Source: a virus
DNA: 42,331 bases
Reading direction: 5' to 3' (one strand)
IMG/VR virus record: IMGVR_UViG_3300030202_001922
Location: 2,702-45,032 of that record
Numbering within the stretch: position 1 is the first letter of the stretch; each line of letters opens with the position of its first letter. A program made the translations under genes and the position numbers. Shown here in pieces: positions 1 through 42,331 of this stretch. Under the pieces are notes generated by a model that was given only the letters and a program-made list of their open reading frames with translations, made no database searches and had not been told where the DNA came from.

Positions 1-52
1 CACTACGAAACCTAGAAATAAGGTCGTATATATTTTGACCAATCCACTTCAT
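1..52 (-). CDS. N-terminal fragment of probable tail-fibre-like protein
   Basis: The reverse strand opens a reading frame whose ATG (52-50) overlaps the TAA stop of the M15 peptidase gene as TAATG, the coupling seen repeatedly in this window. Seventeen codons are visible before the window ends, reading MKWIGQNIYDLISRFRS. This N-terminus resembles ones I recall from uncultured marine phage tail-fibre or appendage proteins, but I cannot search to confirm it. The rest of the gene lies outside the window, so function is inferred from the short N-terminus and its place after the endolysin. Confidence 0.55.
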   Translation of the reverse strand, partial: MKWIGQNIYDLISRFRS

Positions 53-507
53 TATATTACTTCGTAATGTGTCTTACCGTTTTTTCTAATAGCTCGTAAA
101 CACCTGTTTCTATTTTCACTTTCAGATACATAACTAACATGAACCCAGTCTGGATTTTCATCATCACCAAACTCCCATATCATTTGATCAAAATTTAAAT
201 ACTCTTTAATCCAATGATACATTTCAGCATTAGTCATTCTACCAAAAGTATCGTCTATATCCATAGCTTGGCCTTTACAATGTTGAGATTTACTAGAACC
301 ACCAATAGCTTTGTTCAGTTCTGCGGATCTAAAAAAACTATTAATTTTAATAGGTCCACCAACATAAGTTCTAAGCGGTTCAAATATTTCTTCGGCTATT
401 AACCTCATGTTATTTAACTCATCACTATTTGGAACGTTGTCAATTCCTCTGCGCGTAGCAGTTGCGCTGTACACGCCTTCTTTTTCTGAAATATGTTTAC
501 TTATCAT
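52..507 (-). CDS. M15-family peptidase, probable endolysin
   Basis: This 151-aa protein looks like the peptidase M15A / D-Ala-D-Ala carboxypeptidase-like fold (family M15), which cleaves peptide bonds in peptidoglycan cross-links. The zinc site is visible: SQHCKGQAMD gives H76 and D83 (HX6D), and WVHVS gives H123. The segment KINSFFRS near residues 54-61 fits the family's conserved SxxRS/T region. There is no signal peptide, so the enzyme would need a holin to reach the wall. Length is typical of stand-alone phage M15 endolysins. It begins 5 bases after the preceding structural gene and its stop overlaps the start of the tail-fibre-like fragment. Lysis of the host at the end of infection is the probable role. 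A virion-associated role is possible but less likely given its size. Confidence 0.85.
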   Translation of the reverse strand: MISKHISEKEGVYSATATRRGIDNVPNSDELNNMRLIAEEIFEPLRTYVGGPIKINSFFRSAELNKAIGGSSKSQHCKGQAMDIDDTFGRMTNAEMYHWIKEYLNFDQMIWEFGDDENPDWVHVSYVSESENRNRCLRAIRKNGKTHYEVI

Positions 508-512
508 TTGAA

Positions 513-1025
513 TTAATTTATTTGTACGTCTACTAAAGCGGTTGGGTTACAATCTGGAGTAGTATCATTAGCATTATCAGTAAAAGCACTAGTAATAGTT
601 AATGACGTGTCTGAGGCAACAGCAGAAACTGTTCTTGTTTCACCACTAACTACTATATCGTCACCTACAGAAATTTCTGATAAAAATGATGTTCCAGAAC
701 CAGGTACAGTTGTACTTGCAGCTGGATCTATAGAACCTGTTAACGTAAAGGTAGCTCCATCAGTTAATTTTATATATAACCCAAATCCACCGGTTTTATT
801 ACTAAACTTAGGTACATCACATACTAGCGTTGTGCCAATAGGAAGTTCTACTCCTTTTAATAAATAAAACTTTCCAGTTAAACGTTTTTCAATATATAAA
901 TCTACCTTACATTTACTAACTTTTTGAACATTAGTTAAATGTATTTTAGATACACTAATGTTATCGCCTACTGCTAATAATTCTTGGGTTAACTCTCCAG
1001 ATATATTGTGGTATAAAGTTGCCAC
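513..1025 (-). CDS. Beta-rich structural protein, GTG start
   Basis: A 170-aa protein with no recognised enzymatic motif. It starts with GTG (1025-1023), the only non-ATG start I find among the genes here, two bases after the stop of the upstream gene. The N-terminal half (MATLYHNISGEL...) alternates hydrophobic and polar residues and looks like a beta sandwich. The C-terminal half (about 95-150) carries a GTSFLSEISVGDDIVVSG then TRTVSAVASDTSLTI pattern, a small beta unit I recall from marine phage structural proteins. It follows three short paralogous beta-rich genes and precedes the endolysin, which suggests a virion decoration or tail-appendage component. This is inferred from composition and context, with no direct homology evidence. 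Confidence 0.6.
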   Translation of the reverse strand: MATLYHNISGELTQELLAVGDNISVSKIHLTNVQKVSKCKVDLYIEKRLTGKFYLLKGVELPIGTTLVCDVPKFSNKTGGFGLYIKLTDGATFTLTGSIDPAASTTVPGSGTSFLSEISVGDDIVVSGETRTVSAVASDTSLTITSAFTDNANDTTPDCNPTALVDVQIN

Positions 1026-1027
1026 GT

Positions 1028-1435
1028 TTAGCTAAATACTTGGTATTCTACTGTCATGTCTGTAGCTACACTTGGTGTAATACAAATGTCATCATCTACA
1101 TCCCAAGGCATCCACATCCAATCACCACCATATAATCTACCAATTTCTTCAGTATCAGTTGGAGAACCAGCTCCAGCATTACCAATAGTTATTTTGAAAA
1201 ATTCAGTATGATCTGTTGAAGGATTGTTAATATATACGTAAGCGTGAGTTGTTGAAACACTACCTGTTGTAATTAAATCTACTTGATTTGTACTTGCTAG
1301 TACTTTTGTTACAGATGTCATTGTGCTTAAACCAGTTGTTGTTCCAGCTGTATATAGCGTTGATGTATTTGAAACACCTAATGCATCATCTGTTATATCG
1401 CTAGCTATACTTATTGCTGCTGTTGTTGTTGCCAT
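1028..1435 (-). CDS. Small beta-rich protein, third copy of tandem paralogues
   Basis: A 135-aa Thr/Ser-rich protein starting MATTTAAISIASD. It aligns by eye with the two genes upstream at 1466-1900 and 1932-2354: all start MATT-A-I-L-SAD, then have a V-(S/N)-TST--AGT block, a strand reading VYINNPSTD, a (G/A)GDWM(W/F)(M/I)PW block and a C-terminal (V)EY/EW strand. Here the blocks are VYINNPSTD, GRLYGGDWMWMPW and VEYQVF. There are no cysteines and no signal peptide. Position among late genes suggests a multimeric virion surface or tail-tip component. The function is unknown and the paralogy is what the sequence itself supports. Confidence 0.65.
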   Translation of the reverse strand: MATTTAAISIASDITDDALGVSNTSTLYTAGTTTGLSTMTSVTKVLASTNQVDLITTGSVSTTHAYVYINNPSTDHTEFFKITIGNAGAGSPTDTEEIGRLYGGDWMWMPWDVDDDICITPSVATDMTVEYQVFS

Positions 1436-1465
1436 ATTTTTTTAATTTTTAATATTTATAATTGA

Positions 1466-1900
1466 TTATGCGTCGGTTAAAAGATCTGTATCTTCATGGA
1501 ATAAAGCGTACTCAACAGGAATATCTCCAGTTGAAGCAGTCCAGTTTGTAGCAGCCACTTTTAAATCTGCACTTACATCTGTTTGACTCCAAGGAATAAA
1601 CATGAAATCACCTGCATAAAGTTTTCCAATTGATTGAGCAGCTATTGCCACAGATATATAAAGAGTAGGATCTGTAGCTTTATTAACTATGTAAACCTTA
1701 CCCGCTAAATCATTACCTTCTGCATTAGCTCCTATTAATACTTTTTGTGTTGTTGATCTCAAATGAACTCTATTTAATCCAGTTGTCTGATCTAAATCTG
1801 CTGTTGTACCTGCTTTAGTACATGTTGACGTTTTAGAAACATTCACTGGGTCACCAGCAATGTCCGCACTAGCCAACGTTATTGTTGCTGTTGTTGCCAT
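1466..1900 (-). CDS. Small beta-rich protein, second copy of tandem paralogues
   Basis: A 144-aa member of the tandem family, beginning MATTATITLASADIAG. Shared blocks are VSKTSTCTKAGTTADL near the N-terminus, VYIVNKATDP in the middle, IGKLYAGDFMFIPW near residues 90-103 and VEYALF near the C-terminus. It differs from its neighbours by a short polar tail (HEDTDLLTDA) after the last strand. The leaders separating the three copies are about 30 bases, A/T-only and without a Shine-Dalgarno sequence. A virion decoration or appendage role is inferred from beta-rich composition and location. No enzyme motif is present. Confidence 0.65.
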   Translation of the reverse strand: MATTATITLASADIAGDPVNVSKTSTCTKAGTTADLDQTTGLNRVHLRSTTQKVLIGANAEGNDLAGKVYIVNKATDPTLYISVAIAAQSIGKLYAGDFMFIPWSQTDVSADLKVAATNWTASTGDIPVEYALFHEDTDLLTDA

Positions 1901-1931
1901 TTTGTTTATTTATTTAGTTATTATTGTTATT

Positions 1932-2354
1932 TTATTGATCTGTACCCATTACCATCCACTCTACTTTTGGATCGTTACCACCTGGAGAATAAGCTTTATA
2001 TGTCTTATCACCATGCATAGGTATAAAACCCCAATCACCAGCATCCAATTGGAACTGAATAGGATCTCCACTTGTAGTATCATCATATACATATATTTTA
2101 TGTCCAGCTGTAGTCGCTGTGTTTTTAATATACAAATACGGGATAGCGGCAAAATCATCTGCCGTGTATAATGTCACTTGTCCACTAGCAGTGCCTTTCG
2201 CTGTAGAGGTTACCTTTTTTCTAGATAATCCCGTTGTATACTCTATACCTGTTGCTGTTCCAGTTTGAGTTAAATTAGTCGATGTTGAAAACGCTATATT
2301 ATTTGATAGTAAATCAGCGCTACTTAGTGTTATGGTTGCTGTAGTTGTTGCCAT
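1932..2354 (-). CDS. Small beta-rich protein, first copy of tandem paralogues
   Basis: A 140-aa protein starting MATTTATITLSSADLLS, first in transcription order of three related genes. Its matching blocks are a TSTNLTQTGTATGIEYTTGL segment, LYIKNTATTAGHKIYVYDD, then LDAGDWGFIPMHGD and a final VEWMVM strand. It starts two bases after the end of the T9SS-tagged protein gene. Nothing suggests catalysis or export. It could be a decoration protein, a tail-tip protein or a receptor-binding accessory, with the copies perhaps forming a hetero-oligomer. That assignment is inference. Confidence 0.65.
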   Translation of the reverse strand: MATTTATITLSSADLLSNNIAFSTSTNLTQTGTATGIEYTTGLSRKKVTSTAKGTASGQVTLYTADDFAAIPYLYIKNTATTAGHKIYVYDDTTSGDPIQFQLDAGDWGFIPMHGDKTYKAYSPGGNDPKVEWMVMGTDQ

Positions 2355-2355
2355 A

Positions 2356-5073
2356 TTATTTTTTTATTATTCGTTTGTTTATTATTTTATTTTCATATGT
2401 TATTTGTAACATATACACCCCAGAACTTAATCTAGACATATCTAAGATGTTTGTATTTTCTTTTGATATAACTATATCCCCAATGTAATTTAATAAGTTT
2501 ATATCAACGTTTTTACTTATGTTTATTTTATCTTTAGTTGGATTTGGATACACAACTAAATAATCGTCTAAACTTTCTCTAGCTGGTATTGGACCAGTGT
2601 AAGTACTATCGCAATAATCATATGTTAACTGACATATATTATCCCACTCGTTATTACAACAATAATCATCTACTAAAATTACCCAAGCGTAGCAAGGATC
2701 ATTAAGCCAGTAAGGATTACCGGCACCAGATATACAACCAGCATCGTAAAGACAAGAAACGCTATCATGAACATTAGCGGAAACATTATAATTATAAGCC
2801 GATTGGTCCATACAACCTTCCACAATTGTAATACAGCTTTCGTTATCTGTGTTTGCAAGTGGATCATAGTTAAGCGCAGTGGAGTCCATACATCCATATA
2901 TATAAGCAATGCAACTAAAATCTTCCGTGTTTGCCAAAGCATCATAATTAAGCATAGAAGGATCCGTACAACCAAGTATAAAAGGAATACAGCTACTATT
3001 GTCAACATTTGCTAAAGGATTATAATTAAACATTGTACTATCAGTACAACCATAAATTGGTAATATACAGCTAAAATCATCTGTATTACAAGTATCACAA
3101 TAATTTAAAGCTATTGGATTTGTACATCCTAAAACTACCGGTAAACATGTACCGTTATCTGTGTTAGCCAAAGGATCATAGTTGTATGCTGATGTATCCA
3201 TACACCCATAAATATACTCTAAACAAGAACCATTATCTGTATTAGCTAATGGATCATAATTCCACATTGTAGCGTCTGTGCAGCCATAAAAGTAAGGTAT
3301 GCAAGAATCATCATCTGCGTTTGCGCTAGGTGAATAGTTCCACATAGTACTATCTGTACATCCATATATTACGCCTATACATGAACCATCATCAGTATTT
3401 GCTAGTGGATTATAATTAATAGCTATATCACTCATACAACCGTAAACCACAGCTATACAAGTATCAGGCGTATTTGCTTGTGCATTGTAATTAAAAGCTA
3501 AAGGCTGCATACAACCCATAATAACAGGTATACAACCACCATTATCAAGGTTAGCCAATGGATCATAATTAAAAGAAGCTGTATCAATACAACCCCACAC
3601 TGCTTGTGTTTGGCAATCACCATTGTTATAATCAGCTGTAAAACCTTGAGTATAATACTCTAAAAATTGTGGATCAGTACAACCGGGGCTATAGTAACAA
3701 CTACCATCAGTAGTATTTGCTGTATCATTATAATTATAAGCTAAAGCATCCATACAACCATAAACATAAGGATCACATATAGTAGGACAGTTTGGTACTG
3801 TTATATAGTTATCTGGGAATATTTGTATTTTATCGCTCCAAGGATTTGTACCTCCTGACATTATAGTAACTCCTTCTGGATTTATTAATTTAAATCCAAT
3901 TTGATCTAATGTAGCGTCTGAACTTGTTTGACTATAAGCTCTAATAGTAACCGGATGGTTTGATTTTAAATTTAAATATATATTTTCTACAAAAGAGTTT
4001 GTATTAGTATATGGACCAAATATATTACCCAATTGATTTACAACAACGTATGCTCCCAACCAACCATCACCTCCACCATCTGTTAATTGTAAAGTATAAT
4101 TACAACTATCTTCCATTAATGGTACGTTAGCTAAAACGTTAAAATCAAACATTGTTGTATCCATGCAACCTACAACTCTTGGCGTAACGCATAATGCTGA
4201 GTTCATTATATCAGCTGCTGGATTAAATTCTAAATAACCTGGATCAGGACAACCAACCACTGGTATCCAACTACAATCTTTCATTGCAAATGCATCTGAA
4301 GTATCTGAGTGTCCAAAGTTTAAATTATCTCCAGGCATTAAACTGTATATAGTATCACCACACTCATCTGTAACTAAAACGTTACCATCAACACCTCCAA
4401 AACAACTACCACATATACCATCACCATAAGAGTCGCGTATAATAAACCTTACTGTATCTTCAATAGAAACACATATTGTTTTTTCGTACAAATTACCTGT
4501 TCCAATACTACCGAAAAATGGTCTTTCAACATTATATAAAACACTGTCATCTTGGTTTATAATATCTAAAGATGTTTCTCCAGCATATTGATCTGGTGTA
4601 AACTCTATAGTTATCGATGTTTTTGTGGTATCTAAACAATCATCTTGTGGTGGTGGAATAGCGTAACAGTTAGCTGGTATGTTTGCTAAAGGATTATAAT
4701 TATCATAGTTAGGATTCATACAACCTGAAATACAAGCAAAATCATTTGCAAAAATAGTATCTGTAAAACTACCGTCTTGCATTTCTAAAAAAAACCAAAA
4801 GCCATCTGAACTAGCAAATGGATCTCCTTGACTATAGTTATTATAAAATTCGTAATTAGTATCTAGTTGATCATACCAACTCCAAGACCAAGTATTGTAA
4901 GGTGTGCCTTGGTGATAGTTTTGTACAACACATCCACTATCTAGTGATTCCCACTCTACAAAAGTTTTAGCGTAACCATATATACATGTATCTTTAGCTT
5001 CTAACGTTGGAACGCAGTTTTGGCTAAACGATAATATTGGTAACAATAATAATAGTAATAGTAATTTTTTCAT
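2356..5073 (-). CDS. Exported Cys-repeat protein with T9SS type A sorting domain
   Basis: I place the start at the ATG at 5073 (905 aa), not the in-frame ATG at 5139. The 5073 start lies one base after the upstream stop, has a GGAG nine bases away, and opens directly into the signal peptide MKKLLLLLLLLPILSFSQ, a typical Bacteroidota form. The body holds about sixteen repeats with pattern GC-(M/T)-D-x4-NY-(D/N)-PLAN-T-D-(D/N)-G-S-C, denser toward the C-terminus. Two Gly/Asp motifs, DSYGDG and GGGDGW, lie in the N-terminal half. The last about 70 residues have the type A T9SS tail marks: VVYPNPTKDKINI, LSSGVYMLQI, and a basic end KRIIKK. Such tails target proteins through the host type IX system to the cell surface or medium. 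The gene sits inside a run of phage genes with the same strand and A/T-rich style. Its role is unknown: surface adhesin, receptor shielding or competitor exclusion are candidates. Confidence 0.85.
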   Translation of the reverse strand: MKKLLLLLLLLPILSFSQNCVPTLEAKDTCIYGYAKTFVEWESLDSGCVVQNYHQGTPYNTWSWSWYDQLDTNYEFYNNYSQGDPFASSDGFWFFLEMQDGSFTDTIFANDFACISGCMNPNYDNYNPLANIPANCYAIPPPQDDCLDTTKTSITIEFTPDQYAGETSLDIINQDDSVLYNVERPFFGSIGTGNLYEKTICVSIEDTVRFIIRDSYGDGICGSCFGGVDGNVLVTDECGDTIYSLMPGDNLNFGHSDTSDAFAMKDCSWIPVVGCPDPGYLEFNPAADIMNSALCVTPRVVGCMDTTMFDFNVLANVPLMEDSCNYTLQLTDGGGDGWLGAYVVVNQLGNIFGPYTNTNSFVENIYLNLKSNHPVTIRAYSQTSSDATLDQIGFKLINPEGVTIMSGGTNPWSDKIQIFPDNYITVPNCPTICDPYVYGCMDALAYNYNDTANTTDGSCYYSPGCTDPQFLEYYTQGFTADYNNGDCQTQAVWGCIDTASFNYDPLANLDNGGCIPVIMGCMQPLAFNYNAQANTPDTCIAVVYGCMSDIAINYNPLANTDDGSCIGVIYGCTDSTMWNYSPSANADDDSCIPYFYGCTDATMWNYDPLANTDNGSCLEYIYGCMDTSAYNYDPLANTDNGTCLPVVLGCTNPIALNYCDTCNTDDFSCILPIYGCTDSTMFNYNPLANVDNSSCIPFILGCTDPSMLNYDALANTEDFSCIAYIYGCMDSTALNYDPLANTDNESCITIVEGCMDQSAYNYNVSANVHDSVSCLYDAGCISGAGNPYWLNDPCYAWVILVDDYCCNNEWDNICQLTYDYCDSTYTGPIPARESLDDYLVVYPNPTKDKINISKNVDINLLNYIGDIVISKENTNILDMSRLSSGVYMLQITYENKIINKRIIKK

Positions 5074-5074
5074 T

Positions 5075-5446
5075 TTATTTTTCTCCACATTTTTTACTAG
5101 GGTTGTTAACTTGCACCCAGTTTTCTTTAAACCAATCACGCAGTGTGGCGCCTTTTTTACGAGCGCCTTTTACATTAGTACTTGCTGGTCTTTTATATTT
5201 ACCTTCTTTACCAGACTTTTGTTTAGCGGCAACTAAACTTGCTTTTTCTTTTTTACTCATAGCGTCTAGCTTTGCTTTTGGTAAACAAGTTTTTCTAGTA
5301 CCGCCACCTTTTTGTTTTTTTACCGGCGATCTAGGCACACAGTTAGGCACAGTTCTACCATCTTTCTGCTTATAACCTTCTTGCTTGTGAGATTTCCAAC
5401 AAGGTAGCGGGCTGTTTTTAGTAAATTTAGACGCTATGTCGTACAT
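5075..5446 (-). CDS. Lys-rich, Cys-containing small basic protein
   Basis: A 123-aa strongly basic protein with four cysteines, at WKSHKQEGYK upstream (CWKSH), VPNCVPRSP, TRKTCLPKAK and the C-terminal KKCGEK. The block with KDGRTVPNCVP and a later MSKKEKASLVAAKQK segment resembles small basic proteins I remember from marine phages and large algal viruses, some carried as uncharacterised DUF families. I am not sure enough to name a family. The C-terminal half contains a single aromatic motif, LRDWFKENWVQVNN. It is one of five small basic genes lying between 5075 and 7152. Nucleic-acid or polyanion binding, perhaps with metal or disulphide stabilisation, is plausible from charge and cysteines, but no function is established. 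Confidence 0.6.
   Translation of the reverse strand: MYDIASKFTKNSPLPCWKSHKQEGYKQKDGRTVPNCVPRSPVKKQKGGGTRKTCLPKAKLDAMSKKEKASLVAAKQKSGKEGKYKRPASTNVKGARKKGATLRDWFKENWVQVNNPSKKCGEK
5083..5086 (-). promoter_or_regulatory. Shine-Dalgarno site deciding the start of the T9SS-tagged gene
   Basis: The reverse strand reads GGAGAAAAATAAAATG, with nine bases between GGAG and the ATG at 5073. Most genes in this window lack such a site, so it supports the internal start that leaves the signal peptide at the very N-terminus. Confidence 0.6.
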
Positions 5447-5447
5447 A

Positions 5448-5693
5448 CTATCCTTTTCTTATTTGAGCTAACATTGCTCTTTTTTCTCCTGGTGATAATT
5501 TTTTCATCATAGCAGACATTTTTTTACCCATAGCTTTAAGAGCAGAAGGCTTCATTGCTTTTGCAGGAGCTGCTTTAGTCATTCGTTTAGTTGGAGCTTT
5601 TTTACTCATTGCTTTTGTTGGAGCATTTTTAGTCATTCTTTTTGCTGGAGCTGCTTTCATTCTTTTTGCAGCTGATTTTTTTTCCATTGCCAT
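5448..5693 (-). CDS. Histone H1-like nonapeptide-repeat basic protein
   Basis: An 81-aa protein rich in Lys, Ala, Met and Pro, with essentially no acidic residues in its middle. Residues 15-50 are four copies of a nonapeptide, A-P-(A/T)-K-(R/A)-M-(T/S/K)-K-x, with prolines at 16, 25, 34 and 43, flanked by degenerate copies on both sides. The tail (KLSPGEKRAMLAQIRKG) looks like a short helix. Composition and repeat style resemble histone H1-like or Alp-type bacterial DNA-compacting proteins. Binding phage or host DNA is therefore a reasonable inference. It overlaps the PAP2 gene's stop by one base (TAATG), so the two are probably translationally coupled. A virion-packaged role cannot be excluded. 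Confidence 0.6.
   Translation of the reverse strand: MAMEKKSAAKRMKAAPAKRMTKNAPTKAMSKKAPTKRMTKAAPAKAMKPSALKAMGKKMSAMMKKLSPGEKRAMLAQIRKG
5544..5651 (-). repeat. 27-base tandem repeat encoding a nonapeptide, four copies
   Basis: Four in-frame 27-base units encode APAKRMTKN, APTKAMSKK, APTKRMTKA and APAKAMKPS. They are degenerate at the DNA level, so the repeat is maintained as protein and is not a fresh slippage product. Confidence 0.75.
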
Positions 5694-6214
5694 TATATTT
5701 TGTTTTTAATATGGTTATACATTTGTTTTCCTAATTTTTCACCCGCAAGATTATCTGATTTATAATGCGTGTGTGCTACTGATCTACTATGGATTATATC
5801 CCTAGCTAGTTTTTTTAATTTATCTTCTTTTTCTGGATACTTATCAGATAAAACTAAAGACAATAAAGTTGCTTGTGTTGCGTGACCAGACGGGTATGCT
5901 GGTGAGTTCATTGATTTTAACTTTATATCTTTAAGTTCTATACCTATTTTTTTTGCTAATACAGCTGGCCTTGGTCTATTAAAATGTTTTTTTAATTTAT
6001 TTATTATAACTAAAGATTTTGATATTAACTTACCTATTAAAGGATCTTTACCTACAATTTTAGTAAACAACTTTTCACCATCGTCCATTTCGTTAATAAA
6101 CTTTTCTCTTATAGGTATTTTTTTTAATTCTTTTATTTCGTTTTTAGTCGTAATAGAATTATCACCTGGTGGTTTGTTTTTTTTAAATTCTGATATGTCA
6201 AAGTCTTTAAACAT
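5693..6214 (-). CDS. PAP2-superfamily phosphatase, soluble form
   Basis: A 173-aa protein with all three signature motifs of the PAP2 / vanadium-dependent haloperoxidase superfamily: KX6RP at K75-P83 (KKHFNRPRP), PSGH at 108-111 (YPSGHATQ), and SRX5HX3D at 143-154 (SRSVAHTHYKSD). The family hydrolyses phosphate monoesters or lipid pyrophosphates using a phosphohistidine intermediate, here H150, with H111 as acid/base. No signal peptide or clear membrane helix is visible, unlike lipid phosphatases such as PgpB, so it resembles soluble class A acid phosphatases without their leader. It sits among small basic genes near exported and lysis genes. Substrate is unknown: undecaprenyl pyrophosphate, phospholipid or phosphorylated nucleotide pools are all possible. 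Confidence 0.85.
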   Translation of the reverse strand: MFKDFDISEFKKNKPPGDNSITTKNEIKELKKIPIREKFINEMDDGEKLFTKIVGKDPLIGKLISKSLVIINKLKKHFNRPRPAVLAKKIGIELKDIKLKSMNSPAYPSGHATQATLLSLVLSDKYPEKEDKLKKLARDIIHSRSVAHTHYKSDNLAGEKLGKQMYNHIKNKI

Positions 6215-6215
6215 T

Positions 6216-6503
6216 TTATTTATCTTTTTTACCTAAACGTTTTCTAACAATATTCATTACTGTTTTCATTTTACGAGCATAACTAGGGTTTTTACCTCTG
6301 TTAAATACATATTGTTGATTTAAACTACTTATTATTTTAGATAAATTACCTTTACGTGTTCTTATTAACCAACTAGCCAAAGCTGAAGGTGATAATGATT
6401 TAAACTTACCTTTAGCATCAGGAGCATCAGAGTCATGCCATGTAATAGACTTTGAAGTTTTTTTCTTTTTAAATGGTGAAGAAAAGCCTTTGTATATACC
6501 CAT
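6216..6503 (-). CDS. Small Lys-rich protein, unknown function
   Basis: A 95-aa basic protein. After a Lys-rich start (FSSPFKKKKTSK) it contains KFKSLSPSALASWLIRTRKG, then NLSKIISSLNQQYVFNRGKN and a basic helical tail ending RKRLGKKDK. The central pattern (ALASWLIRTRKGN, followed by QQ and FNRGKNPSYA) is one I recall from small proteins in marine viruses, with no known function. Its ATG overlaps the stop of the 77-aa gene (TAATG at 6501-6505). It belongs to the run of small basic genes and could be a nucleic-acid-binding or regulatory protein. No metal site or enzyme motif is evident. Confidence 0.55.
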   Translation of the reverse strand: MGIYKGFSSPFKKKKTSKSITWHDSDAPDAKGKFKSLSPSALASWLIRTRKGNLSKIISSLNQQYVFNRGKNPSYARKMKTVMNIVRKRLGKKDK

Positions 6504-6736
6504 TACTTTTTCTTTTTAAAATCACCACGTGTACATCTAACACCCCACCCAGAAGCATAAGCACTAGGCCATACTTTAAACTTTTTCTTTGCTTGAGCCT
6601 TACAACTAGCAGATATTTTAGCTAACGCTGGGCTAGTTTTTTTTAACATAGAGTCAATTCTGTCAGCTTGACTAGCGTGTGTTTTGCTAGCTTTTTTTAG
6701 CTCTCCAACTATTTTTTTTAATTTTTGTTTGCTCAT
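6503..6736 (-). CDS. Small basic protein with KVWPSAYASG motif
   Basis: A 77-aa protein with a helical Lys-rich N-terminal half and a compact C-terminal motif: ISASCKAQAKKKFKVWPSAY, then ASGWGVRCTRGDFKKKK. The CxAQAxxKFKVWPSAYASG signature is one I recognise from many short proteins or domains of marine phages and large DNA viruses, where it is uncharacterised. Two cysteines bracket the aromatic core and could bind metal or form a disulphide. The gene starts two bases after the 137-aa gene ends and couples to the next by TAATG. A DNA-binding or packaging accessory role is a guess from charge. Confidence 0.6.
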   Translation of the reverse strand: MSKQKLKKIVGELKKASKTHASQADRIDSMLKKTSPALAKISASCKAQAKKKFKVWPSAYASGWGVRCTRGDFKKKK

Positions 6737-6738
6737 AG

Positions 6739-7152
6739 TTAATATTTTCCTTTAACACCTTTTGGACTAGATTTAGTTGAACCACCTTTGCCAGCCCATA
6801 AAGTTTTACATGCCCAATATTGAGCTTTTAATTTAGTTTTCTTTTCTCCACATTTATGCCTAGCTCTAAAACTTTTTCTAGCGGCATCAGAATAATTATG
6901 GCCATATCCTCTTTCTCCAAAATGAACTATTCTTTCTTTACCACCTTCACAAGCTTTAACCATTTTCTTTTTATTAGGTTTAGTAGATGTTCTAGGTTTA
7001 TTACATGGCATTTTATCCTTGTCAACTCTTTTGAATAATGGTGACCCATCATTTCTACGTCTACCACAACTAGTAACAGGAAAAGGATTATCTCCTTGAA
7101 CGTATCCTTTAGTTTTTTTAAACATACTATTTTGCTTTTCAGTTCCTGGCAT
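6739..7152 (-). CDS. Lys/Cys-rich basic protein with GYGHNYSxAARKSF motif
   Basis: A 137-aa basic protein with five cysteines. The core, KMVKACEGGKERIVHFGERG followed by YGHNYSDAARKSFRARHKCG and QYWACKTLWAG, is a pattern I recall from short proteins of marine viruses where the same block recurs with paired cysteines. The Cys and His spacing (C...H...H...C...C) would allow zinc binding, though I cannot confirm it. It is first in transcription order of the small basic genes and directly follows the second holin-like gene, its ATG overlapping that gene's neighbourhood by one base. Function is unknown. Nucleic-acid interaction is the simplest guess. Confidence 0.6.
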   Translation of the reverse strand: MPGTEKQNSMFKKTKGYVQGDNPFPVTSCGRRRNDGSPLFKRVDKDKMPCNKPRTSTKPNKKKMVKACEGGKERIVHFGERGYGHNYSDAARKSFRARHKCGEKKTKLKAQYWACKTLWAGKGGSTKSSPKGVKGKY

Positions 7153-7373
7153 TATTTACTTTTTACTTTTTCAAATGAACTAATACCAAAACAACCTAGT
7201 GTTACCCACACAAATGAATTGTATATTACCTCGTTAATTACTAGTTCTCCATCTACGAATATAAAGCTAGTTACAAGATCTGCTATAGCAAACAATACCA
7301 TTACTACAAAAGATGCAAATCCAACTACATTTTTTTCGTTAATTTCATTTTTATCTTTAAATAAACTCCACAT
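7152..7373 (-). CDS. Two-TM holin-like membrane protein
   Basis: A 73-aa protein with two hydrophobic spans, about residues 16-40 (VVGFASFVVMVLFAIADLVT) and 45-65, and a short basic tail ending FEKVKSK. Size and topology match small phage holins, which form inner-membrane lesions that release endolysin. The C-terminal FGISSFEKVKSK closely resembles the FGGRSLEKVKK end of the 3TM-type holin at 40975-41361, suggesting related or partner proteins. It sits directly between an exported thioredoxin-like gene and the small basic genes. It could alternatively be an antiholin or an accessory membrane protein. Confidence 0.55.
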   Translation of the reverse strand: MWSLFKDKNEINEKNVVGFASFVVMVLFAIADLVTSFIFVDGELVINEVIYNSFVWVTLGCFGISSFEKVKSK

Positions 7374-7374
7374 A

Positions 7375-7710
7375 TTAAAAATCGCTCATTAATTGATTAT
7401 CTATTTCGTCTTGTACTTCTTGTTTTGTTGCTACCATTTTAAAACTTAAATCAGCTTGAAACCTAGCAACTTCTTCTCCATCTTTAAATATTATAATAGT
7501 AGGTACAACTGCTATTTTATGTTTTGTTTGTGCTTCAGTGTCTGTAGCTATATCAACTAAGCCTATAGCTTTACACTCTTCTAAATCCATTACCCAAGAA
7601 ACGCCGTTAGCTTCGTTCCACCCAGCATTAAAATGAGTTACGTTTATTTGAGCAAAAGCACTAGTAACCATTAGCACAAAAACAAATAGGGTGGCATTTA
7701 ATTTTTTCAT
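7375..7710 (-). CDS. Exported thioredoxin-fold protein lacking the CxxC site
   Basis: A 111-aa protein with a clean signal peptide (MKKLNATLFVFVLMVTSAFA, cleavage before Q21). The mature part shows the thioredoxin pattern: an N-terminal strand (INVTHFNAGW), VDIATDTEAQTKHKIAVVPT with the cis-proline at P70, then IIIFKDGEEVARF. The redox CxxC that should follow the first strand is absent: that region reads NAGWNEANG, and C46 is the only cysteine. The fold is probably kept for binding and not redox chemistry. Export places it in the periplasm. It overlaps the next upstream gene's stop by one base (TAATG). It may be a periplasmic chaperone or partner for other exported phage proteins, but this is inference. 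Confidence 0.7.
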   Translation of the reverse strand: MKKLNATLFVFVLMVTSAFAQINVTHFNAGWNEANGVSWVMDLEECKAIGLVDIATDTEAQTKHKIAVVPTIIIFKDGEEVARFQADLSFKMVATKQEVQDEIDNQLMSDF

Positions 7711-7991
7711 TATCTATTGTATAATTTGTCCTCTATTTTGTCAAGAGTTTTTTTAATTTCGTCAACATCTTTTTTGGTTTCCATAATAGTGTTACGTATC
7801 ATTTGGTCTTTCATGTTGAACTCCATACGAGTTACTTCGTCTGGTGGTATTATTGGTAGTTCTTTTGCCTCTGCAATGTCTGCTTGTAAAGCAAACCACA
7901 TACCTATTATAGTTGCCATAGCAAAACCTATGGCTATCATTGTCTTCACACTAATAGTGAAACCCGTATCTTCATTTAATTCTTTTGCCAT
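7710..7991 (-). CDS. Single-TM coiled-coil protein, inner-spanin candidate
   Basis: A 93-aa protein with a short N-terminal cytoplasmic stretch, one membrane span at about residues 18-37 (MIAIGFAMATIIGMWFALQA), a linker and a heptad-patterned helix up to the C-terminus (KKDVDEIKKTLDKIEDKL). An N-in anchor with a periplasmic coiled coil is the usual layout of inner-membrane spanins, which link inner and outer membranes in the last step of lysis. Its position next to a holin-like gene and an outer-membrane-like protein fits. No outer spanin lipoprotein with a lipobox is seen beside it, so the call rests on topology and context only. Confidence 0.5.
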   Translation of the reverse strand: MAKELNEDTGFTISVKTMIAIGFAMATIIGMWFALQADIAEAKELPIIPPDEVTRMEFNMKDQMIRNTIMETKKDVDEIKKTLDKIEDKLYNR

Positions 7992-7992
7992 T

Positions 7993-9072
7993 TTAAAATA
8001 TAGTGTAATTTAATCCTAACTTAAAATCGTACCACTCTCTATTCCAGTACTTATTATATTTTCCTTCTATAAAATATCCTAACTGCTTGTTCATTTTTAT
8101 TCCATATATAAGCCCACCAGAATAATCATACCACTGACCATCAACATAGTTGTGATAACTAAATTCACTACCATCGTTATAATGATAAGGCATAATGCTA
8201 GCCCAAGCGTGTGTCCATGTTTTTTTAGAATATTTATAATAATCAAAACCAAAAACAATAGAGTGCTGTATTGTTTTCTTTAATTCATTTCTTTTCTTTT
8301 CAGTATAATCTGATAATACTTGTGGTATAACAACTGCTTCCCAAACTTCTGCGCTAGTTGCAACTAGTTCTCCATTAGGATCAAAATATTCATTGCTATA
8401 CACATTTACAGTATAACCTTCTTGTAAAGCTAAATAAGTGTAATGAAGATTACCATTATCAAGCATCCATTCGTCTAAAGCATTGTAACCGTATGGCTCT
8501 GCAAGTCTATGTGTTAAACCAACGTTCCAAGATAAGTTCTTACCTTTACGATGTCTATATCTTTCTGACGCTTCAAAGTATTTAATATCTGCAAAACCAT
8601 CTTCTAAGTACTCTAGTTTTAAAGCAAAAAAGTTTATACATAACTCATCTGCACAACCGTCGTCAGAGCTAAACCTAACAAAGTGATGTTGATCCATGTA
8701 GTCTACACCTTCTTGTCTCTTATAATCTATTTCAAATAAGTATTCAACTCCCTTAACCTTACCGACAGTGGCCGCGTCACTGTAATTAGATTCCGTTCCA
8801 TCATAAAACGTTTGAGCTTTATTTTCATATCCAAATCTTGCTATCTTACGTAAACCTATGGTAAAATTATAATCATAAGGAGTTGAAATAGTTTGTGTAG
8901 ACAAGCCATTATCTACAGAAAATACATCAACATCAGAAAGCGACGTCCCACCGTTAACAGCGGTATAAAACGTAGAATACTTTAATAAGCTCTTAACGTT
9001 AATATTTCCAATTGTTTGTGCTACTGTTATATTACATATAAGTAGTAGCAATATTATTAGTCTTTTCACCAT
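7993..9072 (-). CDS. Exported protein with outer-membrane-like C-terminus
   Basis: A 359-aa protein with a signal peptide, MVKRLIILLLLICNITVAQ. The mature region is rich in Tyr, Trp and Phe, has alternating strand patterns (for example LFEIDYKRQ, VRFSSDD, FFALKLEYL, IVFGFDYYKY, YFIEGKYNKYW) and ends YDFKLGLNYTIF. A terminal aromatic residue preceded by alternating hydrophobics is the beta-signal recognised by the BAM complex, so insertion in the host outer membrane as a beta barrel is plausible. One Cys pair (DDGCADELCI) may form a disulphide. It follows the 2505-aa protein gene after a 35-base A/T-rich gap. Functions such as receptor blocking or envelope remodelling are hypothetical. I do not recognise the family. 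Confidence 0.65.
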   Translation of the reverse strand: MVKRLIILLLLICNITVAQTIGNINVKSLLKYSTFYTAVNGGTSLSDVDVFSVDNGLSTQTISTPYDYNFTIGLRKIARFGYENKAQTFYDGTESNYSDAATVGKVKGVEYLFEIDYKRQEGVDYMDQHHFVRFSSDDGCADELCINFFALKLEYLEDGFADIKYFEASERYRHRKGKNLSWNVGLTHRLAEPYGYNALDEWMLDNGNLHYTYLALQEGYTVNVYSNEYFDPNGELVATSAEVWEAVVIPQVLSDYTEKKRNELKKTIQHSIVFGFDYYKYSKKTWTHAWASIMPYHYNDGSEFSYHNYVDGQWYDYSGGLIYGIKMNKQLGYFIEGKYNKYWNREWYDFKLGLNYTIF

Positions 9073-9107
9073 CTCTATATAGTCACTTATTTTTTAAATT
9101 CTTTACT

Positions 9108-12100
9108 TTATCTTTTAAAAGTTTCTCTCTTAAAACTTTCTCTTTCAAAAACCCCTTTTTTCTTTTTTCTTTTCTTTGTATTTGCTTTATTTATTTTAAC
9201 TTTTTCTTTTGCCTCTATTATAGCTTCAGTGTCACCTAAACCTAAACTCCAAGTAGTATAACCGCTAAAAAACATTACTCTTTGGAAATTAGTATAATCT
9301 TTATCAAGCGCATTACGCATGTTTATACTTTTTTGATATAATCTGTTAGCTGGAAAATTAGTTAAAGCTTGAGTATAATTAGTTACAGCTGACCACATTG
9401 GGTTATCAGCTTCAAAAGTTTCCATTTCACCTATAACGTTTTCGTTATAATTAAGAGTTTTTTCAGCGTTAACCAACTGCCTTACTTTAATACCTACAAC
9501 AGGTGAAAAGTTTAAAAGCTCCATTGGAACTGCGCTTTCATCTTTGTTGTATCCTTTTTCTCTTTGTTCTTTAAATTTAATTAATGCATTTTTTAAAGTA
9601 GAAACAACAGCACCATATATACCAGCACCTCTCAATATAGAGTCTATACTACCATTTATAACTCTTTCTCTTTTCTTTAATATTTGATCCTCATCTTCAT
9701 CATCACCAAACATAACCGCAAACAAAGCAGTTTGTAAGCTATAGAATATAACGTTTTGTATTGCCCCGTAGTATAGTATTTTAGATAAATTACCTAAGTT
9801 ACTTTGTGCTTTAGTTGTATATGGCGGTGATATTCTACCTTTTCCAATATCTAAAGCAGCTTTTTTAATTATTCTATTATACTGAGATGTAATATTTTGA
9901 AAGTTTAATACTAACTTACCTATCCAACTAGCTTGTTGCTGTGATGTCATGTCAGGTCTTGATGACTGCTGAGTTGATTGAGTTAAGTCTTGAAAGTCTG
10001 TAAAAGCTTTAGCTTCAGCTTCTTTTTTACTTAAACCATCTTTAATATACTTATTTATTCTGTTTCTATAAAATGTAGCTCCACCCGTAGCAATTGCAAT
10101 ATTATCACCAATTTGTGTAGGTAAAAATCCTAATTGTAAAAGTTTACTTATAACTACTTTAGTAGGATCTTTTGATCCTTTAACTGCTTGAGCAAGGTCA
10201 GCACCGTTAATATCTGTACCAATACCACCACGTCTTTGTTTTAACATGTCAGAATTAAATATAAACGCAAAATCTTTCCAGTATTGAGGTTGATTTGCAA
10301 AAGCCTTAGCTGCTGCAAACATATTGTTATCAGCAAAGTTTATATAGTTAACAATAGACATTTGCTGTAATATAGCAGATCTAACGTTAAAAAACATCAC
10401 TGTACCAACTGAACCGTTTAAATAATTCATAAACTTATTCATAGTAGCATGTTGTCCTTTTGGTCTGTTTACACCAGTACTAATTCTATGTAATATATCT
10501 TCTAACGCGCTTCTAAAATCAGCACCATAAGCAGCTTCAATTTTATTTAAATTTTCAGGTGAAAATATTATATCAGCGTTTTCATTAAACTCTGTAAAAA
10601 ACTCTGCTCTACCAACTCTACCAGTAGCATCTATTAAATCTGTTTTTATATTACCACCTTCCCAACCTTGACCTGGGTCTGTGTATTTATCTTGTTTAGA
10701 AATAATATTAACTGTATCAGCATATTGCCTAAGATCTTTGTCGTTCATTACAAGTTCAACAAGATTTTTTTGATCAGTAGGCGATAATCCTGGTATACTA
10801 TAACCATGTTTATTCCATAAGTAAACTCTTATAGCATCTTCAAAAATAAAATCACCATCTGGTGTTTTCTTTGTAAGTTTCTTTTTTACATCTGCAAGCT
10901 GTTCGTTTAATGCTTTGTAATCATTTGCTATAGCTTGTTTAGCAGTATCTATTTCTCTATAAGCTCTATTTAAAGGTCTAACTAAAGCTTTTTCAAAAAA
11001 GTCTCTATGTTGATCACCTTTTCTGCCTTTACCCATAAAGTTGTACAATAAACCTACAAAATCCTCATGTGATGGTGGTATAAAAAATCTAAATTTACCT
11101 TTACTAGCACCACGCTTTCTAGCCTTAATATCTGAAAAACGTTTTATAGCGTCAATACCAGTTACTTCTTCTAGTATGTTATTAAAGTCAGTATTCATAC
11201 TTTTGCTAAACTTAACTTTAGCTTGTTGAACTTTACGCTTAACATCAAACTGTTCTAGCATATTATCTACTGCTTGTACGTTTTGTAAAGCATCATCAGC
11301 AAAATAAAAGTCATTATAGCCATCAGCAACTTTATCAGCAACCCATAACGCTTTAGCTTCAGAAGTGCTATTACCTAGGCCAGTTATATTTTTTAAAGGT
11401 ATATTCAAGCCATTAGCTTTTAAAAAGTCAAATATAGCTTTAGCCGCTTGAGGTGGTCTAGCTGTTAATACAAACATATTTTCAGGACCAAACTTGCCTT
11501 GTAGCTTTATTGCTTTTTTAAACAATGGTGCTAACTTACCTTTTACAACTTTATTAAAGTCCGAAAAATCAAATACATAGCCTTGATCTTGTAAATCTTC
11601 ATATGTACTAGCAAACTCTTCAGCGTTTAAAGTTCCGGTTTTACCATCTGGTGTAGTATATTTAACTAAAGACTCAGTTGTAGCTAAAGTGTCATCAAAA
11701 TCTAAAATACTAATACCTTTAGGTGGTTTTGACGCCATTGTTCTAACATTGTTTACTGCTTTGCTAAACTGTTGTTGTGGTTTTAAATTAGATTTTATAA
11801 TCGGTGATTTACCAGACATAGTAACACCATACTCGTCAGCAAATGTTTTGCCATTTTTAATCACTCTAAGATTATTAGGATTTATAGCGTTAACATCTGT
11901 ATTAAAATATCTGTCAAACCAATTGTCAAGAAAAATATCCCAACCAACTCCCATGCCGTTTTTATACTTTATTAAAACACCATTTTCATCTATGTATTCA
12001 GCTGCGTTTAAAGTTGTATCATCTTTTAAAGATAATGCTATTAACTTATAGTTTTTCTTAATAGCTTTTAAAGTTTCATTAAAATCTTTTGGGTTATTCA

Positions 12101-15100
12101 GTAAAACGTCCAATAATAAATCTCTTACAGTAGCGGTTTGCACGGCATGCTCATATCTTATTTCACCTGTAGCTGTAACGTCACCACCAATATATTCAGC
12201 TCCACCCCTAAGTGGATGTGAAGTATCGTTTCCAGCTGCAGATAAATATAAATTAATAGCAGAGTGAAGTTCTTTGTCTTTTGGATTATCTTCTATAGCT
12301 TTTTTAATCATATCTACCATATCATTAAAATTAGCTTGACCAACTTCATTATATCTTTTAGCTTGAGCTTTAGTTATTGCTTTTATGTTTTTACCTAAAG
12401 CAGCATCAGGTCTAAGATAATCTCTATCTTGAGATTTACCTATAGTCAATAAACCTAAGTCTTCAAATAAAGTACTTGATCTGGCATAATCTTTTACAGC
12501 ACTGTTAGTAAGTGTACTACGTAAATCAACAGCTCTAATTAAACCAGGTTTACCATATGTAGAAAGTAAAATTATTTTATCTGTAAATATATCAAAATTT
12601 TCAAAACCGTTTTTAGGATCGTTTATTTTTAAATCAGGTAAATCTTCTTTAACACCTTTACTAAACATGATATTAGAAATACCATCTTTTATGTTTTGTA
12701 TTGTCTGTTTGCTATCACTCAAAAGCTGTAAGTTTTCTCTCACAGCTTGATTAGTCATTATTTTGCCTGTTAAATTAGCTAATGCTAAAACTCTAGCCGA
12801 TGTGTTTCTATCGGTACGATCTGGTTTACCATCTATTATGCCAAATGTTTCTAAAAACTCTTTTTTATTAATTTTGTTTTTAACCTGTATGGGTAAGCCT
12901 GACGTGCTACCTGTTTTAGCCATTTTAGCTCTATCAGTTTTAGTGTAAAAAGCTTTTAGTAAACTGTTAGGCACACCTGTTGCAGTGCCACTTTGTGTAG
13001 ATCCTTCAGGTAACATACTAATTAATAAATCAGCATTTTTATTAATAAACATTTGAGCAGCTTGCAACTCTTTTTTAGTTATATTAGCTAAAGTTTTTAA
13101 TTTTTTAGGGCTTATACCAAACATTTCACCAGTAATACCAGGTACTAAGTTTTTTAATTTTTTAAATGTTAATTCTTTAACATTTATTTTTGGTAATTGT
13201 TTTTTAATAGATTCATTAACTTTACTTTTAACGTTTAGTCTGTCAGCTAAAAATATTTTTTTAGGTTTTGGTTTTCTTGTAACTGTAGGTTCAACTATTT
13301 CTTCTGCTGCGATATCAACTCTTTCTGTAATATCTTCTGTAAACTCTTCGCCTAAAATTTCACGAGAAGCTTCTATCATTCTTTCAGGTAGCAAGTTGTT
13401 AATAAAACCAGCTAATGGCGCTACTTTTTTACCGTCTTTTTGTTGTTTTTTAACATAAGCTGGGTAAGCCTTTATAAGACCCATTATACTTCTTTGCTTA
13501 CCTGTTTTTTCGTTTATTAAACCTGTTTCTATCTCGTCTGTTAATAGTTGTCTATCAAAACCAGGGGCTTCGCTACGTTTATCTACTAATTTTCCTACTA
13601 TAGGTTTAAACTCTTTTAATATATCAAATATACCAGCTTCACCTTGTTCTTCGTATATACGTTGCACATTGTCAGAAGCTTCTTTAGACATTTGAACTGT
13701 AGCCTCTGGTTTAACTTTACCTTTAACTAATTCACCTTTAACACCTTCTTTTGCTAAATTTAATATAGCTTTATTTATTTTACCTTCTTTAATACTTTTG
13801 CTATAATCTTTTACAAAATTATAAACATCTCTTCCGGTATCAAATGTAATTTCTTTACCTAAATAATTTTGACTAAATCTTCTTACAATATCACCAATTT
13901 TAGTAAAAAAGTTTTCTTCAAACTTTAAACTACCATCTATAATAGATTCAGACATTATAGTTATTGTTTCTTCACCAAAATTATCATCTCTAATAAAAGT
14001 TCCATCTTCCTGAAACTTTCCATAAGCAGACAATCTTTGACCTAAAATACTAGTATCACCACCTAGTTTAGATGTGTGTTCAACCAAAGCATCGCCTAAA
14101 GCGTCTTGTATATTTTTATTGTTACCAATAGTTTTAAATAATACAGCATGCATAAACTCATGTGCTGCTGTACCAACCATTGGTTTGTCTTTGTTAAGTA
14201 TTATTTGAAAGCTACCATCTGTAGATTGTCTAATAAAACCAAATTCTTTTGCTGCGGCTTTAGAATTAAAACCTTCTTCTTTAATATTTGATATTTCTTC
14301 AGAAGTCATTTCAGTAACTTTACCTTCTAATCCAGCTTCTTTTATTTGTTCTTTTACAGTTTCTGTAACTTGTTCAGCAGCTCTTGCTGTAGCCGTTGAT
14401 TGTACTTGGTTTATTTCTTCACTTAATTTTTTATCTTGATTATTTAAACTTCTAATACCGTAACCAAATTCTCTGTTTGTTATTTCACCGTTTTCTAATT
14501 TTGCTCTTAAAGATTCTGCTTTTTCTTTAATACCATCTTTTTCATTTAAAACATTTATTAACGATGTTTTTTCATCTTCAGTAAGAACTTCGCTTAATTT
14601 TCTTTTTTCAATTATATAGCTTTTAAGATCTTGCTCAGCTGCCTTTATCTCTAAATCAATAGCATCTTTTATATCTTTATCTTTTGTACTATATTTTGCG
14701 TTGTTTAAATCAGCTAAATTATTTATTTTATCATTAACTTCTTTTAAACTAGCATTATCGTTTCTTAAAGCTCTATTAACTAAACCACCAGCACCAGCAA
14801 TAGTAGTAGAACCAATAAATCCACTGAAAAACATTTCTAAACCTTTATCACTAGCCATATCATTAAAAGCCAATACAGATGCTTCCTCTACGGTTTTACC
14901 TTGACCTAAACTCGTGTTCATTGTTTCTAAACCAAGTTGTCCAACTTCAGTAGCGCCTTCACCACTACCAACCCATAATAATTTTGTAAATCTAGCGGCT
15001 GTACCTGGTTTTGATGCTATATACCTAGTAACACCTCTAAGTCCAACTCGTTCTAATCCATAAGCAAGACCACCAAGAGCCATTGGTAATGCAACTTCAG

Positions 15101-16625
15101 TTTCATTATTAGATACTAACTTGTTAAGAGCATCTTCATCATCACCATATTTTAATTTTGCTTTAGCAACGTTATAATCGTTGTACATTGGAGCGGCTAT
15201 TTGAGGAAACAAACTTACACCAGCTGTAACGTAAGCTGGACCTAAAGTTTCTATCATACTAGTAACTGAATTCATTACACCACCAACTACATCAGATACA
15301 TCACCAGTTTTAACACCAGTAACCATACCTTTACCATCATATTTATATAGTAATTTTGTAGCTTCTATTTCTTTATATTTATTAGCTAGCCAAATATCTG
15401 TAGATTCTCCAACTTCTTCTCTAGTATCTTTATAAATAGGTTTAACATTTTTATTTTTATTTAACTCTTTCCATTTATCTGGATTTTTATCAAACAAAAT
15501 ATCTTCACCAGTATTTGGATCAATAAAAATAATACTACCTTTATCTCCTCCTAATAAAAAATCAGTAGCATCTTCTCCAGCAGTTTTTCTTAAAAAATCT
15601 ATACCCATAGCCTGTGTTTGGGTAAGGGTGTTTGCCAACCTTATTGGCATATCATCTTTAATATTTATTGCATTTTGTTTTATTTGAGCCCTTTCTTTTG
15701 GATCTTTTAAACCTTCGTATAAAGCCGCTGCTGATACCGCTAATTTATATTTTAAACCACCAAAAGGTAAATCAGTGTTCCAAACACTACTTAAAGCTAT
15801 TGACTTGGGATCCAAAGAACCATCGTCCAACTTGGATGCCGTATCTTCGACATCCACAGTGGCATCCGGCTGTGGTGTTACTCCCTTTACTTCTGGGGTT
15901 GAAAAAAACTGATTTGTAAAATCATCAGATGATTTAGTGTAATCTCCTTTTTGGTTTAAGTGATTATATAACTTTTCTCTAGATTCTTGATTTGAAAATT
16001 GTTTTATAAAATCATCGTATGATTTAGTATATTCACCATTATCAGTTAAATGTTTATGTAATTTTACAGATGACTCGTTAGTAGTAGGCACTGGTTGTAC
16101 TTCTGGTTGACTAGTTAATAAAGAATCAGCTATACTAAAGTTTCTATTAGTTATACCTTTATAACCAGCATCACCTTCTTCTAATACTTTTCCACCTGCT
16201 TTTCTTAAATTAGGATTTTCTTTTATTATTTGTTGTGCTTTTTCAATATCACCAGAGTTAATAGCTTTTATAATACCACTTTTTCTAACATTACCCATAC
16301 CACTTCTATAAAGTAAATTTGTAAGCGCATCTCTTTGTTCTTGTGAAACATCTTTATTAGTTAAAACAGAGTTAGCTTGATCAGTATATATTTTTTTTAT
16401 TTTAGGCATTAAATCTTTTGCTTGTTGCCTAGACATAGTTTTACCTGTTGAAACACCACTTTTATCCCAATACTCACTCCAGTGTGGTCTACCATCTTTT
16501 CCATCTAAAGAGTATTTAGTATAACCAAAACCAATTGTTGTGGTACCGCCAACGTCTGAATATGGAAGACCACCTTCTTTAAAACCTTCTTGTTTTATTA
16601 ATTCTTCTTCTAATACTTCGCTCAT
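9108..16625 (-). CDS. Giant polyvalent ejection protein: lysozyme, zincin and HAD domains
   Basis: A 2505-aa multidomain protein, last of three putative internal virion proteins. Residues 1-165 form a T4-type lysozyme (GH24) with the catalytic set E13, D24, T30 in EGFKEGG...YSDVGGTTTIGFGY. Residues 188-210 and 218-240 are two copies of an HL-x3-G-(E/D)-YTKS-x-DDF motif. Hydrophobic stretches occur near 445-480, 510-530 and 600-618. A zincin motif AAHEFMHAVLF gives H822, E823 and H826. A HAD-type phosphatase domain follows at about 1637-1785: DFDDTLA (D1642, D1644), VLTARP (T1721), a candidate motif-III Lys (K1758 or K1765) and FADDA (D1777, D1778). The rest is largely helical. The tail is very basic with a small FERESFKRETFKR repeat. 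Position and N-terminal muralytic domain parallel T7 gp16, and domain variety fits phage polyvalent proteins, injected to breach the wall and act early in the host. Confidence 0.85.
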   Translation of the reverse strand: MSEVLEEELIKQEGFKEGGLPYSDVGGTTTIGFGYTKYSLDGKDGRPHWSEYWDKSGVSTGKTMSRQQAKDLMPKIKKIYTDQANSVLTNKDVSQEQRDALTNLLYRSGMGNVRKSGIIKAINSGDIEKAQQIIKENPNLRKAGGKVLEEGDAGYKGITNRNFSIADSLLTSQPEVQPVPTTNESSVKLHKHLTDNGEYTKSYDDFIKQFSNQESREKLYNHLNQKGDYTKSSDDFTNQFFSTPEVKGVTPQPDATVDVEDTASKLDDGSLDPKSIALSSVWNTDLPFGGLKYKLAVSAAALYEGLKDPKERAQIKQNAINIKDDMPIRLANTLTQTQAMGIDFLRKTAGEDATDFLLGGDKGSIIFIDPNTGEDILFDKNPDKWKELNKNKNVKPIYKDTREEVGESTDIWLANKYKEIEATKLLYKYDGKGMVTGVKTGDVSDVVGGVMNSVTSMIETLGPAYVTAGVSLFPQIAAPMYNDYNVAKAKLKYGDDEDALNKLVSNNETEVALPMALGGLAYGLERVGLRGVTRYIASKPGTAARFTKLLWVGSGEGATEVGQLGLETMNTSLGQGKTVEEASVLAFNDMASDKGLEMFFSGFIGSTTIAGAGGLVNRALRNDNASLKEVNDKINNLADLNNAKYSTKDKDIKDAIDLEIKAAEQDLKSYIIEKRKLSEVLTEDEKTSLINVLNEKDGIKEKAESLRAKLENGEITNREFGYGIRSLNNQDKKLSEEINQVQSTATARAAEQVTETVKEQIKEAGLEGKVTEMTSEEISNIKEEGFNSKAAAKEFGFIRQSTDGSFQIILNKDKPMVGTAAHEFMHAVLFKTIGNNKNIQDALGDALVEHTSKLGGDTSILGQRLSAYGKFQEDGTFIRDDNFGEETITIMSESIIDGSLKFEENFFTKIGDIVRRFSQNYLGKEITFDTGRDVYNFVKDYSKSIKEGKINKAILNLAKEGVKGELVKGKVKPEATVQMSKEASDNVQRIYEEQGEAGIFDILKEFKPIVGKLVDKRSEAPGFDRQLLTDEIETGLINEKTGKQRSIMGLIKAYPAYVKKQQKDGKKVAPLAGFINNLLPERMIEASREILGEEFTEDITERVDIAAEEIVEPTVTRKPKPKKIFLADRLNVKSKVNESIKKQLPKINVKELTFKKLKNLVPGITGEMFGISPKKLKTLANITKKELQAAQMFINKNADLLISMLPEGSTQSGTATGVPNSLLKAFYTKTDRAKMAKTGSTSGLPIQVKNKINKKEFLETFGIIDGKPDRTDRNTSARVLALANLTGKIMTNQAVRENLQLLSDSKQTIQNIKDGISNIMFSKGVKEDLPDLKINDPKNGFENFDIFTDKIILLSTYGKPGLIRAVDLRSTLTNSAVKDYARSSTLFEDLGLLTIGKSQDRDYLRPDAALGKNIKAITKAQAKRYNEVGQANFNDMVDMIKKAIEDNPKDKELHSAINLYLSAAGNDTSHPLRGGAEYIGGDVTATGEIRYEHAVQTATVRDLLLDVLLNNPKDFNETLKAIKKNYKLIALSLKDDTTLNAAEYIDENGVLIKYKNGMGVGWDIFLDNWFDRYFNTDVNAINPNNLRVIKNGKTFADEYGVTMSGKSPIIKSNLKPQQQFSKAVNNVRTMASKPPKGISILDFDDTLATTESLVKYTTPDGKTGTLNAEEFASTYEDLQDQGYVFDFSDFNKVVKGKLAPLFKKAIKLQGKFGPENMFVLTARPPQAAKAIFDFLKANGLNIPLKNITGLGNSTSEAKALWVADKVADGYNDFYFADDALQNVQAVDNMLEQFDVKRKVQQAKVKFSKSMNTDFNNILEEVTGIDAIKRFSDIKARKRGASKGKFRFFIPPSHEDFVGLLYNFMGKGRKGDQHRDFFEKALVRPLNRAYREIDTAKQAIANDYKALNEQLADVKKKLTKKTPDGDFIFEDAIRVYLWNKHGYSIPGLSPTDQKNLVELVMNDKDLRQYADTVNIISKQDKYTDPGQGWEGGNIKTDLIDATGRVGRAEFFTEFNENADIIFSPENLNKIEAAYGADFRSALEDILHRISTGVNRPKGQHATMNKFMNYLNGSVGTVMFFNVRSAILQQMSIVNYINFADNNMFAAAKAFANQPQYWKDFAFIFNSDMLKQRRGGIGTDINGADLAQAVKGSKDPTKVVISKLLQLGFLPTQIGDNIAIATGGATFYRNRINKYIKDGLSKKEAEAKAFTDFQDLTQSTQQSSRPDMTSQQQASWIGKLVLNFQNITSQYNRIIKKAALDIGKGRISPPYTTKAQSNLGNLSKILYYGAIQNVIFYSLQTALFAVMFGDDEDEDQILKKRERVINGSIDSILRGAGIYGAVVSTLKNALIKFKEQREKGYNKDESAVPMELLNFSPVVGIKVRQLVNAEKTLNYNENVIGEMETFEADNPMWSAVTNYTQALTNFPANRLYQKSINMRNALDKDYTNFQRVMFFSGYTTWSLGLGDTEAIIEAKEKVKINKANTKKRKKKKGVFERESFKRETFKR
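15906..16064 (-). repeat. Two 23-residue repeats after the lysozyme domain
   Basis: Residues 188-210 and 218-240 of the polyvalent protein share the pattern KL-(H/Y)-x-HL-x3-G-(E/D)-YTKS-x-DDF-x-x-QF, spaced by 30 residues. The two copies are clearly homologous at protein level. They may bind peptidoglycan or a virion partner, but I know no function. Confidence 0.65.
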
Positions 16626-16638
16626 ATATTAATTTATT

Positions 16639-18456
16639 TTAAAAGTCGTCTACGCTACCACCGGTTGTACTAGGAAAGTTTGCCATCATAGTTGTTCTAC
16701 TTCTACCTTTGTCTTCTGTAAAATATTCTCTTTCTGGTAATTTGATTGCATCCTTATCTAAAGGAAGTAAAAATTCTGAATTTTCTTTTATAAGTCTTAA
16801 CAGGCCTTTGAAGTTTTTAGGATTTACTTTACCCATAACATCAGCATTTGGAGCTATAACAGCAATATCTCCATCATCCATTACTTGAAATACTCTATTG
16901 CTTACTAATGTAATATTACTTAAATCATTAATATCAAAATCATTTTCAATTGCTTTTTCAACAATTATTCTTTGATTTCTAGATCTTCTTTCGTCTTTAT
17001 CTAATCTTCTACCTGTATCAGCTTCTTCTTGCTCAACACCAATACCCATTTTCTTTCTATGATTATCAAAAGCAGTTTTAGTGTGACCGCTATACCAATC
17101 AGTTACGTCATTAATTAAACTTTGTTTTTCTTCTAAAGTTGTAGGCCTTAAATATCTTTGTATTACTTTTTCTTTATCTTCTTCAGTTAATTCATCTGCT
17201 GTTAACATGTTATCGTTGTTTTTATCAACTGAACCTGTTAATCCTAAACTACTGTATCTTAAAGTACTAATAGATGGAGATTTTTTAAAATCTTCTCCAA
17301 AGTTTCTATCTTGTCCTCCAACTTGTATATCTCTTGACAATAAATCTTCTAAATTTGTTTCCTTAGCGTTTAATAAAATTTTAAATTGACTCTTAACACT
17401 ACCTTCTACTTCAGAGTAGTCAGTATGTAAAAGACCTTTTGATTTACCATCTGCTTGTGTTATCATTTCTTCAGCTAACTTAGTACCACTTGTAACAATA
17501 TCATTTAACTTTCTTTCAGCAGCCCTGTCTTTTGGTCTTATCATGTTCATTAAATCTAAATATCTAACAACCATTTTATCTTTTGAAGTATCAGTTAATT
17601 CAGCTTGTTTTCCAAGAGCAGCAGCAGCTTCTCGTCCTCCTTGGTTTTTTAAATATTCTTGAAATAATCTATTAGGCGAAGCTTCAAAGTATAAATCACC
17701 ATCAGCGGTTTCAGTTTTTACACCATTAACATAAGATCCTCTAAAAGATTTAATACCCATACCTTCAAGATCTGCGCTTCTATTTATTACTTGAGCAAAC
17801 AATGTTTCATATTCAGTACCTGTAAGTTCGTCTCTAGTACCGTCTTTATTTATTATTTCAAAACTTCTACTTAAGTTAGCTTCATCTCCACCGTATGTAG
17901 CAGTTGCAATTGTTGCAGCAGCATTTTCTGCAATTATTTTTTCTCTAAGTGATTCTAGTTGACCACGCAAAGCCGCTCGTTTTTGTTTTCCTTTTTTACC
18001 TATAAACTTTTGACTATTTAAATCTTTTAAACCATCTCTTATTTGCTCAAAACTTGTTGTGTTTACGTTTTGAAGCGATGCGTTTGGTGGTTGGTTTTTC
18101 TCATATCCACCAGCTTCTTGTTTTGCTGATTCAACAGCATTAGTTCTAGATAAATCTTTTATACCTTCGTTTACATCTGTAAACCAACCTAATTCATCTT
18201 TAATTTCAGCTTTAATAGCTTTTTGTTGTTTAATATCTTTTGCTATAAGTTTACCACCTAGTTCCATAGAACCTCTTACACCTTGCTCTATAACACGACT
18301 TAAACCCCTACCTTTTGTTCTGTAAGCATCTATTAATCCTTCAAATTGTTTATTAAAAATAGCGCTATGATCGTTAGATATATAGGATTGACCTAATCTA
18401 AACGCTGAGCTAACTAAAGTTGCGTCTGCTTTTATTGCCATATTTCTTTTTTTCAT
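16639..18456 (-). CDS. Putative ejection/internal virion protein with EF-hand loop
   Basis: A 605-aa protein, mostly helical and charged, in the place of T7 gp15. Its C-terminus is Thr/Ser/Gly-rich (MMANFPSTTGGSVDDF). Residues 411-422, DKNNDNMLTADE, match the EF-hand/dockerin calcium loop with ligands at positions 1, 3, 5 and 12 and a hydrophobic at 8. An ATG at 18441 (MAIKADATLVSSAFRLG) is an alternative start, since most virion genes here begin MA. The first start at 18456 gives a Lys/Arg-rich lead of five residues. It lies 8 bases after the 264-aa gene and 13 before the polyvalent gene, so the three are probably co-expressed and assembled together. Function as an ejected protein is inferred from gene order. 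Confidence 0.6.
   Translation of the reverse strand: MKKRNMAIKADATLVSSAFRLGQSYISNDHSAIFNKQFEGLIDAYRTKGRGLSRVIEQGVRGSMELGGKLIAKDIKQQKAIKAEIKDELGWFTDVNEGIKDLSRTNAVESAKQEAGGYEKNQPPNASLQNVNTTSFEQIRDGLKDLNSQKFIGKKGKQKRAALRGQLESLREKIIAENAAATIATATYGGDEANLSRSFEIINKDGTRDELTGTEYETLFAQVINRSADLEGMGIKSFRGSYVNGVKTETADGDLYFEASPNRLFQEYLKNQGGREAAAALGKQAELTDTSKDKMVVRYLDLMNMIRPKDRAAERKLNDIVTSGTKLAEEMITQADGKSKGLLHTDYSEVEGSVKSQFKILLNAKETNLEDLLSRDIQVGGQDRNFGEDFKKSPSISTLRYSSLGLTGSVDKNNDNMLTADELTEEDKEKVIQRYLRPTTLEEKQSLINDVTDWYSGHTKTAFDNHRKKMGIGVEQEEADTGRRLDKDERRSRNQRIIVEKAIENDFDINDLSNITLVSNRVFQVMDDGDIAVIAPNADVMGKVNPKNFKGLLRLIKENSEFLLPLDKDAIKLPEREYFTEDKGRSRTTMMANFPSTTGGSVDDF
17191..17226 (-). other. EF-hand-like calcium-binding loop
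   Basis: Twelve codons encode DKNNDNMLTADE within the 605-aa protein. The pattern D-x-N-x-D-N-M-L-x-x-x-E matches the canonical loop, with Asp at 1 and 5, Asn at 3, Leu at 8 and Glu at 12, and helix-like sequence after it. Confidence 0.6.
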
Positions 18457-18464
18457 TTTTTAAT

Positions 18465-19259
18465 TTACATTCCCATCATGCCAGTAGATAATGAACCTGC
18501 TGAACCTGTTATACCAGCTATACCAGCAGTAGCTCTTTGTTGATGCATTGATGCCTCAGCACCTAATAAATTTGCTTGAGCAGCTCCCGCTGCCATTTGA
18601 TTACTATATGCTTGTTGTAAAGCTGCGTTAGCACCAGCGGCTTGTCCTGCTTGCATACCTAATAATGTTGCTTGTCTACTCATTTCAAACTCTTGTTTCA
18701 TTTGCTCACCACCTCTTTGTGCCATGTCAGCAGCTTGAGCGCCTTGTGCTATTGCCATTTGATTAGCAGCTTCTTGTTGTCCTATTGAAGCTGAGATCTG
18801 TTGAGTTTGTAAAGCCCCTTGATTTGCCATAGCTTGAGCTAAACCAGCAATACCACTACCACCAGCTGAAGCTCTTAAACCTTGCATTATATTGGCTCTT
18901 TGTTGAGCACCTTGTTCTGCTTGAAACTGAGCTTGTTGTTGGTTTACAGTTATATCTTCAAAAGCATTTTCCATGTTTTCATATGGATTAACAAACTCCA
19001 TAGCCTTGTATTCTTTTTTTTGTGCTTCAAGCTTTGCGTTTTCTTCTTGTTGTCGTTTTAATGCTTCGTCTGCTATTCTTTTTTGTTCTGCCATATTGGC
19101 ATCAGCAATTTCTTTTGCATCTTCCATCCTTCTTCTTGCTTTACTTCCTTGATGAGCAGCTATTCCAGCCCCAACAATCATTCCAACAGCACCCAATGCT
19201 AATCCAACTCCTGCAGCGCCACTCATTTGTTTCATTGGAGATGATTTTTTATTTGCCAT
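18465..19259 (-). CDS. Ala/Gln-rich internal virion protein, T7 gp14-like
   Basis: A 264-aa protein with one hydrophobic span near residues 15-35 (AGVGLALGAVGMIVGAGIAA), then a highly charged helix (KARRRMEDAKEIADANMAEQ onward) and a long Ala/Gln/Gly/Met-rich segment with repeated QQ and AxQ patterns. The C-terminus is Gly/Ser/Met-rich. This composition and size are typical of small phage ejection proteins such as T7 gp14, which insert in the outer membrane and start the injection conduit. It precedes the 605- and 2505-aa proteins in the same order as T7 genes 14, 15 and 16. The leader upstream is a 51-base A/T-rich gap with no promoter I can recognise. Confidence 0.65.
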   Translation of the reverse strand: MANKKSSPMKQMSGAAGVGLALGAVGMIVGAGIAAHQGSKARRRMEDAKEIADANMAEQKRIADEALKRQQEENAKLEAQKKEYKAMEFVNPYENMENAFEDITVNQQQAQFQAEQGAQQRANIMQGLRASAGGSGIAGLAQAMANQGALQTQQISASIGQQEAANQMAIAQGAQAADMAQRGGEQMKQEFEMSRQATLLGMQAGQAAGANAALQQAYSNQMAAGAAQANLLGAEASMHQQRATAGIAGITGSAGSLSTGMMGM

Positions 19260-19310
19260 AATTTTAATTTTTTATATATATAATAGTTACAGTTTTTAGT
19301 GTTTTTTTAC

Positions 19311-20969
19311 TTACAATGCATCTAGGAACCTTTCTATATCAAAGTAAAAAGTAGTATCGCTTGTTGGTACATTAGATATTTTTATATCACCTTTTATAGT
19401 AGCAACAGTTCCAGTTCCGTCAAAAAATAATGTTGCTCCACTTTCTAAACTTTGTGCGGCCGAAGCGGTTAAGTTTCCAGCTCCAGTTGCTACGTTTTTA
19501 AAAGTAACAGTTGGAAGTGCAACGGTAGAGTTTATACCTATTCCACGTATAGTAGCATCAGCACCAATTCCACCTACTTCAGCTACTGGTATAGTAGTGC
19601 TATTAATTGTACGAGATGTAGTTGTAGTAGAAATTTGAGTAAGTTCTATAGTAACATTACTTAATTCTACATTTGCACCAGTAACTGTTCTTATTTGATC
19701 AACGCCATATCCAATAAGTTTAACATTGGTGTCTGACTTAAGAGCATCAGGTTGTTGAACGTCAAACGTTACATTACCTTCTTGAGCTGTTGCCGCGCCG
19801 TATACGTCTATAGCAGTAACAGAATTACTACTAGCGCTTACACCATCAACATTAATATCATTAACGGTAATAGTCTTAACATCGTTATAATATTCTCTTT
19901 CTATTATTTCGTTTGTTGATTTTTCTGCTAAATAACCACCTATTCTTGAATCGATAACCGTATTAGAAGTTCTAGTAGGATCTAAAACCATACCATCACT
20001 TAGTCCAACTATATTGCTTACAGGCCATCTATAATAAGTAGAAGAACTAACATTTTCTCCTTCTATAGGTAAAGCAGCAGATCCAATGTTTACTGTTTTA
20101 ACAACACATAAATCATCTATTGTAGGAGCGTTTGGGTTTGAAAAGGGCCTACCACTTCCCGCTGTACAAGTAATTGTAAAAGATGATTTAATAGAACCAC
20201 CTGAATTTGCTTCCATTGCATATCTTCCTGTAGTGCTATCTGTATAATGTGGTGTCATAGATCTAAACGGTGGGCTAAATGATAATGAAACACCATCTTC
20301 TACACTAGTAGTTTGATTAACTTCAATTTCATTTACATTATCACCATCTGGATTTACCTTGGTAACTAAAACGTTAGAAGAAGAAGCTATATCACCACCA
20401 GTTACTTTATCACCAATATCAAGTATTTTAATGTCTGTTGCGTCTCCATCTATAACTATTCTATTAGAACTAGATACAGCACCATTAACAGTACTAGTAT
20501 TAGGAGTATAACGCGATGGAGCTATAATACTTAGGTATAAATTTATCATGTCATACTGATAAATTATTCTTTTTACTATATTTGAGTTAGAACCAGTAGA
20601 TGCATTTATATTAACAGTTCCGTCTGCGTTGTAATACTCAATGTATCCAGTATGTCTAGTTATTATATCACCGTGAGTTTCTGCAATTACACTAAGTGTA
20701 AATGGAGGGTTATTAGTAGACCAAGCATCAAAAGTAATATTAATAGAATAACTTTTTTGCTCTAATTTAACTTTAGTTAGTCCAGTTTTATATGTAACCC
20801 AAGATTTAGTCATAAAATCGTAATATAAAGGAGTTCCATCTCCAGCTGAATAAATTTCAATACTAAAAATAGCACCTTCATCACCCGTTATATTTAATTG
20901 TCTTGTTTCACCTTCAGAGCTTATATCTCTTGTACTAATTTCAACACCGGTAATTATTTTTTCAGTCAT
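19311..20969 (-). CDS. Beta-rich structural protein, unknown (tail or appendage)
   Basis: A 552-aa Ser/Thr/Val-rich protein with almost no helix-forming stretches. Visible local patterns include ILDIGDKVTGGDIASSSNVL followed by VTKVNPDGDNVNEIEVNQTT, a small beta unit, and many short repeated strands toward the C-terminus. There are two or three Cys and no signal peptide. It lies between the 142-aa structural gene and the ejection genes, a place where tail-tip or fibre-anchor proteins occur. Its C-terminus (SDTTFYFDIERFLDAL) may be a small interaction helix. I do not recognise the family. Confidence 0.6.
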   Translation of the reverse strand: MTEKIITGVEISTRDISSEGETRQLNITGDEGAIFSIEIYSAGDGTPLYYDFMTKSWVTYKTGLTKVKLEQKSYSINITFDAWSTNNPPFTLSVIAETHGDIITRHTGYIEYYNADGTVNINASTGSNSNIVKRIIYQYDMINLYLSIIAPSRYTPNTSTVNGAVSSSNRIVIDGDATDIKILDIGDKVTGGDIASSSNVLVTKVNPDGDNVNEIEVNQTTSVEDGVSLSFSPPFRSMTPHYTDSTTGRYAMEANSGGSIKSSFTITCTAGSGRPFSNPNAPTIDDLCVVKTVNIGSAALPIEGENVSSSTYYRWPVSNIVGLSDGMVLDPTRTSNTVIDSRIGGYLAEKSTNEIIEREYYNDVKTITVNDINVDGVSASSNSVTAIDVYGAATAQEGNVTFDVQQPDALKSDTNVKLIGYGVDQIRTVTGANVELSNVTIELTQISTTTTSRTINSTTIPVAEVGGIGADATIRGIGINSTVALPTVTFKNVATGAGNLTASAAQSLESGATLFFDGTGTVATIKGDIKISNVPTSDTTFYFDIERFLDAL

Positions 20970-20971
20970 AA

Positions 20972-21400
20972 TTATATACTATTTATTGTTACTTCACTAC
21001 CAATTGAAAATATTTCAGCTTTTTCTTTAGAATTATTTACAAGTTTTACTTGAGCGTAATACCCATTAACATCACCATCTATTTGATCAAATTTAGAAAA
21101 CATTATAAAATCATCTGAACCAGGTGTATAAGGCACGTAATTTTCAGAAGGATTTGGTATGTTAGGTGTTAAAAGATCAGTATGAAGCTCAACAGTATCA
21201 CCTGGAAGAGAAACTATTTTTCTTAATATACCAACAAAATGATTTACTCCAGTATCTCCAGCGCCAGTACCTGCTCTTGGAACTCCAAATATATTACCAT
21301 CAGCACCTAATGATCTAGCTGTAGATCTAGCGTAAATAGCATCACCAACTTGTAGTGAAACGTTTAGATTTTTGAGATTATTTAATGTTAATATTATCAT
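20972..21400 (-). CDS. Small conserved structural protein, unknown
   Basis: A 142-aa protein beginning MIILTLNNLKNLNVSLQVGD and containing VGILRKIVSLPGDTVELHTD, then DDFIMFSKFDQIDGDVNGYY and AQVKLVNNSKEKAEIFSIGS. The beta-strand pattern and the NGYYAQVKLVNNSKEKAEIF block look familiar from uncultured marine phages, in the same position after the nozzle-like gene. No catalytic or metal motif is visible. It starts 14 bases after the nozzle gene's stop and ends two bases before the 552-aa gene starts. A tail assembly or tail-tip role is inferred from neighbours. Confidence 0.6.
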   Translation of the reverse strand: MIILTLNNLKNLNVSLQVGDAIYARSTARSLGADGNIFGVPRAGTGAGDTGVNHFVGILRKIVSLPGDTVELHTDLLTPNIPNPSENYVPYTPGSDDFIMFSKFDQIDGDVNGYYAQVKLVNNSKEKAEIFSIGSEVTINSI

Positions 21401-21414
21401 ATTTATTTTTTATT

Positions 21415-24400
21415 TTATTCTCTTGATGGTCCTCCTAATGGTCCTGATGGTCCTGATGAAGAAATTGGTGATGGTCTACTAGCTACAGATTCACTAGACG
21501 TATCTCTAGATGTAGTTGTACTAGATGAAGTTGAATCAACACCGCTTGATGTTTCAGTTGTTGCTCTTGTATCTACAGCTACACTAACACCTAAGTTTTG
21601 AAATCTTTGTACTGCTTGTGAAACCGCTTGTTGAATCGCATTATTTGAAATTGATATACCAGCTTGTTGAGCAACTTCTACTTGTGCTAATACTAAGTTT
21701 TGAATATTAGATTGTGTAATATTTGTTACTACTTGTGTTGGAGTAGTTGATATTGCCGCATTACCACCAGCATCAGCACTAACTAATCCCGTTTCAAAAC
21801 TTTGGCTTGTACTTGCTTGAATTGAGCTTTGTACAGTGTTAGAAACTGAGGTACCACTAAAATCTAGTGATCCAACACTACCACCATATCCTACTGCGCC
21901 ACCACTTCCAGCAGCACCACCTGCAGCACCACCTAACCCACCTGTTAAAACACCAGTGCCAGTACTAGTACCAACACCAACACTAATACCAGTACCAGTA
22001 GTAGTAGCTGGACCACTTGATATTACCGCTCCTCCAGTAGTTGAAGATCCCGGTGCTGGTCCTACTGGACCACTAGAAACGGTACCACCTGCTATTACAG
22101 CGCCACCAGCACTTACAGATCCTGGTGCTGGACCTACTGGGCCTGTTGGAGTTATTGGACTACCTGATACTGGACCTCCAGAACTAGCAGCTATTCCACT
22201 GTCTCCATTAAAACCTATACCTTGAAAAGTAAAGTCACCTGTATCAGCTCCAATTAAATTTAAATCAATAGTTCTATTTATATTGTTAAACCATTGACCT
22301 TCTTTTTCTATAAACTCATTAATATGACCAACTTCTTTATCTGTTATAATAGACTCAACAAACCAACCATCTTTACTTGATAAATTATAAAACTCTTGAT
22401 CGTTATAAATAGTATCTGGTTGATCATAATAAGTATGAATCTCACTAGTAAATTGATTTATCTTTGATTGACTACCTTCGTAATTTAAAGTGTTAAACGC
22501 TTTTATAGCAGAAGGATTATTGTTTAAAATTACATCAACAGTTGACGGTGTAAACTCATTGTAAAAAGTATTTCTATCTTGATCTTCAGAGTTATGAAGA
22601 TATAAGTTTCCATTTTTAAACGTGTAATAATCGTTAGCCATGCTAACTCCTTTTTCCATACCTACAAACGATTTAAAACTAGTCCATCCTTTTACTTTTT
22701 CACTAAATGATAATAAGTTTGTATCAAACTCAACACTAAAATTCCACACACCGCTTGACGCAAACCATGATTGAAAATCAAGTGTTGTTAATGAAATATT
22801 GTATTCATCATTTCTATCATCATAACTACCTAAAATTCTAAATAACGTAGTATCTTTAAGGTGATCTCTAAACCAATCTTTCATACCATGCTCAGATATC
22901 GGTGTTAAACCATCTCTAGATAATCGCATAACAGTTCCTCTAACTCTATCACTAAAATAAGCTCTATATGACTTTGATGCAAATGATTCAGGATTTTTTG
23001 ATATACCATACTCACCTATAAAAGGAACTGCTTGTCCTAAAACATTTTCAGTAGCTGTTAATTGTGCATTTCCGTCAGCGTTAAATACAGCATCTTTATT
23101 AGCTAATATTTTTAATACTTTATCTTCACAAAGTGTAACTAAATCTGTATCTCTAGCAAATAATTTTTGTATACTACCAAATCTTGGATTTAAATCTTTA
23201 GTAATTTTTTCTGCTTGAATAAATTGGTTTAAGTTATTTGTACCACTAACTGAATTATAAATTCCAGAATATATTAAACCATTTTGTCTTCGTTCTTCTG
23301 CATATTCATCTTCTAAAGTAGTAGAAACTTTAACTCCATTAGAAATAAATGGTAAATTAAAATTATCTCTAATTCTGTTTGATTCTACTCCATTACCAAA
23401 CGAATAACAATTATACCAAGGTAACCAAAATGAATCATTAAAAAAGTTTTCTTGGAATCTAGCTCCGTCTGCACTAGTGTTTAAATATTCTGTATTTACT
23501 ATTGTATCATCAGGTCTAACAATACTAAGTATTTGTCCTGATACAACAGTTGAAGGAATTGGAGGGGTAAGTTGTACTCTATCTCCATTATATCCTGTAA
23601 CAACGTTAATTAAAATAGCTCCACTAGCTACATCAACAGTAATAGTAAAAGAACCAAGAGGAAACGCAGCTTCAATAGTTTCGTCTGTAATTCTTATTGG
23701 TATTGTAGGACTAGCTTCATAATATATATCTAAATCTTTTGTATCTTTTGGCTCTGTTTCCCAAATAGCAGGATTTTCTGATAATATTTCTTCTCCTTCA
23801 AGCGGCTCAAGAAACTCTAAAGTATACCCAACAGCTCCAACTTTACCAATTTTAGACCAACCCTGTGTAAGAGTATGAGTACCCATGGTATTTATATTAA
23901 ACTCTGAGTTATGGCTATAACCATTCATACCAACCTGCACAAATTCAATATTTGTATTAACATCAGGTCTTTTAGCTGGTTGTGCTAGTTTATGACTATT
24001 AACATCTAAAGGTCTTCTCCATCCACCCAAATACAAAGCGTAATACGTATCACCACTAGCATTTTCTAAAGGCTCTATATACCTTACAACAAAGTAAGTT
24101 TCAACGCTAGAATTAATATGGGTTTTTAAAACGTTAAAAGATCCACCTAAAGTATATCTATATAATGCCATACCAGTGTGTATTGAAGCTTCTGCATCAC
24201 CTCCACCAGTATTTGTTCCAGATAAATCTGTTACATATACTATTAAATCATCATGCCAACTTGTTCCAAAAGCTGTTGTTGGTCCAGTTGAATTACCTGC
24301 TTTAGAGCAAGTTATTAGTTTTATTGTTAATCCACCACTAGGTCTATTATCTAAAGGGTTCCAATCTAGTTGAGGTGTAATATTACCCATTTGCCAACCT

Positions 24401-27400
24401 CTAGTGTAATTTGAACTTAAAAGTTCACCCATACTATAATTTCCTTTTCCTTCATAAAAAGTATGACGCTCTGGACGTACTACGTGTGATGCAATATAAC
24501 TATGTCTTATTCTATTTTTAGCAGAAACATTTCCGTTTATTGTATAAACTGTTCCAGTTGGATCTTCTTTCCATCTAAATTGATTTCCAGTATTTATTTT
24601 AGTTACAAAATTACCATATTTAGAAGAATCTGTATAGTCTGGGTTTTCATTAAGAGAGTTCCACCCACCTACATTCCAAAAGTTTTCTGATAATTGACCT
24701 TCTTGTTTAGCACCTATTATTCCACCAAAAGAAAGAGACATGTTAAAATAACTAGAACCTTCTGTAATACCACTTTGAAACTTTTGACTAGTATAATTAG
24801 ATCCATCTATTACCCATTTATCTTTTAAGTTAGTTTCCCAATTAGTATTTAGAGCACTATTTTTTGGTGGTGTACCATCTCTATAAAGGTCTTTATATGG
24901 AAGATCTTTCCATTTTAAATCATCACCAGTTTGAGTAGAAAAATAAGAAGCAGCATCTATAAACCAAACTTCAGTTTCTTGAGCAATTTCTCTATCAAGA
25001 TCAACTTTACTTGTACCTGCGTCTTCATGACCACCCCAAGGTGCAACAACATTGTTATTATCAAGCCAATCTTGACCATTGTCTAAGCGTGAATATGGAT
25101 ACCAATGAGCTGTAAAACCCCATTGATTTGCGTTATTTCTAAATGGAAAAGTTGATCCAAATTCTCTATTATCTGTATCATACCATTTTTCATTTTTATA
25201 TTCTACAAAACCATTTGGATGAGAAGGAGTAACAAATGAATTAGATTGACTAGTTAATAAAATTAATTGGCGAAAGCCTCCTTGATGAAGAGTACTAGGG
25301 TTAAAAAAACCACCATTCCAAACATTACTATAAAGCGCTCCTGTATTATCTGATTGACTATTGTTATTATTATCATCTAATAATAACGTTTGATATAAAA
25401 AATTAGACAATATATTATATTGTTCTGGATCTGTATAATCTCCTTTTCTATATCTTCTAAAAAATAAGTTCCAAGAAGTAAACCTATCGTTATTATAATA
25501 ACCATATGGAAAATGTTTAGCTTCCATACCCGAGCCAGTCCAAGCATCGCTTTCAGTTGGATAGTTTCCAGACGATCCTGCTTGAGTTGATTGAGGGCTT
25601 TTTCCGTTTGTAAGAAAACGTTTAATATCTTCAGTGTGTCTATCATAATGATCATCTGCTGCTAAAAATATTTTTTTAAAAGCAGAAGTTCTATATTCAG
25701 CTCCAGGCCTAATTGTAGCAGCGATGTTTTGCTTAAATACTTCATCTTTGTAAATCTTTACAAAAAATCTACCATCAAATTTTGGCGCGTTATTTACTTC
25801 GTATTTATATATTCTAACTATAGCTTTATCATTAACTTGTGTTGAGTTTAATCCTGTAGGATCATTAGAAATAAAATTCACATCTGCACCAAAAGCTTCT
25901 TCAACTTGAACACTATATTGCGTGCCAGGTAAGTTTGCTAAATCACCATCCCAATCATGTGTTATTGACATTATTCTATATCTATTAGAAAGTTGATCAC
26001 CACCTGATTTTCCAAATTCAACATATAATTCTCCTTTGTTGTAATCTATTAAATCTTGACCTGAACTACCGTGGTACTGTTCATAATTAAGTTTAAACTC
26101 TCTTACTCCAACAAGAGGATCTTCACCTGATGCTCCAGAAAAAATTGGTGTTGATGCTGAAAAATGTCTTTTAAATGAAGCTAATTTTTTTGATGTTTTT
26201 ATCCAGTCTGGAGCTTGGCTTTCTATAGCTAAAACTTTATATCTTGCAGCTTCTTTAACTAAATTATCAGAATCAGTTCCTTTTTTTAATATTAAAAACG
26301 TATCAATATCTATTTTGTTTCTATCAGAAGATGGAAATGCTAACCAAATATTACCATCTTCAGCATCATACCAACGATCCATTGCCATGTTATAGTATTC
26401 TCCAGCAGTTTCTTTAATATAAAACCTCATATAAGTTAGATCTTGAGGAAAGTCTGAGCCTTTTAATCTAACTTTAATTCTATTAGAATCATTAGCTTTT
26501 TCTTTTTCAAGCTTCATCGTAGCGCTTGGGTTAGATAAAACTGGAGTTTCTCTACCATACTTATCTGTAAATACAACACCTAGTTGGTATTCTCTTAATG
26601 ATTTAATTGACTTAGCAGTATCTGTAATCTCAGTACCCCATGATTCCCAATTAGTTATAAAGTCAGGAACGTATTTTTTTCCATTTATAGTTAAAAGATC
26701 ATAGTTTTGTACATAATTACCATATACAATTCTACTACCAGTAATATCTTGAGCTAGTGCTCTTCTAGGTACGTTGTCCCATGGTCTTAATAATTGATTA
26801 GAAGGAACTACACTATTAATTGTTTCTTTTTCTATCACATATTGAACTGGATTCGTGCTTCCTATAGGGTTATTTACCATTTGCTCCCAAAGATTATTTG
26901 CAGCACCAGATGGAGGAGCATCGTTAATACCAATAGTATCAACTACATATATGTTTGGTGAAGGTTCGTCTTTAAATAGAATATCTACAGCAATAACATC
27001 TTTTGGTGTTTCTTCTGTAACAACGTTACCTAGATGTATTTTCATTAATCTATTCGTCATACCTAAATTATAACCTTTTCTAGGGTGATAATCAAAAGAA
27101 CCTGGTATAAAAGCTACTTGAGTAAACGGAGCAAAAGGAGAGTACTCTCCATCTTGAAATTTATATCTATGAGAAAATCTTGGAAATTTAAATTCAAATA
27201 ATTTTTCTTCTTCTTCATATAAATCTATAGCCCATTTTAAACCACTATTATCTTCGGCTAAAGGTGGATAACCATCTATAGAAGTTACTCTTATTGTTAC
27301 AGTACTACTATATGTGTTTATTATACCACTTGGATCAGCAACTGGATCAGGTACTGAATCTTCGATAACACCTTTTATAACAAAATCTGTTATAGGTAAT

Positions 27401-28383
27401 CCAGGTGGAGTTCCATCATCATCATAAGGTTTGCAAACTATTTTAGTACCTACTTTTATATTATTTCTAACATTTAAATTGCTATAATTAGGGCTTGGTA
27501 TATGCCATCCAGTAAGACCGTCTTCATTGTTAATAGGTCCTAAAGGAACTTCGTTACCACCAGAATCTAATCCTGTGTCAATTGTAACGTTAAAAGTATT
27601 GTTAGTTGTTGTATTTATTCCCTGAAAATTAAACATGCTAGGGTTTGTGAACGAGTTGTCACCTGTGGCAGTAAAAGATGTTTGTATAACACCAGTATAT
27701 ATTTTTTCAATATCTCTACTACTTTCTAGTCTCATAGGTAAGACATTGGTTGGAGCTTTTTTAATAACAGTCACATGTTCTGCTGCTATCATTTCAACTA
27801 TATTACCATTATCATCTAATAAGTTAGTGTGACCAAAAGTAGAAGATGGGTTTATACCTTCTGAGCCCTGTATACATCTTGGTATATTTATTTTTTTTGG
27901 TTCTGAATAGTTATCAGTCCAAAATAACATATCATCAATAACATTTATACCTGTAATATGAAAACCACCTTGAGGAAGGTCTAAAACAGGTGGTATAAGA
28001 TTACCAAAAGCGTCTGTTCTAGTTTTTTGATCAATAAAAACAAATTCAGCACTTGTAGCTCCTTTAGTAATACTTAGTATATAATCTGTATCAGCCGAGT
28101 ATACTAGGTAGTATAGTTTATCTGTTTTTTCATCAGCAACCATACCAACTACACTTGCACTCGAAGGAAGTGTAAATGTTTGCATTCCAGCAACGCCAGG
28201 ACTTTTCCATTGCACAGGTATCATTTGATTACCTAGAATATTTTGAGCAGTAGCAACATCTGAGTCTTCAGAAGTAGCTACCTGTATATTCATTGCATCT
28301 CTATATTCTCCATCAGAAACAAGTCTTTCGTCAAGATCCTTGTTCATCTTACCACCGGTAAAATTATGCTTAATTTCTGGCAT
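21415..28383 (-). CDS. Giant tail nozzle / stabilization-like structural protein
   Basis: A 2322-aa protein starting MPEIKHNFTGGKMNKDLDER, followed by LVSDGEYRDAMNIQVATSED and NILGN, a start I recall from stabilization or muzzle-type tail proteins of crAss-like and marine podoviruses. Further in there are many Tyr/Trp/Asp-rich strands with DKLYYLVYS, DMLFWTDNYSEPKKIN-type blades, consistent with a beta-propeller platform like T7 gp12. The C-terminal about 250 residues change character: a Gly/Ser/Thr/Pro-rich segment at about 2070-2190, with a 24-residue repeat starting GPVGPAPGS, then a Gln/Val-rich helical stretch and a Ser/Thr-rich end. The gene follows the ring proteins and precedes the ejection proteins, as nozzle genes do. 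It is far longer than T7 gp12 (about 800 aa), so extra domains have been acquired. Confidence 0.75.
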   Translation of the reverse strand: MPEIKHNFTGGKMNKDLDERLVSDGEYRDAMNIQVATSEDSDVATAQNILGNQMIPVQWKSPGVAGMQTFTLPSSASVVGMVADEKTDKLYYLVYSADTDYILSITKGATSAEFVFIDQKTRTDAFGNLIPPVLDLPQGGFHITGINVIDDMLFWTDNYSEPKKINIPRCIQGSEGINPSSTFGHTNLLDDNGNIVEMIAAEHVTVIKKAPTNVLPMRLESSRDIEKIYTGVIQTSFTATGDNSFTNPSMFNFQGINTTTNNTFNVTIDTGLDSGGNEVPLGPINNEDGLTGWHIPSPNYSNLNVRNNIKVGTKIVCKPYDDDGTPPGLPITDFVIKGVIEDSVPDPVADPSGIINTYSSTVTIRVTSIDGYPPLAEDNSGLKWAIDLYEEEEKLFEFKFPRFSHRYKFQDGEYSPFAPFTQVAFIPGSFDYHPRKGYNLGMTNRLMKIHLGNVVTEETPKDVIAVDILFKDEPSPNIYVVDTIGINDAPPSGAANNLWEQMVNNPIGSTNPVQYVIEKETINSVVPSNQLLRPWDNVPRRALAQDITGSRIVYGNYVQNYDLLTINGKKYVPDFITNWESWGTEITDTAKSIKSLREYQLGVVFTDKYGRETPVLSNPSATMKLEKEKANDSNRIKVRLKGSDFPQDLTYMRFYIKETAGEYYNMAMDRWYDAEDGNIWLAFPSSDRNKIDIDTFLILKKGTDSDNLVKEAARYKVLAIESQAPDWIKTSKKLASFKRHFSASTPIFSGASGEDPLVGVREFKLNYEQYHGSSGQDLIDYNKGELYVEFGKSGGDQLSNRYRIMSITHDWDGDLANLPGTQYSVQVEEAFGADVNFISNDPTGLNSTQVNDKAIVRIYKYEVNNAPKFDGRFFVKIYKDEVFKQNIAATIRPGAEYRTSAFKKIFLAADDHYDRHTEDIKRFLTNGKSPQSTQAGSSGNYPTESDAWTGSGMEAKHFPYGYYNNDRFTSWNLFFRRYRKGDYTDPEQYNILSNFLYQTLLLDDNNNNSQSDNTGALYSNVWNGGFFNPSTLHQGGFRQLILLTSQSNSFVTPSHPNGFVEYKNEKWYDTDNREFGSTFPFRNNANQWGFTAHWYPYSRLDNGQDWLDNNNVVAPWGGHEDAGTSKVDLDREIAQETEVWFIDAASYFSTQTGDDLKWKDLPYKDLYRDGTPPKNSALNTNWETNLKDKWVIDGSNYTSQKFQSGITEGSSYFNMSLSFGGIIGAKQEGQLSENFWNVGGWNSLNENPDYTDSSKYGNFVTKINTGNQFRWKEDPTGTVYTINGNVSAKNRIRHSYIASHVVRPERHTFYEGKGNYSMGELLSSNYTRGWQMGNITPQLDWNPLDNRPSGGLTIKLITCSKAGNSTGPTTAFGTSWHDDLIVYVTDLSGTNTGGGDAEASIHTGMALYRYTLGGSFNVLKTHINSSVETYFVVRYIEPLENASGDTYYALYLGGWRRPLDVNSHKLAQPAKRPDVNTNIEFVQVGMNGYSHNSEFNINTMGTHTLTQGWSKIGKVGAVGYTLEFLEPLEGEEILSENPAIWETEPKDTKDLDIYYEASPTIPIRITDETIEAAFPLGSFTITVDVASGAILINVVTGYNGDRVQLTPPIPSTVVSGQILSIVRPDDTIVNTEYLNTSADGARFQENFFNDSFWLPWYNCYSFGNGVESNRIRDNFNLPFISNGVKVSTTLEDEYAEERRQNGLIYSGIYNSVSGTNNLNQFIQAEKITKDLNPRFGSIQKLFARDTDLVTLCEDKVLKILANKDAVFNADGNAQLTATENVLGQAVPFIGEYGISKNPESFASKSYRAYFSDRVRGTVMRLSRDGLTPISEHGMKDWFRDHLKDTTLFRILGSYDDRNDEYNISLTTLDFQSWFASSGVWNFSVEFDTNLLSFSEKVKGWTSFKSFVGMEKGVSMANDYYTFKNGNLYLHNSEDQDRNTFYNEFTPSTVDVILNNNPSAIKAFNTLNYEGSQSKINQFTSEIHTYYDQPDTIYNDQEFYNLSSKDGWFVESIITDKEVGHINEFIEKEGQWFNNINRTIDLNLIGADTGDFTFQGIGFNGDSGIAASSGGPVSGSPITPTGPVGPAPGSVSAGGAVIAGGTVSSGPVGPAPGSSTTGGAVISSGPATTTGTGISVGVGTSTGTGVLTGGLGGAAGGAAGSGGAVGYGGSVGSLDFSGTSVSNTVQSSIQASTSQSFETGLVSADAGGNAAISTTPTQVVTNITQSNIQNLVLAQVEVAQQAGISISNNAIQQAVSQAVQRFQNLGVSVAVDTRATTETSSGVDSTSSSTTTSRDTSSESVASRPSPISSSGPSGPLGGPSRE
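22019..22144 (-). repeat. Two 72-base units encoding a 24-residue Gly/Pro repeat
   Basis: Two near-identical 54-base cores, at 22019-22072 and 22091-22144, encode GPVGPAPGS(V/S)(S/T)(A/T)GGAVI. They lie within a broader Gly/Ala/Thr-rich segment of the nozzle-like protein. The cores differ at several third positions, so they are not a very recent duplication. Confidence 0.7.
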
Positions 28384-28386
28384 GTA

Positions 28387-29808
28387 CTAGTGTTTTATTT
28401 GTTTCGATTTACCTCTTAAAATTTGAGTTAATTCTTCCATTTTTAAATTTGATAATCTTAATTTTGCTGTTCTTGTAGCTGCAAATCTTTCTTTTTTAAG
28501 TCTATTTACTTGGTACTCTGGAACATTTGCTTTTCCAGAAAGTATAGCGTGTGATATCCATTTATACATAGCTTCTTCTGCAAACTTATGAACTTGCATT
28601 TCGTCTTCTGTTCCAAGACTATCACTTATATAATCTAAGATCACAGTTTTTCCACTAATATTAGAGCTAAAGTATATTTTTCCTGACTTACAGTCTATAT
28701 AAAACGACCCGTTAGCTTGAGCATATTGTGGATCTAATCCATATCTATTGCCATCTAAAGGCCAATAAGTATTATCTTGATAATCATCTTGGTTTTCAGA
28801 AGGTGTAGCTGATTGATAATTTTTCCAAGCTGTTGATGAGTCTTCATTAGTAACTCTAGCTATAGAAACACTATCAATAGTTGCGTTTAAATCCGTTGCA
28901 CTATTTGATTTGAACGATAAAGTTTGTACTGTATAAGTACCATCTTGATCATTAGCGCTAGCTGTCACCGTTTCAGTATAAGTTCCATTAGCAGTTCTAT
29001 CAGTTCCAAATGTATAGTCTCCATTTTCATCTGTAATACAAAAAGTAACTGTACCAGTGCTATATCCACTAACAGTATATGTTATAGTGTATTCTTCCCC
29101 GCTGTATATAGGTACACCAATTTGTCTAAAAGCTCCGTCTTGAGGAACGTTATATCCTATTAAGTTATTATTATCCCAAAACCATCCAATAGAATTAGTT
29201 ACTGGATCAGTACTAATACCTAGTGCTGTTGTTATTGTTTGAGCTGCTCCAGTTATACTGTCAACATTAAGCTCCCAACCGTGTGAACCTCCATGGTACC
29301 TTCCATTTTGAATTAAATTACCAGAAGGTATTAGGTTACCAGATACGTGTCTAATTGATCCCGCTTGATTAAGCGCAATAGCACTAGTATCCGAAGAAGG
29401 TGTTGTTATTGCGTATCCATCAAAAATAAAATCACCATTATCATCTATTTGAGGATGCATTGGATTTGATGTTTTTGTTGTTGGATATAATAAATGTTTT
29501 ATACCAGCACCATCCACCCAAGATATTTTATTATAGTTAACGTAATCTTGAGGTAAAATCATTTGAAGAGAAGCTGGAACTACTATTTCTTGTGCTTTAC
29601 AAGATTTAAGTGTATCAAAAGATAATTCAGCCAAAGCTCTTTGAGCGTGAAAAGCTACATCTAATCTTTTTGCTTTTGGTATAATTTTATCTTCACCAAC
29701 ATATATTAACATAAATTGATTTATTATATCTTTTAAAGAAACAAATTGATAGTTTCCATAATCATGTTGATCGTAGTACTCTTGTTCAGTGATATTTAAT
29801 AATGCCAT
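28387..29808 (-). CDS. Ring / tail-tubular protein with inserted beta-sandwich domain
   Basis: A 473-aa connector protein. The outer parts (residues 1-158 and 322-473) form the conserved body: an N-terminal helical region (SLKDIINQFMLIYVGEDK), HAQRALAELSFDTL, then IVVPASLQMILPQDYVNYNK, and a C-terminal region with GSFYIDCKSGKIYFSSNISG, LDYISDSL, HKFAEEAMYKWI and the end LRGKSKQIKH. That end and body resemble ring proteins I recall in crAss-like and marine Bacteroidota phages. Between them, residues 159-321 look like an inserted CBM4/9-type carbohydrate-binding beta sandwich (NLIPSGNLIQNG start, SGEEYTITYTVSG, TLSFKSNSATDLNATIDSVS). It lies four bases from the next gene and probably joins the 242-aa ring protein beneath the portal. 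Confidence 0.75.
   Translation of the reverse strand: MALLNITEQEYYDQHDYGNYQFVSLKDIINQFMLIYVGEDKIIPKAKRLDVAFHAQRALAELSFDTLKSCKAQEIVVPASLQMILPQDYVNYNKISWVDGAGIKHLLYPTTKTSNPMHPQIDDNGDFIFDGYAITTPSSDTSAIALNQAGSIRHVSGNLIPSGNLIQNGRYHGGSHGWELNVDSITGAAQTITTALGISTDPVTNSIGWFWDNNNLIGYNVPQDGAFRQIGVPIYSGEEYTITYTVSGYSTGTVTFCITDENGDYTFGTDRTANGTYTETVTASANDQDGTYTVQTLSFKSNSATDLNATIDSVSIARVTNEDSSTAWKNYQSATPSENQDDYQDNTYWPLDGNRYGLDPQYAQANGSFYIDCKSGKIYFSSNISGKTVILDYISDSLGTEDEMQVHKFAEEAMYKWISHAILSGKANVPEYQVNRLKKERFAATRTAKLRLSNLKMEELTQILRGKSKQIKH
28846..29334 (-). other. Inserted CBM-like domain within ring protein
   Basis: This stretch encodes residues 159-321 of the 473-aa ring protein. It has the strand order and motifs of CBM4/9-type sandwiches, including an N-terminal NL-x-x-NG-x-F/Y-like start and a closing IDSVSIARV strand. 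The flanks read as one continuous ring-protein body. The assignment is from pattern only. Confidence 0.5.
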
Positions 29809-29812
29809 TTAT

Positions 29813-30541
29813 TTAAGCTTTTTCTTGTTGAACTTGTGCCATTTCTAAACCTGCTCCAGCTTCAGTTACATCTTGAGCTTTTAGATTTATACCAGCAAGT
29901 TTTAATATTTTATAAACTAATTCTGTTTCTTCAGATTGATGTAGTTCAAAGTCTACAGATACATTGTCGTTATATAGAGCTTTATCATTTACAACTACAT
30001 AAGCCCACTGTACCTTAGAAGGTTTTTTAATGTAACTTATATTTAAGTTATTTGCACCACCTGGAACTGGGTTTGGAAGATTATCGCCAATGCTTATTTT
30101 TAATCCTCTATTGGATATATAACCAATGGGTCTTTCTAGTGTTGGTGATGTTAATGGTGAGATTCTTGCTGCATCATAATCTTTACTATTTAGTAATTCA
30201 ACTTGACGATTAGTAACTCTTACAGTTCCAATTTTGTATATTTCTTCTGGAATTTGTAAGTAGTCGTTTACTACTGGCATGTTTGCTAACATCCAAGTAT
30301 TTCCTTGTTCTACTTCAAAAATACCTATTCTTTCGTATAATACGTTTAATGGATCTGAGTACTCTTGAGAGTTTCCAGGAACTCTATTAAATTGACGTAC
30401 ATCAAAAAAGTACTGTTCAAATAATTCCATTTGAGCTTGGTTAGCCATCAAGTTAAATTCTTGTGGAGTTATATAACCTCTTTGTTCTTTATTAGCTAGA
30501 GTTAACACTCTTTGATATACCGTATCTATACTTACTGCCAT
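29813..30541 (-). CDS. Ring / head-tail connector protein (tail-tubular A-like)
   Basis: A 242-aa protein beginning MAVSIDTVYQRVLTLANKEQ and RGYITPQEFNLMANQAQMEL followed by FEQYFFDVRQF. This N-terminus is a pattern I recall in crAss-like and related marine phage connector (stabilization/ring) proteins. The middle has IPEEIYKIGTVRV and QVELLNSKDYD, fitting a beta-rich adaptor. The C-terminal part contains EETELVYKILKLAGINLKAQ, a helix, and ends in a Glu/Gln-rich tail. Its position after capsid genes and ahead of a second ring protein and the nozzle matches T7 gp11-like adaptors. Assembly with the portal and the 473-aa ring protein is inferred. Confidence 0.75.
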   Translation of the reverse strand: MAVSIDTVYQRVLTLANKEQRGYITPQEFNLMANQAQMELFEQYFFDVRQFNRVPGNSQEYSDPLNVLYERIGIFEVEQGNTWMLANMPVVNDYLQIPEEIYKIGTVRVTNRQVELLNSKDYDAARISPLTSPTLERPIGYISNRGLKISIGDNLPNPVPGGANNLNISYIKKPSKVQWAYVVVNDKALYNDNVSVDFELHQSEETELVYKILKLAGINLKAQDVTEAGAGLEMAQVQQEKA

Positions 30542-30563
30542 AATTTATTTTTAATTTGTATTT

Positions 30564-30593
30564 GCAATCGCCCCGTAGAGCGACTGCATCTAC
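30564..30593 (-). promoter_or_regulatory. GC-rich hairpin, possible H-type pseudoknot, in leader
   Basis: In the 59-base gap before the 242-aa ring gene, the transcript can form an 8-bp stem GCAGUCGC/GCGAUUGC (30587-30580 with 30571-30564, one G-U pair). Its loop UCUACGGG contains UCUAC, complementary to GUAGA just upstream (30593-30589). No U-run follows, so it is not a classic terminator. It may control translation, transcript ends or RNA stability. Confidence 0.5.
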
Positions 30594-30600
30594 AGTTTGA

Positions 30601-31425
30601 TTAATTATTTAATCTTTTTTCAATATTAGAGTAAATCTCCATACCTTCATCAGTTTTAAACCAATGCGCTAAAGCAGTGTATGGGTGCTCTTCAAATGGT
30701 ATAACCATTAACTTTCTTCCATTAGAACCCCATAAAAAGTTTCTTTGATCAGAAGATAATCTTAGTATACCAGCTTCAACAGCTCTAATACCAAAGTTTC
30801 TTAACATTACGTTTTCATCATCCGCTAATTCTAAGAATAGTTTAGGGTTGTTACGAGCAAATACTAATAAATCTCTTCTAAGCTCTTTAGAACTCAACTT
30901 AGATACATTAGAACCTTTTTCAACACGCATGATAGCTTCTGCCATATCAATATCTACATTTCTAGCAGCTGTTAATGCATCTACTTGCATTTCTAAAATA
31001 TCTATTTCTTCTTCTGCTAATACAGCTGGCTTATACTCTTCGTAAATTTTATCTCTATGAGGATGATATAATGATAATAATTTTTGTAAAGTTTGTTTGT
31101 TTCTTGGAACGTGTAAACTTCCAGATCTAAATATAATATGCTCTAATCTTTGATCTCCAATCATTTCATCAACAAAAGGAGTTTTTTGGTTTTGACAATA
31201 TTTAAGTTCTCTTTCGTAACCTTTTTCTTCGTCAAAATAAAAAACACCAGCAGCTCTAATTGATCTAGAAAGTGGTTTTTTACCACCTTTTAAAATATAC
31301 AATCTATCTTTTATTTCCCACTCGTTTTTTGGTTTTGCTCTTTCTCTTGTTGTAGTTTCAATAACTACTTTTTCTTCTTGAATTTGAGGTTGTTCTACCT
31401 CAACTTTTTTTGTTTTCTTTGCCAT
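30601..31425 (-). CDS. Conserved protein downstream of capsid gene, unknown
   Basis: A 274-aa protein. A Lys/Glu-rich N-terminal arm (about 1-35) leads into a compact region: WEIKDRLYILKGGKKPLSRS, IRAAGVFYFDEEKGYERELK and a segment with RFSG-free SGSLHVPRNKQTLQKLLSLY. The C-terminal half is helical (EEIDILEMQVDALTAARNVD, LRRDLLVFARNNPKLFLELA) and ends in WFKTDEGMEIYSNIEKRLNN. I do not recognise an enzyme motif. It is the first gene after the capsid terminator and ahead of the ring proteins, so a capsid-completion or connector function is possible. The leader shares an A/T-rich ATTATATTATG end with the scaffold gene. It is a single reading frame with no frameshift. Confidence 0.6.
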   Translation of the reverse strand: MAKKTKKVEVEQPQIQEEKVVIETTTRERAKPKNEWEIKDRLYILKGGKKPLSRSIRAAGVFYFDEEKGYERELKYCQNQKTPFVDEMIGDQRLEHIIFRSGSLHVPRNKQTLQKLLSLYHPHRDKIYEEYKPAVLAEEEIDILEMQVDALTAARNVDIDMAEAIMRVEKGSNVSKLSSKELRRDLLVFARNNPKLFLELADDENVMLRNFGIRAVEAGILRLSSDQRNFLWGSNGRKLMVIPFEEHPYTALAHWFKTDEGMEIYSNIEKRLNN

Positions 31426-31445
31426 AATATAATATATAATAAAAT

Positions 31446-31480
31446 TAATAAAATAAAAGGCCGAGGCCGAAGCCCCGGTC
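31446..31480 (-). terminator. Rho-independent terminator after capsid gene
   Basis: Thirteen bases after the capsid stop, the transcript forms GACCGGGGC-UUCG-GCCUCGGCC: nine positions with one mismatch and one G-U pair, closed by the very stable C(UUCG)G tetraloop. It is followed directly by UUUUAUUUUAUU. This is the clearest terminator in the window and one of only two GC-rich islands between genes. Confidence 0.85.
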
Positions 31481-31493
31481 TTTTAAAAATTGT

Positions 31494-33011
31494 TTACGTT
31501 AATAACATAAAGTTATTAGCACCTTGTGTAACTAAACATCTTTCAGAAAGCATGTGGATTTCCATTGCGTCAAGTGCAGATGTAGCAGCACCAACTGAAC
31601 CAGTAACCCATGTTTTCATTTTTCTGTTATCAGCTTGAGAAGCTCTATAACGAACATGTAAGAAAGGACGTTTCATATTCCTTCCTAACATTTGGTCATA
31701 TACAGAAGATGTACCAGCTGGAATAAATACCCCTCTAATTGCATTAGCAGTATTAGCAGCATTAATACCTCCTCTTGTAGCTTTATCGTTTAAGTATCTA
31801 AAGTCAGACTTATAGAAGTCATAAGAACCTCTTCTGAAACCAGAGAAACCTAAGTTCAATGCCATATCTTCAGAGTTATCAAATACTCCGTAAGAAGTAC
31901 CACCAGCTCCGTAAGAATTCATTGCAGCTAACATATCGTCAATAGCAAGAGACGTAGCTCTATTAATAAACATCATGTTTTCTTCAATAGCACCTTGGTT
32001 ATCAAACTCAGCTAAGATAGCATCAAATTCAGCTAAATCATTAGGACCACCAGTAATACCAGAAGATTGGTTACCTCTTGTTTCAATAGCTTGGAATAAT
32101 CCCATTGTACCAACGTTTCCAATACCAGCAGATGAACCATCGATAAGGTTAGATCCATCAGCAACAGAAACAGCCTCATTCAGCTCAGCTTCTAACATTG
32201 ACATTTCTAAATAATCAGTAAAACGTGCTCTTGTATCAGCTTCAGCTTTTAAGTACCATAAGTAACCTGAAGTACCATCTTCAGCAGCAACTTCAACCCA
32301 ACCAATTCTAGAAGCATCAGAACCTGATACAGCGTAGTAATCTTTTAAGATAATTGGTTTGTTAGTAAAAGTTTTGAAAGATGGTTCGTTACCACCTCTT
32401 TGATCAGTATCAGCACCGTTTTGTCCAGCGCTAGTTGTATAACTACCACCTTTACCAAATTCAGAACCATAAACTAATATAGTTGTATCTTGTGTTCCAC
32501 CAGTAGTCGTTAAACCAGCAGTGTTTAAAGATGCAAAGTCGTAAGGTAATACGTCAATCATAGAACCTGTATCAGTAGCTTCAACAAGACACTTAACCAC
32601 ACCTTGAGAGTTTGCCACGATAACCGTGTCATTTACTCTAATACCGTGATCTGCACCCACGTCGTTTCCGTCGATATCAGTTTCAATTTCAATTTGTCCA
32701 CCAGATGCTGTACCACCAGTAGCACCTTCGATGTGACCTTTATAAGATAAGTGTAACCTACCTTGTTCAGACCAAACAACCTGATCGGATGTCATAGCCT
32801 CTTCAGCTCCTACTTGAGCAAGAAATCCTGATATAGTTCTGTTTCCAAAAACCTCAGCTTCTTGTTCCATAAGATCTGGCATGTATTGTTGTGCCCACCC
32901 CTGTGTAGCGGTAGACGTAAAATCGATATAGTTAGAAGCTAATGCTTGCGGTTTTGGCGCAAGTACACTGTTCAAACTACCGAAATTATTACTTCCTGCA
33001 GTAATTGCCAT
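31494..33011 (-). CDS. Major capsid protein
   Basis: A 505-aa protein starting MAITAGSNNFGSLNSVLAPK, with the next part PQALASNYIDFTSTATQGWA and MPDLMEQEAEVFGNRTISGF. It follows scaffold and portal genes, is mid-size for HK97-fold capsids, and has the mixed alpha/beta pattern expected of them, with an N-terminal arm, long helices (around 280-300 and 320-360) and a C-terminal MKTWVTGSVGAATSALDAME region. A beta-rich insertion near 105-175 (VNDTVIVANSQGVVKCLVEA) may be a surface domain. It is probably the main shell subunit. High expression is suggested by a strong terminator immediately downstream. The leader is A/T-only with no Shine-Dalgarno sequence. Confidence 0.85.
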   Translation of the reverse strand: MAITAGSNNFGSLNSVLAPKPQALASNYIDFTSTATQGWAQQYMPDLMEQEAEVFGNRTISGFLAQVGAEEAMTSDQVVWSEQGRLHLSYKGHIEGATGGTASGGQIEIETDIDGNDVGADHGIRVNDTVIVANSQGVVKCLVEATDTGSMIDVLPYDFASLNTAGLTTTGGTQDTTILVYGSEFGKGGSYTTSAGQNGADTDQRGGNEPSFKTFTNKPIILKDYYAVSGSDASRIGWVEVAAEDGTSGYLWYLKAEADTRARFTDYLEMSMLEAELNEAVSVADGSNLIDGSSAGIGNVGTMGLFQAIETRGNQSSGITGGPNDLAEFDAILAEFDNQGAIEENMMFINRATSLAIDDMLAAMNSYGAGGTSYGVFDNSEDMALNLGFSGFRRGSYDFYKSDFRYLNDKATRGGINAANTANAIRGVFIPAGTSSVYDQMLGRNMKRPFLHVRYRASQADNRKMKTWVTGSVGAATSALDAMEIHMLSERCLVTQGANNFMLLT

Positions 33012-33031
33012 TTTTTTAAATTTTTAAATTG

Positions 33032-34216
33032 TTATTTGTTTTTATTTTTAATCTTAAACTTAAAATCAGAAGAATTATCACCTAACACTTTAAACTTTAA
33101 ACCACCCGCTTTAATTTCACCATGACTTTGTCTTGGATCCATGTTAACGTTTTTGGCTTTAGCAACACTATTTTTCATAGCATCAGCTTTTCCTTGTTCA
33201 TAAAAATGTTTTGCAACAGCGTCTGCGTTCATAGCTGTATATAGAGATTTATGATAACCTTTAGCGTCTGTTAAAGCATTTTTCTTATCCAAAAACTTTT
33301 TGGTAAAATTGCTTATATCGCTTTGAGTATTTTTAATCTCTTCAGCATTGTTTACATTAAACCTATATTTTTTATCACCGACGTTATATTCAAAACCTTT
33401 GAACTTGTCGTTAAAAACCTGCTCGGTTTTTTGTGTAAAAATATCAGAGTTTCTTTTAACTGTTTTTTGAGTCTCTTCTGACTCCTTGTTATATCTATTA
33501 AAGAAATCTACAGCTTTCTGTTGTTCTGTTGTAAGTTTACTTCCAGCTTTAATATCTTCATAGTATTTGGACTTTTGCCCGTCCAGATGGCTTTTAGCGC
33601 TGGCAACTTGCTCTTTAAGCGCTAATTTTTTTCTTCTTACATCTCTTTCATCATCAACTTCTTCGTCGTAAGAGAATGTATCTTCCATAAGGAAGTTAAT
33701 TTCTTCATTATTTAAATGAGGTTTTGTCTGCTTATAAAATTCATATAATAGATTTTTATCATCTAACTTTGAATAATCTTGATTAAGTTTAACATAGTCA
33801 TTTAAATCTCCACCAGTATCTTCCATAAAGTCCATTAACTTTTGAATATTTTCTGGTATTGGTTTTCCAGTAGCTTCAGCTTCAGCAATAGCTTCTTCAA
33901 TTTGCTCTTCTGCTTCTGCAACTTCTTCTTCAGTAGAATCTTCAGTAATTTCTTCTAATACTGGAGTTTCTTGTGCTTGTGCTTCCGGTTGTATTTCTTC
34001 TTGTTCTTGTGTGGGCTCGGCATTTTCAGACTCTGCAACCACTCCGCTGTCGTCAGCGTTATCTTCTTTAGTTTCATTTTCTTTTGGTATTGGTGGTTTA
34101 CTCATATCTACTTTTATAACATTATCGTTACCTGCAGATTCAAATTTACTTTCATCAACTTGTTCAGTTGTTTCTTGTGTAGTTTCTTCAACTACTTGTT
34201 CATCTTTTTCTTCCAT
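33032..34216 (-). CDS. Scaffolding protein
   Basis: A 394-aa, very acidic, low-complexity protein between portal and capsid genes. Residues 1-130 are Glu/Gln/Thr-rich with little order (EEQVVEETTQETTEQ-like). The middle and C-terminal parts (from about 200) are long charged helices, typical of coiled-coil scaffolds. The C-terminus is strongly basic (FKVLGDNSSDFKFKIKNKNK), as in scaffolds that bind the capsid's acidic face. Residues 25-31, FESAGND, recur exactly at the C-terminus of the portal. The role is to direct procapsid assembly and leave. Acidic N-terminus, basic C-terminus and position all fit, though sequence alone cannot exclude a fused protease. Confidence 0.75.
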   Translation of the reverse strand: MEEKDEQVVEETTQETTEQVDESKFESAGNDNVIKVDMSKPPIPKENETKEDNADDSGVVAESENAEPTQEQEEIQPEAQAQETPVLEEITEDSTEEEVAEAEEQIEEAIAEAEATGKPIPENIQKLMDFMEDTGGDLNDYVKLNQDYSKLDDKNLLYEFYKQTKPHLNNEEINFLMEDTFSYDEEVDDERDVRRKKLALKEQVASAKSHLDGQKSKYYEDIKAGSKLTTEQQKAVDFFNRYNKESEETQKTVKRNSDIFTQKTEQVFNDKFKGFEYNVGDKKYRFNVNNAEEIKNTQSDISNFTKKFLDKKNALTDAKGYHKSLYTAMNADAVAKHFYEQGKADAMKNSVAKAKNVNMDPRQSHGEIKAGGLKFKVLGDNSSDFKFKIKNKNK

Positions 34217-34244
34217 AATATAATATAATAATAATTAATAAATT

Positions 34245-36662
34245 TTAACTAGGTTCAAACGATCCTAAATCAAATCCTCCACTTAATATATCATTACCAG
34301 CAGATTCAAAGTTTTTAGGTGGTTTTCCACTTTTTCTTTGTTCAATCATTTCACTTTGTTGAGATGCTTGAATTTTTGTTCTTTCGTCTTTTCTATCTTC
34401 TTTTTGTTTTTCTCTTTCTTTTATCCCATCAACTTCAACACCTTTAAGTTGCATGTTATATTGAAACTCAAGTTCCATTAATTCTTTTTTAAGCTGTGCT
34501 TCTTGTGATAGTTTTTGAGACTCTAATTGAGATTTTAATTGCTCTAACTGAACCTTTGTTTGTGTTAAAGCTTGATCTTTTTCTATTTCAGCTTGAGTAG
34601 CAGCTTGCGCCGCTTGAGTATTAGATTGTGTTTGAGCTTGGATATTTTCCATTTGCATCTCTCTATCTCTTTGCTGCTTTCTAGATCTTCTTATTTTTAA
34701 TAATTGATTTGAAAGTTTTACATTTTTTATTTCTCTTATATCAATAGCATCTTCTAACTCTATACTTTGCTGCTGTAAAGCCATTTGAATATTATTTTCT
34801 AATTTAGCTTTTTCTTCATCATCTGGTGTTAAATCAATAAATATACCAAAATCATATAAATGTAAATTACTTATTTCTTCTAACGTAGCCATATTATGAC
34901 CACCAATAGACTGCATGAAAGCATCTTTTGTAGGAGAGTATTCTATAATATCAGATATTCTAAGTGATAAACACTCAGCTGTTTCTGCTGTTAAAAATAA
35001 TCCAGCTTGTAATATATGTCTAGTAGCTGTATTTGAATTTGCTGCTGCTATTTTTTGTACACCAACTAAAGCGTTTTTATCTGGAGTACTACCATCTCTA
35101 GCTTCGTTTAATCCGGTTACATCTCTAATCATTTGCATATAGTAGTTATAGTTACCTATTAAAGCTTGCATTTTACTACCACCAGAACCAGATGTTATTT
35201 CTTGAATAGGTATTTTACCTGGGTTCATATCACCATCAGAAGTAAAACTTCTACCAATAACAGATCCTGTTTGGAAAAACATGTTTAAAGCTTCTTGTGG
35301 ATTATAGTTAGTTCCATTACCTAAGTCTACTTCAGCTAAACCATCAGCGTCTAGATAAACACCATCAGGAACCATACGAGATAATACTTGTTGAAGTTTT
35401 AAATGTGTTAACTGTATCATATCAGCAAAACCTGTTATACGTTTTACTAACGAATCAATTTTACCGTTATACATTCTAGGTGCTACTATAGAATAGTTCA
35501 TTTTAACTTTAGTAAAATCACTTTTAGGACGCATCATATTTTTTGACATTTCCCATTTAAGTAGTTTATTACTACCTAATACCATAACTCCATCATAAAG
35601 TGTTTCTATAGATCTTAACATTCTACTATATCCACCTTCTTTATCTTGCGGTGGATTAAACGAGTCATCTTTAGGTATAATTTTATCAGCACCAGTAGCT
35701 GTTTCTTTTACTTTATATACTTCATTCATATAAGTTTTATAGTTAAAGTATAAAACCTGTATAGTGTTATTATCTTCTTTATCTACAGAATACCTTGTAT
35801 TGTAATTATCTTTGTTGTAAGATTTGTTTTTTATTATATCGTCAAGATCACTTTCTGTTAAATGAGGAAATTGTTTTGCTAACTCATTTATTGGAATAGA
35901 TTTAATTTCTCCAACATAATATATATCATCAAAATAAGGTGAATCAGTATAAGAATAAACTAAATTAGCAGGATCAACATAATCTATAACAACACCTTCA
36001 GATGTATTAAAAGAAGTTTTAACAGCTCCAATACCAAGAACAGTAAGATCGTAATAAAACCTTTTCTTTATTAATTCATAATTACTACCTTCAAATAATA
36101 CGTTTAACGCTTGTTCTTCAGCAATTTCAATAGCTTGCTTATATGTTAACTGCATATGTAACTCAGCCTCTTCAGTAGTTTCGGGCATATCATCTACATT
36201 ACTTTCAGTTAAATCTATACCAAATCCAGCAGCGTAAGTATCAAAATCCCTCATTCTTATATCTGCCATCATTGCCTCTGCATAATCTGTTCTTTGTTTC
36301 ATACCAAAGGGATCTTGAGAATAAGCTTTTATATCGTAAGTTCTTTCTGCAATACCATTAACAACTATGTCAACAAATTTAGATATAATTGGAACAGGCT
36401 TCCAGTCTAAATTTAAATAGGACAAATCACCGTTTATAGATAACTCATCCTTATATTTTTGTATAGACTGCTCGCCTCTAGCGTACAATCTTAAATCGTG
36501 AAAATTGGTTTGATTAGATCTATATTTACTAGTACTTCTATCATTATTGAACCACTCTTGTTCTATAGCTTTACCTACTTTCAAACCATAATCGTAGCTT
36601 AGCTTTTCAGCATCGCTTACGGTTTGTTTTGGAAAATAACTTTTAATGCCAGACTCTGCCAT
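34245..36662 (-). CDS. Portal protein
   Basis: An 805-aa protein directly downstream of the terminase. Residues 1-130 contain the pattern WKPVPIISKFVDIVVNGIAE, then the body with YDLTVLGIGAVKTSFNTSEG and VIDYVDPANLVYSYTDSPYF, which is typical of podovirus-type portals, where a dodecamer forms the DNA channel. The middle has PKSDFTKVKMNYSIVAPRMY. Residues 640-780 form a long Gln/Glu/Lys-rich coiled coil (AQTQSNTQAAQAATQAEIEK), likely the crown or C-terminal barrel. It ends with FESAGNDILSGGFDLGSFEP, whose FESAGND copy matches the scaffold. Length of about 800 aa agrees with crAss-like and large podovirus portals. Confidence 0.85.
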   Translation of the reverse strand: MAESGIKSYFPKQTVSDAEKLSYDYGLKVGKAIEQEWFNNDRSTSKYRSNQTNFHDLRLYARGEQSIQKYKDELSINGDLSYLNLDWKPVPIISKFVDIVVNGIAERTYDIKAYSQDPFGMKQRTDYAEAMMADIRMRDFDTYAAGFGIDLTESNVDDMPETTEEAELHMQLTYKQAIEIAEEQALNVLFEGSNYELIKKRFYYDLTVLGIGAVKTSFNTSEGVVIDYVDPANLVYSYTDSPYFDDIYYVGEIKSIPINELAKQFPHLTESDLDDIIKNKSYNKDNYNTRYSVDKEDNNTIQVLYFNYKTYMNEVYKVKETATGADKIIPKDDSFNPPQDKEGGYSRMLRSIETLYDGVMVLGSNKLLKWEMSKNMMRPKSDFTKVKMNYSIVAPRMYNGKIDSLVKRITGFADMIQLTHLKLQQVLSRMVPDGVYLDADGLAEVDLGNGTNYNPQEALNMFFQTGSVIGRSFTSDGDMNPGKIPIQEITSGSGGSKMQALIGNYNYYMQMIRDVTGLNEARDGSTPDKNALVGVQKIAAANSNTATRHILQAGLFLTAETAECLSLRISDIIEYSPTKDAFMQSIGGHNMATLEEISNLHLYDFGIFIDLTPDDEEKAKLENNIQMALQQQSIELEDAIDIREIKNVKLSNQLLKIRRSRKQQRDREMQMENIQAQTQSNTQAAQAATQAEIEKDQALTQTKVQLEQLKSQLESQKLSQEAQLKKELMELEFQYNMQLKGVEVDGIKEREKQKEDRKDERTKIQASQQSEMIEQRKSGKPPKNFESAGNDILSGGFDLGSFEPS

Positions 36663-36667
36663 ATTTA

Positions 36668-38881
36668 TTATTTGATTATTTGTGAATTACTCCCAGTATT
36701 ACTATACTTAGAGATGTTTATATTTAGTTTAGGTTTTTCAACCTTAGCGTTTGGTGCGTATAAATGCCTATTGTTAGCCATAATAGCTAAACCAGAACTT
36801 ATAGACGCATCAAACTTTGTTCTTTTATTTATGTCAAACCTACTCCAATCATTTAATAATTCATTAAAATATAGGTCTCCAAATGTTCCGTCTTGTCTCA
36901 TGCCAACGTGATCTTGTATATACATTTCAATTGCAGCTGCATGAGCTTGTTTTATATCTTCACTAGAGTTAGGTATACCACCGACTTCTTTTTCTGCTAC
37001 AGATAATTTATTCCATATTTTATCTGGTCTATTCATAGAAAATCCTCTATATCCTCTTCTTCTTAAATAGTACAGTAATCTAGGTTTATTATTTTCTGCG
37101 AGTATTGGCATACCATAAAACACTAATGCCATTAAAACATCTTCAAAAAATATTTCAGCCGTAGGTGGTCTTGATAAGTATTCTAAAAAGAAACTATTCG
37201 CAGGAGCGTCCTCCATACTAAACCTGGTTAAGCCGTGCAAAGCTCCTTTTGATCCTTGTCCATCTACGGTCCCTGATATATCATAAGAGTCACAACCAAA
37301 TGCTCCCATGTGTTCGTTACCAGGGTATTTTATACCATTTTTTAATACCACTCTATTCTGTAGTTGTTGAGATGGTACCCAACTAACTTTAAATCTTCCT
37401 TTTGCATCTGGATAAAATATAACTTGAGAATCTTTAACACCATTAACCCATTGAAAGTTACCAGTTGTAAGTCCTAATGTTCTAGACATTTCTTCGTTAT
37501 AATCTATCTGCTCGTATATTTTTAATAAGTTAAATATACTATTTTTAGTTTCATCACGGAAAGCATGCTCCGTTGTTCTTGGAAATTGGCGGTAAAACTC
37601 ATTTAAAGCATCTTGATCGTCTTTTAAACCATCAGCTTCGTTTTGCCAACTATCTATTACACCTACATCTATTAGTTCACCGTCTGGCGCAAGTCTGTCG
37701 ATATCAGGAGTATTAAAGACTGGAATTCCATACTCGTCAATAAATCCTTCGTAGTTCCATTCCATTGGGATAAAAAGAGAGTATAGTCCAGACTTTGTCT
37801 GACCATTTCTATTTCTTTTTGTGACATCTGAGGCATTGTATAGTTTTTTAAAATTTTCTCCACCTTTATCTAAAGCATTTGAAGTTGAGCCCATCATACA
37901 TTTACCAACTATTCTACTACCTAATCGTAAACATGTTTTTGTAACTCTCCAGTTATTTAAAATATTATCAGGTCTTTCCCATTTACCACTTTCATCGTGT
38001 ACTAATAAATTTAACTTTTCACCATCATAACTATTATCTCCAGTATTTTTCCAGTCTATAGTTGTATCTAACCCCTGTATATCTTCAAGTTTTTCGTTAG
38101 TTGTAATTTTCTTTCTTGTAAACTTACTTGCTGGTACTCTATAGGCTAATTCTGATTTTGGCCTATCCATACCATCTTGTATCGGTTTAAAAAAGAAAGG
38201 GTAGTTTATACTTATAGGAACTACTTTGTCAGTAAACATCTTCTTGGCATCTGCACCTGTTTTAGATAAGATACCATATCTACTATCACTTGCTAAAGTA
38301 GCTAAATTAACTGTTTCTGCAGATGACATAAACGAAAAGCCTGAACGCCTGTTCTTTAAATAACAAATACCATAACATCGTTTATCTGCTTTACAAGCCT
38401 CCCAAAACAAAAAGAATAATCTATTTGATTCTCTAAAGTCTGGAGCTCCAACATCTATTTTGCTCCATTGTAAATACATATAATGCGCACCTACTATATA
38501 AGTTGGTTTATTATTATTCATAAACCAAAAACCTTCATCTCTTCTTTTAAACTCTTCGTCTATATAATCGAACCATTGATCTTTTTGTTCTTCTGGGTAA
38601 GATCTCCAATCAAATATATTTTTTATTTTATTTAACTCTTCAGGATACTTTTGTTTTACCCATTTATTTTTGGGGTGCACGTACACTCCTTTTGGTTCCA
38701 ACGGCAAGCCAATTCGCAAACCTTGGATTTCATAGATTTTACCAATTTTTCCCGTTTTAGAGATAACCACAATATCATGCTCTTTATCATATCCATATTT
38801 CCATTTTTTACCCTTGTTAAGTCTACTTATTGTAGTTTTCTTAACAGGTTCGATTATTTTATATAAAGTTTGTTCGTACAT
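36668..38881 (-). CDS. terL: Terminase large subunit
   Basis: A 737-aa DNA-packaging motor protein. The ATPase half shows a diverged Walker A region at about 174-183 (YLKNRRSGFS), a Walker B at 291-297 (LLVHDES, with D296 and E297) and a coupling motif MMGSTS at 329-334. The nuclease half has AFGCDSYDISGT with D531, a further acidic/Asn region near 596-599 (ENNK), and a late Asp in KFDASISSGLA (D691), consistent with an RNase H-like triad. The start ATG overlaps the stop of the small upstream gene as TAATG. It is longer than T4-like gp17 (about 610 aa), fitting terminases of crAss-like or marine Bacteroidota phages. It pumps DNA into the procapsid and cuts it, with the portal gene following five bases later. 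Confidence 0.9.
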   Translation of the reverse strand: MYEQTLYKIIEPVKKTTISRLNKGKKWKYGYDKEHDIVVISKTGKIGKIYEIQGLRIGLPLEPKGVYVHPKNKWVKQKYPEELNKIKNIFDWRSYPEEQKDQWFDYIDEEFKRRDEGFWFMNNNKPTYIVGAHYMYLQWSKIDVGAPDFRESNRLFFLFWEACKADKRCYGICYLKNRRSGFSFMSSAETVNLATLASDSRYGILSKTGADAKKMFTDKVVPISINYPFFFKPIQDGMDRPKSELAYRVPASKFTRKKITTNEKLEDIQGLDTTIDWKNTGDNSYDGEKLNLLVHDESGKWERPDNILNNWRVTKTCLRLGSRIVGKCMMGSTSNALDKGGENFKKLYNASDVTKRNRNGQTKSGLYSLFIPMEWNYEGFIDEYGIPVFNTPDIDRLAPDGELIDVGVIDSWQNEADGLKDDQDALNEFYRQFPRTTEHAFRDETKNSIFNLLKIYEQIDYNEEMSRTLGLTTGNFQWVNGVKDSQVIFYPDAKGRFKVSWVPSQQLQNRVVLKNGIKYPGNEHMGAFGCDSYDISGTVDGQGSKGALHGLTRFSMEDAPANSFFLEYLSRPPTAEIFFEDVLMALVFYGMPILAENNKPRLLYYLRRRGYRGFSMNRPDKIWNKLSVAEKEVGGIPNSSEDIKQAHAAAIEMYIQDHVGMRQDGTFGDLYFNELLNDWSRFDINKRTKFDASISSGLAIMANNRHLYAPNAKVEKPKLNINISKYSNTGSNSQIIK

Positions 38882-39156
38882 TACTTAGATCTTCCTTCTG
38901 CAAATCCTTTGAATACTCTTTCTTTCTTTTTTTCAGACGTTTTACCTTCCAAAAGGTTTTCTTCTTCTTGTATTCTATTGAGTATTTCAAATGCGTCAAA
39001 TATAGCTAATTTTTTAGTAGCTGCGGCGTTCTTTAATCTATCTGCTGATATATCATCGTCTGAATCAACGATTGCTTCTTTTGCTACTTTAATCAGCTCT
39101 TCAACTGCCTTGTGTCCAGCTTGGATTATATTCTTCTTCGTCTCCTTGATATTCAT
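38881..39156 (-). CDS. Possible terminase small subunit
   Basis: A 91-aa, largely helical, charged protein immediately upstream of terL and coupled to it by a TAATG overlap. It begins MNIKETKKNIIQAGHKAVEE and ends EKKKERVFKGFAEGRSK. Small subunits of terminases are often short helical DNA-binding proteins encoded just before the large subunit, so position and composition suggest that role. No helix-turn-helix is certain. Its start lies inside the end of the 196-aa gene, a 56-base overlap, and I see no later ATG in the first part of the frame. Confidence in function is low, while the reading frame is credible. Confidence 0.5.
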   Translation of the reverse strand: MNIKETKKNIIQAGHKAVEELIKVAKEAIVDSDDDISADRLKNAAATKKLAIFDAFEILNRIQEEENLLEGKTSEKKKERVFKGFAEGRSK

Positions 39157-39691
39157 ATTTGATTGTAATTAAATTTGATAAAACTCGATATAGTCTTTCA
39201 CCATCTACTATAAATTCAGATTCAGTTTTTGGTTTATAACCTATTAAATCTTTAACTTTTACTGTACCGTCTGAATACTTAACAATACCTTGTAAAGGTT
39301 TTTCACATTCAGTATTAAACTGATCTATAGCTTTTAAAGGTTTTATAAAACAATAACCTTTTGGAGCTTTCCACTCATCATCTCTTTTGTATAAAAAAAT
39401 TTGATCATGATTTATAAAATATGTAGACTCATTAAAATAAGATCTACTATTTTTTTCAATGCCTTTAACGTTATGCCATCTACGAAAAACATTGTGATGT
39501 ATTATAACTGTATCTCCTGGTTTTATATTTGTATTACCAATAATTGGAGTTGATATAACAACAGCTTCTCTATTAACATATTGATGGTTAAAAATCTCTG
39601 TATTAAGAATTAACTCTCCGCCATCTAGTTTTTTAGTATTATTATATCTTTCTCCTTTTGGCCTTACAACAAAGTTGTAAACGCTTTTCAT
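39101..39691 (-). CDS. GroES-like double-domain protein
   Basis: A 196-aa protein that looks like two GroES/Cpn10-type units. The first (about 1-100) has VYNFVVRPKGERYNNTKKLD, GGELILNTE, AVVISTPIIG, IKPGDTVIIHHNVFRRWHNV and a final YFINHDQIFLYK strand, matching the order of Cpn10 strands including the GD-V-hydrophobic motif. The second (about 105-185) has PKGYCFIKPLKAI, LQGIVKYSDG, DLIGYKPKTESEFIVDGERL and NLITIKYEYQ. A phage co-chaperonin, as in T4 gp31, would help fold the capsid through the host GroEL. The mobile-loop region between the first strands is present but not recognisable as IVL. It starts in a TAATG overlap with the 73-aa gene. A non-chaperonin use of the fold is possible. Confidence 0.5.
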   Translation of the reverse strand: MKSVYNFVVRPKGERYNNTKKLDGGELILNTEIFNHQYVNREAVVISTPIIGNTNIKPGDTVIIHHNVFRRWHNVKGIEKNSRSYFNESTYFINHDQIFLYKRDDEWKAPKGYCFIKPLKAIDQFNTECEKPLQGIVKYSDGTVKVKDLIGYKPKTESEFIVDGERLYRVLSNLITIKYEYQGDEEEYNPSWTQGS

Positions 39692-39912
39692 TAGTACTCT
39701 AGATTATACTCTACAGATACTGCCATGTTTTTGTTAAAGTCTTTCCAAGCAAGAACGTCTTTATTTTTTTTAATATAAACAGAATACTTATCGTCTTCTT
39801 CTACAATATCGCATATAGTATGACCACCATACACTTCTTGCCCCACGGCATAGTGCATAGCGTCATTTTTATAATCTTTACCGATACTAATCTTTCTTAT
39901 CAGCTTCGCCAT
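39691..39912 (-). CDS. Small beta-rich protein, unknown
   Basis: A 73-aa protein (MAKLIRKISIGKDYKNDAMH start, then YAVGQEVYGGHTICDIVEED and KYSVYIKKNKDVLAWKDFNK). Strand patterns and a GGHTI turn suggest a small beta fold. It overlaps the coiled-coil gene by 26 bases and the GroES-like gene by one base, so the three are probably co-translated. I recall similar small genes in this position in uncultured marine phages, without function. Confidence 0.5.
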   Translation of the reverse strand: MAKLIRKISIGKDYKNDAMHYAVGQEVYGGHTICDIVEEDDKYSVYIKKNKDVLAWKDFNKNMAVSVEYNLEY

Positions 39913-40195
39913 TTTCTGGATAGTTTATTGTACCGTTAGTTATATCGATATCAAAAGTACCGTATTCTTTTTCAAACTCAAGTTGTAACATAGTTAATTT
40001 ATCTCTCAGTGCAGTTATAGCGTGCATCATTTCATGTTTTTTTATTTCAAACATACCTATTTCTAATTGAGATCTATTAATATTGTTTACAGTACTTTGA
40101 ACTTTCTTTAACTGCTCTTCAGTTATTTTTTCAGGTTTAATACCTTTAAGTTCTTTAATTTTTGCATTAGTGCCCTTTGTTTTACTTGTTGCCAT
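39887..40195 (-). CDS. Coiled-coil protein, prefoldin-like shape
   Basis: A 102-aa Lys-rich protein with a helical hairpin pattern: helix one around 20-55 (ITEEQLKKVQSTVNNINRSQ) and helix two around 60-85 (HAITALRDKLTMLQLEFEKE), then a polar tail (GTFDIDITNGTINYPENGEA). Two long helices joined by a short turn resemble prefoldin or tail-assembly chaperone shapes, but no homology is claimed. It follows a 31-base A/T gap and overlaps the 73-aa gene. It is next to a GroES-like gene, so a folding or assembly role is possible. This is speculation from shape and neighbours. Confidence 0.5.
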   Translation of the reverse strand: MATSKTKGTNAKIKELKGIKPEKITEEQLKKVQSTVNNINRSQLEIGMFEIKKHEMMHAITALRDKLTMLQLEFEKEYGTFDIDITNGTINYPENGEADKKD

Positions 40196-40226
40196 TTTAT
40201 TTAATTTAAGTTAATTTAATTTATTT

Positions 40227-40970
40227 TTATTTTCCGTTATCAAAACAAAGTATTACTTTGACAGGAGTAATGTTATATAAAAAATCATCGTCTTCTATAG
40301 CCGCCGTGTTGGCCGCAGTTAAAACGATTGTATTTTCGTCTGTAATACTTTTTACTGTACCTAAAACAGCATCATCATGCGCGTGAATTACGTCTCCTGG
40401 AGCAAAAGCTAATCTAGCATCTACACCGTCTACCGTAATTGTTGTTTGAGTTCCAGCCCCAAAGTTAGATTCATTTACTTGCATACCTGATCTAAAATCT
40501 AAAGCTCCACAAGTAGAAGCTATGTATAATGTATCATAACCAACATTTGTACCGCTTTCTGGTTCTCCTTCTAAAACAAGACTTGGAGCGTGATTTGATG
40601 CTGCTCCATGTCCAAGAGTAGCAACTGATAAAGAATCAAGTCCTTCTTTAAAGTCAGTAGTCATAATTTGCACAGCACCAATTACATGGTCAAAATACCC
40701 AACTCCATTAGCTGTAGCGTTTACAGTTCCTAACGTAGTAGGTGCTGTAACACCACTATCTTTTGATTTTGCAAAATATAAAACTGTATCTTTTTCTTGA
40801 TATACCCCGTCTGTTCCTCTAAGTACAAGAGCTACATCAATTAATTTATTTGCTCCTCTAGGAACATCAAAAGACGTCCAATCAAAAAGCAGATCTTTTG
40901 CACTAAATGCAGCGGTGTGCTGTTTACTTGCAACCATTGTTGGTTCTACTGTTACTGTAAAATATCCCAT
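40227..40970 (-). CDS. Beta-rich putative structural protein
   Basis: A 247-aa protein starting MGYFTVTVEPTMVASKQHTA. Nearly all strand: DVALVLRGTDGVYQEKDTVL, a His-containing middle (GHGAASNHAPSLVLEGEPES) and a final beta unit FAPGDVIHAHDDAVLGTVKS followed by ITDENTIVLTAANTAAI and DFLYNITPVKVILCFDNGK. The GD-x-I ... V-x-SI-x-D-x-N-T-I-x-L arrangement resembles units in the 170-aa and 552-aa proteins. No signal peptide is seen. A virion component, perhaps a head fibre or decoration protein, is the best guess. It is separated from the packaging genes by the small chaperone-like genes. Confidence 0.55.
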   Translation of the reverse strand: MGYFTVTVEPTMVASKQHTAAFSAKDLLFDWTSFDVPRGANKLIDVALVLRGTDGVYQEKDTVLYFAKSKDSGVTAPTTLGTVNATANGVGYFDHVIGAVQIMTTDFKEGLDSLSVATLGHGAASNHAPSLVLEGEPESGTNVGYDTLYIASTCGALDFRSGMQVNESNFGAGTQTTITVDGVDARLAFAPGDVIHAHDDAVLGTVKSITDENTIVLTAANTAAIEDDDFLYNITPVKVILCFDNGK

Positions 40971-40974
40971 AATT

Positions 40975-41361
40975 TTATTTTTTTACTTTTTCTAGTGATC
41001 GTCCGCCAAAATAAGCCCCGATCACGGTTATTAATACTAGTTGTAATAAGTCAACCCATGAGGATTTAACTTCAAAATTTATTGTACCTGCGTCTATAAA
41101 AATTAACAACATAGTACATATTATTAAAAAAATCAATACTAATGGTCTCACATTTTTACTAAGCCATGAGTCTGATTTTAAATCTGCTTCCCACCGACTA
41201 GTAATGTTTTTTTCCATTTCTATTTGGTAGTTAGCAACTAATTCTTTTATTTTTCTTTCTGCTTCAAGCTTTTCTTCTTGAGATGTATGTAGGTTATCTA
41301 TAACTCCACCTACACCTTTAACAAGATCTGCTGCTCCACCTGAAAATATTTTTCCTAACAT
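40975..41361 (-). CDS. 3TM-type holin
   Basis: A 128-aa membrane protein. The start MLGKIFSGGAADLVKGVGGV and IDNLHTSQEEKLEAERKIKE match what I recall of the 3TM-type holin family (GTA_holin_3TM), followed by WLSKNVRPLVLIFLIICTML as the first clear span and LLQLVLITVIGAYFGGRS as the second. The tail is SLEKVKK. Such holins make inner-membrane holes that release the endolysin. The M15 endolysin is at the opposite end of the window, so the lysis genes are split. The related C-terminus of the 73-aa protein at 7152-7373 suggests two holin-type partners. Confidence 0.75.
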   Translation of the reverse strand: MLGKIFSGGAADLVKGVGGVIDNLHTSQEEKLEAERKIKELVANYQIEMEKNITSRWEADLKSDSWLSKNVRPLVLIFLIICTMLLIFIDAGTINFEVKSSWVDLLQLVLITVIGAYFGGRSLEKVKK

Positions 41362-41371
41362 AATTTAATTT

Positions 41372-41695
41372 TTAATATCCTCCTCCACCACCACCAGAGC
41401 CTCCACTAGATCCTCCACTAGAACGACCTCCAATCATAGTTGTTGCTGGTGGCGTTGGTGTTAACTCTATTGTTGCTGCGGGAGCTTGCACTACTTGTGC
41501 AACAGTACCACTATTCCAAGCTGCAACAGCTTCCATATGGTTACTTCCTGCCATAAATCCAGTTTGTCCTTTATACACACCTTCTTCTATTACGTGTGTG
41601 TGGTATCCACTTAGTCCGTATTGTTTACCCCATAACTCAGCTGAGCTTTGGCTATTGAACAATGGCACGTTATCTATTGTTTTTAATACACTCAT
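41372..41695 (-). CDS. Small Gly-rich-tailed protein, unknown
   Basis: A 107-aa protein with an N-terminal polar domain (LFNSQSSAELWGKQYGLSGY, then HTHVIEEGVYKGQTGFMAGS) and a disordered tail of Pro, Thr, Gly and Ser ending in a run of glycines and Tyr. The motif WGKQYGLSGYHTH plus YMAGS-like FMAGSNH recurs, as I recall, in short phage proteins of unknown function. The ATG overlaps the zincin gene's stop (TAATG). The tail resembles those of proteins that bind several partners. No function is assigned. Confidence 0.5.
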   Translation of the reverse strand: MSVLKTIDNVPLFNSQSSAELWGKQYGLSGYHTHVIEEGVYKGQTGFMAGSNHMEAVAAWNSGTVAQVVQAPAATIELTPTPPATTMIGGRSSGGSSGGSGGGGGGY

Positions 41696-42117
41696 TATTT
41701 ATGTCCGTTATTTGCATCCATTTCCCAAGGAAAATCATGACTACCAGCTTCTTTCCATTCTCCATTTATATGTATCATATCTTTTCCATCAATTGTTTCT
41801 CTTGGAAAAGTATCACCATTATACTTAACATGATAATCACTATATTCTAATTTACCAATTCTCATATCAGTAGCATGTCTCATTTCGTGATTAATAGTTT
41901 GCTTGTCTTGAAAACTACCAGGTTCTATTAATTCATTAATATAGATAGATCCATCCATATTAGCTTCACCCATGACACCTTCTGCTAATGGTACTCTAAT
42001 AATTGGTGTACCAGGTATAGATCCTTCTCCACCAGCTTGCTTACCAAAACGCATTTTTGTTTTGATAACACCGCCAGTAGCATAGTTACCTCTATTCTTA
42101 CCTAGTTTAAATCCCAT
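41695..42117 (-). CDS. Small HExxH zincin-like protein
   Basis: A 140-aa protein with a zinc-peptidase motif INHEMRHATDM (H77, E78, H81) and a downstream PWEMDAN (E132) that could supply a third ligand. The N-terminal 50 residues are Gly/Lys-rich and may be disordered. Small zincin proteins of this kind occur in phages and mobile elements, often with unknown targets. Roles in procapsid maturation or cleaving a host protein are possible. It starts shortly after the 52-aa gene. The fold call is from motif and third-ligand spacing only. Confidence 0.6.
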   Translation of the reverse strand: MGFKLGKNRGNYATGGVIKTKMRFGKQAGGEGSIPGTPIIRVPLAEGVMGEANMDGSIYINELIEPGSFQDKQTINHEMRHATDMRIGKLEYSDYHVKYNGDTFPRETIDGKDMIHINGEWKEAGSHDFPWEMDANNGHK

Positions 42118-42119
42118 TT

Positions 42120-42278
42120 TTAATTTCTTCTACCAAAGTTGAATAAAGAAAAACTGAAACTTTTATCTCCAGTTATTTTAGTTTTATCTTTTCTTTTAGA
42201 TTTATCAACATCTTTAATTTTAGTCTTGCTGAAAAATTTAGCTGGTGAACTTTTCATTTTAAAAGGTCCTTTTTTCAT
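42120..42278 (-). CDS. Small basic protein, 52 aa
   Basis: A short frame from ATG 42278 to TAA 42120 encodes a Lys-rich 52-aa peptide starting MKKGPFKMKSSPAKFFSKTK and ending FSFSLFNFGRRN. Its start overlaps the stop of the upstream partial gene as ATGA, and its stop lies two bases before the zincin gene's start, so it fits the compact operon. The MKSSPAKFF motif is one I recall at the start of small marine phage proteins. An internal ATG (MKSSP) is an alternative start. Function is unknown. Confidence 0.6.
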   Translation of the reverse strand: MKKGPFKMKSSPAKFFSKTKIKDVDKSKRKDKTKITGDKSFSFSLFNFGRRN

Positions 42279-42331
42279 CTGTCTTTATCTTTTATCATAT
42301 CATCTATAGCTTTATTATAAACTTTATCTGT
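42275..42331 (-). CDS. C-terminal end of an upstream gene
   Basis: An open frame enters from the window edge and ends at TGA 42277-42275, encoding TDKVYNKAIDDMIKDKDR. Its stop overlaps the next ATG as ATGA, typical of translational coupling. Eighteen residues are too few to name a family. Confidence 0.5.
   Translation of the reverse strand, partial: TDKVYNKAIDDMIKDKDR

Follow-up and report, generated by a model that had tools for sequence, protein, structure and literature searches.

Why would a phage carry a gene whose product bears the C-terminal address of its host's secretion machinery, and where would that product act? The question is raised by a gene in a 42,331-nt window of the IMG/VR record IMGVR_UViG_3300030202_001922 (the whole record has 49,179 bases); the window is here the whole stretch of DNA that was analysed. 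An initial annotation had described the product as carrying an export signal (a signal peptide), repeats bounded by Cys, and a T9SS tail of type A, and had proposed that the phage uses the T9SS of its host to bring it to the outside of the infected cell.

The known T9SS tails are of types A, B and C (PMC10202324), and those of type B (the gliding-motility type) and type C (the ChiA type) comprise about 100-235 aa (PMC10202324, PMC12618676). Phage-encoded proteins with type A domains have been described for Cryophage, where a hijack of the host system was proposed and the finding was called a unique occurrence (Bellas 2020, PMC7468147); the cargoes, an endoglucanase, a GH39 protein and a PA14 protein, are encoded by variable genes of one phage (PMC7468147). 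Phage-encoded T9SS cargo is thus already known, and the present case is a second and far wider one. It has in common with Cryophage the type A tail on a phage-encoded protein, and differs in that one conserved repeat protein recurs with the same neighbours in hundreds of viral contigs, and with a second type of tail.

Results

A phage gene for a repeat protein

Judged by its sequence, the source record is a tailed phage. Its TerL has a PHROG match at 2.7e-167 and its portal one at 1.1e-151, and these two matches confirm the phage setting that had been assigned to the repeat gene. The nearest terminase belongs to a metagenomic phage (63%), Elemovirus follows with 45% identity, and further TerL kin are found in Flavobacterium, Cellulophaga, Tenacibaculum and Maribacter phages. 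That the gene with the T9SS tail sits inside a phage genome is seen from the viral record, from TerL and portal, and from the context of its relatives. The gene and the parts of its product are the following.

2356..5073, minus strand: Cys-repeat protein with a T9SS type A tail, 905 aa, predicted to be exported (ORF and profile matches)
5083..5086, minus strand: Shine-Dalgarno-like GGAG, nine bases 5' of the ATG and within the end of the upstream gene (read from the sequence)
5020..5073, minus strand: Sec signal peptide, residues 1-18, MKKLLLLLLLLPILSFSQ (sequence; kept in relatives)
4294..4626, minus strand: beta domain, residues 150-260, a confident fold that contains DSYGDG (AlphaFold2 model, pLDDT about 80-88)
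2752..3759, minus strand: principal stretch of Cys-bounded repeats, each of about 26 aa, residues 439-774 (sequence; model confidence low)
2611..2742, minus strand: invariant Cys module, residues 778-821, WLNDPCYAWV...DYCC..W..IC..TYDYC (tails are exchanged past its end)
2359..2553, minus strand: T9SS type A C-terminal sorting domain, residues 841-905 (PF18962, TIGR04183, Foldseek 8glk_D)

The open reading frame runs on the minus strand from an ATG at 5073 to a stop at 2356-2358, in agreement with the coordinates 2356-5073 of the initial annotation, and the one-base gaps on its two sides (5074 and 2355), as well as a Shine-Dalgarno-like site of its own (GGAG at 5086-5083), are real. The gene is located downstream of the virion genes. 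Four small proteins further downstream (1932-2354, 1466-1900, 1028-1435 and 513-1025) had been taken for beta-rich structural proteins, a description that found no backing: a Pfam search with all four gave no convincing match, and the one of them that was searched in PHROGs had no match there.

From the N- to the C-terminus, the protein consists of the signal peptide, a beta region, a pair of 'GDG' domains (residues 214-219 for DSYGDG, near 333-338 for GGGDGW), the Cys repeats, the Cys module and the tail. The Cys-bounded repeats, most of them 26 aa long, number 16, with one more that is degenerate; about sixteen had been counted before. The total of Cys is 52, and the number of repeats differs between relatives. 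In the AlphaFold2 model the tail and the early beta domains alone are trustworthy, the repeats being of low confidence. Likenesses of the whole model to SiiE and to fibronectin domains in Foldseek were dismissed as multi-domain noise.

The type A tail

A comparison of the protein's end with HMMs of the T9SS type A domain, which the initial annotation had proposed as a check, was passed: residues 841-905, at the extreme C-terminus, match PF18962 with E=8e-11 and 42.5 bits (cut-off 27) and TIGR04183 with E=1.1e-9 and 38.1 bits (cut-off 23), both in excess of the curated cut-offs. The tail is predicted by AlphaFold2 to be an Ig-like beta sandwich (pLDDT about 82), and in Foldseek this model matches 8glk_D, the tail of the NucA substrate in the T9SS complex (TM 0.72 by target, 30% identity), as well as the tail of mirolase. 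The protein therefore resembles known T9SS type A cargo (TIGR04183/PF18962) in its signal peptide, in an Ig-like sorting domain of about 65-75 aa and in a Lys-rich end motif. It differs from such cargo in that it is phage-encoded, stands in a recurrent phage module, and has a tail that in its relatives is interchangeable with a shorter one.

Two tails at one junction

In a first scan, 24 viral relatives of the repeat protein were found, and an alignment scan extended this number to at least 583 viral stretches, reaching down to about 31-40% identity. Among the best 80 of these at least 583, 45 carry a type A tail and 33 a compact tail of about 40 aa, with the pattern D-x-LGR...YIY-x-DG...KK and the form KxLIxxTDLLGRPTKxxKNKLLxYIYSDGTVERKLIK; of the remaining two, one is cut by the end of its contig and one is interrupted (L174). 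Both kinds of tail are found at the same junction, past the Cys module, and the median length beyond this module is 84 aa for type A and 52 aa for the compact form. A signal peptide is present in all 78 distinct complete viral relatives, as called by one simple custom predictor that was used for viral and host proteins alike and whose absolute rates are rough. In the phage records of the first set, a tail above threshold occurs at most once per record, and always on the repeat gene.

On the tree of a neighbouring barrel gene, described below, the kind of tail switches 12 times, with at least 7 of the switches forced by supported branches, and on a tree of the repeat protein body, with the tail left out, it also switches 12 times, with at least 10 forced. 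To exemplify, the barrel of the window is 92% identical to that of another viral relative (L019), the repeat protein of which ends in a compact tail. Despite this repeated switching, loss of the tail is almost never seen among the viral relatives. By these sequence comparisons, the conserved trait is the possession of a C-terminal tail and not the kind of tail possessed.

When a tail is kept and its kind keeps changing, the pattern is the one expected from selection for export, since a tail without use, left over from an earlier function, would decay. Selection for export of the phage repeat protein by the T9SS is accordingly the best reading of the sequence data. The core of the initial annotation, that a phage gene encodes a protein with an address for the host T9SS, is in this way supported by the HMM matches, by the predicted fold and by evolution, in that signal peptide and tail are kept in viral relatives across repeated changes of tail kind. 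What it had missed are the module in which the gene recurs and the second tail, which is present in about 40% of the close relatives.

The compact tail in Flavobacteriales genomes

The compact tail matches none of the known T9SS tail models in NCBIfam and Pfam. NCBIfam had no family for 12 compact tails, Pfam returned a single and spurious match to LtuB, and a full-text search of PMC gave no paper with the motif, motifs being rarely printed as text. The tail is nevertheless common in bacterial genomes of one kind. It occurs in 55 of 148 evenly drawn Flavobacteriales genomes, nearly all of them of at most 2 Mb, with up to 46 copies per genome, and in 10 of 15 metagenome-assembled genomes (MAGs) holding relatives there are 9-52 compact tails each; in a class-wide draw of 149 genomes it was found in just 4 besides the centre genome.

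In host proteins the compact tail stands at the C-terminus or a few residues from it. Signal peptides, called by the same rough predictor, are present in 48 of 56 complete host proteins with the tail, compared with 55 of 174 neighbour proteins (p=8e-13), and the cargo includes cyclophilin, a CAP domain, plastocyanin/AhpC-TSA, DUF4886-PKD, leucine-rich repeats and an esterase-like enzyme. The tail swap seen in the phages recurs among these host proteins: an esterase-like protein (L082) has the compact tail where homologues with 40-52% identity (L084, L086, L087 and L097) have type A, and the protein encoded at L195:9781-11880, with a compact tail, is 66% identical over the 236 residues before the tail to one with type A (L041). 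In one genome (G033) there are about 50 compact tails in 1.9 Mb, and a cluster of genes for secreted proteins there (G033:C2:5000-30000; loci L185 and L186) has at least seven compact-tail genes within about 20 kb.

In the likely host group of the phages, type A tails are numerous, and SprA and PorU are present. All of 20 compact-tail-rich genomes also contain SprA and 25-64 type A tails, and PorU is present in such genomes as well, in a few fragmented MAGs incomplete or with a score under the cut-off. SprA was found in 54 of 55 genomes with the compact tail and in 70 of 93 without it, a difference that is confounded by endosymbiont-sized genomes and by phylogeny, since most Flavobacteriales have SprA anyway; in one MAG (G134) the compact tail is present and SprA was not found.

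Relation between the compact tail and type A

With small alignments, HHalign detected no likeness between the two kinds of tail. When 71 compact and 82 type A sequences were compared, a weak likeness appeared over the whole compact tail (P=1.6e-4, probability 50%), and with sets of host sequences only the value was P=1.9e-4. None of 100 column-shuffled profiles scored as high, and a reversed profile scored far lower. One high-scoring control made from a slice of the protein body was set aside, since this slice has a few upstream residues in common with the compact-tail rows. In the alignment, the compact tail corresponds to the latter half of type A, starting with the strand that precedes 'LGR' and ending at the final residue; this is the region of motifs D and E. 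These two motifs alone can drive secretion, and the last 22 residues of HBP35, comprising D and E, are enough to secrete GFP (PMC10202324). Because the aligned part holds the motifs that are sufficient in HBP35, the compact tail may plausibly be read as a reduced type A signal which keeps mainly the D/E region.

The compact tail is, from this evidence, probably an unrecognised T9SS signal. A fuller proposal, which we regard as likely although with less assurance than T9SS export of the window protein itself, is that it constitutes a new class of T9SS signal of about 40 aa, made of the last type A strands, which small-genome Flavobacteriales put on as many as about 50 proteins in a genome, and which their phages have captured again and again as a means of placing the repeat protein on or outside infected cells. 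The alternative is that the tail is some other C-terminal domain, for instance an anchor or the label of substrates of a different route, so that the phages would use two routes. Such a domain would explain why no T9SS model matches the tail and why its profile similarity to type A is weak; it is nonetheless rather unlikely, given that phage and host homologues alike show the compact tail in the place of type A, at one and the same junction, that it stands at the exact C-terminus of proteins with signal peptides, and that SprA accompanies it in nearly every genome.

A recurrent module of exported and membrane proteins

In nearly all of the best 80 of the at least 583 viral relatives, genes for a barrel, a 93-aa and a 111-aa protein are found no further than 5 kb from the repeat gene. 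The corresponding neighbours in the window, and two further genes near the repeat gene, are the following.

7993..9072, minus strand: outer-membrane beta-barrel, 359 aa, with signal peptide; recurrent neighbour (model, about 12 strands predicted)
7710..7991, minus strand: single-helix membrane protein, 93 aa, its tail coiled-coil-like; recurrent neighbour (helix read from the sequence)
7375..7710, minus strand: thioredoxin-like protein, 111 aa, in which CXXC is lost and a signal peptide present; neighbour in nearly all relatives
7152..7373, minus strand: two-helix membrane protein, 73 aa, holin-like in appearance, a putative holin; neighbour in some relatives
52-507: M15 peptidase

Some orthologues of the barrel have a lipobox-like leader (LIAC or LASC) and others an ordinary signal peptide. 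The barrel is phage-specific: it was found in one of the 148 Flavobacteriales genomes (G038), and there on a contig that carries the phage module. In Foldseek, the PDB matches of the barrel model are generic barrels, and a role as a PorV- or SprF-like partner was rejected for now, as a chain of the T9SS complex appeared only at rank 24 with TM 0.28. The thioredoxin-like protein has kept its cis-Pro motif and signal peptide, and CXXC is missing in all relatives listed; it is therefore probably not a redox enzyme.

Searches of the INPHARED records of cultured phages with the repeat protein, the barrel, the thioredoxin-like gene and the compact-tail consensus gave no match. The phage of the window is thereby set apart from Elemovirus and the Cellulophaga podophages, to which its TerL is related: none of the cultured-phage records searched has the repeat protein, the barrel or the thioredoxin-like gene.

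The contig in G038 (G038:C32; loci L184, L205 and L206) is 43 kb long and has the phage module, in which the repeat protein is of 994 aa and ends in type A. G038 itself is a Flavobacteriales MAG of 2 Mb in which compact tails, SprA and PorU are present; it is a possible lead to the phage host, being the sole host link and one that depends on binning, which can err. The module was also met on a contig binned as Candidatus Nitrosopelagicus, an archaeon (L038); because it bears this phage module, that contig is most likely mis-binned.

Discussion

The data suggest the following course of events. The repeat protein, destined for the outside of the infected cell, would be produced late, leave the cytoplasm by the Sec route with the help of its signal peptide, and fold with formation of disulfides in the periplasm. 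The type A domain would then hand it to the host T9SS, with SprA as translocon and PorV as shuttle, and PorU could clip the tail, leaving the protein attached to surface LPS or released. In related phages the compact tail would do the job of type A, with the likely hosts putting the same tail on many proteins of their own. On the strength of sequence and structure model, export of the repeat protein by the host T9SS can be held with considerable confidence.

The purpose of such export is less certain. Shielding of receptors, altered adhesion and carriage on debris had been put forward in the initial annotation as candidate purposes. What we tentatively favour is an altered surface of the infected cell, in which the repeat protein, with the phage-coded outer-membrane barrel, would serve as a mask or decoy against further phage adsorption; it is favoured because all four conserved genes look like genes for envelope proteins. 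The main alternative, somewhat less likely and itself compatible with T9SS export, is action at lysis or after release, the repeat protein being a soluble decoy or a factor bound to debris, and the barrel and the small membrane proteins a lysis module. The M15 peptidase and the nearby two-helix and one-helix coiled-coil membrane proteins fit such a role, although plain lysis would need no T9SS tail.

Two further explanations are to be considered. The repeat protein could be a virion fibre or decoration, an appendage of capsid or tail with host-binding repeats, its type A domain being left from a captured host adhesin. Repeat-rich adhesins are common among phage fibres, the gene lies downstream of the virion genes, and its small neighbours could be virion proteins. 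This is nevertheless improbable, as the signal peptide, kept in 78 of 78 complete relatives, would remove the protein from the cytoplasm, where virions are assembled, and a leftover tail should decay instead of being kept in nearly all relatives with its kind replaced at least 7-10 times. That the gene is a passenger, a host secreted protein picked up without phage function, is suggested by the large proteins with the same repeats and either tail that Flavobacteriales genomes encode, and is still less credible in view of the spread of divergent relatives over hundreds of viral contigs and of the recurrent module with its phage-specific barrel.

The preferred reading, export of the repeat protein by the host T9SS, suggests that a large group of uncultivated Flavobacteriales phages has maintained such export, which would not be the curiosity of one genome. 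Should the compact tail prove to be a T9SS signal, it would represent a new signal class: like the tails of types B and C it would be an alternative C-terminal T9SS signal in Bacteroidota, and unlike them it has about 40 aa and matches no NCBIfam or Pfam model. The natural swap of tails offers a handle on the open T9SS question of which part of a tail is the signal. Furthermore, since the host proteins with compact tails escape current models, many secreted proteins would be missed, and the secretomes of small-genome Flavobacteriales are likely to be under-counted.

Other genes of the window

Between the repeat gene and the module genes there is a row of small and very Lys-rich proteins (5075-7152; 81, 123, 77, 95 and 137 aa), partly kept in relatives, one of which is weakly like DUF5754. 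In the same region, 5693-6214 encodes a phosphatase of the PAP2 family (1.8e-9), with no evident signal peptide and kept in many relatives. Next to the barrel gene, 9108-16625 encodes a protein of 2505 aa with an N-terminal phage lysozyme domain (1.1e-13) and, as seen by eye, an HEFMH metalloprotease-like and HAD-like motifs; it is a giant protein of several domains that is perhaps injected. A protein of 2322 aa (21415-28383) bears the C-terminal domain of the Crassvirus muzzle (PF25729, 5.7e-8), hinting that the phage of the window and crAss-like phages may have a tail design in common.

Follow-up and report, generated by a model that had tools for sequence, protein, structure and literature searches.

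The window analysed here, 42.3 kb (42,331 nucleotides) of a 49.2-kb IMG/VR viral contig, contains a single unbroken ATG frame of 2505 aa at positions 9108-16625 on the minus strand, encoding a 279-kDa protein that we refer to as P0001. This ORF is certain. The plus strand across 9108-16625 is full of stops, and the continuous 2505-aa frame that an earlier, sequence-only reading had proposed at these coordinates is upheld, with the minus strand, which that reading had omitted, now assigned. From the N to the C terminus the protein consists of a lysozyme, small repeats, a variable region, a zincin, a conserved block, a domain designated EHA, a HAD phosphatase domain and a helical C terminus (coordinates of all parts of P0001 below are window positions on the minus strand). 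The motifs named in the sequence-only reading lie where it had placed them: HEFMH at residues 822-826, DFDDT at 1642-1646, VLTAR at 1719-1723 and YFADD at 1774-1778. The phage that encodes P0001 is best explained as a marine, short-tailed phage of Bacteroidota-type bacteria. Its terminase matches 87 phage records, with 62.7% identity to an uncultured podovirus and 45% to Flavobacterium phage elemo, the remaining matches being to Flavobacterium, Cellulophaga, Tenacibaculum and Maribacter phages, and the portal protein agrees. A 927-aa protein encoded in the window carries Por_Secre_tail, a sorting tag of type IX secretion, which likewise fits a Bacteroidota host. A host search in bacterial genomes returned nine matches, all in metagenome bins of mixed taxa, and gave no pointer to a host. 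When whole P0001 was compared with named phages, the sole match was of the lysozyme part to Variovorax phage V45v66, and the N-terminal 260 aa found no match in viral contigs.

The GH24 lysozyme (residues 1-175, 16101-16625) is an equally certain match: Pfam Phage_lysozyme aligns with residues 20-149 at 1.1e-13 (52 bits against a cut-off of 22.3), and solved GH24 lysozymes were matched by phmmer at 7.5e-7. The sequence-only reading had recognized this domain by E13, D24 and T30, and all three are present in P0001, Glu13 lying outside the HMM alignments and being assigned by eye. The spacing of Glu13 exceeds that in T4 lysozyme by two residues. Pfam detected the lysozyme in only one of the 91 sequences scanned (37 chains, complete or partial, plus 54 additional N-terminal stretches of 900 aa), that of P0001. 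Two relatives, L009 and L022, start at approximately residue 186 of P0001, and the lysozyme therefore appears to be an N-terminal extension ahead of the usual start. Behind it are two short YTKS-type repeats (residues 186-246, 15888-16070) that are homologous to the N termini of relatives. A hydrophobic stretch is found at residues 598-616 (14778-14834) and a second at residues 2288-2306.

A gluzincin-like zincin fold is likely, from alignment and modelling, in residues 765-900 (13926-14333), with HEFMH encoded at 14148-14162 and E886 as a candidate third ligand. Residues H822, E823, H826, R864 and E886 are invariant over 27 aligned zincin regions, and HExxH is found in 93 of 99 non-redundant relatives, being absent in four near-complete ones. 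The AlphaFold2 (AF2) model of the zincin half (mean pLDDT 73) places the HEXXH helix after three strands and E886 in a helix further on, and the same layout, an HEXXH helix and then a Glu in the following helix, is known from the peptidases of polyvalent proteins (PMC5512222). The zincin profile also matches gp18 of elemo6-9C around its HEIFH motif, with a probability of 94. P0001 fell below the Pfam cut-off for a zincin, and a PDB fold search with the zincin-half model gave nothing significant, the zincin-bearing 1j7n being matched at E 0.57 and probability 0.15. The zincin is followed by the conserved block (residues 970-1323, 12657-13718), bounded by MSK (979-981) and FSK (1321-1323), and by the EHA domain (residues 1400-1612, 11790-12428; pLDDT about 90), whose EHA and GA motifs are invariant; with no Pfam family above cut-off and no PDB match, it is a candidate for a new enzyme domain.

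A HAD fold is likewise likely in residues 1635-1806 (11208-11723), where motifs I, II and IV are encoded at 11688-11702, 11457-11471 and 11292-11306. Across 30 aligned relatives there is no variation in the residues of HAD motifs I-IV (D1642, D1644, T1721, K1758, D1777 and D1778). Motifs I and II were both found in 95/99 non-redundant relatives, the other four being chains cut by contig ends, and the spacing between them in this set is 77 residues, except where six sequences have inserts and three are shifted by 1-2 residues. The AF2 model of the HAD part (mean pLDDT 62, with the HAD strands mostly at 65-85) follows the HAD order of motif I strand, beta hairpin, helices, motif II strand, a further strand, lysine helix and motif IV strand. 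The HAD of P0001 fell below the Pfam cut-off, and two relatives, L012 and L018, passed the cut-off of DUF2608, a HAD-clan family. PDB sequence profiles gave chance hits only, and the closest PDB HAD by Foldseek, Lem4, was a weak match (E 0.38, probability 0.77); several small proteins in a viral library matched the HAD-sized part with E-values no higher than 3e-4. The zincin and HAD domains of the sequence-only reading are thus likely folds, not proven ones: the invariant residues and the predicted order of secondary structure, a check which that reading had proposed, fit both at moderate confidence, but the Pfam cut-offs were missed and the PDB Foldseek matches were weak.

By sequence comparison, P0001 certainly belongs to a large family of marine-virus proteins, and it is the HAD domain, not the lysozyme, that is the constant module of this family. 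Relatives were first collected with patterns from P0001, none of them inside the HAD domain, which gave 36 loci; a HAD domain was present in all 31 loci covering the region, and it is followed by the C-terminal core in every contig that extends far enough. Querying with the HAD domain itself then yielded no fewer than 528 stretches; the 80 retained from these were not counted toward the universality of the HAD domain because they had been selected for it. Many of the 99 non-redundant relatives were gathered in this way, so that the unbiased figure for HAD is 31/31. Complete chains of relatives span 2135 to 3383 aa. The most conserved part of the family is the HAD domain together with the C terminus, which includes a conserved helical core (residues 1830-2470, 9216-11138) remotely related to Gundel_1 gp074, and the N-terminal and middle parts are swapped freely between relatives. 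With the lysozyme found only in P0001 and the HAD domain constant, the combination of lysozyme, zincin and HAD is peculiar to P0001.

A short motif recurs between the modules. FSK linkers lie before the HAD domain (residues 1620-1622, 11760-11768) and behind it (residues 1806-1808, 11202-11210), the latter site being a cassette boundary in L072, L093 and L116. Outside mapped domains, a category that includes unmapped domains since the mapping is incomplete, FSK shows the strongest excess among 294 comparable tripeptides (196 seen, approximately 45 expected), and FSR was seen 60 times against 18 expected. After removal of the homologous post-HAD site, the consensus [VI][KM]FS[KR]S is common to 141 mutually dissimilar sites. 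The sites of P0001 at residues 979 (MSK), 1321, 1620 and 1806 are in or beside stretches with pLDDT below 50. An extra module behind HAD lies between two copies of QQAKxKFS in L072 and L116, and a module behind HAD in L093 is bounded by FSKS sites. The consensus appears to mark linkers and cassette boundaries, and it looks new as a candidate processing or recombination site. Zincin-mediated processing has been proposed for polyvalent proteins (PMC5512222), and cleavage at the FS[KR] linkers of the P0001 family may likewise occur. Alternatively, the motifs could be mere recombination sites between repeated linkers, with the zincin directed at host proteins, and we put this at only slightly below even odds. 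In favour of this is the L072 and L116 module flanked by two QQAKxKFS copies, and the number of FS[KR] motifs showed no significant link with the zincin (2.0 in HExxH-less relatives versus 3.3, n = 4, P 0.25); however, recombination alone does not require a consensus to be kept at so many mutually dissimilar sites. Cleavage need not be invoked for the whole pattern, since modules exchanged through recombination between repeated linkers account for part of it.

Enzymes of other families are found within the HAD domain itself. In five relatives (L023, L029, L118, L123 and L130), a P-loop kinase of approximately 200 aa replaces the hairpin turn after HAD motif I. In HAD enzymes, C1 caps sit inserted in the hairpin after motif I, and the nested kinase would therefore sit over the phosphatase site. 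Pfam AAA_33 and Zeta_toxin score alike on this kinase; a one-target search aligned it with the T4 PseT kinase (hhalign probability 90.5, E 1.4e-6), and its other matches include annotated RNA ligase and kinase-phosphatase genes. T4 PseT also has a P-loop kinase and a HAD phosphatase in one chain, but its kinase is in tandem with the HAD rather than inside it, and a kinase nested in the HAD cap slot that resembles polynucleotide kinase-phosphatase looks new. The arrangement in the five relatives favours, without proving, a nucleic-acid end or a nucleotide as the substrate of the HAD domain.

One narrower form of our main explanation would make the HAD domain a polynucleotide 3'-phosphatase that enters with the DNA and heals ends, the kinase-bearing relatives being full polynucleotide kinase-phosphatases that repair genome ends or host-cut tRNA. 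The kinase in the cap slot, its alignment with PseT and its matches to ligase and kinase-phosphatase genes all point this way, but we consider the proposal tentative and rather unlikely. Zeta_toxin, a UDP-sugar kinase family, scores as high as AAA_33; one relative is labelled UDP-N-acetylglucosamine kinase in BFVD; the HAD domain aligned poorly with the PseT phosphatase (probability 7.5); and P0001 has no kinase, so that the polynucleotide kinase-phosphatase architecture of kinase and HAD in one chain is absent there. Furthermore, L021 has an unrelated insert of approximately 136 aa in the cap slot (L021 11064-12026, plus strand), and the slot may merely tolerate cassettes. The L021 HAD behind the insert is identical to the insert-less L009 HAD at 107 of 110 positions, so an insertion into the cap slot can be of recent date and perhaps without effect on function. 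The L021 insert was also considered as an ADP-ribosyltransferase and rejected, the end stretch being alike by eye only, with no Pfam or phage match. That the HAD or the zincin is a catalytically idle structural part aiding folding or packaging, as might be read from the constant adjacency of HAD to the C-terminal core and from the four near-complete non-redundant relatives without HExxH, is improbable given the invariant Asp pair of motif I, Thr of motif II and DD of motif IV, and the invariant H-E-H and E886 of the zincin.

The gene for P0001 closes the block of structural genes. Beside it are the genes for a 605-aa cysteine-free protein (16639-18456, minus strand) and a 264-aa cysteine-free protein with a Gly/Ala-rich hydrophobic N terminus (18465-19259, minus strand), candidate ejection partners in the positions of N4 gp51 and gp52, respectively; the N4 gene order of portal, head genes, gp52, gp51 and gp50 parallels that of the window. 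Proteins from the same locus in phi38:1, phi13:2, elemo and Gundel_1 carry structural annotation labels. The C-terminal core of P0001 gave a fold match to a Gundel_1 structural protein at 2.6e-8 and a profile match to Gundel_1 gp074 in a one-target search (E 2.1e-5, probability 77). P0001 has no cysteine in 2505 aa, for which the chance is about 8e-6 given the cysteine frequency of the remaining window proteins, the cysteine-rich 927-aa protein excluded, and cysteine makes up 0.05% of the P0001 family versus 1.13% of the remaining ORFs at these loci. Cysteine is also scarce in several further structural proteins of the phage. There is likewise no cysteine in N4 gp50, 51 and 52 (4294 aa) or T7 gp15 and 16 (2065 aa), T7 gp14 has one, and several N4 and T7 tail proteins have 3 to 14; lack of cysteine may thus be a cheap sequence marker of ejected phage proteins. 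Gene order, the Gundel_1 match, the zincin match to elemo gp18 and the absence of cysteine together suggest that P0001 is very probably a virion protein ejected with the DNA and organised like N4 gp50. The contrary idea, that P0001 is absent from the virion and is synthesised during infection as an early or late enzyme, has little chance of being right, with the gene order inside the structural block, the structural labels on syntenic proteins and a lack of cysteine in common with known ejected proteins all against it.

The sequence-only reading had put P0001 at the place of T7 gp16. Its position at the end of the structural block agrees, but N4 gp50, with gp51 and gp52, fits at least as well, and profile comparison detected no sequence homology of P0001 to either protein (hhalign probabilities of 5 or less). 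N4 gp50, like P0001, is cysteine-free and comes last in gene order after two smaller cysteine-free proteins. It consists of an HExxH domain and then a helical domain (PMC12633501), P0001 similarly having a large helical domain after its HExxH domain, and it is thought to traverse the tail as beads on a string (PMC12633501). N4 gp50 is, however, an RNA polymerase, whereas P0001 contains no RNA polymerase and has no detectable sequence homology to it. T7 gp16 resembles P0001 in bearing a wall-degrading N-terminal domain on a large cysteine-free protein, internal to the virion in T7 and probably so here, but its lysozyme is of another family, no homology is detectable and it has no HAD. Gundel_1 gp074 (Tenacibaculum phage, 2482 aa) and elemo6-9C gp18 (Flavobacterium phage, 3694 aa) occupy the locus of P0001, are cysteine-free and contain HExxH, and the Gundel_1 C terminus and the elemo zincin are remote relatives of the corresponding parts of P0001; unlike P0001, they have no HAD, and no lysozyme match was detected in them.

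Polyvalent proteins of phages and conjugative elements were described in 2017 (Iyer et al., PMC5512222), and the sequence-only reading of P0001 as a protein of this type with lysozyme, zincin and HAD modules is consistent with the Pfam lysozyme match, the invariant zincin and HAD residues and the models. P0001 has several domains in one chain (the class has two to fifteen), with an architecture that varies among relatives, and a zincin hub with an HEXXH helix and a Glu in the next helix. The giant multidomain chain, the HEXXH with a later Glu, the lysozyme module and strong module exchange are common to polyvalent proteins (PMC5512222) and the P0001 family, which differs from them in its constant HAD, the kinase nested in HAD and the recurrent FS[KR] linker motif; the words HAD-domain, haloacid and phosphatase are absent from the main text of PMC5512222. 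Of the large polyvalent protein-associated (LPD) domains, Pfam gave LPD14 at 0.02 in one relative only, and fold matches to proteins labelled 'polyvalent' were at 5e-4 and weaker.

We estimate at roughly 0.6 the probability that P0001 is a polyvalent protein serving a short-tailed Bacteroidota phage as its giant ejection (pilot) protein. Packaged alongside the DNA, its domains joined by flexible linkers, such a protein would exit the capsid through the tail along with its 605-aa and 264-aa neighbours, the helical C terminus serving packaging and passage. The lysozyme would open the peptidoglycan locally, and processing of the chain would fall to the zincin, with the FS[KR] linkers as possible cut sites. 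In the cytoplasm, the HAD domain would be a phosphatase with an open cap whose substrate is a phosphorylated macromolecule or a nucleotide, nucleic-acid ends being the likeliest. P0001 may attack or protect targets inside the host, as the sequence-only reading had suggested. A more elaborate version is quite unlikely: P0001 would be a self-processing injected polyprotein whose zincin cuts the [VI][KM]FS[KR]S linkers and frees effectors, including a nucleic-acid end-healing phosphatase, its cap carrying the nested kinase in some relatives, that shields the incoming genome or host tRNA against nuclease defences, with the linkers also serving as cassette-exchange boundaries. Most polyvalent proteins are known as domain lists only. 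In the P0001 family, a constant HAD stands beside variable enzymes, with a definite nesting slot and a recurring linker motif accessible to mutagenesis, making the cutting of the chain, its timing and the target of an injected enzyme testable at the bench.

Other genes of the window have features of their own. The 927-aa protein (2356-5139, minus strand) contains 53 cysteines and a C-terminal Por_Secre_tail (8.3e-11); it is apparently addressed to the host T9SS, and homologues were found in 61 of 125 related loci. A 173-aa phosphatase of the PAP2 superfamily (5693-6214, minus strand; 1.8e-9) is unusual for a small phage genome. A 2322-aa structural protein (21415-28383, minus strand) has approximately 900 extra residues (roughly 730-1650) compared with its 1300-1600-aa homologues in cultured phages. 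The terminase gene is adjoined by a GroES-like co-chaperonin gene (39101-39691, minus strand), and a GroEL-like ORF is found in the flank of the same contig (L039 1806-3371, minus strand).
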